A stretch of 52,367 nt of DNA, taken from assembly GCA_017415715.1 (NCBI GenBank), contig JAFQFD010000017.1:1-52367 (forward strand). Direction: 5' to 3'. The position numbers and the translations under genes are program-made. The stretch is from Bacteroidales bacterium. Lineage in GTDB: Bacteria > Bacteroidota > Bacteroidia > Bacteroidales > UBA932. The notes under the pieces are model-generated. The model ran no database searches and was not told the DNA's origin. It saw only the letters and a list, made by a program, of their open reading frames with translations. Shown here one piece after another: positions 1 through 52,367 of the stretch (position 1 is the first letter of the stretch; each line of letters starts with the position of its first letter).

Positions 1-63
1 ACAGGTCACAACGGATGGGCTCGAGATCTGTTTTATCTGGTTGTTTTTTCTCAAGACACATAC

Positions 64-175
<112 letters not shown>

Positions 176-176
176 T

Positions 177-228
177 TCTTATACGAGTCCCCGACATCGA
201 AAGATGCCGGGGACTTTTGCGTATAAGA
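177..228 (+). terminator. rRNA operon terminator hairpin
   Basis: A nearly continuous hairpin directly after 5S. The outer arms TCTTATACG and CGTATAAGA (177-185, 220-228) enclose the inner arms AGTCCCCG and CGGGGACT and a CATC-GAAA-GATG tetraloop, with TTTT after the inner stem. Position and structure fit a factor-independent terminator of the rRNA operon. Confidence 0.85.
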
Positions 229-356
229 AATCGGCAGCGAGTCCAACCCCCAGTCCTCACTTCGTTCGGACAGCCCCGAGGGGCACCTCGGCCCTGCCCG
301 GGCCGGTCGCTTTGCGACTTTGAACAACCGGTGTGTCAGCTGACATCACAACCGGC

Positions 357-455
357 GTGGCAGCTAACGTGCTGAACAGCAGCTCGTTACTGTGGTGCGC
401 GTGCCGCCAATGGGGAGCACGCACATGCAAGAAACCTCCTGATTGTCAGGAGGTT
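357..455. repeat. Intergenic palindromic repeat element, copy R1
   Basis: The gene-free stretch 229-521 is filled with inverted repeats. Its main part is a GC-rich imperfect palindrome at 395-424 (arms GTGCGCGTGC and AGCACGCAC). The flank GTGGCAGCTAAC at 357-368 is nearly repeated at 41939-41950, before the palindrome at 41978-42007. A perfect 10-bp stem with a 3-nt loop follows at 433-455 (AACCTCCTGA / TCAGGAGGTT), without a T tract. Upstream is another small palindrome, TGTCAGCTGACA (about 332-343). Related palindromes lie at 22672 and 41978. No gene is visible here. Confidence 0.7.
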
Positions 456-521
456 GGGTGGCACGATGTGGTTTGGCGAAGTATTTGAAATGATGGTTCG
501 TGAACTTTAAATCGGACTGTT

Positions 522-965
522 ATGTTTTATAATTATTTGTTTCCTCAGTATTGCAGGGAGAAGGTTGTTTCTCTGCTGATTCTTGCGCTGCGTGTTTTCT
601 TTGGAGTGCTGTTCTTTACGCATGGACTTGACAAGATGATAAATTTCAACACCTTGTCTGAAACTTATCCGAGCGTATTAGGCTTCGGCAGCTATATGAC
701 TTTGATGGTAAGCATCTTCTGCGAGTTTGCATGCTCGCTCTTCCTGATTGCCGGCCTGATGGAGCGGATCGTTCTTCTTCCAATGATAGCCTCGATGGCT
801 GTAGCATTCTTTGATATTCATGACGGAATGTTCCCTGAAGGTGAATTGTCTTTGATTTATCTTATTCTCTTCGTCGTTCTGCTTTTGACAGGTCCTGGCA
901 GATATTCTGTAGATTATCTGATTGATATGAAGTTTCAGAAAGAGAAAAAGTCTCCCGTAGAATAG
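522..965 (+). CDS. DoxX-family small membrane protein
   Basis: A 147-residue protein with about four hydrophobic segments and the DoxX-family N-terminal pattern LRVFFGVLFFTHGLDKM at residues 23-39, ending in a charged tail. DoxX proteins are small inner-membrane proteins, some tied to quinone or thiosulfate metabolism; the exact role of this one cannot be read from sequence. The ATG at 522 is the first plausible start. It lies between the rRNA operon and atpD, 75 bp upstream of the atpD start, but atpD has its own promoter box, so the two need not be cotranscribed. Confidence 0.8.
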   Translation: MFYNYLFPQYCREKVVSLLILALRVFFGVLFFTHGLDKMINFNTLSETYPSVLGFGSYMTLMVSIFCEFACSLFLIAGLMERIVLLPMIASMAVAFFDIHDGMFPEGELSLIYLILFVVLLLTGPGRYSVDYLIDMKFQKEKKSPVE

Positions 966-971
966 CCATAG

Positions 972-2561
<1,590 letters not shown>

Positions 2562-2568
2562 AAAAGGC

Positions 2569-2823
2569 ATGGCTGCATCCGACAACATACTCCTGACAAT
2601 ATACTCTCCTGAGAAAGTCATTCTGGAGAAGATGGTCTGCAAGGTGACACTGCCTGGCAGCAAGGGCTCGTTCATGGTCCTGAAGGACCACGCGCCCCTG
2701 ATATCGTCGCTGGAGGCCGGCAGAATTGTCTTTGTGAGCGGAGGCATGACGGAAAATGTCGAGATAGAGTCAGGTTTCGTTGAGATAGCATTCAACAAGG
2801 TAATCGTATGTGCTGAACTATGA
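2569..2823 (+). CDS. atpC: F1Fo ATP synthase subunit epsilon
   Basis: An 84-residue protein matching the N-terminal beta-sandwich of F1 epsilon (ILLTIYSPEKVILEKMV, then GSKGSFMVLKDHAPLISSLEAG). It is part of the central stalk. The length means that the C-terminal helical hairpin seen in the 130-140 residue enzymes, which gives epsilon inhibition, is missing; short epsilon subunits of this kind are common in Bacteroidota. It starts 7 bases after the atpD stop, and its stop overlaps the atpB start (ATGA), suggesting translational coupling. Confidence 0.95.
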   Translation: MAASDNILLTIYSPEKVILEKMVCKVTLPGSKGSFMVLKDHAPLISSLEAGRIVFVSGGMTENVEIESGFVEIAFNKVIVCAEL

Positions 2824-3905
2824 AATGGCTGAAGGTCATATTGCTTGTCGCCCTGACGGCATTTGCCGCCCCTCTCTCTGCCGCCCAGGCGCAGGAGGGC
2901 GAGGTAGACGTGGCCGAAATGCTTTTCGGGCACATCGGAGACTCGTACGGATGGCATATCACCGACTGGAACGGAAGCCATGTGACCATACCTTTGCCTT
3001 GCATCGTGCACAGCAGCACAGGATGGCACGTGTTCATGTCTTCAAAAGTGGAGCATGGACATGAATATGAGGGCCTTTTCCTGGCGAAGGAAGGCCGGCA
3101 TGAAGGAAAGATAGTGGAAAGGGTGGCAGACGGATCTCTTGTCCGTCCGTTTGACATATCCATAACCAAGAATGTCGCATCGCTGATGATCACGGCCCTT
3201 CTGCTGATAGCATTGGTTCTGGGAACGGCAAAGTGGTACAGGAAGCATGACGCGGCGGAGGAAGGCGCTCCAAAGGGTTTTGCAGGCCTTATGGAGATGA
3301 TGATCATGATGGTGAATGACGACTTGATAAAACCGTCGATAGGCGAGCATTGCTACAGGAAATATGCTCCATACCTGCTCACGGTCTTCTTCTTCATCTT
3401 CCTGAGCAACCTGCTCGGCATAGTTCCGTTCTTCCCGGGAGGAGCGAACGTGACGGGAAACATCGCAGTGACTATGGTGCTCGCATTGTGCACATTCTTC
3501 GCGATAAACATATTTGGAAACAGACATTATTGGAAGGAGATTCTATGGCCGGATGTTCCGGTATTCCTGAAGTTTCCTATACCGATAATGCAGACGATAG
3601 AGCTCTTTGGAATGATTTCAAAGCCGTTCTCGCTGATGGTCAGGCTTTTTGCCAACATCATGGCGGGGCATGCCATGATCCTGGGACTGGTCGCTGTCAT
3701 ATTCGTGACAGTCAAGCTGGGACCGGTGATCAACGGCTCGATGACAGTGATAGCAATGCTCTTCGGCGTCTTCATGGACTGCCTGGAGCTCCTCGTGGCC
3801 TTCATTCAGGCCTACGTGTTCACTATGTTGTCGGCTGTGTTCATCGGGCTCTCTCGACAGGATGAGAAGGCTCATCCTGTCGATCCGTGTGAGCAGAGCG
3901 TATAG
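2820..3905 (+). CDS. atpB: F1Fo ATP synthase subunit a
   Basis: A 361-residue membrane subunit forming the proton half-channels next to the c-ring. The conserved stretch SKPFSLMVRLFANIMAGH carries the essential arginine, and a late helix contains ELLVAFIQAYVFTML. Compared with the roughly 270-residue E. coli protein it has an N-terminal signal-like helix (MKWLKVILLVALTAFAAP) plus about 100 residues of extra, probably periplasmic sequence before the first core helix, as is usual in Bacteroidota. It overlaps the atpC stop by 4 bases. Confidence 0.96.
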   Translation: MKWLKVILLVALTAFAAPLSAAQAQEGEVDVAEMLFGHIGDSYGWHITDWNGSHVTIPLPCIVHSSTGWHVFMSSKVEHGHEYEGLFLAKEGRHEGKIVERVADGSLVRPFDISITKNVASLMITALLLIALVLGTAKWYRKHDAAEEGAPKGFAGLMEMMIMMVNDDLIKPSIGEHCYRKYAPYLLTVFFFIFLSNLLGIVPFFPGGANVTGNIAVTMVLALCTFFAINIFGNRHYWKEILWPDVPVFLKFPIPIMQTIELFGMISKPFSLMVRLFANIMAGHAMILGLVAVIFVTVKLGPVINGSMTVIAMLFGVFMDCLELLVAFIQAYVFTMLSAVFIGLSRQDEKAHPVDPCEQSV

Positions 3906-3933
3906 GGGAATTAATTACTAAAACAATATATCT

Positions 3934-4191
3934 ATGTTACTCTCAACAATCTTACTACAGGCAGCAGGAGCTGCTGTTTGGGGAAAAGTCGCAGGTGCGG
4001 TAGGTGCCGGCATAGCAGCGATTGCAGCAGCATTCGGTATCGGAAAGATCGGTCAGTCTGCGATGGAGGCCATTTCACGCCAGCCAGAGGCTGCTGGAAA
4101 CATCCGCACAGCGATGCTTATCATCGGTGCCCTCGTGGAGGGAGCCTGCCTTTTCGCAATCATCGCCTGCCTGATGGCAATCGTAATGTAA
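3934..4191 (+). CDS. atpE: F1Fo ATP synthase subunit c
   Basis: An 85-residue two-helix proteolipid forming the rotor ring, with the loop ISRQPEA and the ion-carrying glutamate Glu69 in GALVEGACLF. Aligned by eye through the RQPEA loop to the sodium-driven Ilyobacter c subunit, the position of its Gln32 is Ile here, and the residue after the key Glu is Gly rather than Ser or Thr. The sodium signature is therefore absent and proton coupling is inferred. The gene sits 28 bases after atpB. Confidence 0.97.
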   Translation: MLLSTILLQAAGAAVWGKVAGAVGAGIAAIAAAFGIGKIGQSAMEAISRQPEAAGNIRTAMLIIGALVEGACLFAIIACLMAIVM

Positions 4192-4204
4192 TCAGGCTCG
4201 GGAT

Positions 4205-4690
4205 ATGAACCTGATGTTGCCGGACAGTGGTCTCATCTTCTGGATGACCATAATCTTCGCGATCGTCTTCTTCGTTCTTGCCAAGTTCGGTTTCCCGATC
4301 ATCACAGGAATGGTGGAGAAGCGCAACAAGCGTATCAGTGATGCGCTTGAGTCGGCGCGTGCTGCTGAGGAGGCCCTGGCGGGCCTGCAGCAGGAGCACG
4401 AGCGCCTTCTGGCGCAGACGCGTGCGGAGCAGACACGCCTCCTGCAGGAAACTGCGGCAGAGCGTGACCGCATGATCGCCGCTGCGCAGGAGCAGGCGCG
4501 TGCCGAGGCGCAGAAGATCATGGATGATGCCCGCAAGAGGATACGCGAGGAGCAGGATGCCGCCATGAAGGAAGTTCGCAACGAGGTCGCTGCCATATCG
4601 CTTGCCATTGCCGAGAAGGTCATCAGAAAGGAACTTTCCGGCGATGCAGCGCAGAAGGAATATGCCGAAAGGCTTGCTGACGAGATATGA
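4205..4690 (+). CDS. atpF: F1Fo ATP synthase subunit b
   Basis: A 161-residue stator subunit. Residues about 8-28 form one membrane helix, followed by a long Ala/Glu/Arg/Gln-rich coiled coil (for example LAGLQQEHERLLAQTRAEQ) that links the membrane sector to F1. The GC-rich repetitive coding sequence of the coiled coil opens long antisense frames, which are not genes. It overlaps the atpH start by 4 bases (ATGA at 4687). Confidence 0.96.
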   Translation: MNLMLPDSGLIFWMTIIFAIVFFVLAKFGFPIITGMVEKRNKRISDALESARAAEEALAGLQQEHERLLAQTRAEQTRLLQETAAERDRMIAAAQEQARAEAQKIMDDARKRIREEQDAAMKEVRNEVAAISLAIAEKVIRKELSGDAAQKEYAERLADEI

Positions 4691-5241
4691 ATGAAGGAGT
4701 AATAGCCGCGAGATATGCAAAGGCTCTGCTGAAGTATGTGCAGGAGTCGGACGCCGGGGAGGAAGTATATTCCCAGGCTTGCCAGCTTGTGCAGAAGATG
4801 CAGCAGGTGCAGCAGTTCTCCGACTATGTCCGCAAGCATCCGGAGGTGAACCTGGACCGCAAGCTGGAGCTTATGGAGGCTGCGCTTGAGGCTCCTCTGT
4901 CCGACGGAATGAAGAGGTTTGCCGCTCTTGTGTATGGACATAAGAGGATGCCGATCTTCCAGAGGATGCTGTATTCGTTCATAGACCAGTACAGACAGCA
5001 TGCAGGCATCAAGGTGGGCCGTCTTGTGTCTGCGGAGCATGTTCCAGGCCTCCGGGAGAGGCTGGAAACCATGCTGTCGCAGCGCACAGGAGCCATAGTG
5101 CAGATCGAAGAGGACCTGAGGCCCGACCTGCTGGGAGGATTCATCGTCGAGATCGACGGGATGCGCCTTGACGCCAGTGTCCTGGAACAGATCCGCCGCA
5201 TCCGCAGCGAACTGATAGATAAAAACAACCGAATAGTATAG
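4687..5241 (+). CDS. atpH: F1Fo ATP synthase subunit delta
   Basis: A 184-residue OSCP/delta subunit capping the F1 head and binding subunit b. Visible family features are the N-terminal IAARYAKALLKYV and the C-terminal DPR-like stretch RPDLLGGFIVEIDGMRLDAS. The start overlaps the atpF stop. A 49-base gap to atpA is the longest spacing inside the operon. Confidence 0.96.
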   Translation: MNEGVIAARYAKALLKYVQESDAGEEVYSQACQLVQKMQQVQQFSDYVRKHPEVNLDRKLELMEAALEAPLSDGMKRFAALVYGHKRMPIFQRMLYSFIDQYRQHAGIKVGRLVSAEHVPGLRERLETMLSQRTGAIVQIEEDLRPDLLGGFIVEIDGMRLDASVLEQIRRIRSELIDKNNRIV

Positions 5242-5290
5242 CGCCAAGTGCTGATATGTACTTGATGCATGAATCTAGAATAAACAAAGT

Positions 5291-6880
5291 ATGTCAGATA
5301 CAATCAGACCGTCTGAAATATCGGAAGTCCTGCTCGGACAGCTCAAGGACATAGATACCGACCTTCGCTTCGAGGAAGTCGGCACTGTCCTGCAGGTCAG
5401 TGACGGAGTTGTCAGGATCAACGGCCTGCTGAAGGCCGAGGCCGGCGAACTCCTCGAGTTCGAGGACGGCATCAAGGCCGTCGTGATGAACCTTGAAGAG
5501 GACAATGTCGGAGCCGTCCTGCTTGGTCCTACAGACAAGATCAAGGAAGGCATGACCGTCAAACGCACCCGCAGGATTGCGTCGCTGAATGTCGGCGAGG
5601 GTATGGTGGGACGCGTCGTGAACCCTCTTGGAGAGCCTCTTGACGGCAAGGGCAGGATAGAAGGCGAACTTGTCGAGATGCCTCTCGAGAGGAAGGCGCC
5701 GGGTGTGATTTTCCGTCAGCCAGTGACCGAGCCTCTTCAGACAGGCCTCAAGGCCATAGACTCCATGATTCCGATAGGCCGAGGCCAGCGTGAGCTCATA
5801 ATCGGTGACCGTCAGACAGGAAAGACGGCAATAGCCATAGACACGATCCTCAATCAGCGTTCGGCATATGAGGCAGGAGCGCCTGTATATTGCATTTATG
5901 TAGCCATAGGTCAGAAGGGCTCGACGATTGCCAGCATAGTGCAGACACTCAAGGAGAAAGGTGCACTGGACTATACCATAGTCGTGGCTGCCACAGCCGC
6001 GGACCCTGCCGCCCTCCGCTATTACGCTCCGTTCGCAGGAGCGGCGATAGGCGAGTATTTCCGTGATACGGGACGCCATGCCCTTGTGGTATATGACGAC
6101 CTCTCGAAGCAGGCGGTGGCATACCGCGAGGTGTCGTTGATTCTTCGTCGTCCGTCCGGCCGCGAGGCATACCCGGGAGATATATTCTATCTGCATTCAA
6201 GACTTCTGGAGAGGGCTGCGAAGATCATCGGTCAGCAGGAGGTTGCAGAGAAGATGAATGACCTTCCGGCATCGCTGCAGGGCAAGGTCAGGGCCGGAGG
6301 CTCGCTGACCGCGCTGCCTGTCATCGAGACGCAGGCCGGTGATGTGTCTGCATATATTCCTACCAATGTGATATCGATCACCGACGGTCAGATATTCCTT
6401 GAGACGGACCTGTTCAACCAGGGATTCCGCCCGGCTGTGAATGTCGGAATTTCGGTGTCACGTGTGGGAGGAAGTGCTCAGCTCAAGAGCATGAAGAAGG
6501 TGGCCGGCACGCTGAAGATCGATCAGGCTCAGTATCGTGAGCTGGAGGCGTTCTCGAAGTTCAGCAGCGACATGGATCCTATCACCATGATGGCGCTTGA
6601 CAAGGGCCGCAAGAACAACAGGCTTCTGATCCAGCCGCAGTATTCGCCGATGCCAGTCGGAGAGCAGGTTGCGATCCTGTATTGCGGCACGAAGGGCCTC
6701 CTGAAGGATCTCACACTGGAGCAGGTGGATGATTTCCAGGTGGCGTTCCTGCAGAAGATGAGGGGATTCCATGCGGAGGATGTCCTGACTCCGCTCTCGC
6801 AAGGCAAGACAGCCCCGGAAATCTTCACAACCATAGAAAAAGAAGCAACTTCAATAGTTAATGGAATACGTACTTATTAA
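5291..6880 (+). CDS. atpA: F1Fo ATP synthase subunit alpha
   Basis: A 529-residue non-catalytic nucleotide-binding F1 subunit. It has the P-loop GDRQTGKT at 172-179, the alpha signature region from about 360 ([21 protein letters not shown]) and the N-terminal beta-barrel [17 protein letters not shown]. The length is normal for Bacteroidota (about 525). The ATG at 5291 is the only sensible start. Confidence 0.98.
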
Positions 6881-6906
6881 GTAGTATTGAAAATGAATTA
6901 ACAGTA

Positions 6907-7854
6907 ATGTCATCATTGAAGGAAATAAAGAGCAGGATTGCTTCTGTGAAGAATACGCTGAAGATCACTTCGGCGATGAAGATGGTGGCCTCCGCCAAGC
7001 TTCATAAGGCGCAGGCCGCGATAGGCGGCAAGCTGCCTTATGAACAGCAGCTCCATCATATTCTGGCAGGCCTTCTCCAGGACAACGACCTTCTCCAGGC
7101 GATGCATGACGACCTCGGATTCGGCAGTCCTGACTGCCATTCAGCCGTCGTCCTTCAGGATGTCACCCTCGACCAGATTCCTACCAAAGACCTGTACCCG
7201 AGAATAGCGATCGTCGCCATCTCTTCCAACAGTTCCCTCTGCGGAGCATTCAATGCCAATGTAATCAAGAAATATCAGGAGACTATCCATATTCTTGAAG
7301 GTCAGGGATATGGCAAGGAGGATATAGACATATATGTAATAGGTCGTAAGATGGCGGATGCTGTCAGGGCTTCCGGATATGACATAAAGGAGGAAAGGTC
7401 CGTCCTTGCGGACAAACCTTCATATGATGCGGCAGCAGACATGGCCTCTATGCTTGTAGACAGCTTCGTATCTGGAGAGGCTTCTCAGGTGGTGCTGGTC
7501 TATAGCCATTTCGCTTCGCCGGCCTCACAGCCGGTCGTACGCGAGAACTACCTTCCGCTTCCTCTGCACGACTTTGACAGGGGTGACAAATATGACCAGT
7601 CGATAGACTATATACTTGAGCCTGATCCGCTTACGCTGGTCAAGAATCTTCTGCCGCTTGTCCTTCTGCTCAAGATTTATACTGTCCTGCTTGATGCCAA
7701 TGCAGCAGAGCATGCAGCCCGTACACTTGCAATGCAGATCGCGTCCGACAATGCACAGGACCTCATCGGCGAACTTACGCTCGCCTACAACAAGGGCCGT
7801 CAGCAGGAAATCACAGCGGAAATCCTCGACCTTACTGCTGCAACAATGCAGTGA
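6907..7854 (+). CDS. atpG: F1Fo ATP synthase subunit gamma
   Basis: A 315-residue central rotor shaft. The typical N-terminus SLKEIKSRIASVKNTLKITSAMKMVAS and the C-terminal helix region ITAEILDLTAA are present. It is about 28 residues longer than E. coli gamma through internal insertions. It is last in the atp operon, and its last 23 bases overlap the 3' end of the convergent HAD gene at 7832, leaving no room for a classical terminator between them. Confidence 0.97.
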   Translation: MSSLKEIKSRIASVKNTLKITSAMKMVASAKLHKAQAAIGGKLPYEQQLHHILAGLLQDNDLLQAMHDDLGFGSPDCHSAVVLQDVTLDQIPTKDLYPRIAIVAISSNSSLCGAFNANVIKKYQETIHILEGQGYGKEDIDIYVIGRKMADAVRASGYDIKEERSVLADKPSYDAAADMASMLVDSFVSGEASQVVLVYSHFASPASQPVVRENYLPLPLHDFDRGDKYDQSIDYILEPDPLTLVKNLLPLVLLLKIYTVLLDANAAEHAARTLAMQIASDNAQDLIGELTLAYNKGRQQEITAEILDLTAATMQ

Positions 7855-8473
7855 TGTCTTTCAGGAAGATTTCAGTAAAATCGTTTATCACCATATCGCA
7901 GAGCGGGGTCAGCACCTCGCTCCTGTTTGTTGTCGCCAGGCCGATCACCTTGGCTCCGGACGCACGTCCTGCGTTGATTCCGTGAATTGAATCCTCGAAT
8001 ACGATGGTGCTTTCCGGAGATCCTTCAAGCACTTCCATGCCTTTGAGGAAGCACTCCGGATCCGGTTTCGACTTGGAGAAATGCTCGCTGGTGAGAATGG
8101 CGTCCACGAGCTCGGGAAGCTCAGGATGCGCGCGGAATGCGTGAGCCATCTTGTCGTCATTCGAGCTTGTAACTATGGCTGTCGGAATGCCCGCAGACTT
8201 GAGTCCGGTGATGAACTCAAGGAATCCGGGCATGTATTCGTATGACATATGAGACTCGAATCTGTCAAGCTGAGGGACAATTTCCTCCTGCTCCTTTGTC
8301 TTGCCGTCGAAATATTTGCCGAATATCTGCTTCAGTGTCTGACCCTTGATGGTCATGCCGAAATTCTCGACTCCCAGATAGTCCTTTCCCATCTTGTCCC
8401 AGAAGATGGTGTACTGGCTCTCGGTGTCGACGATAACGCCGTCGAAGTCGAACAATACTATTAGTTTCTTCAC
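7832..8473 (-). CDS. HAD-superfamily phosphatase, beta-phosphoglucomutase-like
   Basis: A 213-residue HAD hydrolase of subfamily IA. Motif I is FDFDGVIVDTES with nucleophile Asp9 and Asp11; motif II is the VTSS stretch; motif III/IV is SKPDPECFLKGME and VFEDSIHGINAG. Members dephosphorylate or isomerise small phosphorylated sugars; the substrate here is not determinable. It follows the S41 protease gene by 5 bases on the same strand and is probably cotranscribed with it. Its 3' end overlaps atpG by 23 bases. Confidence 0.9.
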   Translation of the reverse strand: MKKLIVLFDFDGVIVDTESQYTIFWDKMGKDYLGVENFGMTIKGQTLKQIFGKYFDGKTKEQEEIVPQLDRFESHMSYEYMPGFLEFITGLKSAGIPTAIVTSSNDDKMAHAFRAHPELPELVDAILTSEHFSKSKPDPECFLKGMEVLEGSPESTIVFEDSIHGINAGRASGAKVIGLATTNRSEVLTPLCDMVINDFTEIFLKDITALLQQ

Positions 8474-8478
8474 TTTGC

Positions 8479-10095
8479 TCAGAATGACTTTGGGGTCTTC
8501 AATGCTTCTTTTAACTGATTGTCGTAGCGGAGGCGCACCTTGATGCCTGCCTCCTGGAACCAGTAGCGTACTGCCAGCTCCTCCTCTATGAACGGAATGA
8601 TCTCGTCCTTCTTGAGCCTTATGAACTTTTCCTTGTCCATCTCGAGAGCCTTGCCGAGCGCCGCCAGCTCCTCCTTCATGGATTCTGCCAGGCCGTCCTT
8701 CTCCAGTTCCTTCTTCATCTGGTCATAGAGAGTCTTCGCGCTGCTTCTGTAGTCGAACTCCTGTGTCCTTGCAAACTTCACAAAGTCTTCAAAATCAGCA
8801 TCCGAGTAGTGGAAATCATCCACTGCAGGGAGACTGTCGTGCTTGCGGCTGTAGTCAATGACATATTGGTCGATCACGCCACCCAGAACCAGCGCATACA
8901 CAAGCCTGCTGTATTCCTTAGGCTTTATCACTATGTCAGGAGTGATGCCGCCACCGTCGCGTACGGTCCTTCCTGACGCTGTCTTGAACTCCTTGGTGAG
9001 CGAATCAGGAATGTGTCCGACGCTGCCGTCCTCGTTGCGGTTGCTGTAGTCGATCGCCTGCACGCAGCGGCCGCTTGGAGTGTAGTACTTCGCAGTGGTG
9101 ACCTTCATCTGGCCGTTGTATGGGAGAGGACGGATGGACTGGACAAGTCCCTTTCCGTAGCTGCGTGTGCCCATGATGACGCCTCTGTCATGGTCCTGGA
9201 TGCCTCCGGCAACGATTTCGGACGCAGAAGCGGAACCGGAATCGATCAGGACTATGATCGGCATTTCGGTGTCAACCGGCTCAGATGTGGTATGATACTC
9301 TATTAAAGAATCCTTGTTGTTGCCCTTTGAAGACACGGCGAGGGAGCCTTTCGGCAGGAAGATGGAGAGGATGTTGACAGCCTCGCCCATCAGTCCGCCG
9401 CCGTTGCCGCGGAGGTCGAGAACGAACCTTTTCATTCCCTGCTTCTTTAGTTCTATGAACTTGTTCCTTACTTCCTGACCCACATTTTCAGTGAATCCGC
9501 TGAGGAGAAGATATCCTGTGGTGTCGTCCACCATGGCAGCATACTCTATGTCCGGCATGTGGATCCTCTCACGTACTACAGGCACGTCGAGTGTGTCGCC
9601 TGTACGTGCCTTCTTTACCTTGAACACTACGGTCGTGCCCGGCTTTCCCTTCATCCTGTCGGTACTTTCCTTGATCTCAAGACCCTTGGCCTGGACTCCG
9701 TCTATGGTGATGATCTCGTCGCCACACACAAGGCCCGCCTTGCTGGCAGGAGAGTCGGCATACGGTTCGTTTATGATGACATTGCTGTCCTTGGTCTTGT
9801 GTATGATCGCTCCGATGCCTCCGTATGTGTTCGAGAGCATCATCTGGAGGTCGTCATTCTCTTCCTCTGGAATATATACTGTATATGGGTCGAGCTCCTC
9901 GAGCATCGCGTCCACGCCAGCCCTCATGATCCTGTCCACGGGGAGCGAGTCCACATACGATCGGTTGAGCTCGCGCACTATTGCGTTATGAATCTCGGTC
10001 CACTTGCCGAGCCTGAAGCTTTTTGACTGTCCTTCTGCAGTGACTGCAGCGAAAAAAGTTACGGCAATTGCCGCTATGGTATATAATTTTCTCAT
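8479..10095 (-). CDS. S41-family C-terminal processing peptidase
   Basis: A 538-residue exported protease. A signal peptide spans about residues 1-22, then an N-terminal helical domain, a PDZ domain at about 90-165 (YGGIGAIIH, then SPASKAGLVCGDEIITIDG) and the S41 catalytic core. The catalytic dyad is read as Ser290 in GSASASE and Lys315 in SYGKG, 25 residues apart as in E. coli Prc (Ser452/Lys477). A C-terminal helical domain follows. Such enzymes trim or degrade periplasmic and envelope proteins. The ATG at 10095 lies only a few bases after a -7 promoter box, so the mRNA may have almost no leader. Confidence 0.93.
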   Translation of the reverse strand: MRKLYTIAAIAVTFFAAVTAEGQSKSFRLGKWTEIHNAIVRELNRSYVDSLPVDRIMRAGVDAMLEELDPYTVYIPEEENDDLQMMLSNTYGGIGAIIHKTKDSNVIINEPYADSPASKAGLVCGDEIITIDGVQAKGLEIKESTDRMKGKPGTTVVFKVKKARTGDTLDVPVVRERIHMPDIEYAAMVDDTTGYLLLSGFTENVGQEVRNKFIELKKQGMKRFVLDLRGNGGGLMGEAVNILSIFLPKGSLAVSSKGNNKDSLIEYHTTSEPVDTEMPIIVLIDSGSASASEIVAGGIQDHDRGVIMGTRSYGKGLVQSIRPLPYNGQMKVTTAKYYTPSGRCVQAIDYSNRNEDGSVGHIPDSLTKEFKTASGRTVRDGGGITPDIVIKPKEYSRLVYALVLGGVIDQYVIDYSRKHDSLPAVDDFHYSDADFEDFVKFARTQEFDYRSSAKTLYDQMKKELEKDGLAESMKEELAALGKALEMDKEKFIRLKKDEIIPFIEEELAVRYWFQEAGIKVRLRYDNQLKEALKTPKSF

Positions 10096-10099
10096 ACCA

Positions 10100-10107
10100 C
10101 AAAAGTA
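10100..10107 (-). promoter_or_regulatory. Promoter -7 box of the S41 protease / HAD genes
   Basis: On the minus strand this reads TACTTTTG, a match to TAnnTTTG. Only 4 bases separate it from the ATG at 10095, so the transcript should be leaderless or nearly so. It faces the rdgB promoter box 14 bases away. Confidence 0.6.
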
Positions 10108-10120
10108 CGAAATATTTTTA

Positions 10121-10128
10121 TACCTTTG
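10121..10128 (+). promoter_or_regulatory. Promoter -7 box of rdgB-recO
   Basis: TACCTTTG matches TAnnTTTG and lies 33 bases upstream of the rdgB ATG at 10162. Transcription starting just downstream excludes earlier in-frame codons as the start of rdgB. Confidence 0.6.
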
Positions 10129-10161
10129 CAGCGGTTAATAGTAGTAATAAGAAGCAGTTTT

Positions 10162-10794
10162 ATGATGAAAATAGTATTCGCAACGGGCAATGTAGGCAAA
10201 CTGCGTGAAGCATCAGAAATTCTTGGCGAGGGCTTTGAGCTCGTTTCCCTTGCACAGGTAGGTATCAACGAAGATATTCCAGAGACAGGAAAGACATTGA
10301 GAGCCAATTCTTTGCAGAAGGCTCAATATCTATATGACAAGCTCGGATGCAACTGTTTTGCTGACGATACAGGGCTTGAGGTGGATGCTCTTGGAGGTGC
10401 TCCGGGAGTATATACTGCAAGGTATGCCGGAGACGACAAGGACTTCAATAAGAACATGGATAAGGTCCTCTACGAACTTGCTGTCCTTGAGGGCGAGGCG
10501 AGGATGGCCGAGTCGCTCGGGCTCAAGGTCAGGAAGGTGTCCAGAAGGGCAAGGTTCAAGAGCGTGATCACGCTGATAATTGACGGCCAGATAAAGATGT
10601 TCGAGGGCACTCTGGAGGGCGTTATCGCCCGTGAGAAGTCAGGCAACGGCGGATTCGGATACGATCCGATCTTCATCGCAGACGAATATCCGGGACTCAC
10701 CCTCGCAGACATAACAGAGGAGCAGAAGAACGACATCTCTCACAGAGGAAAGGCGCTCCGCGCCATGGCAGAATGGTTAAAGACACAGAACTGA
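10162..10794 (+). CDS. rdgB: Non-canonical purine NTP pyrophosphatase (XTP/dITP diphosphatase)
   Basis: A Ham1/RdgB-family enzyme that hydrolyses dITP, XTP and related non-canonical purine nucleotides to monophosphates, keeping them out of DNA and RNA. Visible motifs are KIVFATGNVGKLREA at the N-terminus, FADDTGLEVDALGGAPGVYTARY, GGFGYDPIF and SHRGKALRA at the C-terminus. About 210 residues, including an insertion around RMAESLGLKVRKVSRRA that is longer than in the E. coli protein. Start is 10162 or the next codon 10165; the longer frame from 10126 would start inside the promoter. The 3' end overlaps recO by 22 bases. Confidence 0.94.
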   Translation: MMKIVFATGNVGKLREASEILGEGFELVSLAQVGINEDIPETGKTLRANSLQKAQYLYDKLGCNCFADDTGLEVDALGGAPGVYTARYAGDDKDFNKNMDKVLYELAVLEGEARMAESLGLKVRKVSRRARFKSVITLIIDGQIKMFEGTLEGVIAREKSGNGGFGYDPIFIADEYPGLTLADITEEQKNDISHRGKALRAMAEWLKTQN

Positions 10795-11426
10795 TAGTTC
10801 TACATACCACCAAGTTCGGTGAAAATTCGCTCGTCGTTCATACCCTTTCCAGGGATTATGGACGGCGAAGCTTTCTTATACGCGGTGTCGGAAAGAAATC
10901 CAACATGTCTCTTTTCCTGCCCTTGACACTCTTGGAGGCAGATGTTGTAGAGAGCTCAAAATCAACATTATATACAGCGAAGAATCTTGTGGCTCGCCAT
11001 CCGCTGATGGGCATAAGGAACAGTGTCTATAAGAATTCCATAACTATGTTCATGAGCGAAGTGCTCTTCAGGATAGTCCGCGAAGGAGCCTATGAACAGG
11101 GACTGTATGAATGGTGCGAGAGAAACATCCTGCTGCTTGACGCCATGCAGGAAGACTTCAGCAACTTCCACATACGCTTCCTCCTTGAGCTTACCATAGC
11201 CCTGGGCTTCAGCCCGGAGGCCAAGGACCTCCTTCCGTTCGTGGGAGACCATTATGCCGTAGTCGAGCAGTTCATGAAGCTGCCGTTCGCAGACTCCATG
11301 CTCATACCTCTTACCGGACCGGTAAGAAACGAAATAGCGGAGGAAATCCTCCGCTACATAGAGTTCCACACCGAATCGGCAGTGAACATAAACTCCCTCA
11401 AAGTCCTCCGCGACCTCTTCGCCTAG
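10773..11426 (+). CDS. recO: DNA repair protein RecO
   Basis: A 217-residue RecO: N-terminal OB-fold (LIVLHTTKFGENSLVVHTLSRDYGR, then FLIRGVGKK) followed by a helical domain. RecO works with RecR to load RecA on SSB-coated gaps. It is somewhat shorter than the E. coli protein (242), and I do not see the four-cysteine zinc site found in many RecO proteins. It overlaps rdgB, so the two are translationally coupled. The transposon-flanking hairpins begin 30 bases after its stop. Confidence 0.9.
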   Translation: MVKDTELIVLHTTKFGENSLVVHTLSRDYGRRSFLIRGVGKKSNMSLFLPLTLLEADVVESSKSTLYTAKNLVARHPLMGIRNSVYKNSITMFMSEVLFRIVREGAYEQGLYEWCERNILLLDAMQEDFSNFHIRFLLELTIALGFSPEAKDLLPFVGDHYAVVEQFMKLPFADSMLIPLTGPVRNEIAEEILRYIEFHTESAVNINSLKVLRDLFA

Positions 11427-11455
11427 GTAAACCTTAGCCCATAAAGTACCCTCCC

Positions 11456-11586
11456 GTTCGTAATATTGGCTCTTTTACGGATGGGATGTACCCCAAGGTG
11501 ACCGTTATCCGTAAATCAGCTTGTTATACGGATGGGTTATCCAAATCGGGCACCGCTGTCCGTAAATCCGGTCATTTTGCGGATGG
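11456..11586. repeat. Left hairpin array (three copies) of the REPtron-like element
   Basis: Copies at 11456-11485, 11507-11537 and 11558-11586. All three end in the foot ATGG or ATGGG on the plus strand (CCAT or CCCAT read in the transposase direction). The outermost copy (core ATATTGGCT) matches the outermost right copy. The array also fills the space after recO and may serve as its terminator. Confidence 0.85.
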
Positions 11587-12513
11587 TCAGGATGATTGTT
11601 GCGGGAAAAGTTCATTAAGAATGCCGATGTCAAGTTTCAGGAGACGCCTGATCTGCTGATTGGATGCGTTATATTTGAAATGCAGCTCTTTGGACAGCTG
11701 AATCTTTTGTTCCGGGTTCAGGAGTGAAAGTTGTCTGTTGCCATAAGTGTTTTCTGCATACATAGTGGCGGCAGCATACATTTCCTCATCAGTAAGAAAT
11801 ACGGAATCCTTTAATCTTTGAGCAATCTGGCTGAAGGCTTCTGCATTGCGTGTCAATGAGTTGAAGTAGCTTCGTGCATCTCTGAACATGCTTTCTCCAA
11901 TGTCGGTTCTGCAGAAGGAAGGTATGAAAACAATGTCACCAAAGAACTTCAGATCTTCAATCAACCTGATCTCACGGAAATGAGTCAGTTCTCTTGCCTT
12001 GTTGAATCCCAATTCTCTTAAAGATCTAGCTGGTAAACGATTAAAGTATGGCTGGAAGAATGCACATCCGCCGCCCCATGGGTAGTTGAAAGGGGTAAAT
12101 TGAGGATTGGCGACAAACGCATTACGGTTTGCATAAATGATCTCATTCCGGAGAGCATTCAGAGTTTCGATGGGCAGAATGTCAGCCTTGAATGCATCCC
12201 AATTGATTATCCTTCCATTTGTTTTGAGGATTCTCCGGAGACGTGCCTTGAATCTCTCGAAAAGTTCCAGACAGTCTTCTGCCTCCCCGTTCAATATCAT
12301 ATGAATATGATTGCTCATCAATTCGAATGTGATGATCCTGACTTTCTTGAACAGTACTGCTGCGACAGCAAGGGCTGTCATTGCTATCTTGAAGTCTTCT
12401 TCAGTGCAAAGGAAATCCTCCATGACCCTGCCGTCTGTATACAGATGCCAGAATGGTCCGGACTTCTCAAAGATTCTCTCACATTCCCTTTCTTTTTCTG
12501 CAAATGTCAACAT
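11587..12513 (-). CDS. Y1/HUH transposase-family protein (REP-associated tyrosine transposase, RAYT)
   Basis: A 308-residue protein with the HUH nuclease motif MSNHIHMIL (His69 and His71) and a downstream tyrosine in RNEIIYANRNAFV (Tyr127), the expected nucleophile that would form a 5'-phosphotyrosine with single-stranded DNA. The long C-terminal part ends with a helix-turn-helix-like stretch (LHFKYNASNQQIRRLLKL, about 273-290), as in RAYT groups that carry an extra DNA-binding domain. IS200/IS605 enzymes are smaller (about 150 residues), so a domesticated RAYT is more likely than a simple insertion sequence. It lies 10 bases after a small ORF on the same strand, is flanked by hairpins and looks intact. 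Confidence 0.82.
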   Translation of the reverse strand: MLTFAEKERECERIFEKSGPFWHLYTDGRVMEDFLCTEEDFKIAMTALAVAAVLFKKVRIITFELMSNHIHMILNGEAEDCLELFERFKARLRRILKTNGRIINWDAFKADILPIETLNALRNEIIYANRNAFVANPQFTPFNYPWGGGCAFFQPYFNRLPARSLRELGFNKARELTHFREIRLIEDLKFFGDIVFIPSFCRTDIGESMFRDARSYFNSLTRNAEAFSQIAQRLKDSVFLTDEEMYAAATMYAENTYGNRQLSLLNPEQKIQLSKELHFKYNASNQQIRRLLKLDIGILNELFPQQSS

Positions 12514-12523
12514 AGAATCTCGA

Positions 12524-12760
12524 TTACTTTCCGGAACATTGTGGCTTGAAAGGACGTCTCAACTTGATGACAACTTCTTCTTTGACATTGTATATATGTC
12601 TGAATAACCGGACAGCATCCCGCAATGTCCATGCGGAGGCAATTGCGGAAGCCTCTCTTTGCGGGCAGAATACCGTATAAGCTGTGTGTGGCATATTTGA
12701 CTCGGTGTCAAATGCCGGTACGGTCTTCACGTCAAGATAAATGATTTCCGTCGTTTCCAT
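12524..12760 (-). CDS. Hypothetical protein upstream of the RAYT gene
   Basis: A 78-residue soluble-looking protein (METTEIIYLDVKTVPAFDTE at the start, with a basic C-terminus IKLRRPFKP). I do not recognise the family. The ATG at 12760 is preferred to a TTG two codons earlier. It follows a good promoter at 12837-12866 and precedes the transposase gene by 10 bases, so the two share a transcript and both lie inside the hairpin-bounded element. A role as accessory or regulatory partner is a guess from position only. Confidence 0.6.
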   Translation of the reverse strand: METTEIIYLDVKTVPAFDTESNMPHTAYTVFCPQREASAIASAWTLRDAVRLFRHIYNVKEEVVIKLRRPFKPQCSGK

Positions 12761-12836
12761 AATCAAATGTCGAATAAGTTTTCAGTTTGCTGCCATTTGA
12801 TCGTGGATGGCGAACCAGAACAGTTCAAAGATGGAA

Positions 12837-12866
12837 CAAATATAGACTTAATATTCGGAATAACAA
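12837..12866 (-). promoter_or_regulatory. Promoter of the small ORF-RAYT unit
   Basis: On the minus strand, TTG (12866-12864), a 19-base spacer, then TATATTTG (12844-12837): both parts of the Bacteroidota promoter are present. It lies inside the hairpin arrays, so the element carries its own promoter. The rest of the gap 12767-13077 is AT-rich sequence and the right hairpin array. Confidence 0.65.
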
Positions 12867-12892
12867 TAGTTTACAATCATAATTCCTTATCA

Positions 12893-13026
12893 TGTCCGTA
12901 AAAATGCCCATTTTACGGATAGCCTGCCCTTATCGGGCACCGCTGTCCGTAAATCCGGTCATTTTGCGGATGGCATGCTTCCAAATGATCTTGTTGTCCG
13001 TAATATTGGCTGTTATACGGATGGGT
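12893..13026. repeat. Right hairpin array (three copies) of the REPtron-like element
   Basis: Copies at 12893-12922, 12945-12973 and 12996-13026, related to the left array. The middle copy lies in the exact 42-bp repeat of the left innermost copy. The first copy has ATAG instead of ATGG at its foot, the only departure among the six. Confidence 0.85.
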
Positions 13027-13077
13027 TAAGGAATGGACTGGTCAGTCTCATTGATGGGTGATGAAGTGGTGCCTGTG

Positions 13078-13302
13078 TCAGCGGCCTTCGTTGCGGATGT
13101 CCTCGCGGATCTTCTCTGAACTGTCCCCAAGGATTGCCAATAGGACGATTGTCCATAGAGGTTGGAGTATCCATGTGAGAATCACCCATCCCAATGCGCT
13201 GCGGCCACGGTTCCGGGCCATATTGGCAGGGATGTGAATCCAGAAGATGTATCCGATGATAAGTGCAATTATACACACTATCCAAATAGCAGAGTCATCC
13301 AT
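13078..13302 (-). CDS. Small two-helix membrane protein, hypothetical
   Basis: A 74-residue protein with two hydrophobic segments (about residues 6-24 and 36-58) separated by the basic loop NMARNRGRSALGW and a charged tail (SSEKIREDIRNEGR). Short proteins with this RNRGRSALGW pattern are common unclassified membrane proteins in Bacteroidota, and no function is known to me. The 21-base spacing to the U32 gene upstream on the same strand suggests cotranscription. Confidence 0.6.
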   Translation of the reverse strand: MDDSAIWIVCIIALIIGYIFWIHIPANMARNRGRSALGWVILTWILQPLWTIVLLAILGDSSEKIREDIRNEGR

Positions 13303-13323
13303 ATACTTAGTGAATCATAGGTG

Positions 13324-14652
13324 TTAGACTTCAGGCCAGATGTAGACTTTGTCGCTGCGGCGCAGGCGGGTCTCCTCTATGGCGCGGCAGGCCTGCTCGC
13401 TGCAGCCGTCGCCGCAGAGGCTGAGCGCCTCTTCGCGTGCTCCCGGAACCACCTTGCTCCAGTCGATAGGTATTGAGCAATATATGCCTTTGGCAGCTTC
13501 CTGGACAGGTTTCAGGTCCACTCTGATCTCAGGAACGGTGTATTCGATGCATCCTGATGTAGGACCGATGATCAGAATCTTATCTCCGACCTTGAGTGTG
13601 TTTGACTCAACCAGGATCTCTGCCACTCCGAGCTTGCCGAACCAGTTGGTGATCTTTCCGCAATATGCCTTCTTGCGTGTGGCTGTGCTTCCGTATACGT
13701 CGCACCACTCGCCGAGGCGCGCTCCCTGATAGTATCCGTCCCAGAATCCTCTGTTGAAAACCTCCTCGAGTTCTGCCTTGAATGATGCACCGAGCTCAGG
13801 GGTGTATGTGCCGTCGCAGACGGCGTCAGCTGCGCGGCGGTAGCATGACGCCACGCGCTTTACATACTCAGCCGAACGTGCGCGTCCTTCGATCTTGAAC
13901 ACAGTCACACCAGCGTCGATGATCTTGTCCATGAACTCTATGGTGCAGAGGTCCTTTGGCGACATTATATATTTGTTGTCGATCTCCAGCTGCATGCCTG
14001 TCTCCCTGTCTTCCACCTTGTATGCGCGGCGGCAGAGCTGGTAGCATGAGCCGCGGTTGGCTGATGCTCCGTATTCATGCAGGCTGAGGTAGCACTTGCC
14101 TGAAATGGCCATGCAGAGCGCTCCGTGGGCGAACATCTCGATCTCGACAAGTCGTCCCGAAGGTCCGCAGATCTGGTCTCTGTCGATGATGGCCTTGATG
14201 TCCTTGACCTGTCCGAGATTGAGCTCGCGGGCCAGCACGATGACATCGGCAAACTGTGCATAGAATCTCAGAGCCTCCGCATTCGATATGCTGAGCTGAG
14301 TGGAAATATGCACTTCCACGCCTATCTGACGGGCATATATGATGGCTGCCATGTCTGAGGCGATCACCGCGGTGATGCCTGCAGCCTTGGCCGCATCCAG
14401 CGTGCGCTTCATGTCCTCCAGGTCTTCTCCGAAGAGTGCGATGTTGAGGGTCAGGTAGGTCTTTACACCATATTTTGAACATATGTCGACGATCTCCTGC
14501 AGGTCGGTCATCTTGAAGTTGTTCGCCGAATGCGAACGCATGTTCAGTTTCTCCACTCCGAAATAGACCGAATCAGCACCTCCCTGAATGGCTGCATGCA
14601 GACATTCGAAATTGCCCGCAGGGGCCATTATCTCTAGTTTCTTTTTCTCCAT
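13324..14652 (-). CDS. Peptidase U32-family protein, TrhP-like
   Basis: A 442-residue U32 protein. It begins MEKKKLEIMAPAGNFECLHA and continues with GGADSVYFGVEKLNMR, the family motif EIEMFAHGALCMAISGKC and the cysteine-bearing GSCYQLCRRAY. By length it matches E. coli TrhP (YegQ, about 450), which with prephenate helps hydroxylate U34 of tRNAs, rather than the longer RlhA; the assignment is by family. The frame is open 42 codons further upstream, but that extension reads through a dispersed repeat, so the ATG at 14652 is chosen. Confidence 0.85.
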   Translation of the reverse strand: MEKKKLEIMAPAGNFECLHAAIQGGADSVYFGVEKLNMRSHSANNFKMTDLQEIVDICSKYGVKTYLTLNIALFGEDLEDMKRTLDAAKAAGITAVIASDMAAIIYARQIGVEVHISTQLSISNAEALRFYAQFADVIVLARELNLGQVKDIKAIIDRDQICGPSGRLVEIEMFAHGALCMAISGKCYLSLHEYGASANRGSCYQLCRRAYKVEDRETGMQLEIDNKYIMSPKDLCTIEFMDKIIDAGVTVFKIEGRARSAEYVKRVASCYRRAADAVCDGTYTPELGASFKAELEEVFNRGFWDGYYQGARLGEWCDVYGSTATRKKAYCGKITNWFGKLGVAEILVESNTLKVGDKILIIGPTSGCIEYTVPEIRVDLKPVQEAAKGIYCSIPIDWSKVVPGAREEALSLCGDGCSEQACRAIEETRLRRSDKVYIWPEV

Positions 14653-14656
14653 ATTC

Positions 14657-14690
14657 TTGAAAGATCCCCTTGACTTCGCTCGGGATGACA
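14657..14690 (-). repeat. Dispersed intergenic repeat (GTCATCCCGAGCGAAG type)
   Basis: On the minus strand this reads GTCATCCCGAGCGAAG followed by TCAAGGGGATCT, a repeat type scattered between genes in many Bacteroidota. It fills the 43-base gap between the polyprenyl synthase and U32 genes without breaking either. Similar GTCATT-type sequences occur at 33386, 40267 and 47314. Confidence 0.5.
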
Positions 14691-14695
14691 AGTTG

Positions 14696-15682
14696 TTATT
14701 TTGTTCTTCCGATAAGTTTCTTTGCGTAGTTTTCAAGAAGTCCGTATGCTTCAGGCTGCAGGTCAAGGGCGACGGCATGCGAGAGCGACTGGCTGTGGAA
14801 TCTTACGATTTCCTGCTTAGCCTCTTCTGCGACTTCAAGCTCGGCGTAGATTGCTTTGACAGTGGCTATCTTAGCCTCCTTTTCCTGATCAGTGTCTATC
14901 GGCATGGCCATGGCCTCAAGCAGCTTGGCGCGTGTTTCCTCTGATGCCTTCTCGAAAGCTCTGGTCATAAGCCAGCTCTTCTTGTTGTTGAGGATGTCGC
15001 CTCCGATCGCCTTGCCGAACACCTTCGGATCTCCATAAGTGTCAAGCCAGTCATCAGCGATCTGGAATGCGATTCCGAGGTCGTATCCATATTTATAAAG
15101 AAGCTCTGCCTCATGGTCGGATGCTCCTGCTATGATTGCACCCATCTTCGCCGAGCATGCGATGAGGACTGCCGTCTTCAGCCCGATCATCTTCAGATAA
15201 TCGGCCATAGGCACGAAGTCCATATCCTCGAAATCCATGTCGTACTGCTGTCCTTCGCATACTTCTGCCGCTGTCTTAGAAAACAGCTCCAGTGCCTTTG
15301 GAAGCACTCCAGCCGGTGCTTTCGCCATCAGCTTGTAGCTCTCGATGGACATCACGTCGCCGGAAAGGATAGCCGTGTTTTCGTCCCACTTGCGGTACAC
15401 CGTCGGCACTCCGCGCCTTACGTCCGCCTTGTCCATGATGTCGTCATGGATCAGCGTGAAGCTGTGGAAGACCTCCATGGCGGCAGCGGGCGAGAGGATC
15501 TCCTCGCAGAATGCGTCCTTGTAAAGGGCGTAGGCTGTGAGGCAGAGACGCGGGCGGATGCGCTTTCCGCCGATCTCCATCATGTATCTCAACGGGTCAT
15601 AGAGCCCGCGGGGCTCCTGTGTGAAGGTCAGATTGCCGAACAGTTCCTTGATGGCTGAGTCGATATGGTTTTCCTGAATCAT
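14696..15682 (-). CDS. Short-chain polyprenyl diphosphate synthase
   Basis: A 328-residue trans-prenyltransferase condensing isopentenyl diphosphate onto allylic diphosphates. The first aspartate motif is DDIMD (80-84) in HSFTLIHDDIMDKADVRRG, the second DDWLD (210-214). The first motif is DDxxD without the two-residue insertion of bacterial type II FPP synthases, and Phe75 is five residues before it, which points to a short (C15-C20) product; this is inference. A GTG at 15703 would extend the frame by 7 codons but lies inside the -7 promoter box, so the ATG at 15682 is used. Confidence 0.88.
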   Translation of the reverse strand: MIQENHIDSAIKELFGNLTFTQEPRGLYDPLRYMMEIGGKRIRPRLCLTAYALYKDAFCEEILSPAAAMEVFHSFTLIHDDIMDKADVRRGVPTVYRKWDENTAILSGDVMSIESYKLMAKAPAGVLPKALELFSKTAAEVCEGQQYDMDFEDMDFVPMADYLKMIGLKTAVLIACSAKMGAIIAGASDHEAELLYKYGYDLGIAFQIADDWLDTYGDPKVFGKAIGGDILNNKKSWLMTRAFEKASEETRAKLLEAMAMPIDTDQEKEAKIATVKAIYAELEVAEEAKQEIVRFHSQSLSHAVALDLQPEAYGLLENYAKKLIGRTK

Positions 15683-15702
15683 AATGTTGCTTCTATATCC
15701 CA

Positions 15703-15710
15703 CAAAGGTA
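15703..15710 (-). promoter_or_regulatory. Promoter -7 box of the polyprenyl synthase gene
   Basis: Reads TACCTTTG on the minus strand, 20 bases before the ATG at 15682. It faces the rsgA promoter box at 15732 in the opposite direction, and the two are 21 bases apart. Confidence 0.6.
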
Positions 15711-15731
15711 ATGATAAAAACGGAAATTCTT

Positions 15732-15739
15732 TATCTTTG
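15732..15739 (+). promoter_or_regulatory. Promoter -7 box of rsgA-MATE
   Basis: TATCTTTG matches TAnnTTTG. With the rsgA ATG at 15904 it gives an unusually long leader of about 160 bases, whereas most genes in this window have leaders under 70. No riboswitch fold is recognisable by eye. Confidence 0.55.
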
Positions 15740-15903
15740 CAATTCAATTGCTTTTTTCTTTGCGTTGCGGACGGACTGGTGTGACATGGGAATGTGAAAA
15801 CTTGATACGCCGCTATTGAAAACAAGACAATTTTGATAAAAAACAGTGCGGTGTGATATGAAACAGATGATTTGTGTCACGCCTTCCCAAGAAGATATAT
15901 ATT

Positions 15904-16932
15904 ATGATCATAAAAGGACAAGCTACGGTTGTGAAACATACGGGAAGCCATTATCTGCTGTCCCGTCTGCCGGAGTGGGACATGTTCCCCGCTGTGTTGA
16001 GGGGAAAGATCAGGTTGAAAGGAAGTACGGCTACAAATCCGGTCGCTGTAGGGGATGTCGTGAATTTCGAGGCTGAGGTGCCGGAAGGTATTGCTGAGCA
16101 GGAACTTGCTGCGTATGTGACCCCCGAGAACACAGCTGTGATCACATCTGTGGAGCCGCGCAGAAACTATATCATACGCAAGTCCACAAATCTGTCACGC
16201 CAGTCGCATATCATAGCGGCCAACCTTGACCGTGCGTTTCTGGTGATCACCTTGGACTTTCCTCAGGTGAAGCTTCCGTTTCTGGACAGACTCCTGGTTA
16301 CATGTGAGGTATATAATGTGCCGCCAGTGATCGTCCTCAACAAGTGTGACCTATATGGTCCGGAACACCAGGAAATGCTGGAGGCCTTCCGAGAGATATA
16401 TGAAGGCGCAGGATATCCGATAATCGAAGTCTCGGCGCACACAGGTCAGGGGGTAGACCGTCTGCGTGACATTGTTTCAGGCAGGATGCTTCCGGACGGG
16501 AATGTCAATGAGGACTATGATCCGGCAAAACCTCATGTGTCGCTGTTTTCGGGCGTATCGGGTGTCGGCAAGTCGTCGCTCATAAAGGCCCTTGACCCGT
16601 CACTTGATCCGAAGGTCGGAGAGATATCGGACGTGCACCTGCAGGGAAAGCATACGACTACATTCTATGAGATGTACTCATTGACATCAGGTGGTTTCAT
16701 CGTAGACACTCCTGGTCTGCGCGGCTTCGGCCTCGTGGACCTGAAGAAGGAAGAGATCGCGCTCTATTTCCCTGAAATGCTCAAGGCGGCGCAGAACTGC
16801 CGCTTCACTCCATGCACCCATACTCACGAGCCGGGCTGCGCCGTAAAAGAGGCCGTGGAGGCTGGTGAGATCAGCTATGACAGGTATTCGTCTTACCTCG
16901 GCATGCTGGATGAGGAGGGTAAATATCGATGA
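15904..16932 (+). CDS. rsgA: Ribosome small-subunit-dependent GTPase A
   Basis: A 342-residue circularly permuted GTPase that acts in late 30S assembly. An N-terminal OB-fold precedes a G domain with motifs in permuted order: NKCD (146-149), P-loop GVSGVGKS (217-224), DTPG (268-271). A C-terminal zinc site follows (Cys299, Cys304, His306, Cys312). The frame is open to a GTG at 15874, but the ATG at 15904 gives the usual short N-terminus. The stop overlaps the MATE start by 4 bases. Confidence 0.94.
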   Translation: MIIKGQATVVKHTGSHYLLSRLPEWDMFPAVLRGKIRLKGSTATNPVAVGDVVNFEAEVPEGIAEQELAAYVTPENTAVITSVEPRRNYIIRKSTNLSRQSHIIAANLDRAFLVITLDFPQVKLPFLDRLLVTCEVYNVPPVIVLNKCDLYGPEHQEMLEAFREIYEGAGYPIIEVSAHTGQGVDRLRDIVSGRMLPDGNVNEDYDPAKPHVSLFSGVSGVGKSSLIKALDPSLDPKVGEISDVHLQGKHTTTFYEMYSLTSGGFIVDTPGLRGFGLVDLKKEEIALYFPEMLKAAQNCRFTPCTHTHEPGCAVKEAVEAGEISYDRYSSYLGMLDEEGKYR

Positions 16933-18317
16933 AAGAAATCAACAGGGACATATTGAAATTGGCTATACCGAGTATTCTGGCCAATATCACCGTGCCGATT
17001 GTAGGCATGGTCGACATCGCCGTCGCCGGGCATCTTGATGCCAGCGCGGCGACGATGATCGGCGGCATCGCCATAGGCTCGATGCTCTTCGACCTGCTCT
17101 ACTGGAACTTCGGCTTCCTCCGTGTCGGCACCGGCGGGCTGGCCGCACAGGCCTTCGGCCGCGGCGACCGCAGGGAGTGCGCGAAGGTGCTGCTGCGCGC
17201 CCTGGGCATCGCTCTGGCCAGCGCCGTGGTCCTCATAGCCATACAATGGCTGTTTGTCAAGGCGGCTTTCCTGGTAGTGGACAGCACGCTTGAAGTACGT
17301 GCTCTTGCATCACAATATTTCCACATCCGCATATGGGCTGCTCCCGCGACATTGAGCCTGATGGCCTTCAAAGGCTGGTTCATAGGCATGCAGGACAGCG
17401 TGAGCCCTATGTTTACAGATTTCACGGTCAATGGAATGAACATTCTGATGAGCATAATATTGGCCTTGGGATTCAGCATAGGGGGCTGGCATTATGAGGG
17501 CATGGGTTTCAGCGGAGTGGCAGTGGGAACAGTCGTCGCACAGTATTCCGGATTGCTTGTCGCATTGATTCTTCTTCTGTTCAAATATTTCCGCAATACG
17601 CTTTCGCATCTTGACCGTGCCGGTCTGAAGACCATTTTTACCGGAGGTGAGACCCGCCGCTTTTTCAGCATGAACACTGACCTTTTCGTACGTTCGCTCT
17701 GTTTCATAGCAATATACATCGGCTTTACCGTCATATCTGCAAGATACGGCGACCTGCTTCTTGCAGTGAGCTCGATAATGATGAAGCTTCTGATGATATT
17801 CTCATATTTCACTGACGGATTCGCATACGCAGGCGAGGCTCTCACCGGCCGATATATCGGCGCACGCGACAGCCAGATGCTCCGTCAGACGGTGAAATGG
17901 ACCTTTATCTGGAGCATGTCTATTGCAGTGATATTCATGGGGATATATCAGTTTGCCGGCGTCCCTATGCTCCGCATGATGACTTCCGATCTGGCGGTCA
18001 TCGAAGCGTCGAAGGAATACCTCCCGTGGCTCCTGCTCATGCCGGTAGCCGGCTGCGCCGCCTTCACCTGGGACGGCATATACATAGGCGCCACCGCATC
18101 AAAGGCGATGCGCAACTCGATGCTCTGGGCGACGGTCTGCTTCGCCGGCCTCTGGGCCGTCGGCATCCTCCTCCTCCGCTGGCTCGGAGCCTCCCTGGAC
18201 GCCTCCGTCTATGGCCGCATGGCCATGCACATCCTCATGGCGGCATACTTCGCCCACCTCCTCGCCCGCACGGTCTATCTTTCGGTGAAATATCGCTCCA
18301 ATGTTTGCTGTAACTAG
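16929..18317 (+). CDS. MATE-family efflux transporter (DinF-like)
   Basis: A 462-residue inner-membrane protein with about 12 hydrophobic helices in two halves. The N-terminal half starts with ILKLAIPSILANITVPIVGMVDIAVAGHL, the family pattern for helix 1-2. MATE proteins export drugs or metabolites using proton or sodium gradients; the substrate is unknown. It overlaps rsgA by 4 bases (ATGA) and should be cotranscribed. Codons near its 5' and 3' ends are GC-rich, with long antisense frames that are not genes. Confidence 0.9.
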   Translation: MKEINRDILKLAIPSILANITVPIVGMVDIAVAGHLDASAATMIGGIAIGSMLFDLLYWNFGFLRVGTGGLAAQAFGRGDRRECAKVLLRALGIALASAVVLIAIQWLFVKAAFLVVDSTLEVRALASQYFHIRIWAAPATLSLMAFKGWFIGMQDSVSPMFTDFTVNGMNILMSIILALGFSIGGWHYEGMGFSGVAVGTVVAQYSGLLVALILLLFKYFRNTLSHLDRAGLKTIFTGGETRRFFSMNTDLFVRSLCFIAIYIGFTVISARYGDLLLAVSSIMMKLLMIFSYFTDGFAYAGEALTGRYIGARDSQMLRQTVKWTFIWSMSIAVIFMGIYQFAGVPMLRMMTSDLAVIEASKEYLPWLLLMPVAGCAAFTWDGIYIGATASKAMRNSMLWATVCFAGLWAVGILLLRWLGASLDASVYGRMAMHILMAAYFAHLLARTVYLSVKYRSNVCCN

Positions 18318-18413
18318 TTGAATCACAGTGGCTTGATATGCTTAGCCTGCCTTCCTTGACATGCAGGCTAGGTTGTTGATGTGACTGGTAGTCAATGTGT
18401 TATGTGTGACGCA
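18310..18413. repeat. Intergenic inverted-repeat element, copy R2
   Basis: A central hairpin TAGCCTGC / GCAGGCTA (18353-18370) flanked by inverted, imperfect arms: TAACTAGTTGA on the left and, in reverse complement, TAACACATTGA on the right. The right arm resembles the left flank of the palindrome at 22672. It overlaps the last codons of the MATE gene and may act as its terminator. Confidence 0.55.
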
Positions 18414-18424
18414 AGGTCGTTATT

Positions 18425-18454
18425 TTGCGATTTCTGCAATGTTTTATAACTTTG
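18425..18454 (+). promoter_or_regulatory. Promoter of the OPA transporter gene
   Basis: TTG (18425-18427, within TTTTG), a 19-base spacer and TAACTTTG (18447-18454) form a complete Bacteroidota promoter. It decides the start of the downstream gene in favour of the ATG at 18473 over a TTG at 18425. Confidence 0.7.
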
Positions 18455-18472
18455 TATGATTTTGGCAACGAT

Positions 18473-19864
18473 ATGAGCCTGTTTTCGTTTTATAGAATAA
18501 GCAAGCCGTCGAAGGAAACCGTTCCGCAGGATCAGGTCGACTCTACATATAAGTCACTCAGGAGCAAGACATTCTGGGGGGCGACGATTGCATATAGTCT
18601 GTATTATGTGTGCAGGATGAGCATCAATGTGGTCAAGCAGCCGCTCATAGATGAGGGTGTGCTGACTGCCGGTGAACTCGGTCTGGTGGGCTCGGCGCTG
18701 CTTTTCGTCTATGCTGTGGGCAAGTTCATGAACGGCTTCATTGCCGATTACTGCAACATCCGCCGTTTCATGGCGACCGGTCTTTTCATCTCGGCCATAG
18801 CCAACCTGCTGCTCGGTGTCCTGGGCCTTTTCCAGAGCATGATACCTTCCGTGGTCATATTCATCGGATTCGCAGTGCTCTGGGGTATCAACGGATGGAT
18901 GCAGTCCATGGGCTCGGCCCCGGGGGTCATAAGCCTGTCAAGGTGGTTCCCTCAGTCCAAGAGAGGCTCATACTACAGTCTTTTCAGTACGAGTCCATAT
19001 ATCGGAGAGTTCATATCGTATAATGTGCTCGCGCTTGTTGTGGGCTGGCTGGGCTGGCAGTCAGGCTTCATTGCCGCTGCCCTGGCAGGCCTCATCGGCA
19101 CGGCCTTGATACTTTTCTTCGTGTCGGATACTCCTGAAAGCAAGGGACTTCCGTCAGTGCAGGTGCTTTCCGGCGAGGAGGTCACCAAGGCCGACAAGAC
19201 CCCGACCAGGGAGCTTCAGAAGATGATCCTGAAGCATCCGGGAATATGGGTCATCGCCCTGTCAAGCGCATTCATATACATAACGAAATATGCCATAGCC
19301 GGCTGGGGCGTGCTCTTCCTGCAGAAGCAGCACGGATTCAGCCTCGAGGAGGCCTCTCAGGTGATAGCCTTCTCGGCCATCTTCGGAGTGCTGGGGACAG
19401 TGCTTGCGGGGTGGCTGTCCGATACTATCTTCAAGAGCGACAGGGTCAAGCCTGCAATTCTATCCGGAATTTTGAGCAGTCTGTCCCTCTTTCTCTTTCT
19501 GTTCGTCGGAGGTGGCTTTGTCATGAACATCTTTTATGTATCTTTGTTCAGTCTGTCGGTCGGTGTGCTATATTGCATAGTCGCAGGGCTGATGGCGGTA
19601 GACATAGTGCCAAGGAAGGCTACGGGAGCGGCGCTCGGCGTGGTGGGAATATCAAGCTACATAGCAGCCGGTCTGCAGGACATAATAAGCGGATACCTCA
19701 TCCAGGGCTACACCCAGGTGGTCGACGGAGTGGATACCTACAACTTCATCCCGGTGTCATGGTTCTGGGTGGCGGCATCCATAGTATCCTTCGTCCTCCC
19801 GGTAATGAACTGGAAAAAGATGAAGTCTGACCGGGCTTCATCAAGTTATGAAAATCAAGACTGA
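18473..19864 (+). CDS. MFS transporter, organophosphate:phosphate antiporter (GlpT/UhpT) family
   Basis: A 463-residue, 12-helix inner-membrane carrier. The stretch SKTFWGATIAYSLYYVCRMSINVVKQPL and the following EGVLTAGELGLVGSALLFVYAVGKFMNGFIAD are typical of the OPA family, which exchanges glycerol-3-phosphate, hexose phosphates or phosphoglycerates for phosphate. The substrate is not determinable. It has its own promoter. The neighbouring malQ suggests sugar-phosphate traffic, but the 363-base repeat-rich gap separates them. Confidence 0.87.
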   Translation: MSLFSFYRISKPSKETVPQDQVDSTYKSLRSKTFWGATIAYSLYYVCRMSINVVKQPLIDEGVLTAGELGLVGSALLFVYAVGKFMNGFIADYCNIRRFMATGLFISAIANLLLGVLGLFQSMIPSVVIFIGFAVLWGINGWMQSMGSAPGVISLSRWFPQSKRGSYYSLFSTSPYIGEFISYNVLALVVGWLGWQSGFIAAALAGLIGTALILFFVSDTPESKGLPSVQVLSGEEVTKADKTPTRELQKMILKHPGIWVIALSSAFIYITKYAIAGWGVLFLQKQHGFSLEEASQVIAFSAIFGVLGTVLAGWLSDTIFKSDRVKPAILSGILSSLSLFLFLFVGGGFVMNIFYVSLFSLSVGVLYCIVAGLMAVDIVPRKATGAALGVVGISSYIAAGLQDIISGYLIQGYTQVVDGVDTYNFIPVSWFWVAASIVSFVLPVMNWKKMKSDRASSSYENQD

Positions 19865-19899
19865 TTTTCGTGACCGGCCCGGGCAGGGCCGAAATCCAG

Positions 19900-20150
19900 T
19901 TTGTCCACAGAAATGGAAGGTTTGGTGGACAAACATACATAAAAAACAGACTTGTCCACGGAAACACCTCCCTCCGTGGATAAGAACGGCAAAAAGTCAT
20001 TGTTGTCCACGGAAACAGCAGTTCTGGTGGACAAAGGGTAAAAAGAACCAGATAAACAGACACAAGACATATACAATCGACCCTTAGAACGGAGTGAAGG
20101 TAAGTCCCTTCCCCGAGGGAAGGGATTTAGGGAAGGGGTAACGTGGACAA
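19900..20150. repeat. Cluster of TTGTCCAC motifs in three hairpins plus a single copy
   Basis: Seven copies of TTGTCCAC or TTATCCAC lie here: forward at 19901, 19952 and 20003, reverse at 19924, 19975, 20026 and 20142 (9-base windows). The first six form three convergent pairs with exact 51-base steps, each able to fold into a stem (12 bp with one wobble for the middle pair). The motifs differ from the DnaA box TTATCCACA by one or two bases. The gap 19865-20227 also holds a TCCCTTCC / GGAAGGGA hairpin (20105-20125) and a 26-bp direct repeat (20044-20069 and 20182-20207). No gene is visible. Confidence 0.75.
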
Positions 20151-20227
20151 GGTTTCATATGCCTGTACAACCCTGAAACAGAGAACCAGATAAACAGACA
20201 CAAGACAAAACAAATAACTTATATAAT

Positions 20228-22630
20228 ATGAAACTCAACGTAAGTATCGAATACAGAACAAACTGGGGCGAGATGATCGTCCTCTGTATTGGTGGAAAGC
20301 GTTACCAGCTGACATATACTTCAGAGGGCCTCTGGGAGGGCGAAATCGCCCGTGTAAACATAGAGAAGTCTGCTGAATACAGCTACGAGGTGGTACGCGA
20401 CGGACTCACAGTGCGCACAGAGTGGAAGAAGCATACACTTGTCCTTCCTGAAGGCGTGGAGCCAAAGGCGCTCACAGTCTATGACAGATGGATCGACCGT
20501 CCTGAGGACTCTCCATTCTATTCATCAGCATTCACATCAGCCATATTCGGCAGACCTGCAGAGAAGGCAAAGAAGGCTCCTAAGGGTGCCAATGTGCTCA
20601 TACAGGTGGCTGCACCTGCGCTCAGACCTAATGAGGTCCTCGCGCTGGCAGGCAGCGGCAAAGCCCTCAAGGACTGGACAAAGGTCGTTCCTTTCGACGG
20701 CTCGAACTTCCCTGTATGGACACTCGCTCTCAATGTGACCGAGCCATTTGCATACAAGATCGTGATTGCAGACAAGAACTCGCTCGAGCCTCTGGCTTGG
20801 GAGAGCGGCGAGAACAGATGGTTCGCGGCGCTTCCTCAGAAGGATGAGCTCGTGGTTGAGGCAGACCTCAAGGTGAACTTCGAGGGAAGGGCATGGAGAG
20901 GAGCCGGCACGGCGATCCCTGTGTTCTCTCTCCGCAGTGAGGATGACTTCGGAGTAGGTGAGTTCTATGATCTCAAGAAGATGGTGGACTGGGCAGCAGA
21001 GACAGGCCAGAGCGTTCTCCAGCTCCTTCCGATCAACGACACCACAATGCTCCACACATGGGAGGATTCATATCCATACAACCCTAACTCGACCTTTGCG
21101 CTTCACCCTCAGTTCCTGCACCTTCCTGCAGTGGGAGTGAAGGAGGATGAGGCATACAAGGCTCTCCAGGCCGAGCTCAACGCTCTTGAGCAGATCGACT
21201 ACGAGCGCGTGAACAACGCCAAGCTCGAGCTCCTGCACAAGGCATTCGACAAGACATTCAAGAAGCTCTCATCCACAAAAAGCTATCAGAACTTTGTGGA
21301 CTCTAACGCTCACTGGCTTCTCCCATACGCTGCATTCTGTGTCCTCCGTGACCTTAACGGCACTCCGGACTTCTCGCAGTGGAAGGGATATGCAAAATAC
21401 AACAAGAAGAAGGTTGCAGCTTTCTGCGAGGAGCACAAGGCGGAGATCGATTTCTGGTGCTTCGTTCAGTATCACCTTGACCTTCAGCTCTCTGAGGTGT
21501 GCAAGTATGCTCACTCTCGTGGCGTGATCTTCAAGGGTGACCTTCCTATCGGCATCAGCCGCACCAGTGTTGACGCATGGCTCTATCCTGAGCTCTTCCA
21601 TATGGATTCTCAGGCGGGAGCACCACCTGATGCATTCTCGGCAGACGGTCAGAACTGGGGCTTCCCTACATACAACTGGGAGAAGATGGCAGAGGACGAC
21701 TTCGCATGGTGGAAGTCTCGTCTGGCTAAGATGTCGGAGTACTTCGACGCATTCCGCATCGACCATATCCTCGGATTCTTCCGCATCTGGGAGATTCCTC
21801 TCTGGACAAAGAGCGGCCTTAACGGCTACTTCAACCCGGCACTCCCTTATCCTGCTCACGAGCTTGCGTCACAGGGCTTCGACGTGACCAACTTCGACCT
21901 CTTCATGGAGGATCCGCGCAAGACCGGTCACTATCATCCTAAGATCGGCGCGAAGGCTACCCAGGGCTATCAGTGGCTGGACGCATATCGCCGTGCGGCG
22001 TTCGACCGTCTCTATGACGACTTCTTCTACCGTCGCAACAATGAGTTCTGGAAGGACAAGGCCATGCAGAAGCTTCCTGCACTTCTTGACTCTACAGGAA
22101 TGCTCGCATGCGGTGAGGACCTCGGAATGATCCCGGCAACAGTGCCTCAGGTGATGTCTGACCTCAGGATCCTCTCTCTCGAGATCCAGCGTATGCCAAA
22201 GTCGGTAGAGGAGACATTCGCACATCCTGCAAACTATCCATATCTGTCAGTATGTACGACATCAACTCACGACATGAACCCGATCCGCGCATGGTGGGAG
22301 GAAGACCGTCAGGTGACTGAGCAGTTCTGGCATATGATCCTCGGAAACCAGGGCGACGCGCCATATTTCTGCGAACCATGGATCTGCCGCCAGATCCTCG
22401 ACCAGCACCTCTGGTCACCGGCAATGCTCACAGTCCTTCCGCTTCAGGACTGGCTCTCGATGGACGGAGCGCTCCGCCGCCTCAACCCTAACGACGAGCG
22501 CATCAACGTGCCTGCGAACTCACGCCACTACTGGCGCTACCGCATGCACCTGACTCTCGAGCAGCTCGCTGCAGCCAAGGAGTTCAACACAACCCTCGCC
22601 GACATGATCGCGGCAAGCGGCCGTCGCTAG
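20228..22630 (+). CDS. malQ: 4-alpha-glucanotransferase (amylomaltase), GH77 with two N-terminal CBM20 domains
   Basis: An 800-residue cytoplasmic enzyme without signal peptide that disproportionates maltooligosaccharides and releases glucose. Two CBM20-like domains at about 1-95 and 125-235 precede the GH77 domain, as in plant DPE2. Catalytic residues are read as Asp512 in FRIDH, Glu630 in CGEDLG and Asp682 in THDMN. The codons are strongly biased (many CTC, CGC, ATC), suggesting high expression. It stands at the left end of the starch locus and is convergent with the two-component genes. Confidence 0.94.
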   Translation: MKLNVSIEYRTNWGEMIVLCIGGKRYQLTYTSEGLWEGEIARVNIEKSAEYSYEVVRDGLTVRTEWKKHTLVLPEGVEPKALTVYDRWIDRPEDSPFYSSAFTSAIFGRPAEKAKKAPKGANVLIQVAAPALRPNEVLALAGSGKALKDWTKVVPFDGSNFPVWTLALNVTEPFAYKIVIADKNSLEPLAWESGENRWFAALPQKDELVVEADLKVNFEGRAWRGAGTAIPVFSLRSEDDFGVGEFYDLKKMVDWAAETGQSVLQLLPINDTTMLHTWEDSYPYNPNSTFALHPQFLHLPAVGVKEDEAYKALQAELNALEQIDYERVNNAKLELLHKAFDKTFKKLSSTKSYQNFVDSNAHWLLPYAAFCVLRDLNGTPDFSQWKGYAKYNKKKVAAFCEEHKAEIDFWCFVQYHLDLQLSEVCKYAHSRGVIFKGDLPIGISRTSVDAWLYPELFHMDSQAGAPPDAFSADGQNWGFPTYNWEKMAEDDFAWWKSRLAKMSEYFDAFRIDHILGFFRIWEIPLWTKSGLNGYFNPALPYPAHELASQGFDVTNFDLFMEDPRKTGHYHPKIGAKATQGYQWLDAYRRAAFDRLYDDFFYRRNNEFWKDKAMQKLPALLDSTGMLACGEDLGMIPATVPQVMSDLRILSLEIQRMPKSVEETFAHPANYPYLSVCTTSTHDMNPIRAWWEEDRQVTEQFWHMILGNQGDAPYFCEPWICRQILDQHLWSPAMLTVLPLQDWLSMDGALRRLNPNDERINVPANSRHYWRYRMHLTLEQLAAAKEFNTTLADMIAASGRR

Positions 22631-22671
22631 AAAAGTGGCGGATAAGTTACTGACAATCATTGTGTTATAAT

Positions 22672-22705
22672 ATGGTGCGTGCTCCCCATGGGGAGCACGC
22701 ACCAT
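22672..22705. repeat. Perfect 34-bp palindrome, intergenic repeat copy R3
   Basis: A perfect palindrome centred on GGGGAGCACGCACC and its complement, flanked by imperfect inverted arms (AAGTTACTGAC at about 22645 and, in reverse complement, AAGTCATTGAC from the right). It lies between the convergent malQ and response-regulator genes and would make a strong bidirectional hairpin there. It is the same family as 395-424 and 41978-42007. Confidence 0.8.
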
Positions 22706-22742
22706 ATGGTAATGTGTTGGCGGTCAATGACTTAGTTGCCAT

Positions 22743-23504
22743 TTATTTTTCCAGCCATTCCAGGAAGTCGTCCACTCGGGAGCGGCTTACCGTCATTTCA
22801 AACGAAGGTTCCGGGTTTGCGATTATGCGCAGGCGGCCTGCCTGCTTGATGATGCTCTTGATCGCCTGCATCGACACCACGCAGCTGCGTGACACTCTGA
22901 AGAAGTTTGCAGGGTTGAGTTCCTCACTGATGACATCAAGAGACGAGTCTATGATGTATTTCTTCTCGCCGAATGTAACGAGGTAGTTGTTCTTCTCCTC
23001 GGAATAAACATATGCTATGTCTTCCGTGCGTATCGGAATGATGCGGTCGTTGAAGCGTATGATGTATCTTTCCTTGTATTCCTTGCGAGGCTCCTGCATG
23101 CTGCCCATGGCCTTTGCAAGGGCTTCTATGTCTATCTGACCGCCGCTCATCCTGCATCTTGCGACGGCCCTCTTGAGGGCGGCCGGGTCGATCGGCTTGA
23201 GCAGGTAGTCCACGCTTCCTGCCTCGAAGGCCTTCAATGCATAACTGTCATATGCCGTGGTCATTATGACCTTGGCGTTGACGTTGACCTGTCTGAATAT
23301 CTCAAAGCATACGCCGTCAGACAGCTCGACATCCATGAAGATGATGTCGGCGCTGTTGGCCGGCTCCTTCAGCCATGCTACCGTACTTTTTACGGATGTG
23401 GTGGTCCCAACGACCTGCATGTCAGGGAAATGCTGGGTCAACACGCGGATCAGGCTCTTCTGCGCCATGATCTCATCTTCCACTATCAGGACTTTTGTTG
23501 CCAT
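22743..23504 (-). CDS. LytTR-family response regulator
   Basis: A 253-residue regulator. The receiver domain (1-120) has the acidic pair in VEDE, phospho-acceptor Asp58 in FMDVEL and Lys103 in LLKPID. A LytTR DNA-binding domain follows (about 145-250; ERYIIRFNDRIIPIRTEDIAYVYSEEKNN, then FFRVSRSCVVSMQAI). LytTR domains bind direct repeats of about 9-10 bp spaced by two helical turns, and such repeats are found at 24951-25002 and 42059-42110. Four bases separate it from its kinase gene. No SusR-like regulator is present in the window. Confidence 0.93.
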   Translation of the reverse strand: MATKVLIVEDEIMAQKSLIRVLTQHFPDMQVVGTTTSVKSTVAWLKEPANSADIIFMDVELSDGVCFEIFRQVNVNAKVIMTTAYDSYALKAFEAGSVDYLLKPIDPAALKRAVARCRMSGGQIDIEALAKAMGSMQEPRKEYKERYIIRFNDRIIPIRTEDIAYVYSEEKNNYLVTFGEKKYIIDSSLDVISEELNPANFFRVSRSCVVSMQAIKSIIKQAGRLRIIANPEPSFEMTVSRSRVDDFLEWLEK

Positions 23505-23508
23505 ATCT

Positions 23509-24891
23509 TTAAAGCAGAGGTAATGTTACACAATATTCCTTGTCTGTCTGCAGTATGCCGATCTCCTTGCCGGAGAGGTCCAGATACTGCTGTCTTATGT
23601 ATTTCTGACCCAATCCTGTGGATGGGTTTCTTGTCACTTTCGGCACAATGTTGTTGCTTACCGAGATCTCGTCACCGTCAACTTTGACGCTGATGTGCAG
23701 CGGATTGTCTGCCGTTACGGCGTTGTGCTTGGTCGCATTCTCGATCAGCAGCTGGAGCGAGCACGGGAGCACAAACCTTGCCATCATGTCTTCCGGCACG
23801 TCTATCTCCACCTCGAAGCCTTCAGGGAATCTCACTTTCAGCAGGTCTACATACAGACCGACGAAAACGAGCTCTTCGTGCAGCGGCACGAGGTCCTCGT
23901 CCTCGCTCTTGAGCATATATCTGTATATGCCGGCGAGTTTGTGTATATATGTGCTTGCCTGCTCGGTCTTCTCCTCGCACACGAGGCAGTCCAGGATGTT
24001 GAGGGAGTTGAACAGGAAGTGCGGATTGACCTGCCTCTTGAGCTTGAGATATCTGTATTGGGCCATGTTGGCCGCCTCTCTCTGCCTGTTCATTTCGTCG
24101 CGTGAGGTGAGGGCGTAGTTTATTATATATACTATGCAGTATACTGTGATCTGAGCCAGGATTGAGACGGTCAGCAGAATGCCGAGGTTTTCGCTGCCGC
24201 CCTGCTTTATGTTGAACGGTATGCCCAGGCCGACGATAAGCGCTTCAATGAGGGAAGCAATCACCATGAAGCCTATGAATATCAGTGTGTTGCCCCAAAT
24301 CGGCGTGCGCTCGCGGATCTGCCCGGCATATCTGATATACAGGATGTTGAGGCAGGTGAGAATGATGAGTCCGACGGTGTTCGAAAGGACCTTTCCGGTC
24401 ATGTCAAGAATATAGTCGGTCTCGAAGGACTCGCGCGAGAAGAACAGCACTATGAGGATTCGGATCACGAAGATGCCTCCGGCAGCGAGGAGGATCCATC
24501 GGATGTATGAAGTCGACAGGGTATGACCATCTGAATTGCTTTGCCTGAATATCTTGGTGATGGCCACTATGCTCCATCCGAGTACTTCGGTGGTGACGGC
24601 TGTCGAGAGCGCGTGTACAACATATGGAGACTGGAATATGAGCTCGAAAATGCTCGCTCCGAGCGTACCCATGAGGTATCCGATGATGTTTCCTACTATG
24701 ATTACTGCTGCCGTGAACTCGATGCTGACCTGCTTCTTGTAGCATATCAGCAGAGACATCGCCATCGTCAGCACGGTAAGCAGCAGTTCGTCGCCGACTC
24801 CCGCTATGCGGCAGATCAGCGCGACCGCTGCGTGCAGCAGCGCAAAGATGTGGATGATCCACGACGGACTTATGTTCCTGATACCCCTCAT
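23509..24891 (-). CDS. LytS-type sensor histidine kinase
   Basis: A 460-residue kinase with about seven or eight hydrophobic helices (residues 10-260), a short coiled stretch, and a His_kinase domain with phospho-acceptor His291 in QVNPHFLFNSLN, N-box LLIENATKHN and glycine motif STGLGQKYIRQQY. No periplasmic ligand domain is seen, so sensing is probably through the membrane part. The frame is open to 24996, but the ATG at 24891 follows a clear promoter, so it is used. It pairs with the LytTR regulator 4 bases downstream. Confidence 0.92.
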   Translation of the reverse strand: MRGIRNISPSWIIHIFALLHAAVALICRIAGVGDELLLTVLTMAMSLLICYKKQVSIEFTAAVIIVGNIIGYLMGTLGASIFELIFQSPYVVHALSTAVTTEVLGWSIVAITKIFRQSNSDGHTLSTSYIRWILLAAGGIFVIRILIVLFFSRESFETDYILDMTGKVLSNTVGLIILTCLNILYIRYAGQIRERTPIWGNTLIFIGFMVIASLIEALIVGLGIPFNIKQGGSENLGILLTVSILAQITVYCIVYIINYALTSRDEMNRQREAANMAQYRYLKLKRQVNPHFLFNSLNILDCLVCEEKTEQASTYIHKLAGIYRYMLKSEDEDLVPLHEELVFVGLYVDLLKVRFPEGFEVEIDVPEDMMARFVLPCSLQLLIENATKHNAVTADNPLHISVKVDGDEISVSNNIVPKVTRNPSTGLGQKYIRQQYLDLSGKEIGILQTDKEYCVTLPLL

Positions 24892-24910
24892 TTTGTATTC
24901 TTTTGCAGAC

Positions 24911-24941
24911 CAAAAGTAAGAAAAATGCTCCGATTCTCCAA
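24911..24941 (-). promoter_or_regulatory. Promoter of the histidine kinase/response regulator operon
   Basis: On the minus strand: TTG (24941-24939), a 20-base spacer, TACTTTTG (24918-24911), then the ATG at 24891. The triple direct-repeat element at 24951-25002 begins only 9 bases upstream of the -33 part, so the system may regulate itself. Confidence 0.65.
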
Positions 24942-24950
24942 TTTTTGGCT

Positions 24951-25002
24951 CACTTTCATCTCGGAAAACCGACCATTCGTCGGATTCTTCGCACAATTCG
25001 TC
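24951..25002 (+). promoter_or_regulatory. Triple 21-bp-spaced direct repeat, candidate LytTR operator (site A)
   Basis: Three half-sites, CACTTTCATC (24951), ACCATTCGTC (24972) and ACAATTCGTC (24993), start exactly 21 bp apart. The same 52-bp arrangement recurs at 42059-42110 with 40 of 52 positions identical. It lies in the divergent region between the two-component genes and the MFS-susC operon, 86 bp before the MFS start. Binding by the adjacent LytTR protein is inferred from spacing and context. Confidence 0.65.
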
Positions 25003-25087
25003 AAGAGGATTTCGCGCGTCTTATATATAATGATTATTTTAGCAAACATTTATAACACTGAAAATTTGTAACCAAAATCGCTATAAA

Positions 25088-26386
25088 ATGCAAAAAACAA
25101 AACTTACTTTCTGGCAGATGTGGAATATCAGCTTCGGATTTTTCGGAGTTCAGATCGCATATTCCCTTCAGAACGCCAATATCAGCCGTATTTTTGCAAC
25201 GCTTGGCGCAGACCCTCATGACCTGAGCTTCTTCTGGATTCTTCCGCCGCTCATGGGACTGATCGTGCAGCCTCTCGTCGGAAAATACAGCGACAGGACA
25301 TGGAACCGTCTCGGAAGACGTATCCCATACCTCTTCCTCGGTTCGATCATCGCCATCCTCGTGATGTGCATGCTCCCTAATGCAGGAAACTTCGGCCTCG
25401 CAGTGGGCGGCGCGATGACCTTCGGTCTCATCTCGCTCATGCTTCTGGACACATCCATTAACGTTGCGATGCAGCCGTTCAAGATGCTCGTGGGAGACAT
25501 GGTGAACGAGGAGCAGAAGGGCCAGGCATACTCTATCCAGAGCTTCCTCTGTAATGCCGGAAGCCTCGTGGGCTACCTCTTCCCGTTCATCTTCGCGTGG
25601 TTGGGCATCGCGAATGTCGCTCCTGAGGGACAGGTGCCTGACACAGTGAAGTATGCATTCTACATCGGTGCAGCCATCCTCATCCTCTGCGTTCTCTTCA
25701 CAACATTCAAGGTGAAGGAGATGCCTCCGAAGGAATATGCCGAGTTCCATGGCATAGACCCTGAGAAAAAGGAAGCGAAGGCTCCGGGAATGTTCACCCT
25801 CCTCAAGAATGCCCCTAAGACATTCTGGACAGTGGGTGTCGTTCAGTTCTTCTGCTGGGCGGCGTTCCTCTACATGTGGACTTACACCAACGGTGCAATC
25901 GCTGACACCTGCTGGGGCACTACAGACGTGGCTTCAGAAGGCTATCAGGCGGCAGGAAACTGGGTGGGCGTCCTCTTTGCAGTGCAGGCTGTAGGCTCGA
26001 TGCTCTGGGCTTTGGTGATCCCTAAGTTCAAGGATATCAAGGTTGCATATGTTGTCAGCCTCCTCATCGGAGCTGTCGGCTTTGCTTCGGTGTTCTTCAT
26101 CCACAACCAGTATGCTCTCGTATTGTCATTCCTCCTCATCGGAGCTGCATGGGCTGCAATGCTGGCTGTGCCGTTCACACTCCTAACCAACTCACTCTCG
26201 GGTGACCATATCGGCACATACCTCGGCCTCTTCAACGGCACAATCTGCCTTCCGCAGATCGCCGCTGCGGCTTGCGGCGGACTCGTCCTCAAGCTTGTAG
26301 GAGGCGCTCAGGTGAGCATGTTCCTCGTGGCTGCCGTCCTGCTCGTGCTCGGAGCGCTTGCAGTACGCCTTGTAAAGAAAGCTTAA
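25088..26386 (+). CDS. MFS sugar transporter, probable maltose/maltooligosaccharide importer
   Basis: A 432-residue 12-helix inner-membrane carrier. It begins TFWQMWNISFGFFGVQIAYSL and has LPPLMGLIVQPLVGKYSDRT followed by RLGRRIPYL, the loop 2-3 pattern of SLC45/sucrose-transporter-like MFS proteins. As first gene before susC1 it is the likely importer of the maltooligosaccharides or glucose released in the periplasm. The divergent region upstream holds the triple direct repeat. Codon use is strongly biased, as in the susC1 operon. Confidence 0.85.
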   Translation: MQKTKLTFWQMWNISFGFFGVQIAYSLQNANISRIFATLGADPHDLSFFWILPPLMGLIVQPLVGKYSDRTWNRLGRRIPYLFLGSIIAILVMCMLPNAGNFGLAVGGAMTFGLISLMLLDTSINVAMQPFKMLVGDMVNEEQKGQAYSIQSFLCNAGSLVGYLFPFIFAWLGIANVAPEGQVPDTVKYAFYIGAAILILCVLFTTFKVKEMPPKEYAEFHGIDPEKKEAKAPGMFTLLKNAPKTFWTVGVVQFFCWAAFLYMWTYTNGAIADTCWGTTDVASEGYQAAGNWVGVLFAVQAVGSMLWALVIPKFKDIKVAYVVSLLIGAVGFASVFFIHNQYALVLSFLLIGAAWAAMLAVPFTLLTNSLSGDHIGTYLGLFNGTICLPQIAAAACGGLVLKLVGGAQVSMFLVAAVLLVLGALAVRLVKKA

Positions 26387-26443
26387 AGATTTATCTCAAT
26401 AAGTTCAACAATACAAACAATCTACTAACCAAACAAAATTCTT

Positions 26444-29400
26444 ATGAACAGAATCAAGACACTATGCGCATCTCTCGTGCTTTTCTGCATGATGGGTGTG
26501 TCTGTATTCGCCCAGGGCGGATACGAGGTGAAAGGAGTAGTTGTTGACGCAATCGGTCCTGTTATCGGTGCCACTGTCATCGAGCAGGGTACCACCAACG
26601 GTACTTCGACCGGTCTCGACGGCGACTATGTCCTTACTGTTTCCAGCGCGAATGCCGTTGTGGAAGTAAGCTGCATCGGTTACGCAACACAGACTTTCGT
26701 TGCTTCTCAGCTTCCTCAGACTGTGACTCTCGCAGAGGACACTCAGTTCCTCGATGAGGTTGTGGTCATCGGTTATGGTACCGTGAAGAAGGAAGACATG
26801 ACAGGCTCAATCACCGCAATCAAGAGCGAGGAGCTCAACCGCGGTGCTATGGTTTCGACCCAGGACATGCTCAAGGGTAAGGTTCCTGGACTTCTCATCA
26901 CTCCTGGTGACGGTGGTCCTGGTTCAGGCTCTACAATCCGTATCCGTGGTGCCGCTTCCCTCAACGCATCTAACGATCCTCTCATCGTAATCGACGGTGT
27001 TCCGATCGCTCGCGAAGGTGGTTTCGGTATGTCGAACCCTCTCGATATGATCAACCCTAACGACATCGACTCATTCACTGTCCTCAAGGACGCATCTTCA
27101 GCTGCGATCTACGGTTCACGTGCATCAAACGGTGTCATCCTCATCACTACCAAGAAGGGTAAGGGCAACCGTCCTCAGGTTTCTTACAGCGGTAGCGTGA
27201 GCGTTCAGGCAAACTCAAGAAAACTCCAGGTTATGTCTCCAGAAGAGTTCCGTGGCTTCATCAAGGACACATACGGAATCTACTGGGAGGGTGAGACCCT
27301 CATGGGCGACACTTCAACTCCTGCAGGCAAGGCAATCGCCGCTCGCCTCAGCAAGGACCAGAATGTCGACTATCAGGACATCATCTTCAAGACCGCGATC
27401 ACTCACGACCATAACGTAAGCGTGAGCGGTAACGTAAATGAGCGCATGCCTTATCGTGCATCTCTCGGTTACACTGACCAGGCCGGTACACTCGTAGGCT
27501 CTACTTATGACAAGGGAACCCTCGACTTCAGCCTTTCTCCAAACTTCTTCGACAAGCACCTCACCCTCAACCTCAACGCAAAGGGTGTATACACTTACTC
27601 GAACTATGCTGACGGTGGTGTAGTAGGCAACGCAGCCTTCTTCAACCCTACTCAGGATCCATATTTCCGTCTTGAGGACGGTGTGACTATCGACAAGGAA
27701 ACTTGTAACGGTTACTTCAACTATGGTACAGGCCGTGGCGAGAACTTCGCTCCTAACACCCTCCTCGGCGTAGGTCCTATGTCACAGCTCTACGACCGCA
27801 TCAGCTTCGGTACTTCACGCCGTCTGATCGCGAGCGCAGGCATCGACTACAAGGTTCACGGTCTTGAGTCACTCCGTTTCAACGTGACTGCTTCAACTGA
27901 CGTTTCAGACTACAACAACAAGAACGGTTCAGTAGTAGGTTCATACCAGGCTTGGTCTGACACTGAGCACCGCGGTATCGGTCAGTATTCTAAGGAGTGG
28001 CAGCTCCGCCGCAGCTCGGCTCTCGAGGCTTATGCAAACTACAACGAGACATGGGGCATCCACAACCTCGACGTGATGGCAGGTTACTCTTGGCAGCACT
28101 TCTACGGTTCAAACCGCACAGTTTCTTACTTCAACGTGACTGACGAGGTCAAGCTCAATGAGGGCGAGACTGCAGAAGGACGTTATCCTACATGGAGATG
28201 GGAGAGCTTCCTCGTGTCATTCTACGGACGTATCAACTATTCTATCGCTTCGAAGTACCTCTTCACATTCTCACTCCGTAACGACGGTTCTTCACGCTTC
28301 TCTCCTGACACTCGCTGGGGTCTCTTCCCTTCAGGAGCATTCGCATGGAACATCAAGGAGGAGGGCTTCCTTAAGGACGTGAAGCCGGTTTCACAGTTGA
28401 AGCTTCGTCTCTCTGCAGGTATGACAGGTCAGCAGGACGGTATCGGCGAGTACGCTCACCTTTCACGTTACGGCCTCTCTACTGACGTTTACCAGCAGTA
28501 CTTCATGGGTTCTAACGGCTTCCAGTTCATGTGGACTCCAGGAGCTTACGACCCTAACATCAAGTGGGAGACAACCACTACTTACAACGTCGGTGTTGAC
28601 TTCGGATTCCTCGGTGACCGCATCACAGGTAACGTTGACGCTTACCTCCGCAACACTGATGACCTCCTCAACAGCGTCCTCACTCCAATGGGTTCAAACT
28701 TCGGTAACACCGTTCTTACAAACGTAGGTTCGATGCAGAACAAGGGTATCGAGTTCGCTTTGAACTTCATCCCTGTACAGACTAACGACTGGCATCTCTC
28801 TATCGGTGTTAACGGTACTTTCCAGGATACCAAGTTCACCAAGCTCAACGCAACTGACGACGACAGCTACTACATCCAGACTTCAGGTATCTCACACGGT
28901 ACAGGTTCTTATGTAGGTCGTCACCAGGTAGGTTACGCTCCATATTCATACTGGGTGTTCAAGCAGCTCTATGATTCAGAGGGCATGCCTATCCAGAACG
29001 CATTCGTTGACCTCAATGAGGACGGCGTGATCAACAATGACGACAAGTACTGCGCAGGCGATCCTAACCCTGACTTCTACTATGGTCTCAACATGAAGCT
29101 CTCATACAAGAACTGGGACTTCGGTTTCAACGGCCACGGTTCGTTCGGTTACAAGGTATTCAACGACTTCGCATCAAACAACTCTACAGCATACTTTGAT
29201 GTGAACGCTGGTAACCTTCCTAACTTCGCAACTGCTGTCAAGAGAACAGGCTTCACCCAGATCAGCGGTGACTACCAGTTCTTCTCTGACTTCTATCTTG
29301 AGGATGCTTCATTCTTCCGTATGGACGATATCAACCTCGGTTATACATTCAAGGATCTCGGCAAGTGGGGTGGCAACATCCGCGTAGCTGCATCATGCCA

Positions 29401-29524
29401 GAATGTATTCGTTCTCACAAAGTACTCTGGAATCGATCCTGAGATCAACAGCACTGACGGTGTTGACAGAACATTCTGGCCAAGACCTCGTACTTTCTCA
29501 GTTCGTCTTAACATCAACTTCTAA
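26444..29524 (+). CDS. susC: SusC-family TonB-dependent outer-membrane transporter (first copy)
   Basis: A 1026-residue protein: signal peptide (about 1-23, ending FAQGG), carboxypeptidase-regulatory-like domain (about 26-100), the DEVVVIGYG motif (104-112), a plug domain (about 115-240, with the SusC-typical IRIRGAASLNASNDPLIVID and ASSAAIYGSRASNGVILITT) and a 22-strand barrel ending in an aromatic residue (RLNINF). It imports starch oligosaccharides together with SusD. Codon choice is extremely biased (GGT, CTC, CGT, AAC), typical of top-expressed genes. Its stop overlaps the region of the susD start. A paralogue lies at 37222. Confidence 0.96.
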   Translation: MNRIKTLCASLVLFCMMGVSVFAQGGYEVKGVVVDAIGPVIGATVIEQGTTNGTSTGLDGDYVLTVSSANAVVEVSCIGYATQTFVASQLPQTVTLAEDTQFLDEVVVIGYGTVKKEDMTGSITAIKSEELNRGAMVSTQDMLKGKVPGLLITPGDGGPGSGSTIRIRGAASLNASNDPLIVIDGVPIAREGGFGMSNPLDMINPNDIDSFTVLKDASSAAIYGSRASNGVILITTKKGKGNRPQVSYSGSVSVQANSRKLQVMSPEEFRGFIKDTYGIYWEGETLMGDTSTPAGKAIAARLSKDQNVDYQDIIFKTAITHDHNVSVSGNVNERMPYRASLGYTDQAGTLVGSTYDKGTLDFSLSPNFFDKHLTLNLNAKGVYTYSNYADGGVVGNAAFFNPTQDPYFRLEDGVTIDKETCNGYFNYGTGRGENFAPNTLLGVGPMSQLYDRISFGTSRRLIASAGIDYKVHGLESLRFNVTASTDVSDYNNKNGSVVGSYQAWSDTEHRGIGQYSKEWQLRRSSALEAYANYNETWGIHNLDVMAGYSWQHFYGSNRTVSYFNVTDEVKLNEGETAEGRYPTWRWESFLVSFYGRINYSIASKYLFTFSLRNDGSSRFSPDTRWGLFPSGAFAWNIKEEGFLKDVKPVSQLKLRLSAGMTGQQDGIGEYAHLSRYGLSTDVYQQYFMGSNGFQFMWTPGAYDPNIKWETTTTYNVGVDFGFLGDRITGNVDAYLRNTDDLLNSVLTPMGSNFGNTVLTNVGSMQNKGIEFALNFIPVQTNDWHLSIGVNGTFQDTKFTKLNATDDDSYYIQTSGISHGTGSYVGRHQVGYAPYSYWVFKQLYDSEGMPIQNAFVDLNEDGVINNDDKYCAGDPNPDFYYGLNMKLSYKNWDFGFNGHGSFGYKVFNDFASNNSTAYFDVNAGNLPNFATAVKRTGFTQISGDYQFFSDFYLEDASFFRMDDINLGYTFKDLGKWGGNIRVAASCQNVFVLTKYSGIDPEINSTDGVDRTFWPRPRTFSVRLNINF

Positions 29525-29535
29525 TGAGGAGGAAA

Positions 29536-31167
29536 ATGACAATGAAACTTAAGAATATATTTTCCGCAGTGGCAGCTGCTGCAATGCTTACAGCCTGCGT
29601 CGGAGACCTCAACACCATTCCGTTGAATGAGACCGACGTGACTTCGGAGACCGCTTACGGCGCTGACGAGGCAGGCTATGTGCAGGGTCTTACCAAGATC
29701 TACTTCCAGCTCGTATCAAACAACACTCAGGACCTTCAGGTTGCTGACGGCGGTGCATCGGAGTTCATCCGTGCATTCTGGTCAACTCAGGAGGTTACCG
29801 CAGACGCTGCAAAGTGTGCATGGGGTGACGCATGGGTAAATGACCTCAACAACAACACTTGGAAGGGTGACGTCCTCAACGACGCTGTTTACGCAGTGTA
29901 TGTACGTACTCTCCAGGGTATCACTTATGTAAACGAGTATCTTCGTCAGACTTCAGATGCAAACCTCGACCTCAGAGGCTGCTCTGCTGACGTGAAGGCT
30001 AAGGTTCAGGAGTATCGTGCAGAGGCCCGTTTCCTCCGTGCATTCTTCTACTGGGCAGCCATGGATACTTTCGGACAGGTTCCATTCTCTACTGAGAACA
30101 CTCAGTTCGGTGGCGGATACAACCCTCCACAGGCACCTGCAGCAGAGATCTTCGACTTCATCGTAAGCGAACTCAACGACCTCGCTTCTGACGGCAGCGC
30201 AATGCCTGCAGCTCAGTCAAACTATCCACGTGCTGACAAGGGTTCCGTTCTCGGTCTCCTCGCTCGCGTATACCTCAATGCAGAGGTTTACACCGGTACA
30301 GCAATGTGGGCAGAGGCTAAGGCTACCTGCGAGAAGATCTACTCTCTCGGCTATGCCCTCGCTCCTACTCACGCAGAGCTTTTCCGCGGTGACAACGGTG
30401 AGAACCCTGATGCAAAGAAGGAGATGCTCTTCGCAGCTTCTTACAATGCTGAGCACACTCAGTCATACGGTGGTACTACCTACCTCACACTCTCTACTCT
30501 CTCAGGAGATGACGGCGCTGTGAACATCACAGGTATCAACGGTGGTTGGGCTGGTAACCGTGTTCCTTATGAGTATGTTCAGAAGTTCTTTACTGACGTG
30601 AAGAATCCTGACTACACAGCAGGTACATATGACTGTACAGACAAGCGTGCTTCTTACTTCTATATCAAGGGACGTACAGAGTCTATGCAGGACAACCTCA
30701 ATACATTCCTCAACGGATGGTCATGCATCAAGTTCAACAACGTTCCTCACGACGTGGAGGCTGTTGACTATGCAGCTACTGCAGCAACAAAGAACTTCTC
30801 AGACATCGACTGGCCTCTCATCCGTCTCGGTGAGATCCACCTCATCTATGCTGAGGCTTGTATGCATGCAGGCGGAGACGCTTCTGCACAGGTTAAGGCT
30901 CTTGCTGAGCGCGCAGGTGTAGCAGCTCCAGCAACTATCGACGCTGACTTCCTCATGGCAGAGCGCGCTCGCGAGCTCATGTGGGAGGCACACCGTCGTA
31001 CCGACCTCATCCGCTTCGGCAAGTGGATCAGCGGATACAACTGGACATACAAGGGTGGAAACTTCGGCGGACAGGATCTTCCTGAGCACTTCAACGTATT
31101 CCCAGTTCCTTCAACTGAGCTTGCAACTAACCTTGACCTTGACCAGAACCCTGGTTATGCGAGATAG
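29536..31167 (+). CDS. susD: SusD-family starch-binding outer-membrane lipoprotein (first copy)
   Basis: A 543-residue surface lipoprotein with lipobox MLTAC and the acidic sequence VGDL after the cysteine. The SusD/RagB fold is seen from the helical repeat pairs (YRAEARFLRAFFYWAAMDTFG) and the C-terminal RARELMWEAHRRTDLIRFGKW. It forms the lid of the SusC1 barrel and binds glycan. Starts at 29524 (overlapping the susC stop), 29536 and 29542 are possible; 29536 follows an AGGAGGA stretch. Codon bias is like susC1. Confidence 0.95.
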   Translation: MTMKLKNIFSAVAAAAMLTACVGDLNTIPLNETDVTSETAYGADEAGYVQGLTKIYFQLVSNNTQDLQVADGGASEFIRAFWSTQEVTADAAKCAWGDAWVNDLNNNTWKGDVLNDAVYAVYVRTLQGITYVNEYLRQTSDANLDLRGCSADVKAKVQEYRAEARFLRAFFYWAAMDTFGQVPFSTENTQFGGGYNPPQAPAAEIFDFIVSELNDLASDGSAMPAAQSNYPRADKGSVLGLLARVYLNAEVYTGTAMWAEAKATCEKIYSLGYALAPTHAELFRGDNGENPDAKKEMLFAASYNAEHTQSYGGTTYLTLSTLSGDDGAVNITGINGGWAGNRVPYEYVQKFFTDVKNPDYTAGTYDCTDKRASYFYIKGRTESMQDNLNTFLNGWSCIKFNNVPHDVEAVDYAATAATKNFSDIDWPLIRLGEIHLIYAEACMHAGGDASAQVKALAERAGVAAPATIDADFLMAERARELMWEAHRRTDLIRFGKWISGYNWTYKGGNFGGQDLPEHFNVFPVPSTELATNLDLDQNPGYAR

Positions 31168-31188
31168 TCATAAAACAGTTTAAAGAAT

Positions 31189-33330
31189 ATGAAAATTACA
31201 AAATATTTCCTTTCAATGGCAGCTGCAGCCGCTATGGTTGCAGGCTGCTACAAGCCTGAGATGAACCAGATCGCGGCTCCGGAGGATGTCGTTGCTCCAG
31301 TTCTCGAGGCTGTAGAGGGACCTATCGAAATCACTCCATCAAACATGGTGGACGGTGTGGTTGCCTTCACCTGGTCAGCTGCTGACTATGGTGTGCCTAC
31401 TCAGATCAACTACTCTCTCGAGGCAGCGACTGCTGCTGCTCCTGATGCTAAGGTGACTATCACTTCAGGTATCACAACTACTTCAGCAGAAGTTGATTAT
31501 GAGACTCTCAACGCAATTCTCTTCAACGACCTCGGCCTTGCTGACGGCGTAGCAGAGGATGTAAACTTCTCTATCGGAGTAAAGGTCGGTGAGTATGCAA
31601 AGATCTACTCAAACGTTGTTACCGTATCTTGCAAGGTGACTGCAGCTGAGAAGCAGTATCCTAAGCTCTGGGTTGTAGGTTCATACAACGGATGGGCTCA
31701 CGATGCTTCTAACCAGTTCCTCTTCGACTTTGCCGGTAATGACACTGTTTACCAGGGTATGATCGACTTCTCTGCAATCAACGAGGATCACTCTGCGAAC
31801 GAGTTCAAGATCACAGGTGGTGCATGGGGTACTGATGAGCACTCTATGAACGGTGCACACGATGCTGAGTCTAAGACCATCTCTCTCGTAGCAGGTGGCG
31901 GAGACAACATCAACGTATATCAGGCTAAGCGTTTCTATCACCTCACATTTGACCGCGCTCTTACTCTTACTGCTGATGTAAGCTTCGATCAGATCGGGGT
32001 TATCGGTGACTTCAACGGATGGGGTGCTGACGTAGTGATGAACTTCAACGCTTCTAAGCAGCGCTTCTACGCTGACGTTGAGTTCCCTGCAGACGGCGGC
32101 TTCAAGTTCCGTCTTGACGGTGGCTGGGATGTATCATACGGTTCAACAGGTTCAGGCGTTCTTGACAGCGGTGACAATATCCCTGTTAAGGCTGGTAACT
32201 ACCGTGTATACCTTAATATGAATAACTTCGCTGAGATGACTTATACTCTCGATGCCAAGATGTATGGCAAGGATGAGCCAACAGCTGGTACTACTACTCC
32301 AGAACCGGAGCCAGAGCCAACTCCTACCGTACAGGGCTGGGGCCTCGTAGGCGAGTACAACAGCTGGGGTGGAACTCCTGACGTGATGCTTGCTTCTGAC
32401 GGTACTTATCTCGTGGCTAAGGGTGTAGAACTCTCTGGTCAGGTCAAGTTCCGCAAGGACGGCGGCTGGGATGTGAACTTCGGTGCTCCAGGCGAGGTTG
32501 AGCCTGTAGAGATCGCTGTAAACACTGAGCTCGAGCTCGTAGCTGGCGGTAAGAACTTCACTATCGCAGCTGGTACATATGATGTATACCTCGACGATGC
32601 AAATGCAAAGGCTTGGTTCATCAACGACGGTTCATACCCTGGTGGTGACGTAGCTCCAGAGGCTTCTGAGTGGGGTGTTGTAGGTGTTGTCAATGGTTGG
32701 AACGCTCCAGACGTGACAATGTACAAGACTGCAACTGAAGGTCTCTTCGTGGCTTACAATGTTGCAATGCCTGACGGCGGTTTCAAGATTCGTGCAAACG
32801 GTGAGTGGAACGACGCTGCAAACTATGGTTTCGAGGCTGCCGGTACAGCAGCTGTAAACCACGCTTACAAGCTTATCTGCGGCGGTGGTTCAAAGGATAT
32901 CACTCTCGTTGCAGGAAACTATGACATCTGGTTCGACCTTACAAACTCTATGGTTTATATAATGGCTCCTGGTACTCCAATCTCTGAAGCAGAGGGTGGC
33001 ATTATCGAGGCACCGGATCCATCTACTCAGAACTGGTATCTTGTAGGTAACTTCAACGGCTGGGCGACAGGTGACGCCAACTATCAGTTCACAAAGGAAG
33101 GTGACTGGTACGTGTTCAAGGGCTTCACTGCTGACGGACAGGGCGTCAAGTTCAACGCAGGCAGCTGGGATGAGAACCGTGGAGGAACATTCGTTGCTGC
33201 AAACGAAGCTATCGCAGTTGCTCACAACGGATCAGACATGCTCGTTGCTGCTGGTACATACGATGTGTACATGAATGCAGCTACAGACACAGCATACTTC
33301 ATGGAAGTAGGAAAGACTCCTGCTAACTAA
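31189..33330 (+). CDS. SusE/SusF-like surface lipoprotein with five starch-binding modules
   Basis: A 713-residue lipoprotein (lipobox ending at Cys20, followed by YKPE). A SusE-type N-terminal Ig domain (about 35-150) is followed by five modules, each opening with a pattern like WxVGxxNGW: about 158-262, 266-358, 383-480, 493-596 and 614-709. A Pro/Glu/Thr linker (365-381) splits two modules from three. Known SusE has two and SusF three such starch-binding modules, so this single gene has the content of both. It should hold starch at the surface next to SusC1/D1. It follows susD by 21 bases. Confidence 0.9.
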   Translation: MKITKYFLSMAAAAAMVAGCYKPEMNQIAAPEDVVAPVLEAVEGPIEITPSNMVDGVVAFTWSAADYGVPTQINYSLEAATAAAPDAKVTITSGITTTSAEVDYETLNAILFNDLGLADGVAEDVNFSIGVKVGEYAKIYSNVVTVSCKVTAAEKQYPKLWVVGSYNGWAHDASNQFLFDFAGNDTVYQGMIDFSAINEDHSANEFKITGGAWGTDEHSMNGAHDAESKTISLVAGGGDNINVYQAKRFYHLTFDRALTLTADVSFDQIGVIGDFNGWGADVVMNFNASKQRFYADVEFPADGGFKFRLDGGWDVSYGSTGSGVLDSGDNIPVKAGNYRVYLNMNNFAEMTYTLDAKMYGKDEPTAGTTTPEPEPEPTPTVQGWGLVGEYNSWGGTPDVMLASDGTYLVAKGVELSGQVKFRKDGGWDVNFGAPGEVEPVEIAVNTELELVAGGKNFTIAAGTYDVYLDDANAKAWFINDGSYPGGDVAPEASEWGVVGVVNGWNAPDVTMYKTATEGLFVAYNVAMPDGGFKIRANGEWNDAANYGFEAAGTAAVNHAYKLICGGGSKDITLVAGNYDIWFDLTNSMVYIMAPGTPISEAEGGIIEAPDPSTQNWYLVGNFNGWATGDANYQFTKEGDWYVFKGFTADGQGVKFNAGSWDENRGGTFVAANEAIAVAHNGSDMLVAAGTYDVYMNAATDTAYFMEVGKTPAN

Positions 33331-33347
33331 TCCATAAATCTTATAAG

Positions 33348-33440
33348 CCAGCGGCCCTTGACCGGACCGCTGGTTTCCAGGATACCCGGTCAAGTCGGGT
33401 CAGACCACTGCCATTGCGAGTGAAGCGTGGCAATCTATAG
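33348..33440 (+). repeat. Intercistronic stem-loop and dispersed repeat between the SusE/F-like and amylase genes
   Basis: CCAGCGG (33348-33354) and CCGCTGG (33367-33373) form a stem with TTT after it. It is followed by a dispersed-repeat-like stretch (GCCATTGCGAGTGAAGCGTG, about 33411-33430). The stem could end or attenuate transcription, or protect the 3' end of the abundant upstream message, so that the amylase gene is expressed less. Confidence 0.5.
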
Positions 33441-33463
33441 ATTAATAGTTTAATAGTATAGAA

Positions 33464-36325
33464 ATGAAAAGAATCATTTTCCTAATCATGACTATGGCCT
33501 TTGTAGCCATAGGCTGCAACAAGAATCTCGAGCAGTTCACCGTGACTCCGACTTCGCTGGAATTCAGCGGCGATGCGGGCAGTCAGACAGTGACTGTGAC
33601 AGCAGGTGAGACATGGGTGCTCAAGATCAATGGCGGCGGTTCATGGCTTACCACCTCAAAGACTTATGGCAAGTCGTCAGGTCAGGTTGAGGTTTCAGTG
33701 ACCGCCAATGCTCCTGCAGAGCGCACGGCTGAAATCGTATTCAGTTGTGCAGGTCAGTCTGTGAAGGTGGCTGTAAAGCAGGCACCGGGAACTGCTGAGG
33801 AGACTGTCGAGAAAGGTGAATTCTATCCTGAACCAACATCAGGAATCGAGGTTGACCCTGTGTGCCCTAACGCAGACAAGCCATGTACAATCATCTTCAA
33901 GCCGGCTTCGGACAACCCTCTCTACGGCCACGCAGGTGAGCTTTATGGCCACTTCGGTGTTGTTGTGGACGGTGAGTGGAAGTATGTGCCAAGTGATTGG
34001 GGTGTGGCTGATGAGAAGGTGCACTTCAAGAAGGTTGCAGACAACCACTGGGAGTTCAAGATGGAGCCTTCTATCCGTGAATATTTCGGCAGCGGCGAGA
34101 CTCCTGTGACCAAGATTGCATTGATCGTGAGGTCAGAGGACGGCAATACCAAGAGCCACGATGCAGACCAGTTCTGCTCTGTGATTGATGACAAGTATAA
34201 GGCAGAGGAGTTTACTCCGGATCCGCTCGTGACCAAGAAACTTCCTGAGGGAGTCAAGCATGGCATCAACTACAATGCGGACGGCAGCGTGACCTTCGTG
34301 TTCTATGACAAGGATACTGCAGGCAAGAGCCACAAGTATTGCTATATCGTAGGAGATTGGAATGAGTGGACACGCAAGACTGAGGGCGCGATGTACTATG
34401 ACGGCTCGCAGGGCTGCTGGTGGATCACCCTTGACGGATTCGATGCAGACAAGGAGTACAGGTTCCAGTATCGTCTCGGCAACAATTCAGGCTCTGACAC
34501 ATATGTCAGCGATCCTTATACAGAGATAGTTTACGACCAGTGGAACGACCAGTACATTGCAGGTGTTCCTGCATTCCCGGAGGGTGCAAAGCAGCTTGTG
34601 TCTGCATTCCAGATTAACAAACCGGAGTATGCATGGAAGCATAAGGACTTCAAGGTTGAGGATAAGAATGACCTCGTGATCTATGAGATGCTCTTCCGTG
34701 ACTTCACAACATCTCAGGATATCGAGGGTGCCATGGCTCAGCTCGATTACATCGAGAATCTCGGCGTGAACGCAATTGAGCTCATGCCTGTTCAGGAGTT
34801 TGACGGCAACCTCAGCTGGGGATATAATCCTAATCACTGGTTTGCGCTCGACAAGTACTATGGTACACGTGAGGAATATAAGGACTTCATTGACGAGTGC
34901 CATGCACGTGGCATCGCAGTCATCATAGACGTGGTATACAACCATGCAACAGGCTCACACCCATGGGCAAAGATGTGGTGGGACGGTGCAAACAACTGCA
35001 CAGCAGAGAATAACCCTTGGTTCAACGTGGTTGCGAAGCATGAGTTCAATGTATATCACGACATGAATCATGAGAATGCCATGGTTAAGGAGCATGTGAA
35101 GAGAAGCCTCGAGCATCTCCTCACCGAGTATGACGTGGACGGATTCCGTTTCGACCTTACAAAGGGATTCACTCAGAACAACACCCTCGGTGATGTTGGA
35201 GCATGGGGCCGTTACGATCAGTCTCGCGTGGACATCCTCAAAGGTTATGCAGACCACATCTGGTCCGTTAATGAGAATGCTGTCGTGATCTTCGAGCACC
35301 TTGCAGACTATAGCGAGGAGAAGATTCTTGCCGAGCATGGCATCAAGCTCTGGAGAAACATGAACGGCACTTACCGTTCTGCAGTAAACGGCGGAAGCGG
35401 TGACTTCTCAGGTTCATATGAGAATAACCTCTACGGCGGCTGGGTAAGCTATATGGAGAGCCACGATGAGGAGCGTCTCTGCTACGGTGCAGGTGCTGAT
35501 GCTTCTTCAGTGACTTGGGGTATCTGCGGTACTCTCACTGACTGGAGTTCGGATATCACAATGGCAGCTGATGGCGCATTCTTCTCAGCGAAGGGTGTTA
35601 CATTCAAGGCTGACGATATGTTCAAGATCCGTAAGGTAGGTGAGTGGAATGATGCATTCAACTATGGTGCTTCAACCAAGGGCTACAAGCTTCCTCTCAA
35701 TACAGAATATAAGCTTACACTTGGCTCCGGATCACAGGATATGGCAGTTCCTGCCGCTGGCACTTATGATGTATACTTCAGCCTTGCAGCTGAGAAGGTA
35801 TGGCTCATGGAGGCCGGCAAGCGTCCTGCAGATCCTTCAGTGACTCCGGGTGGCGGTGCAGCTGAAGATCCCCTCACAGTGGCTATGCGCCGTGCAGGAG
35901 CTTCTGCAGCGTTCTTCCTCACTGTCCCTGGTCCGAAGATGATCTGGCAGTTCGGTGAGATTGGATATGACTACTCTATCGACTACAATGACCGTACAGG
36001 CGAGAAGCCGGTTGTTACAGATCAGTATATGGCCGTACCGGCCCGCAAGGCTCTCTATGATACATATGCTGCTCTCCTGAAGTTCCGTCGCGAGAACCCT
36101 CGCTTCTTCGACAGCGATGCTTCATTCACATGGACTCCGACCGGCAACCTGAAGAAGATTACATGTACAGTGGACGGCAAGAGCTTCCACGTGGTAGGAA
36201 ACTTCGCAAAGAATCAGACCAGCTACACTGTCCCTTCCGGCACATGGACCGACTACATCAACGGTGGTACAGTATCAGGCAGCATCACCCTCAAAGAGGG
36301 CGAATTCCGCCTCCTGACCAAGTAA
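33464..36325 (+). CDS. Surface GH13 alpha-amylase lipoprotein with an inserted SusE/F-type module (SusG analogue)
   Basis: A 953-residue lipoprotein (lipobox ending at Cys18, then NKNLE). In order: BACON domain (about 22-107), a SusF-like N-terminal domain (about 128-242), a CBM48-like domain (about 265-350) and a GH13 catalytic domain from about 403 (LVIYEMLFRDF). Catalytic residues are read as Asp564 (GFRFD), Glu611 (VIFEHLAD) and Asp668 (MESHDEE). Right after the last motif a SusE/F-type module (about 676-790) interrupts the barrel, which resumes at about 800 and includes GPKMIWQFGEIGYDYS. The role matches SusG, endo-cleavage of starch at the surface, but the domain plan differs. It is last in the susC1 operon. 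Confidence 0.9.
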   Translation: MKRIIFLIMTMAFVAIGCNKNLEQFTVTPTSLEFSGDAGSQTVTVTAGETWVLKINGGGSWLTTSKTYGKSSGQVEVSVTANAPAERTAEIVFSCAGQSVKVAVKQAPGTAEETVEKGEFYPEPTSGIEVDPVCPNADKPCTIIFKPASDNPLYGHAGELYGHFGVVVDGEWKYVPSDWGVADEKVHFKKVADNHWEFKMEPSIREYFGSGETPVTKIALIVRSEDGNTKSHDADQFCSVIDDKYKAEEFTPDPLVTKKLPEGVKHGINYNADGSVTFVFYDKDTAGKSHKYCYIVGDWNEWTRKTEGAMYYDGSQGCWWITLDGFDADKEYRFQYRLGNNSGSDTYVSDPYTEIVYDQWNDQYIAGVPAFPEGAKQLVSAFQINKPEYAWKHKDFKVEDKNDLVIYEMLFRDFTTSQDIEGAMAQLDYIENLGVNAIELMPVQEFDGNLSWGYNPNHWFALDKYYGTREEYKDFIDECHARGIAVIIDVVYNHATGSHPWAKMWWDGANNCTAENNPWFNVVAKHEFNVYHDMNHENAMVKEHVKRSLEHLLTEYDVDGFRFDLTKGFTQNNTLGDVGAWGRYDQSRVDILKGYADHIWSVNENAVVIFEHLADYSEEKILAEHGIKLWRNMNGTYRSAVNGGSGDFSGSYENNLYGGWVSYMESHDEERLCYGAGADASSVTWGICGTLTDWSSDITMAADGAFFSAKGVTFKADDMFKIRKVGEWNDAFNYGASTKGYKLPLNTEYKLTLGSGSQDMAVPAAGTYDVYFSLAAEKVWLMEAGKRPADPSVTPGGGAAEDPLTVAMRRAGASAAFFLTVPGPKMIWQFGEIGYDYSIDYNDRTGEKPVVTDQYMAVPARKALYDTYAALLKFRRENPRFFDSDASFTWTPTGNLKKITCTVDGKSFHVVGNFAKNQTSYTVPSGTWTDYINGGTVSGSITLKEGEFRLLTK

Positions 36326-36381
36326 ACCTATACAGGATTTTGGACGATTTTTTATAAAAATCAATCAATCTGTTCTATATG

Positions 36382-36413
36382 AATCGGCTTTCTGGCTATC
36401 CAGGAGGCCGATT
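36382..36413 (+). terminator. Hairpin terminator after the surface amylase gene
   Basis: AATCGGC (36382-36388) pairs with GCCGATT (36407-36413), with an inner CTGG/CCAG stem and TTGTTAATTTA after it. It lies 57 bases past the stop and would end the MFS-susC1-D1-E/F-amylase operon. Confidence 0.6.
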
Positions 36414-36420
36414 TGTTAAT

Positions 36421-36588
36421 TTATCCGTTCTGCCTATAACATTCCTCGGATAATTCCGGCGGAATTTCCGTCATCCTGTGCCTGTTCTTCAGCAGGTAAA
36501 TCCATTTGTCGAACGCGGTATCCAACTCCGAGATGCGCTTCTTGAAGCGACCCGGTTCAAGGAAGACAAACCTGATGGCATCAGTCAT
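36421..36588 (-). pseudogene. 3' fragment of an Rpn-family PD-(D/E)XK nuclease/transposase gene
   Basis: A minus-strand frame of 55 codons to a TAA reads MTDAIRFVFLEPGRFKKRIS, then ELDTAFDKWIYLLKN and MTEIPPELSEE. The pattern of a hydrophobic FVFLE, a basic stretch, and DKWIYLLKN matches the C-terminal part of the Rpn / PD-(D/E)XK nuclease family transposases common in Bacteroidota. The nuclease N-terminal part is absent: a stop codon lies five codons upstream, and the next sequence is the 72-bp repeat array. It is therefore a remnant. Confidence 0.6.
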
Positions 36589-36664
36589 CTGCTCTTTATA
36601 TTTTTAGGGATTCCGGTTATGCATGAAGCACCTTTGAGGCAGCTGTCGCGTTGCTCGCTCAATT

Positions 36665-36920
36665 CAGCGAAGCGCATATCAAGACTCCGGCATAGGCTTC
36701 GCTGCCAGTTGTGCATGGTTTTCGGCAGTTTTTCTCCAGCGAAGCGCATCTCATGGCCCTGGCGTCCGCTTCGCTGCAGCTTAAGCCGGTTTTTGGGCTG
36801 TTTTTCTGCAGCGAAGCCCACCTTACGCCTCTGTGATAGGCTTCGCTGTGGATTTCACTTGGTTTTCGGTCATTTCTAAGCAGCGAGGCCCACCATGAGG
36901 TGCTGAGATCCGCTTCGCTG
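36665..36920. repeat. Tandem array, four units at exact 72-bp period, each carrying a hairpin
   Basis: CAGCGAAGC starts at 36665, 36737 and 36809, with CAGCGAGGC at 36881, exactly 72 bp apart. Each unit has the matching GCTTCGCTG about 31 bases on (36696, 36768, 36840, 36912), giving a 9-bp stem with a variable loop, then a GGTTTT/TTTCT-rich spacer. Because 72 is divisible by three, several frames stay open across it and mimic 24-residue protein repeats. I regard it as non-coding. Confidence 0.8.
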
Positions 36921-36927
36921 CCGGAAG

Positions 36928-37137
36928 ATGGAGAAGGCAGAGGGCGGAGAGGACAGGGAAGACAGAGAGGACAGGGAGGGGCTGGCGACGCTTCGGTGTA
37001 CAGATAAACCGTTCAGTGGAAAACTCGTGCTTCGCATGAGTTCGGAACTTCATGGGCGTATAGCTATAGCAGCGGCGTCTAAAGGTGCTACTATAAATGA
37101 TTTTATCAATAGGGCGCTTATGTCTGTGTTGTCATAG
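36928..37137 (+). CDS. Orphan ribbon-helix-helix protein, HicB C-terminal-like
   Basis: A frame of 69 residues. The last 40 (FSGKLVLRMSSELHGRIAIA, then AASKGATINDFINRALMSVL) match the HicB-type ribbon-helix-helix domain that binds operators in HicAB toxin-antitoxin systems. The first 26 residues are a low-complexity acidic/basic stretch from a purine-rich repeat (GAGGACAGGGA), not a HicB RNase-H-like domain. No hicA is nearby. It may be a remnant or a small free DNA-binding protein, placed just before the susC2 promoter. Confidence 0.45.
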   Translation: MEKAEGGEDREDREDREGLATLRCTDKPFSGKLVLRMSSELHGRIAIAAASKGATINDFINRALMSVLS

Positions 37138-37171
37138 GAATTGACCTGTATTGTCCGGTTTGGTCTGAGGA

Positions 37172-37200
37172 TTGTTTAGGTAAGTTCGCTTGTAATTTTG
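37172..37200 (+). promoter_or_regulatory. Promoter of susC2-susD2
   Basis: TTG (37172-37174), an 18-base spacer and TAATTTTG (37193-37200), a full TAnnTTTG match. The ATG at 37222 follows 21 bases later, while a TTG start at 37198 would lie in the promoter box. Confidence 0.6.
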
Positions 37201-37220
37201 AATTATTATAAACGAACTTA
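37181..37220. promoter_or_regulatory. Inverted repeat spanning the susC2 promoter, candidate operator
   Basis: TAAGTTCG (37181-37188) and CGAACTTA (37213-37220) are inverted 8-bp arms on either side of the -7 box, separated by 24 bases. A dimeric repressor could bind here. It is unlike the 21-bp direct repeats of the other starch operons. Confidence 0.4.
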
Positions 37221-37221
37221 T

Positions 37222-40200
37222 ATGGACAGGGTTAGAAATATGGTAGTGTCGCTGGTCTTTCTTCTGGCTGGCGGCGCTTTGTCGTTCGCACAGGGCGGGT
37301 ACCAGGCGGGCGGCACGGTGGTGGACAGCTTCGGGCCGGTCATCGGCGCGGCTGTAGTGGAGCAGGGGACTTCAAATGGTACTTCTACGGGGCTGGACGG
37401 CAGTTTTTCGCTCACGGTGTCGAGTCCGGATTCTCCGGTGGAGATCAGCTGTGTAGGATATGTCACGCAGACTTTTCAGGCGTCGCAGATCCCCGCGACA
37501 GTGACGCTGAAGGAGGATTCGGAATATCTTGACGAGGTGGTCGTGGTCGGATATGGAACGGTGAAGAAGGACGACCTCACAGGGTCCGTATCAGCTATAA
37601 AGGCTGAGGACCTCAATCGTGGAGCTGTCGTGAACACGCAGGATATGCTCAAGGGAAAGGTGCCTGGTCTGCTGGTCACTCCGGGCGACGGCGGCCCGGG
37701 CTCCGGCTCGCGCATCCGCATCCGCGGTGCGGCTTCGCTGAACGCCTCGAACGATCCGCTGATCGTGATCGACGGCGTTCCGATAGCGCAGGGAGCGGGC
37801 GGTGCGATGTCCAATCCGCTTGACCTGCTGAATCCGAATGACATTGAGTCATTCTCCGTGCTGAAGGACGCCTCTGCTGCAGCGATATATGGCTCCAGGG
37901 CGTCAAACGGTGTGATCCTGATCACCACCAAGAAGGGAAGGGGGTCGGCTCCGAAGGTGTCGTACAACGGCTCGTTCAGCGTGCAGACCATATCCGGGAA
38001 AGTGCCGGTCATGTCGGCATCTGAACTGAAGGAATTCTATTCGAAAGTATATCCTGAAGGCACTGCGACAGGGGACCGGATCAAGGAACTGACCGGTACG
38101 TCGTCAACTGACTGGCAGGACCTTGTGTTCAGGACTGCCTTTGCCACTGACCACAATGTGAGCGTCTATGGAAATGTGAAGGACAGGATGCCGTATCGTG
38201 CTTCGGCTGCATATCTCGGCCAGCAGGGCACCCTGCGAGGTTCGCGATATGACAGGGGGACCGCTGACCTGACTCTTTCTCCGAACTTCCTGGACAAGCA
38301 TCTGTCTTTTGACCTTAATGCCAAAGGAGTATATTCATACCAGGACTATGCTGACGGCGGAACCGTCGGCAAAGCCGCATTCTTCAATCCGACTCAGGAC
38401 CCATACTGGAGGAATCCCGACGGGTCTATAGACTACACTACTACAAACGGATACTGGAACTATGGAAACGGCCGTGGCAACCTCTTCTCGCCGAATGTCC
38501 TGGTCGGCCCGAGCCCGCTCTCTCAGCTGTATGACAGCCTGAGCGACGCCCGCTCGGCCAGATTCATAGGCCGTGCGGCGGTGGACTATAAGGTCCATGG
38601 CTTCGAAGCCTTGCGCTTCAATGTGAGCGCGGGTCTTGACATAACCGCGACGAATTCCTTCAACGGAGTAGTGCCGGGATCGTTCCAGGCATATACGGAT
38701 ACGGTAAATCTCGGCGTCGGAAGATATACCAAAGGGTATAACCTCAGTCGCAGCCAGCTCTTTGAGGCATATGCCAACTACAATGATACATGGGGCATTC
38801 ACAGCCTCGACATCCTTGCCGGCTATTCTTGGCAGAACAACTACTGGGCAAGCCGCAGCATAACATATCTCAATGAAACAGACAAGGTGGACCTGAATCC
38901 GGGCGAAACCGTGGATTCTCGCTACCTGTGGTATAGGAATGAGAACTTTCTGGTGTCGTTCTACGGGCGCGTCAACTATTCGATTGATTCCCGCTATGTT
39001 TTCACTGTCACCGTCCGCGGCGACGGCTCCAGCAAGTTCGCAAAGGCGTACAGATGGGGCTTCTTCCCATCTGGAGCCTTTGCTTGGAACATAGCGCAGG
39101 AGCCGTTCCTGAAGGGAGTGAAGGAGGTCTCTACACTGAAACTCAGACTCTCTGTCGGCCAGACAGGCCAGCAGGACGGCATCGGCGACTATGTGCATAT
39201 GGCCCGCTATACGATGTCCAACAATCCGTCGTATACATACAACATGGGCAACGGAAACTTCATGAACATGCTGACTCCGCAGGCCTATGACCCGACGATC
39301 AGATGGGAGACCACCACGACATACAATGTGGGCCTTGACTATGGATTCTTCGACGACAGACTGAGCGGAAGCATCGATGCATACATGCGTGACACCAAGG
39401 ACCTGCTCAACTCAGTCCAGGTGCCTATGGGCTCGAACTTCGGCAACAGACTGATGACCAACATCGGCTCCATCCGCAACAAGGGACTCGAGTTCTCCAT
39501 CACCGGAATACCTGTCCAGACCGCCTTCTGGAGCGTGCAGGTTGGCGTTAACGGAACATTCCAGGACACGGAGTTCACCAGACTTAATGTCACGGAAGAT
39601 GACAACTATTATATAGAGACAGGAAACATCTCAAAGGGCACCGGAGGCTACCTGTGCCGCCAGATGGTGGGCTATGCCCCATATACATACTATACATATA
39701 AGCAGAAGTACGATGCGGCAGGGAAGCCTATACAGAACGAATTCGTGGACCTTGACGGAGACGGACAGATCACTGAAGGTGACCGATATATGACAGGAAA
39801 GAGCGCCTCTCCGAAGTTCTTCTACGGCATGAATCTCAAGGTGACATACAAGGACTGGGACTTCGGCCTGAACGGCCATGGGGCCGCAGGTACATGGGTG
39901 TTCAACGACTTCGCCTCAGCCAACTCGACAGCCAGTCTGGACCTCAATTCCGGGGCGCTTCCTAACCAGGCAAAGCTGGTTAAGAAGACCGGATTCACGG
40001 CCCCGAACAGTGGCCGCCAGTGGTACTCTGACTACTTCCTGGAGAATGCCTCGTTCTTCCGTCTGGACGACATAAGCCTCGGCTATACATTCCGCGGCAT
40101 AGGCCGCTGGGAGTCGGATGTCCGCCTCGCCCTCGGCATGCAGAATGTCTTCATCCTTACGGGATACAGCGGAATGGACCCGGAAGTCATCTCCGAGACC

Positions 40201-40266
40201 GGCATAGACAACACGGTCTGGCCCCGTCCACGAACATACTCACTTCGCTTGAATGTGGCATTTTGA
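37222..40266 (+). CDS. susC: SusC-family TonB-dependent outer-membrane transporter (second copy)
   Basis: A 1014-residue paralogue of the protein at 26444, with the same order: signal peptide ending SFAQGG, regulatory-like domain, DEVVVVGYG motif, plug (IRIRGAASLNASNDPLIVID) and barrel ending RLNVAF. Long blocks are identical to copy 1 at the protein level, yet codons differ (more CTG, GGC, CCG and AGG), so it lacks the extreme bias of copy 1 and is probably expressed less. The ATG at 37222 is used in place of a TTG at 37198. It may prefer a different starch fragment. Confidence 0.95.
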   Translation: MDRVRNMVVSLVFLLAGGALSFAQGGYQAGGTVVDSFGPVIGAAVVEQGTSNGTSTGLDGSFSLTVSSPDSPVEISCVGYVTQTFQASQIPATVTLKEDSEYLDEVVVVGYGTVKKDDLTGSVSAIKAEDLNRGAVVNTQDMLKGKVPGLLVTPGDGGPGSGSRIRIRGAASLNASNDPLIVIDGVPIAQGAGGAMSNPLDLLNPNDIESFSVLKDASAAAIYGSRASNGVILITTKKGRGSAPKVSYNGSFSVQTISGKVPVMSASELKEFYSKVYPEGTATGDRIKELTGTSSTDWQDLVFRTAFATDHNVSVYGNVKDRMPYRASAAYLGQQGTLRGSRYDRGTADLTLSPNFLDKHLSFDLNAKGVYSYQDYADGGTVGKAAFFNPTQDPYWRNPDGSIDYTTTNGYWNYGNGRGNLFSPNVLVGPSPLSQLYDSLSDARSARFIGRAAVDYKVHGFEALRFNVSAGLDITATNSFNGVVPGSFQAYTDTVNLGVGRYTKGYNLSRSQLFEAYANYNDTWGIHSLDILAGYSWQNNYWASRSITYLNETDKVDLNPGETVDSRYLWYRNENFLVSFYGRVNYSIDSRYVFTVTVRGDGSSKFAKAYRWGFFPSGAFAWNIAQEPFLKGVKEVSTLKLRLSVGQTGQQDGIGDYVHMARYTMSNNPSYTYNMGNGNFMNMLTPQAYDPTIRWETTTTYNVGLDYGFFDDRLSGSIDAYMRDTKDLLNSVQVPMGSNFGNRLMTNIGSIRNKGLEFSITGIPVQTAFWSVQVGVNGTFQDTEFTRLNVTEDDNYYIETGNISKGTGGYLCRQMVGYAPYTYYTYKQKYDAAGKPIQNEFVDLDGDGQITEGDRYMTGKSASPKFFYGMNLKVTYKDWDFGLNGHGAAGTWVFNDFASANSTASLDLNSGALPNQAKLVKKTGFTAPNSGRQWYSDYFLENASFFRLDDISLGYTFRGIGRWESDVRLALGMQNVFILTGYSGMDPEVISETGIDNTVWPRPRTYSLRLNVAF

Positions 40267-40295
40267 CGTCATTCCCGGCTTGACCGGGAATCTAA
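40267..40295 (+). repeat. Intercistronic hairpin (GTCATTCCCGG type) between susC2 and susD2
   Basis: ATTCCCGG (40271-40278) and CCGGGAAT (40284-40291) form an 8-bp stem with a 5-base loop in the 42-base gap. It belongs to the dispersed GTCATTCCCG-type repeats of Bacteroidota. No T tract follows, so read-through into susD2 is expected. Confidence 0.5.
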
Positions 40296-40308
40296 ACACA
40301 TAAGAATT

Positions 40309-41934
40309 ATGAAAAAGATAATATACATACTCACGGCCCTCGCCCTCGCCGCCTGCGTAAAAGACCTCGACACCCTTCCGCTCAACAAGACGGAACCCGT
40401 CGCCGAGTATGTCTACGGCACCTCTGACGAGGCCTACCTGGCCGGTCTCACGAAGCTGTACTTCCAGTTCGCTTCCAACGACCTGACGGACCTGCAGCCT
40501 ATGGACGGCGGAGCCTCTGAGCTTATCCGCGCTTTCTGGTCGGTGCAGGAAACCACCACCGACGAAGCCAAATGCTCATGGGAGAACGACGCATGGGTCC
40601 GTGCACTGAATACAAATACATGGACTGATGTCCAGAACGACGCGGTCTATGCGGTATATGTCCGTACTCTTCAAGGCATTGCATTCGTTAACGAATACCT
40701 CCGTCAGACCGCCCCGGAGCGCCTTCGGGACAGGGGAGTATCGGCTGAACTCGCCGCGAAGATAGATGTCTACAGAGCAGAAGCCCGATTCATCAGGGCG
40801 TACCTCTACTGGATGGCTCTCGACTGCTTCGGCAATGTGCCTTTCACTACCGAAAATTCACCTTTCGGAGGAACATATTTCCCTCAGCAGGCAGACCGCA
40901 CAAAGATCTATGAATACTGCGTCAGCGAACTCCAGGACCTGATTTCGCCTGCATCAGCTCTCATGCCTCCGCGTGCTCTCTATCCACGTGCCGACAAGGG
41001 CTCGGCGGCAGGCCTCCTCGCCCGCCTGTACCTCAATTCCGAGGTCTACACAGGCACTCCGAGATGGTCCGAAGCCAAGGCTCTCTGCGAGGACATCTTC
41101 GCTATGGGATACTCCCTCTGTCCGTCCTATGCGGACTTGTTCCGCGGTGACAACGGAAGCAATCCGGACGCCCTCGGCGAGTTTCTCTGGGTCATAGACT
41201 ATGATGCCGGAAACACAGAATCATATGGTGGCACATCGTATATCCTCAGCGCCTCGCTGGCTTCAACCGACATCACGGACGAGTCCCGTCCGAACGGCCA
41301 GCGTAACGGCTGGGCCGGGCTCCGCGTCCCATACGAATTCGTCTCACAATATTACGGGGTGTCCGGACAGAACTATGAGACTGGCGAATATGAGGCAGCC
41401 GACCGCAGGGGAGAAATCTTCTACATAAAGGGCAGAAAAGAGTCGATGGACGGTGCTCTGTATGATTTCATGAGCGGCTGGTCATGCCTGAAATTCAATA
41501 ACATACCGCATGACCAGACCAACCAGTCATACCTTCCGGTGTCGATCCTGAAAAGCTTCTCCGATGTGGACTTCCCGATGATCAGACTGGCTGAGATTTA
41601 TCTGATCTACGCCGAGGCCTGCATGAACCTCGGACAGCCCGGTCAGGCTCTTCCATATCTCCAGCAGCTCTCTGCCCGCGCCGGCGTCTCAGCGCCGACG
41701 GAAATCACTCCGGATTTCCTCGCCGCCGAGCGCGCCCGCGAGCTCCTCTGGGAGGCCCACCGCCGCACCGACCTCATCCGCTACGGCCTCTACGACACGC
41801 CGGCCTACCTCTGGCCGTACAAAGGCGGAGACACCTTCGCCGGCCAGCCTTTCCCGGCCTACAAGCGCCTCTTCCCGATCCCTCCGACCGAGCTCGCCAC
41901 CAACCGCCAGCTCGTCCAGAACCCGGGCTACTGA
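40309..41934 (+). CDS. susD: SusD-family starch-binding outer-membrane lipoprotein (second copy)
   Basis: A 541-residue paralogue of the susD at 29536, with lipobox LAAC, then VKDLDTLPLNKTEPV. Shared blocks include YAVYVRTLQGI followed by FVNEYLRQT, YRAEARFIRAYLYWMALDCFG and RARELLWEAHRRTDLIRYG. It forms the lid of SusC2. GC-rich codons near the 3' end (many GCC, CTC and CGC) differ from copy 1. No SusE/F or enzyme gene follows directly; the operon appears to end here, before a palindromic repeat. Confidence 0.94.
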   Translation: MKKIIYILTALALAACVKDLDTLPLNKTEPVAEYVYGTSDEAYLAGLTKLYFQFASNDLTDLQPMDGGASELIRAFWSVQETTTDEAKCSWENDAWVRALNTNTWTDVQNDAVYAVYVRTLQGIAFVNEYLRQTAPERLRDRGVSAELAAKIDVYRAEARFIRAYLYWMALDCFGNVPFTTENSPFGGTYFPQQADRTKIYEYCVSELQDLISPASALMPPRALYPRADKGSAAGLLARLYLNSEVYTGTPRWSEAKALCEDIFAMGYSLCPSYADLFRGDNGSNPDALGEFLWVIDYDAGNTESYGGTSYILSASLASTDITDESRPNGQRNGWAGLRVPYEFVSQYYGVSGQNYETGEYEAADRRGEIFYIKGRKESMDGALYDFMSGWSCLKFNNIPHDQTNQSYLPVSILKSFSDVDFPMIRLAEIYLIYAEACMNLGQPGQALPYLQQLSARAGVSAPTEITPDFLAAERARELLWEAHRRTDLIRYGLYDTPAYLWPYKGGDTFAGQPFPAYKRLFPIPPTELATNRQLVQNPGY

Positions 41935-41977
41935 TACTGTGGCATCTAACTGGCTGAAAGTCAGTGAGATCCTATTA

Positions 41978-42007
41978 GGCGCGTGCTGCCATTTGGCGGC
42001 ACGCGCC
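41978..42007. repeat. Intergenic GC-rich palindrome, copy R4
   Basis: Arms GGCGCGTGCTGCC and GGCGGCACGCGCC (one mismatch) with a 4-base loop. The left flank (from 41939, GTGGCATCTAAC) nearly repeats that of copy R1 at 357, and the right flank TAAGTTGCTG resembles TAAGTTACTG beside copy R3. It probably ends the susC2-D2 transcript. Confidence 0.7.
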
Positions 42008-42058
42008 TGCCGGTAAGTTGCTGTGTGGCAGTATGTTGCGTGTCACGCCGTGTCTGTG

Positions 42059-42110
42059 CACTTTCGTCTATGAAATCCGACCATTCGTCATAATCTTTCG
42101 ACATTTCGGC
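42059..42110 (+). promoter_or_regulatory. Triple 21-bp-spaced direct repeat, candidate LytTR operator (site B)
   Basis: Half-sites CACTTTCGTC (42059), ACCATTCGTC (42080) and ACATTTCGGC (42101) start 21 bp apart. This matches site A at 24951 in order, spacing and 40 of 52 bases, including an uninterrupted 13-bp match CCGACCATTCGTC. It ends 77 bp before the pullulanase ATG. Both sites are followed by CTTATATAT. Confidence 0.65.
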
Positions 42111-42141
42111 TTATATATTAAAATATATAAGAAATTGTGCG

Positions 42142-42149
42142 TATATTCG
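42142..42149 (+). promoter_or_regulatory. Probable -7 box of the pullulanase operon
   Basis: TATATTCG is one base off TAnnTTTG and lies 38 bases before the ATG at 42188 and 31 bases after the last half-site of operator B. No good -33 TTTG is present, which would suit an activator-dependent promoter. Confidence 0.45.
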
Positions 42150-42187
42150 TAAGATGTGTTAAAAAGCACATGAGGATTTGCTAACAA

Positions 42188-44155
42188 ATGAATAGAAATT
42201 TTATGATATCAATGAAGAATTTTCTGATGGGAACTATGGCTGCGGCTTTGATGGTTGCATGTACTTCCGGCGGCTCGCTGGCGGTGCCTAAGGATACGCT
42301 CGAGGAGTGTGTATATCTTGGCGACAAGACAGAATTTTCAGTATGGGCTCCGGATGCAGAGGATGCTCAGTTGAGGCTTTATCATTCGGCTTCCGACGAG
42401 GTTGCATTTAAGACAGTGCCTATGAGGCTCGGTAAGGACGGCCTCTGGAAGGTGACTGTCAAGGAGGATGTGAAGGGCGCGCTCTACACATTCCAGGTGA
42501 AGAAGGACGGCAAGTGGCTTGAGGAGACTGCCGGCATCGCTGCAAAGGCAGTCGGTGTGAACGGCATGCGCGGCGCTGTCGTAGACTGGGACGAGACTGA
42601 TCCTGAAGGATGGGCGGAGGACAAGAGTCCTGAGATCAAGCCTTCGGACATCATCGTCTATGAGCTTCAGCACAGGGACTTCTCCATCCACCAGACTTCC
42701 GGCGTAAGTAACAAGGGCAAGTATCTCGCCCTCACCGAGGAGGGAACAAAGAACCCTGACGGCCTTGCAACAGGCATCGACCACCTCAAGGAGATCGGAG
42801 TTACATATGTCCAGCTCCTCCCTTCGACTGACTTCGCGACAATCGACGAGACCCGTCTCGAGGACAATCAGTACAATTGGGGATATGAGCCTCTCAACTA
42901 CAACGCTGTGGAGGGCTCTTTCTCGACAGACCCATACAACCCTGTAACCCGCATCAAGGAGTTCAAGCAGATGGTCCAGGCTCTCCACAAAGCAGGCTTC
43001 CGCGTGATTCTTGACGTGGTATACAACCATACTACAAACGCTGCGAACACAGGTTTCGAGCGTACGATGCCGGGCTATTTCTACAGAATGCGTGAGGACG
43101 GAACATTCTTCGACGGTTCAGGATGCGGCAACGAGACTGCATCGGAGCAGGCGATGTTCCGCAAGTATATGATCGAGTCTCTCGAGTGGTGGATGAAGGA
43201 GTATCATATCGACGGATTCCGCTTCGACCTCATGGCCATCCATGACATCGATACCATGAACGAGATCAGCGAGCGTCTTCACAAGATCGACCCTGCAGTT
43301 GTAATCTATGGCGAGGGATGGGCAGCGTCAGCTCCTGCATATCCGGCAGAAAAGATCGCACTCAAGGCCAACACATACATGATGGACAAGGTGGGAGCGT
43401 TCAGCGATAACATCCGTGACGCGGTGCGCGGCCCGCTCGGCTGCGAGAACGCCGGCTTCATGGACGGCGTTGCAGGCAACAAGGCCAACGTCGAGTTCGG
43501 TATCGTCGGCGGTATCGAGCATCCGCAGGTGACTGTGGAGGCATGGACCAGCAATCCTCTCCAGCATGTCAGCTATGCAAGCTGTCACGACGACCACTGC
43601 CTCCGCGACCGTCTCGAGGTTGCCACCAAGGCATCCGAGAAGGAGCGCCTGGCCATGGTCAAGCTCGCCCAGACAGCTGTGTATACATCACAGGGAATTC
43701 CATTCATCTTCAACGGTGAGGAACTTTACCGCCACAAGCAGGGCGTGAAGAACAGCTACAACAAGCCTGACTCCATCAACGCCATCGACTGGACATACAA
43801 GACTCAGTACAAGGACCTCGTGGACTATTATGCAGCTCTTGCTGCCATCCGCCACGCGCACCCTGGCTTCTGCCTCGGAGATGCAGCCCTCGTGCGTGAG
43901 AAACTCCAGTTCATCGAGGTTGACGACCCATGCGTGGTTGCATTCCGCATCAGCGGTCTCGAGGGCATCGACTCTGCCAAGTCTCTCACAGTCGTCCTCA
44001 ACGGCTCGAAGAAGAACGTGAAGGTGGAGATCCCTAAGGGCAACTACGTTGTGCTCGCACAGCTCGGAAAGGCTGATGCAGACGGCATCGGAGCATACTC
44101 AGGATCGCACTGTGCAGCCGGAGCAACCTCCGCGACAATCCTTGCAGAATACTAA
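42188..44155 (+). CDS. pulA: Type I pullulanase lipoprotein (GH13_14-like)
   Basis: A 655-residue debranching enzyme cleaving alpha-1,6 bonds. The lipobox ends at Cys25 (MVAC), with TSGGS after it, so no surface-export acidic signal. A CBM48-like domain (about 45-135) precedes the GH13 domain. The type I pullulanase signature appears as YNWGYEP (229-235). Catalytic residues are read as Asp347 (GFRFD), Glu376 (IYGEGW) and Asp468 (SCHDDH). It probably works on imported branched oligosaccharides in the periplasm. It is first gene of the operon to 51687; an ATG eight codons later is an alternative start. Confidence 0.92.
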   Translation: MNRNFMISMKNFLMGTMAAALMVACTSGGSLAVPKDTLEECVYLGDKTEFSVWAPDAEDAQLRLYHSASDEVAFKTVPMRLGKDGLWKVTVKEDVKGALYTFQVKKDGKWLEETAGIAAKAVGVNGMRGAVVDWDETDPEGWAEDKSPEIKPSDIIVYELQHRDFSIHQTSGVSNKGKYLALTEEGTKNPDGLATGIDHLKEIGVTYVQLLPSTDFATIDETRLEDNQYNWGYEPLNYNAVEGSFSTDPYNPVTRIKEFKQMVQALHKAGFRVILDVVYNHTTNAANTGFERTMPGYFYRMREDGTFFDGSGCGNETASEQAMFRKYMIESLEWWMKEYHIDGFRFDLMAIHDIDTMNEISERLHKIDPAVVIYGEGWAASAPAYPAEKIALKANTYMMDKVGAFSDNIRDAVRGPLGCENAGFMDGVAGNKANVEFGIVGGIEHPQVTVEAWTSNPLQHVSYASCHDDHCLRDRLEVATKASEKERLAMVKLAQTAVYTSQGIPFIFNGEELYRHKQGVKNSYNKPDSINAIDWTYKTQYKDLVDYYAALAAIRHAHPGFCLGDAALVREKLQFIEVDDPCVVAFRISGLEGIDSAKSLTVVLNGSKKNVKVEIPKGNYVVLAQLGKADADGIGAYSGSHCAAGATSATILAEY

Positions 44156-44166
44156 AAACACAAAAT

Positions 44167-45384
44167 ATGAAGAAGACATTATTTGCAATCTGCGCTGCTC
44201 TCATCGTCCTGTCATGCGGACAGGCTCCGAAGCAGCAGCCTCTTGAAAATTCAGTGGTCTATGAGATGAACGTACGCCAGTACACTCCTGAGGGAACTTT
44301 CGCTGCGGCTCAGCAGGAGCTGCCTCGCCTCAAGGAGCTCGGCATCGACATCCTCTGGCTCATGCCTATTCATCCTATCGGAGTGAAGGAGCGCAAGGGA
44401 ACCCTCGGTTCATACTACGCAATCGCAGACTATAAGGCAATCAACCCTGAGTTCGGTACGATGGAGGACTTCGAGAACTTCCTCGCAGCCGCACACAAGC
44501 TCGGCTTCCGCGTGGTTCTCGACTGCGTCGCAAACCACACTTCGCCTGACGCAAAGTGGATCAACGAGTACCCTGCAGACTGGTACATGCGTGACTCTCT
44601 CGGCAACACAGTGGTGAACTATGACTGGTATGACATCGCAGAGCTCAACTACGGCAAGAGAGAAGTATGGGATGCAATGGCGGACCAGATGCGCTTCTGG
44701 ATGGAGAAGGGTGTAGACGGATTCCGCTGCGACATGGCATGTGAGGTTCCGCTCGAGTTCTGGCAGGAGACCATCTCGGCTCTCCGCGAGGACTATCCTG
44801 GAATGTATATGCTCGCAGAGGGCGAGGAGCCGAAGCTCCACTCGCTTTCCGGCTTCAACTCATCATACGCATGGGAACTCCACCATATGCTCAACGCCAT
44901 AGCACGCGGTGAGAAGAACATCCCTGAGCTTCTCGAGTACATTCAGAAGGATGCGGAGAGACACCCTGCAGATGCCTTCCGACTCATGTTCACTTCAAAC
45001 CACGATGAGAACTCATGGGCAGGTACCGAGTTCGAGAGAATGGGTGATGCGGCAAAGCTCATGGCTGTGCTCACATTCACTCTTCCAAGCGGCCAGCCTC
45101 TCATCTACACAGGTCAGGAGATGGGCTGGAACAAGAGATTCGAATTCTTCGAGAAAGATCATATCCCTGCATGGGAGAAGAACGAGTACTTCGACTTCTA
45201 CAAGTGGCTCATCGACGTCCGTCACAACAATCCTGCACTCGCTGCAGGCGACAAGGGCGGCAAGTTCGAGGTCGTTTCAGCAGAGGACAGCGTGCTCGTA
45301 TTCACCCGCACACTCCCTGACAACAAGGTTACGGTAAAGGCAGAGCTCAAGGCTCCATGGTCATATGAAATCACAGCAGAGTAA
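44167..45384 (+). CDS. GH13 alpha-amylase-family lipoprotein
   Basis: A 405-residue compact GH13 enzyme with a lipobox ending at Cys17 (GQAPK follows). Only the catalytic barrel with a short C-terminal domain is present, with no binding modules. Conserved regions are DCVANHTS, Asp189 in DGFRCDMA, Glu218 in LAEGEEP and Asp280 in TSNHDEN. It likely hydrolyses maltooligosaccharides in the periplasm. It starts 11 bases after pulA, and its stop shares one base with the next ATG (45384). Confidence 0.9.
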   Translation: MKKTLFAICAALIVLSCGQAPKQQPLENSVVYEMNVRQYTPEGTFAAAQQELPRLKELGIDILWLMPIHPIGVKERKGTLGSYYAIADYKAINPEFGTMEDFENFLAAAHKLGFRVVLDCVANHTSPDAKWINEYPADWYMRDSLGNTVVNYDWYDIAELNYGKREVWDAMADQMRFWMEKGVDGFRCDMACEVPLEFWQETISALREDYPGMYMLAEGEEPKLHSLSGFNSSYAWELHHMLNAIARGEKNIPELLEYIQKDAERHPADAFRLMFTSNHDENSWAGTEFERMGDAAKLMAVLTFTLPSGQPLIYTGQEMGWNKRFEFFEKDHIPAWEKNEYFDFYKWLIDVRHNNPALAAGDKGGKFEVVSAEDSVLVFTRTLPDNKVTVKAELKAPWSYEITAE

Positions 45385-47312
45385 TGAAGAAGATCATCAT
45401 AGCACTCGCAGCGGTAGCCCTCGCAGCATGCTCGGGCCCCGCATTCGACCCAGCCTCAGTCGCTGATGCGACAGCCGAGCAGGTCACAAGAGTAGAACCT
45501 CTCTCATGGTGGGTCGGCATGAAGACCGATCTCCAGCTCATGGTAAACGGAGCAGGCATCTCTGAGTATGATGTCACAATCGAAGGCGGCAAGGGAGTGT
45601 CTGTCGAGAAGATCAACAAGGCGGAAAGCCCTAACTACCTCTTCGTAGACGTGAATGTTGCTGCAAATGCGCAGCCTGGCACATACTACATCGTGTTCTC
45701 AAAGGATGGCGAGTCATTCAAGTATCCATACGAGATCGCCGCTCGCGCAGAAGGCTCTGCCGAGCGCGAGAGCTTCACCACAGCCGACATGGTGTATCTC
45801 ATCATGCCGGACCGCTTCGCAAACGGTGATGCTTCAAACGACTCTACAGACGATACTACAGAAGATGCGAACCGTGCGAACGGTCACGGTCGTCACGGTG
45901 GTGACATTCAGGGTGTCATCGACCACCTCGACTACATCAGCGAGCTGGGCGCGACATACATCTGGACAACTCCGTTCCTCGAGGACAACGATCCAAGGGG
46001 CTCGTATCATGGATATGCCGCTTCTGACTACTACCACATCGACTCACGCTTCGGCTCCAACGAGCTTTACAAGGAGCTTGTAGAGAAAGCGCGCGAGAAG
46101 GGTCTGGGCATCATCATGGACATCGTCCCTAACCACTGCAGCTATGTGCACTGGTGGATGGAGGACCTTCCGTTCCAGGACTGGATCCATCAGTTCGACA
46201 CTTATACCGGAACCAATGTGGCTTTCTCTACCAACATGGACCCTAACGCTTCTTCGAAGGACCTCTATATCCAGGAGAGCGGCTGGTTCGTGCCTACAAT
46301 GGTCGACATGAACCTCGATAATCCATATGTGCTTCAGTACTTCATCCAGTGGGGAGTATGGTGGATCGAATATTCAGGCCTCAACGGCTTCCGCGTGGAT
46401 ACATACCCATACAACGAGAAGGGCCCTGCTTCAGAGTGGTGCAAGGCCATCATGAACGAGTATCCGAACTTCAACATCGTAGGTGAGTGCTGGACTTCGT
46501 CCATCCCTCAGCTTGCATACTGGCAGGGCGGAAACGCCAACAAGGACGGCTTCGACTCGCACCTTCCTTCGATCATGGACTTCCCGCTCCACGACGCGAT
46601 GCGTGCAGCCCTCGCAGAGGATGAAGGCGGCTGGGGAATGGGCATGACCAAGGTCTATGACATCCTTTCTCATGACTTCGTATATCACGACCTCTCGAAG
46701 ATGCTCATCTTCCCTGGCAACCACGATACAGCCCGCATCGGCGACATGGTCCGCAAGGACCCTCGCGCCCTCAAGCTCGCGATGACCATGATGGCGACAA
46801 TGCGAGGCATCCCTCAGATCTTTGCAGGTGACGAACTCATGTTCGTCTCTTCAAAGCCGGACAATATCGGTGACCATCCTGGTCTCCGCGTGGATTTCCC
46901 AGGCGGATGGGAGGGCGACGAGATCGACCTCTTCACTGCAGAAGGACGTGAGGCTCAGACACATAACACCGACGGTCTCAAGGTGGAGAAGGGCCAGGCG
47001 GCTGACCTCTTCAACTATGTGAGCCGTCTCTTCCAGTGGAGAAAGACAGCAGATGTCATCCACAATGGAAAGACCGTGCACTTCATGACCCGTGACAACA
47101 CTTATGCATACTTCCGTTACAACGACGATGCAGCAGTGTTCGTCTTCATCAACAATACTCTTGAGGACAAGAATGTTCCTTGGTCATACTACTCGGAGAT
47201 CACGGAAGGCCTCCACGACGGAGTGGACGTACTCACAGGCGAGCCTGTCGAAGTCTCGGATGCAACAGTAGTCGCTCCAAAGACAGCACTTGTAGTAGAA
47301 TTTAAACGCTGA
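45384..47312 (+). CDS. susA: GH13 neopullulanase/cyclomaltodextrinase-like enzyme (SusA type)
   Basis: A 642-residue enzyme: signal with lipobox ending at Cys16 (SGPAF follows), an N-terminal Ig-like domain beginning VEPLSWWVGMKT (about 37-118), then the GH13 barrel and a C-terminal beta domain. Catalytic residues are read as Asp339 (GFRVDTYPY), Glu368 (IVGECW) and Asp448 (GNHDTA). SusA of Bacteroides thetaiotaomicron is a periplasmic neopullulanase of the same type; the assignment is by architecture. It overlaps the upstream gene by one base. Confidence 0.88.
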   Translation: MKKIIIALAAVALAACSGPAFDPASVADATAEQVTRVEPLSWWVGMKTDLQLMVNGAGISEYDVTIEGGKGVSVEKINKAESPNYLFVDVNVAANAQPGTYYIVFSKDGESFKYPYEIAARAEGSAERESFTTADMVYLIMPDRFANGDASNDSTDDTTEDANRANGHGRHGGDIQGVIDHLDYISELGATYIWTTPFLEDNDPRGSYHGYAASDYYHIDSRFGSNELYKELVEKAREKGLGIIMDIVPNHCSYVHWWMEDLPFQDWIHQFDTYTGTNVAFSTNMDPNASSKDLYIQESGWFVPTMVDMNLDNPYVLQYFIQWGVWWIEYSGLNGFRVDTYPYNEKGPASEWCKAIMNEYPNFNIVGECWTSSIPQLAYWQGGNANKDGFDSHLPSIMDFPLHDAMRAALAEDEGGWGMGMTKVYDILSHDFVYHDLSKMLIFPGNHDTARIGDMVRKDPRALKLAMTMMATMRGIPQIFAGDELMFVSSKPDNIGDHPGLRVDFPGGWEGDEIDLFTAEGREAQTHNTDGLKVEKGQAADLFNYVSRLFQWRKTADVIHNGKTVHFMTRDNTYAYFRYNDDAAVFVFINNTLEDKNVPWSYYSEITEGLHDGVDVLTGEPVEVSDATVVAPKTALVVEFKR

Positions 47313-47313
47313 C

Positions 47314-47363
47314 TGTCATTTCGACCGAACGATAAAAACAGTCTGTCATTTCGACCGAACGAA
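47314..47363 (+). repeat. Tandem direct repeat of a 20-bp sequence between susA-like and susB genes
   Basis: CTGTCATTTCGACCGAACGA occurs at 47314-47333 and again, identically, at 47344-47363 (30-bp step). The second copy is followed by AGTGAGTGGAGAAATCTG. This is a well-known kind of dispersed intergenic repeat in Bacteroidota. It probably does not stop transcription into susB. Confidence 0.7.
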
Positions 47364-47400
47364 GTGAGTGGAGAAATCTGTTAAACTGAAAATAATATAA

Positions 47401-49605
<2,205 letters not shown>

Positions 49606-49643
49606 AAATCGGAAAACCAAACAACAAACTAAAATATTAAAAA

Positions 49644-49790
49644 ATGAACAAAGCATTAATGAACGCTGCCGGCGCACCCCTCGCCGCTGGCAGTTACGAA
49701 TCTCCAGCAGTGAATGTTGTAGAGGTTCTTTCAGAGGGAGTACTCTGCTCGAGCTTCGAGAAATACAACGAGGAAGACCTCGAGTGGTAA
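49644..49790 (+). CDS. 48-residue peptide with YESPAVNVVEV motif
   Basis: A short frame between susB and the last lipoprotein gene, read as MNKALMNAAGAPLAAGS, then YESPAVNVVEVLSEGVLCSS, then FEKYNEEDLEW. Short Bacteroidales peptides with a Y-E-(A/S)-P-x-V-x-V-(V/I)-E-V core followed by an acidic, aromatic tail are frequent near envelope lipoprotein genes; I know of no assigned function. It starts 38 bases after susB and ends 31 bases before the next ATG, with codon choice like its neighbours, so it is very likely translated. There is no classical signal peptide and one cysteine. Confidence 0.7.
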   Translation: MNKALMNAAGAPLAAGSYESPAVNVVEVLSEGVLCSSFEKYNEEDLEW

Positions 49791-49821
49791 CAGATGTTTA
49801 ACTATCAATGAATCAAGAACA

Positions 49822-51687
49822 ATGAAAAAGATCTATTCATTCATGGTTGCAGCTGTTGCCCTCTTTGCAGCAGCATCATGCAACAAGGAACTTCCACAGG
49901 AGAACCTCCCTGCAGTAGGCGAAACAGTAGTCTACACAGCATCAACAGACGGCGCCGACACAAAGGCAGTCCTTGATGGAACAGTATCAAAGTGGTGTGG
50001 AGAGGAACTTATCACTCTTCACGACGGAACAAATGCATTTACATTCTATGCAAATGCCGGTGATACTCCAGTCTCAAAAGTAGATTTTACATATACTCCA
50101 GGTGAGGGTCAGCCAGAATTTACCGCCACAGAGGTAATGGCTGTTTACCCTTCAGGAGATTATACCGCAAATCTTGATGAGAAGACTGTCAGCAATGTAG
50201 TTGTACCAAACAACCAGACTCTTGCAGATAACACATATCATGCAACAGCAGCTGTAGCTGTAGCTTATTCAACAACAACAGAGCTTAGCTTCAAGAACGC
50301 TACAACTCTCTTGAAATTCAAAGTAGCGGGAGACGACGTTACATCTGGTTGCATTGCTGCTGAGGGTGATATTTCAGGAACTTTTGATCTCGCTTACAAT
50401 GGTGGTGAACCAGAATTGACTGCAACAACGGCTAACCAGTGGGTTGATTTCAGTAAGAACGATGATTTCCTTTCTAAAGAGGCGACTTACTACATCGCAG
50501 TGGCTCCTGCTGCACTGAATAAAATCACTATGTACTTGAACGGTGCTGAGGTGAAGTCAAAGACCTTTGAGGAGCCTTATCAGCTAAAACGTAACGTAAT
50601 CCTTGATCTCGGAACAATTACTTACACTGCACCAGAGACTGCGTCTACAGTATATCTTAAGCCAGGTGTATGGTCTGCTGACGGTGCTTGGTATGTAGCA
50701 TATTTCTTCAACTCGACAGGTAATGTCGCTGTCAAGATGGAAGATACTGATGCCGATGGCCTCTTTGAGGCAGCTGTTCCAGAAGGTAAGTACAGTAAGG
50801 TAATATTCTGTAGAGTAAACCCAGAGGCAACTGAGTTCGTATGGGAGAGTGTATGGAATCAGACTGAAAATCTCAGTGTCCCAACTTCAGAAGACGAAAA
50901 ACTTTGCTATGTAATCAACGGTTGGGAGTCTGCTGAGTGGCAGACTGTTCCAGAACAGCCAGAGGAAGTTACTCCAGGTGAGGCTTCGGAGTGGGCACTT
51001 GTAGGCGCGTTCAGTGGTTGGATAGATAAGACCTTTATAACTACTTCCGTATCGAATGTAGTAGTTCTTGAGAATGTCGAAATGAAGGCAGCAGAGGGTT
51101 TCTTGGTAAGAAAACCGACTACTGAATGGGCCGATAAATATGGTGCTGGTAATGTAAATTACATTCAGGCCAACAGTTATATTACAACGGCCAAAGATGG
51201 TGGAGATATGTGTCTTGAGGCTGATGGAACATATGATATTTACTTCAATACTACTACAAAGGCCATTTATGTCATGACAGCCGGAACTGATTATACTACA
51301 GCAGTTGAACAGACAGTGAGTGGTAAAGAACCAGAGGTTGAGGAACCAGAGGTTACAGCGAATATGCTTTATCTGAAGCCTAATTCAAACTGGAAGGTGG
51401 ATAATGCTCGCTTTGCTGCTTATTTCTTTGGCGGAACACCTGGTGAGATATGGGTAAGTATGGCTGATTCAGATGCAGATGGCATATATGAAGTTAACAT
51501 CCCAGAAGGATATGATTATGGTTGTAACGTTATCTTCTGTCGTATGAATCCAAACACTACGGCTAATAACTGGAATAACAAATGGAATCAGACTTCAGAC
51601 TTAACTGCACCAACCGATGGTAAGAATCTCTACACCGTTAAAGACGGTACATGGGACAAGGGTGGCGGAACCTGGTCAACAAAATAA
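49822..51687 (+). CDS. Surface lipoprotein: fimbrillin-like domain, two CBM26-like modules and one SusE/F-like module
   Basis: A 621-residue lipoprotein (lipobox ending at Cys20, then NKELP). Residues about 30-270 resemble the fimbrillin/FimA-like lipoprotein domain (DTKAVLDGTVSKWCGEE near the start). CBM26-like modules lie at about 275-373 (VYLKPGVWSADGAWYVAYFF) and 515-621 (LYLKPNSNWKVDNARFAAYF, then VIFCRMNPNTTANNWNNKWN), with a SusE/F-like module (WALVGAFSGW) at about 389-490 between them. No catalytic domain is present, so a starch-tethering role is inferred. Third codon positions are more A/T-rich than in the upstream genes, so this gene may have a different origin. Confidence 0.85.
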   Translation: MKKIYSFMVAAVALFAAASCNKELPQENLPAVGETVVYTASTDGADTKAVLDGTVSKWCGEELITLHDGTNAFTFYANAGDTPVSKVDFTYTPGEGQPEFTATEVMAVYPSGDYTANLDEKTVSNVVVPNNQTLADNTYHATAAVAVAYSTTTELSFKNATTLLKFKVAGDDVTSGCIAAEGDISGTFDLAYNGGEPELTATTANQWVDFSKNDDFLSKEATYYIAVAPAALNKITMYLNGAEVKSKTFEEPYQLKRNVILDLGTITYTAPETASTVYLKPGVWSADGAWYVAYFFNSTGNVAVKMEDTDADGLFEAAVPEGKYSKVIFCRVNPEATEFVWESVWNQTENLSVPTSEDEKLCYVINGWESAEWQTVPEQPEEVTPGEASEWALVGAFSGWIDKTFITTSVSNVVVLENVEMKAAEGFLVRKPTTEWADKYGAGNVNYIQANSYITTAKDGGDMCLEADGTYDIYFNTTTKAIYVMTAGTDYTTAVEQTVSGKEPEVEEPEVTANMLYLKPNSNWKVDNARFAAYFFGGTPGEIWVSMADSDADGIYEVNIPEGYDYGCNVIFCRMNPNTTANNWNNKWNQTSDLTAPTDGKNLYTVKDGTWDKGGGTWSTK

Positions 51688-51711
51688 GGCAAACAACCTT
51701 TAATTTCTCAG

Positions 51712-51737
51712 GAGCCCGAGGTTTCACCCTCGGGCTC
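51712..51737 (+). terminator. Terminator of the pullulanase-susB operon
   Basis: GAGCCCGAG (51712-51720) and CTCGGGCTC (51729-51737) form a perfect 9-bp GC-rich stem followed by TTGCTTTAT. It lies 25 bases past the stop codon at 51687 and is a good factor-independent terminator. Confidence 0.85.
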
Positions 51738-51856
51738 TTGCTTTATAGTGACCTGAACTCCTGCAATGTGCCTGCCTTCTCTCGAGTTGTTTTCGTTATC
51801 CTTGGCATGACTGGGGGCTGAATGCCTGATCAGGTCTGGCATGATTAGAAAGACCG

Positions 51857-51993
51857 GACATATCATTCACCGTCCATCATCAAAATGCCCGAAAACCTGT
51901 CGGACGGTTCCGAAAATGGCTCAAAATGAGCGGATTTCTGTACCGTCCATCATAAAATCCGCTATTTTTCTGTCGGACGCTAACTGATATGTC
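51857..51993. repeat. Two-unit hairpin repeat within larger inverted arms
   Basis: GACATATCA (51857-51865) and TGATATGTC (51985-51993) are inverted outer arms. Inside, ACCGTCCATCAT starts at 51869 and recurs at 51942 (73-bp step), each followed by CTGTCGGACG to make a stem. The rest of the gene-free stretch 51741-52267 contains the phrase LLVNFLQYLGFIEKTGR (52008-52058) in a frame closed on both sides, perhaps a gene remnant, two TGTGACGAAA copies 20 bp apart (52136 and 52156) and the palindrome CGAATT / AATTCG (52170-52185). Confidence 0.6.
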
Positions 51994-52267
51994 TTTGGGA
52001 CTCTCCTCGTGAACTTCCTGCAGTATCTAGGCTTCATCGAGAAGACCGGTCGCTGATCTTCTCCATATGTCTATGTCCATTCCAGGAGCACACGATGCTC
52101 TCCTCTCAGAAAACTAAAAAAAAGAAAAAGAAAAATGTGACGAAAAGCGGCTATTTGTGACGAAACTCCCGAATTATAAAATTCGTAAACGTCTGTTTTT
52201 CTTTATTTTACACAGCATCTACCGCTGACTCCCGAACTTTGCTCCTGTAAACTTTAATTTTTATGTT

Positions 52268-52367
52268 ATGGTAGAAAAGATTCATGCAGAGACAGAGCAG
52301 AAGTATGTGGACATACTCAGCAACGGAGGTTTCAAGGCGTTTTTCGGGGACGAGAGCAACAAGGAGG
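52268..52367 (+). CDS. Rpn-family PD-(D/E)XK nuclease/putative transposase, N-terminal part (cut by window end)
   Basis: The first 33 codons read MVEKIHAETEQKYVDILSNG, then GFKAFFGDESNKE, with the frame still open at the window edge. The FKxxFGxExNKE pattern following a short start is the hallmark N-terminus of Rpn-like PD-(D/E)XK nucleases, which promote recombination and are numerous in Bacteroidota. Only the first tenth or so is visible, so completeness is unknown. A fragment of the C-terminal part of the same family lies at 36421-36588. Confidence 0.6.
   Translation, partial: MVEKIHAETEQKYVDILSNGGFKAFFGDESNKE

Follow-up and report, generated by a model that had tools for sequence, protein, structure and literature searches.

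The window analysed here is a whole stretch of 52,367 nucleotides, positions 1-52,367 of the forward strand of contig JAFQFD010000017.1 from Bacteroidales bacterium GCA_017415715.1. It carries genes for a histidine kinase and a LytTR response regulator that are divergent from an MFS transporter gene, which is followed by genes for SusC, SusD, SusE and GH13 proteins (Table 1). The kinase N-terminus is hydrophobic and multi-spanning, with hydrophobic segments within residues 7-262. A second SusC-SusD pair is located between this starch locus and the pullulanase genes. Two sets of three direct repeats, designated candidate operators A and B, precede the MFS gene and the pullulanase gene, and B lies between the second SusD gene and the pullulanase gene. 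A matrix scan of the window detected no triple upstream of the second SusC gene.

Table 1 Features of the starch region and of one small-RNA copy
Feature	Position	Strand	Sequence or evidence
CBM20-GH77 4-alpha-glucanotransferase, neighbour	20228..22630	+	also found close to this kinase-regulator pair in some relatives
Response regulator, receiver + LytTR, presumed binder	22743..23504	-	Pfam Response_reg 2e-15, LytTR 5.7e-19
LytS-type histidine kinase	23509..24891	-	Pfam His_kinase 4.6e-22 (scanned on longer frame 23509-24996)
Candidate -7 box, divergent kinase promoter	24911..24918	-	TACTTTTG, read by eye
Half-site 1, candidate operator A	24951..24960	+	CACTTTCATC; third copy beside best pair in 15/28 held-out loci
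Half-site 2, candidate operator A	24972..24981	+	ACCATTCGTC; strict pattern and profile
Half-site 3, candidate operator A	24993..25002	+	ACAATTCGTC; strict pattern and profile
Candidate -7 box, MFS-sus promoter	25035..25042	+	TATTTTAG, 1 mismatch to TAnnTTTG; 32 bp past half-site 3
MFS sugar transporter, first gene 3' of A	25088..26386	+	Pfam MFS_1 / MFS_2
Starch locus: SusC, SusD, SusE-type, GH13 (BACON, CBM48) genes	26444..36325	+	Pfam
Half-site 1, candidate operator B	42059..42068	+	CACTTTCGTC; profile
Half-site 2, candidate operator B	42080..42089	+	ACCATTCGTC; strict pattern and profile
Half-site 3, candidate operator B	42101..42110	+	ACATTTCGGC; weakest copy, as the profile match stops at 42102
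Candidate -7 box, pullulanase promoter	42142..42149	+	TATATTCG, 1 mismatch; 31 bp past half-site 3
Pullulanase, GH13, cyclomaltodextrinase-type GH13, GH97 genes, 3' of B	42188..49605	+	same order in G199 and G200
Small-RNA copy	L184:3662-3862 = own contig C35:66661-66861		invariant core of about 40 nt plus terminator; multicopy family

A sequence-only reading of the window had reported the six 10-mers, and all were found exactly at the positions it gave. Its count of 40 identical bases out of 52 between 24951-25002 and 42059-42110 was reproduced; by part, the half-sites agree at 27/30 and the linkers at 13/22 bases. The distance of about 80 bp that it noted before the starch operons, taken from the last half-site to the ATG, amounts to 85 bp for A (from 25002 to 25088) and 77 bp for B (from 42110 to 42188).

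Occurrence of the repeats in the genome and in relatives

A matrix built from the six half-sites scored 41.3 for triple A and 41.1 for triple B, values that are circular because A and B themselves supplied the matrix; the best non-overlapping triple in the window scored 10.9. We then searched the own genome (56 contigs, 2,579,522 bases), which is 86% complete, so that further operator copies may be missing. The strict pattern ACNNTTCGTC-N11-ACNNTTCG matched without mismatch only at 24972 and 42080. When as many as two mismatches were tolerated, it gave 15 matches, against 63 for a reversed control pattern, and is thus uninformative by itself. The most similar additional match of the loose pattern (C44:126059) lies inside a reading frame and was rejected. 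Six of 199 family genomes matched the strict pattern; the matches in the five genomes other than our own were judged by eye to be coding sequence or a long tandem repeat (G032) and were discarded. The G032 repeat (L023, C28 near 10529) is a long array of half-site-like 21-bp repeats that is probably unrelated.

Because the strict pattern is too strict for diverged sites, a profile was used instead. As an independent test, we built a sequence-only profile from the sites of 25 relatives, with the own genome excluded. In the own genome it ranked A first (E=1.8e-5), B second (E=6.2e-4) and C35:66659 third (E=0.042), with all other matches at E>=1.75. Genome matches scattered away from glycan genes would have told against the sequence-only reading, as would a lack of conservation; no such scatter was seen, A and B lead the ranking, and the sites are kept in related genomes.

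A kinase search of 149 family genomes gave matches in 81 at E<=1e-20. Besides the own genome, seven near-full-length kinase matches have a divergent MFS gene (L029-L035), and all seven carry the triple, with a poor first copy in L033. At four near-full-length matches that are divergent from another gene (L038-L041), no triple was found. From a scan of named genomes 80 loci were retained, of which 39, including Alistipes, Rikenellaceae, Candidatus Cryptobacteroides, Tidjanibacter and unnamed Bacteroidales, were read further. In many Bacteroidales, the LytTR regulator and kinase adjoin a starch locus of the MFS-SusC kind: the MFS gene and the kinase are immediate divergent neighbours in 30/39 loci, and a regulator match lies right behind the kinase in 38 of the 39 (all except L099).

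For a held-out test of spacing, we scored 28 of the 39 loci with a matrix whose seed sites came from L029-L035 and the own genome, leaving out L063 and L095 (the same as training loci) and nine loci in which the MFS gene and the kinase start are not immediate divergent neighbours. Triples of at least 20 bits occurred at a spacing of 21 in 19/28 loci and at any other spacing (11-20 or 22-32) in 0/28; shuffled sequences (0/1400) and the other strand (0/28) gave none. Nine of the 28 loci fell below 20 bits, and two of these nine (L069 and L071) lacked any triple within 350 bp. In 25/28 loci, each of the two copies in the best pair reached at least 4 bits, a level passed by 1.1% of background 10-mers. 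A third copy at this level stood on one side of the best pair in 15/28 loci and on both sides in 0/28, and the next slots outward were nearly empty (1/26 and 0/27). Three copies are therefore common and two are commoner.

Across the 199 family genomes, the profile gave 22 matches in 21 genomes at E<=1e-3. Read by position, 17 lie upstream of an MFS gene, a single one (operator B) precedes pullulanase, and the remaining four are away from starch genes (G042, G097, G108 and G146). The match in G146 (L257, C133 near 3600) is a run of 21-bp TCCGATCGTC repeats that overlaps a reading frame and is longer than a triple. The profile rows had been picked from loci with recognisable sites, and seven of the 21 matched genomes supplied training rows. 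MFS-side matches in genomes without training rows came from the own genome, G118, G165, G177, G071, G077, G089, G100, G135 and G168.

A further profile search covered 16 genomes, 14 of which had supplied training rows. In two of them (G199 and G200) the pullulanase operon is conserved and a profile match lies immediately before it (E 4.4e-5 and 3.8e-6). By matrix these pullulanase-side sites are weak (19.6 in G199, below 17 in G200), and the second spacing in G200 is 22, not 21. In a third genome (G107), a susC-susD operon on a different contig is preceded by a triple (E 0.016). No convincing site was found before pulA in L091 and L092.

Promoter geometry and the candidate regulator

Downstream of the repeats, an exact TAnnTTTG box was present in 21/43 sequences. 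The box starts 32 bp after the last half-site in 16 of these 21, at 31 bp in one, at 33 bp in one and at 42-43 bp in three, two of which are small-RNA promoters. The boxes after A and B have one mismatch each. When the box could have one mismatch and the last half-site could be degenerate (52-54), 32/35 loci fitted, compared with 0 to 7 loci at seven shifted control offsets; a shift of -20 gave 28 because it overlaps the tested offsets. The last half-site thus typically stands 32 bp before a Bacteroides-type -7 box, which is the position of an activator. The Bacteroides promoters listed in PMC6193735 have a 19-bp spacer, and in LRS operons about 10 bp often separate the LytTR repeats from the -35 (PMC6193735). 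Provided that the spacer is 19 bp here, some 9 bp would separate the last half-site from the predicted -33 box.

We interpret each triple as very probably a three-site activator operator through which the LytTR response regulator encoded beside A (22743-23504) would control the starch genes. The neighbouring kinase would sense a starch-related cue and phosphorylate the regulator, molecules of which would then bind the three direct repeats on one face of the DNA, two helical turns apart. From the last repeat, just upstream of the presumed -33 box, RNA polymerase could be recruited to a putative MFS-SusC-SusD-SusE-GH13 operon at A and to a putative pullulanase operon at B. The LytTR regulon on starch genes that the sequence-only reading had suggested is backed by the profile ranks, the held-out spacing and the linkage to two-component genes across loci, all of them evidence at the level of sequence. 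Four other LytTR-domain matches in the own genome are possible alternative binders. An FFRISR-type stretch, with single changes, is common to the LytTR parts of the regulators compared, a sample of 30 loci plus L292 and L293 rather than every match, and was not seen in the four paralogues.

The repeats might instead be bound by a hybrid two-component (AraC-type, HTCS) regulator encoded elsewhere in the genome. Reg_prop repeats are a mark of HTCS sensors, and proteins with such repeats, possible alternative binders, are encoded on other contigs of the own genome. Predicted HTCS motifs in B. thetaiotaomicron likewise consist of direct repeats before glycan operons, averaging 21 bp apart (PMC3878776). 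However, these motifs are described with two sites, not three, for a regulator that is a single fused protein (PMC3878776), the triple accompanies the LytTR pair and MFS gene across many loci, and no fused sensor-AraC regulator was found among the 16 window proteins scanned (unscanned window frames are at most 538 aa). We regard binding by an HTCS as quite improbable.

Triple A lies about 60 bp from the kinase start, and it had been read as abutting the two-component promoter. Its place between two divergent genes is as claimed, but in gene-order variants it is found away from the kinase start. Five loci (L250-L254) have the order GH77, kinase-regulator, triple, MFS-SusC-SusD. The triple is between the regulator and the MFS gene in L066 and at the MFS gene, away from the kinase, in L070. 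In L256 one gene intervenes between regulator and MFS, and the profile match stops about 80 bp short of the MFS match. As it stays with the MFS gene when gene order changes, the triple appears to follow the MFS promoter, not the two-component genes. These loci, the second copy before pullulanase and the 32-bp distance, which runs to the MFS-side -7 box, leave little room for the idea that the triple acts chiefly on the kinase-regulator genes, as their repressor or autoregulatory site, and stands before the MFS gene by accident. Coincidence, or common ancestry of a promoter segment that has no role in regulation, is hardly credible: A and B do agree at linker bases as well and a duplication is possible, but the spacing and the -7 box distance are kept while linkers differ between loci, the profile puts both sites at the top of the own genome, and the held-out spacing test contradicts it.

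A LytTR operator also agrees with known systems in its dimensions. The repeats are 10-mers with 11-nt spacers, within the 9-11 nt direct repeats and 11-13 nt spacers described for the LytTR operators of LytS/LytTR systems and LRS operons (YpdB, HdrR; PMC4847170, PMC6193735). They differ from YpdB- and HdrR-type operators, as described there, in having three repeats rather than two, in standing at Bacteroidales starch loci and in facing a Bacteroides-type promoter. Three in a row had been called unusual; this holds, but such an arrangement is known for LytTR proteins, since the operators of RcoM-1 and CoxC likewise have three direct repeats two helical turns apart (PMC11347149). RcoM-1 and CoxC are described as CO-responsive, with other repeat sequences and without a separate kinase, and CoxC represses (PMC11347149). 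The regulator here has a receiver domain and a separate kinase and is not a one-component gas sensor of that type.

SusR of Bacteroides is the best-known model for starch use in Bacteroidota. In Bacteroides thetaiotaomicron it likewise regulates starch (sus) operons, as a single-piece membrane protein whose predicted sites are spaced by 67 or 77 bp (PMC3878776), in contrast to the kinase, LytTR regulator and 21-bp spacing found here. Our analyses point to another wiring of the same kind of genes, by a separate kinase and a LytTR activator. We found no description of LytTR control of a Bacteroidota starch locus among the matches listed in a search of titles and abstract openings of the open-licence literature. 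The parts of the candidate operator can be counted (three sites, a set spacing and a set promoter distance), which makes LytTR assembly on more than two sites testable.

A small-RNA family and the MFS leader

A segment with no obvious gene, terminating in a hairpin and a T-run, follows the third profile match in the own genome (C35:66659). Over 201 bp this segment is 88% identical in G200, with two half-sites upstream and, 42 bp further on, a -7 box; in both the own and the G200 copies the two upstream half-sites are 21 bp apart. The segment belongs to a multicopy small-RNA family. Among the small-RNA loci read through L221 (L222-L237 were outside the sample), the core was present in 25 and absent from nine, and only 2/25 copies have half-sites upstream. 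The small RNA or its core matched in 28/199 family genomes, namely all 19 of the genus in the sample and, with short matches only, nine outside it, and the small RNA or its core matched in 17/20 genomes of the named loci. The core follows a tRNA-Cys(GCA) gene in 7/7 loci given to ARAGORN (L193, L195, L196, L197, L198, L216 and L220), which had been picked because this adjacency was apparent. Rfam returned nothing at gathering threshold for the small RNA (best below it, BTnc049 at 21.3 bits against 81.9), and its single-strand fold is not special (z -1.06).

The core is complementary to the MFS leader, at about 25039-25077 of the window. Predicted pairing of the core with this leader beats 100/100 shuffled cores, which is true of 0/25 other window starts, pullulanase included; with a different leader window, 1/60 shuffled cores equals it. 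We scored 47 leaders behind triples (two more were too short), and z is below -2 in 15/47, compared with 4% of 150 random windows, a control unmatched for leader composition. By genome, z is below -2 in 14/26 leaders with the small RNA and 1/8 without (Mann-Whitney p 0.002 on rounded z, kinship uncorrected); this comparison used 34 of the 47 and omitted ten from genomes unsearched for the small RNA and three pulA leaders. For the three pulA leaders there is no sign of pairing (z -0.9, 0.2 and 0.8).

These patterns raise the speculative and rather doubtful idea that the regulator runs an incoherent feed-forward loop. It would turn on MFS-sus transcription through the triple and one small-RNA copy through the two half-sites, and the core would damp translation of the MFS gene. 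Several results run counter to this: the pulA leaders lack a pairing signal, the L029 leader is predicted to pair strongly (z -2.8) in a genome (G004) where the small RNA has no match, and pairing is poor in several genomes that do bear it (L033, L059 and L064). A functional parallel to the proposed small-RNA arm is the repression of susC translation by FopS sRNAs in Bacteroides (PMC11697453).

Outside the small-RNA copies, an antisense word of the core lies within 45 nt before an ATG-led frame at 15/19 occurrences, compared with 445/1920 random positions. A further leader, near position 1500 of L284 (own contig C21) and before a gene that looks by eye like a sugar kinase, is also complementary to the core.
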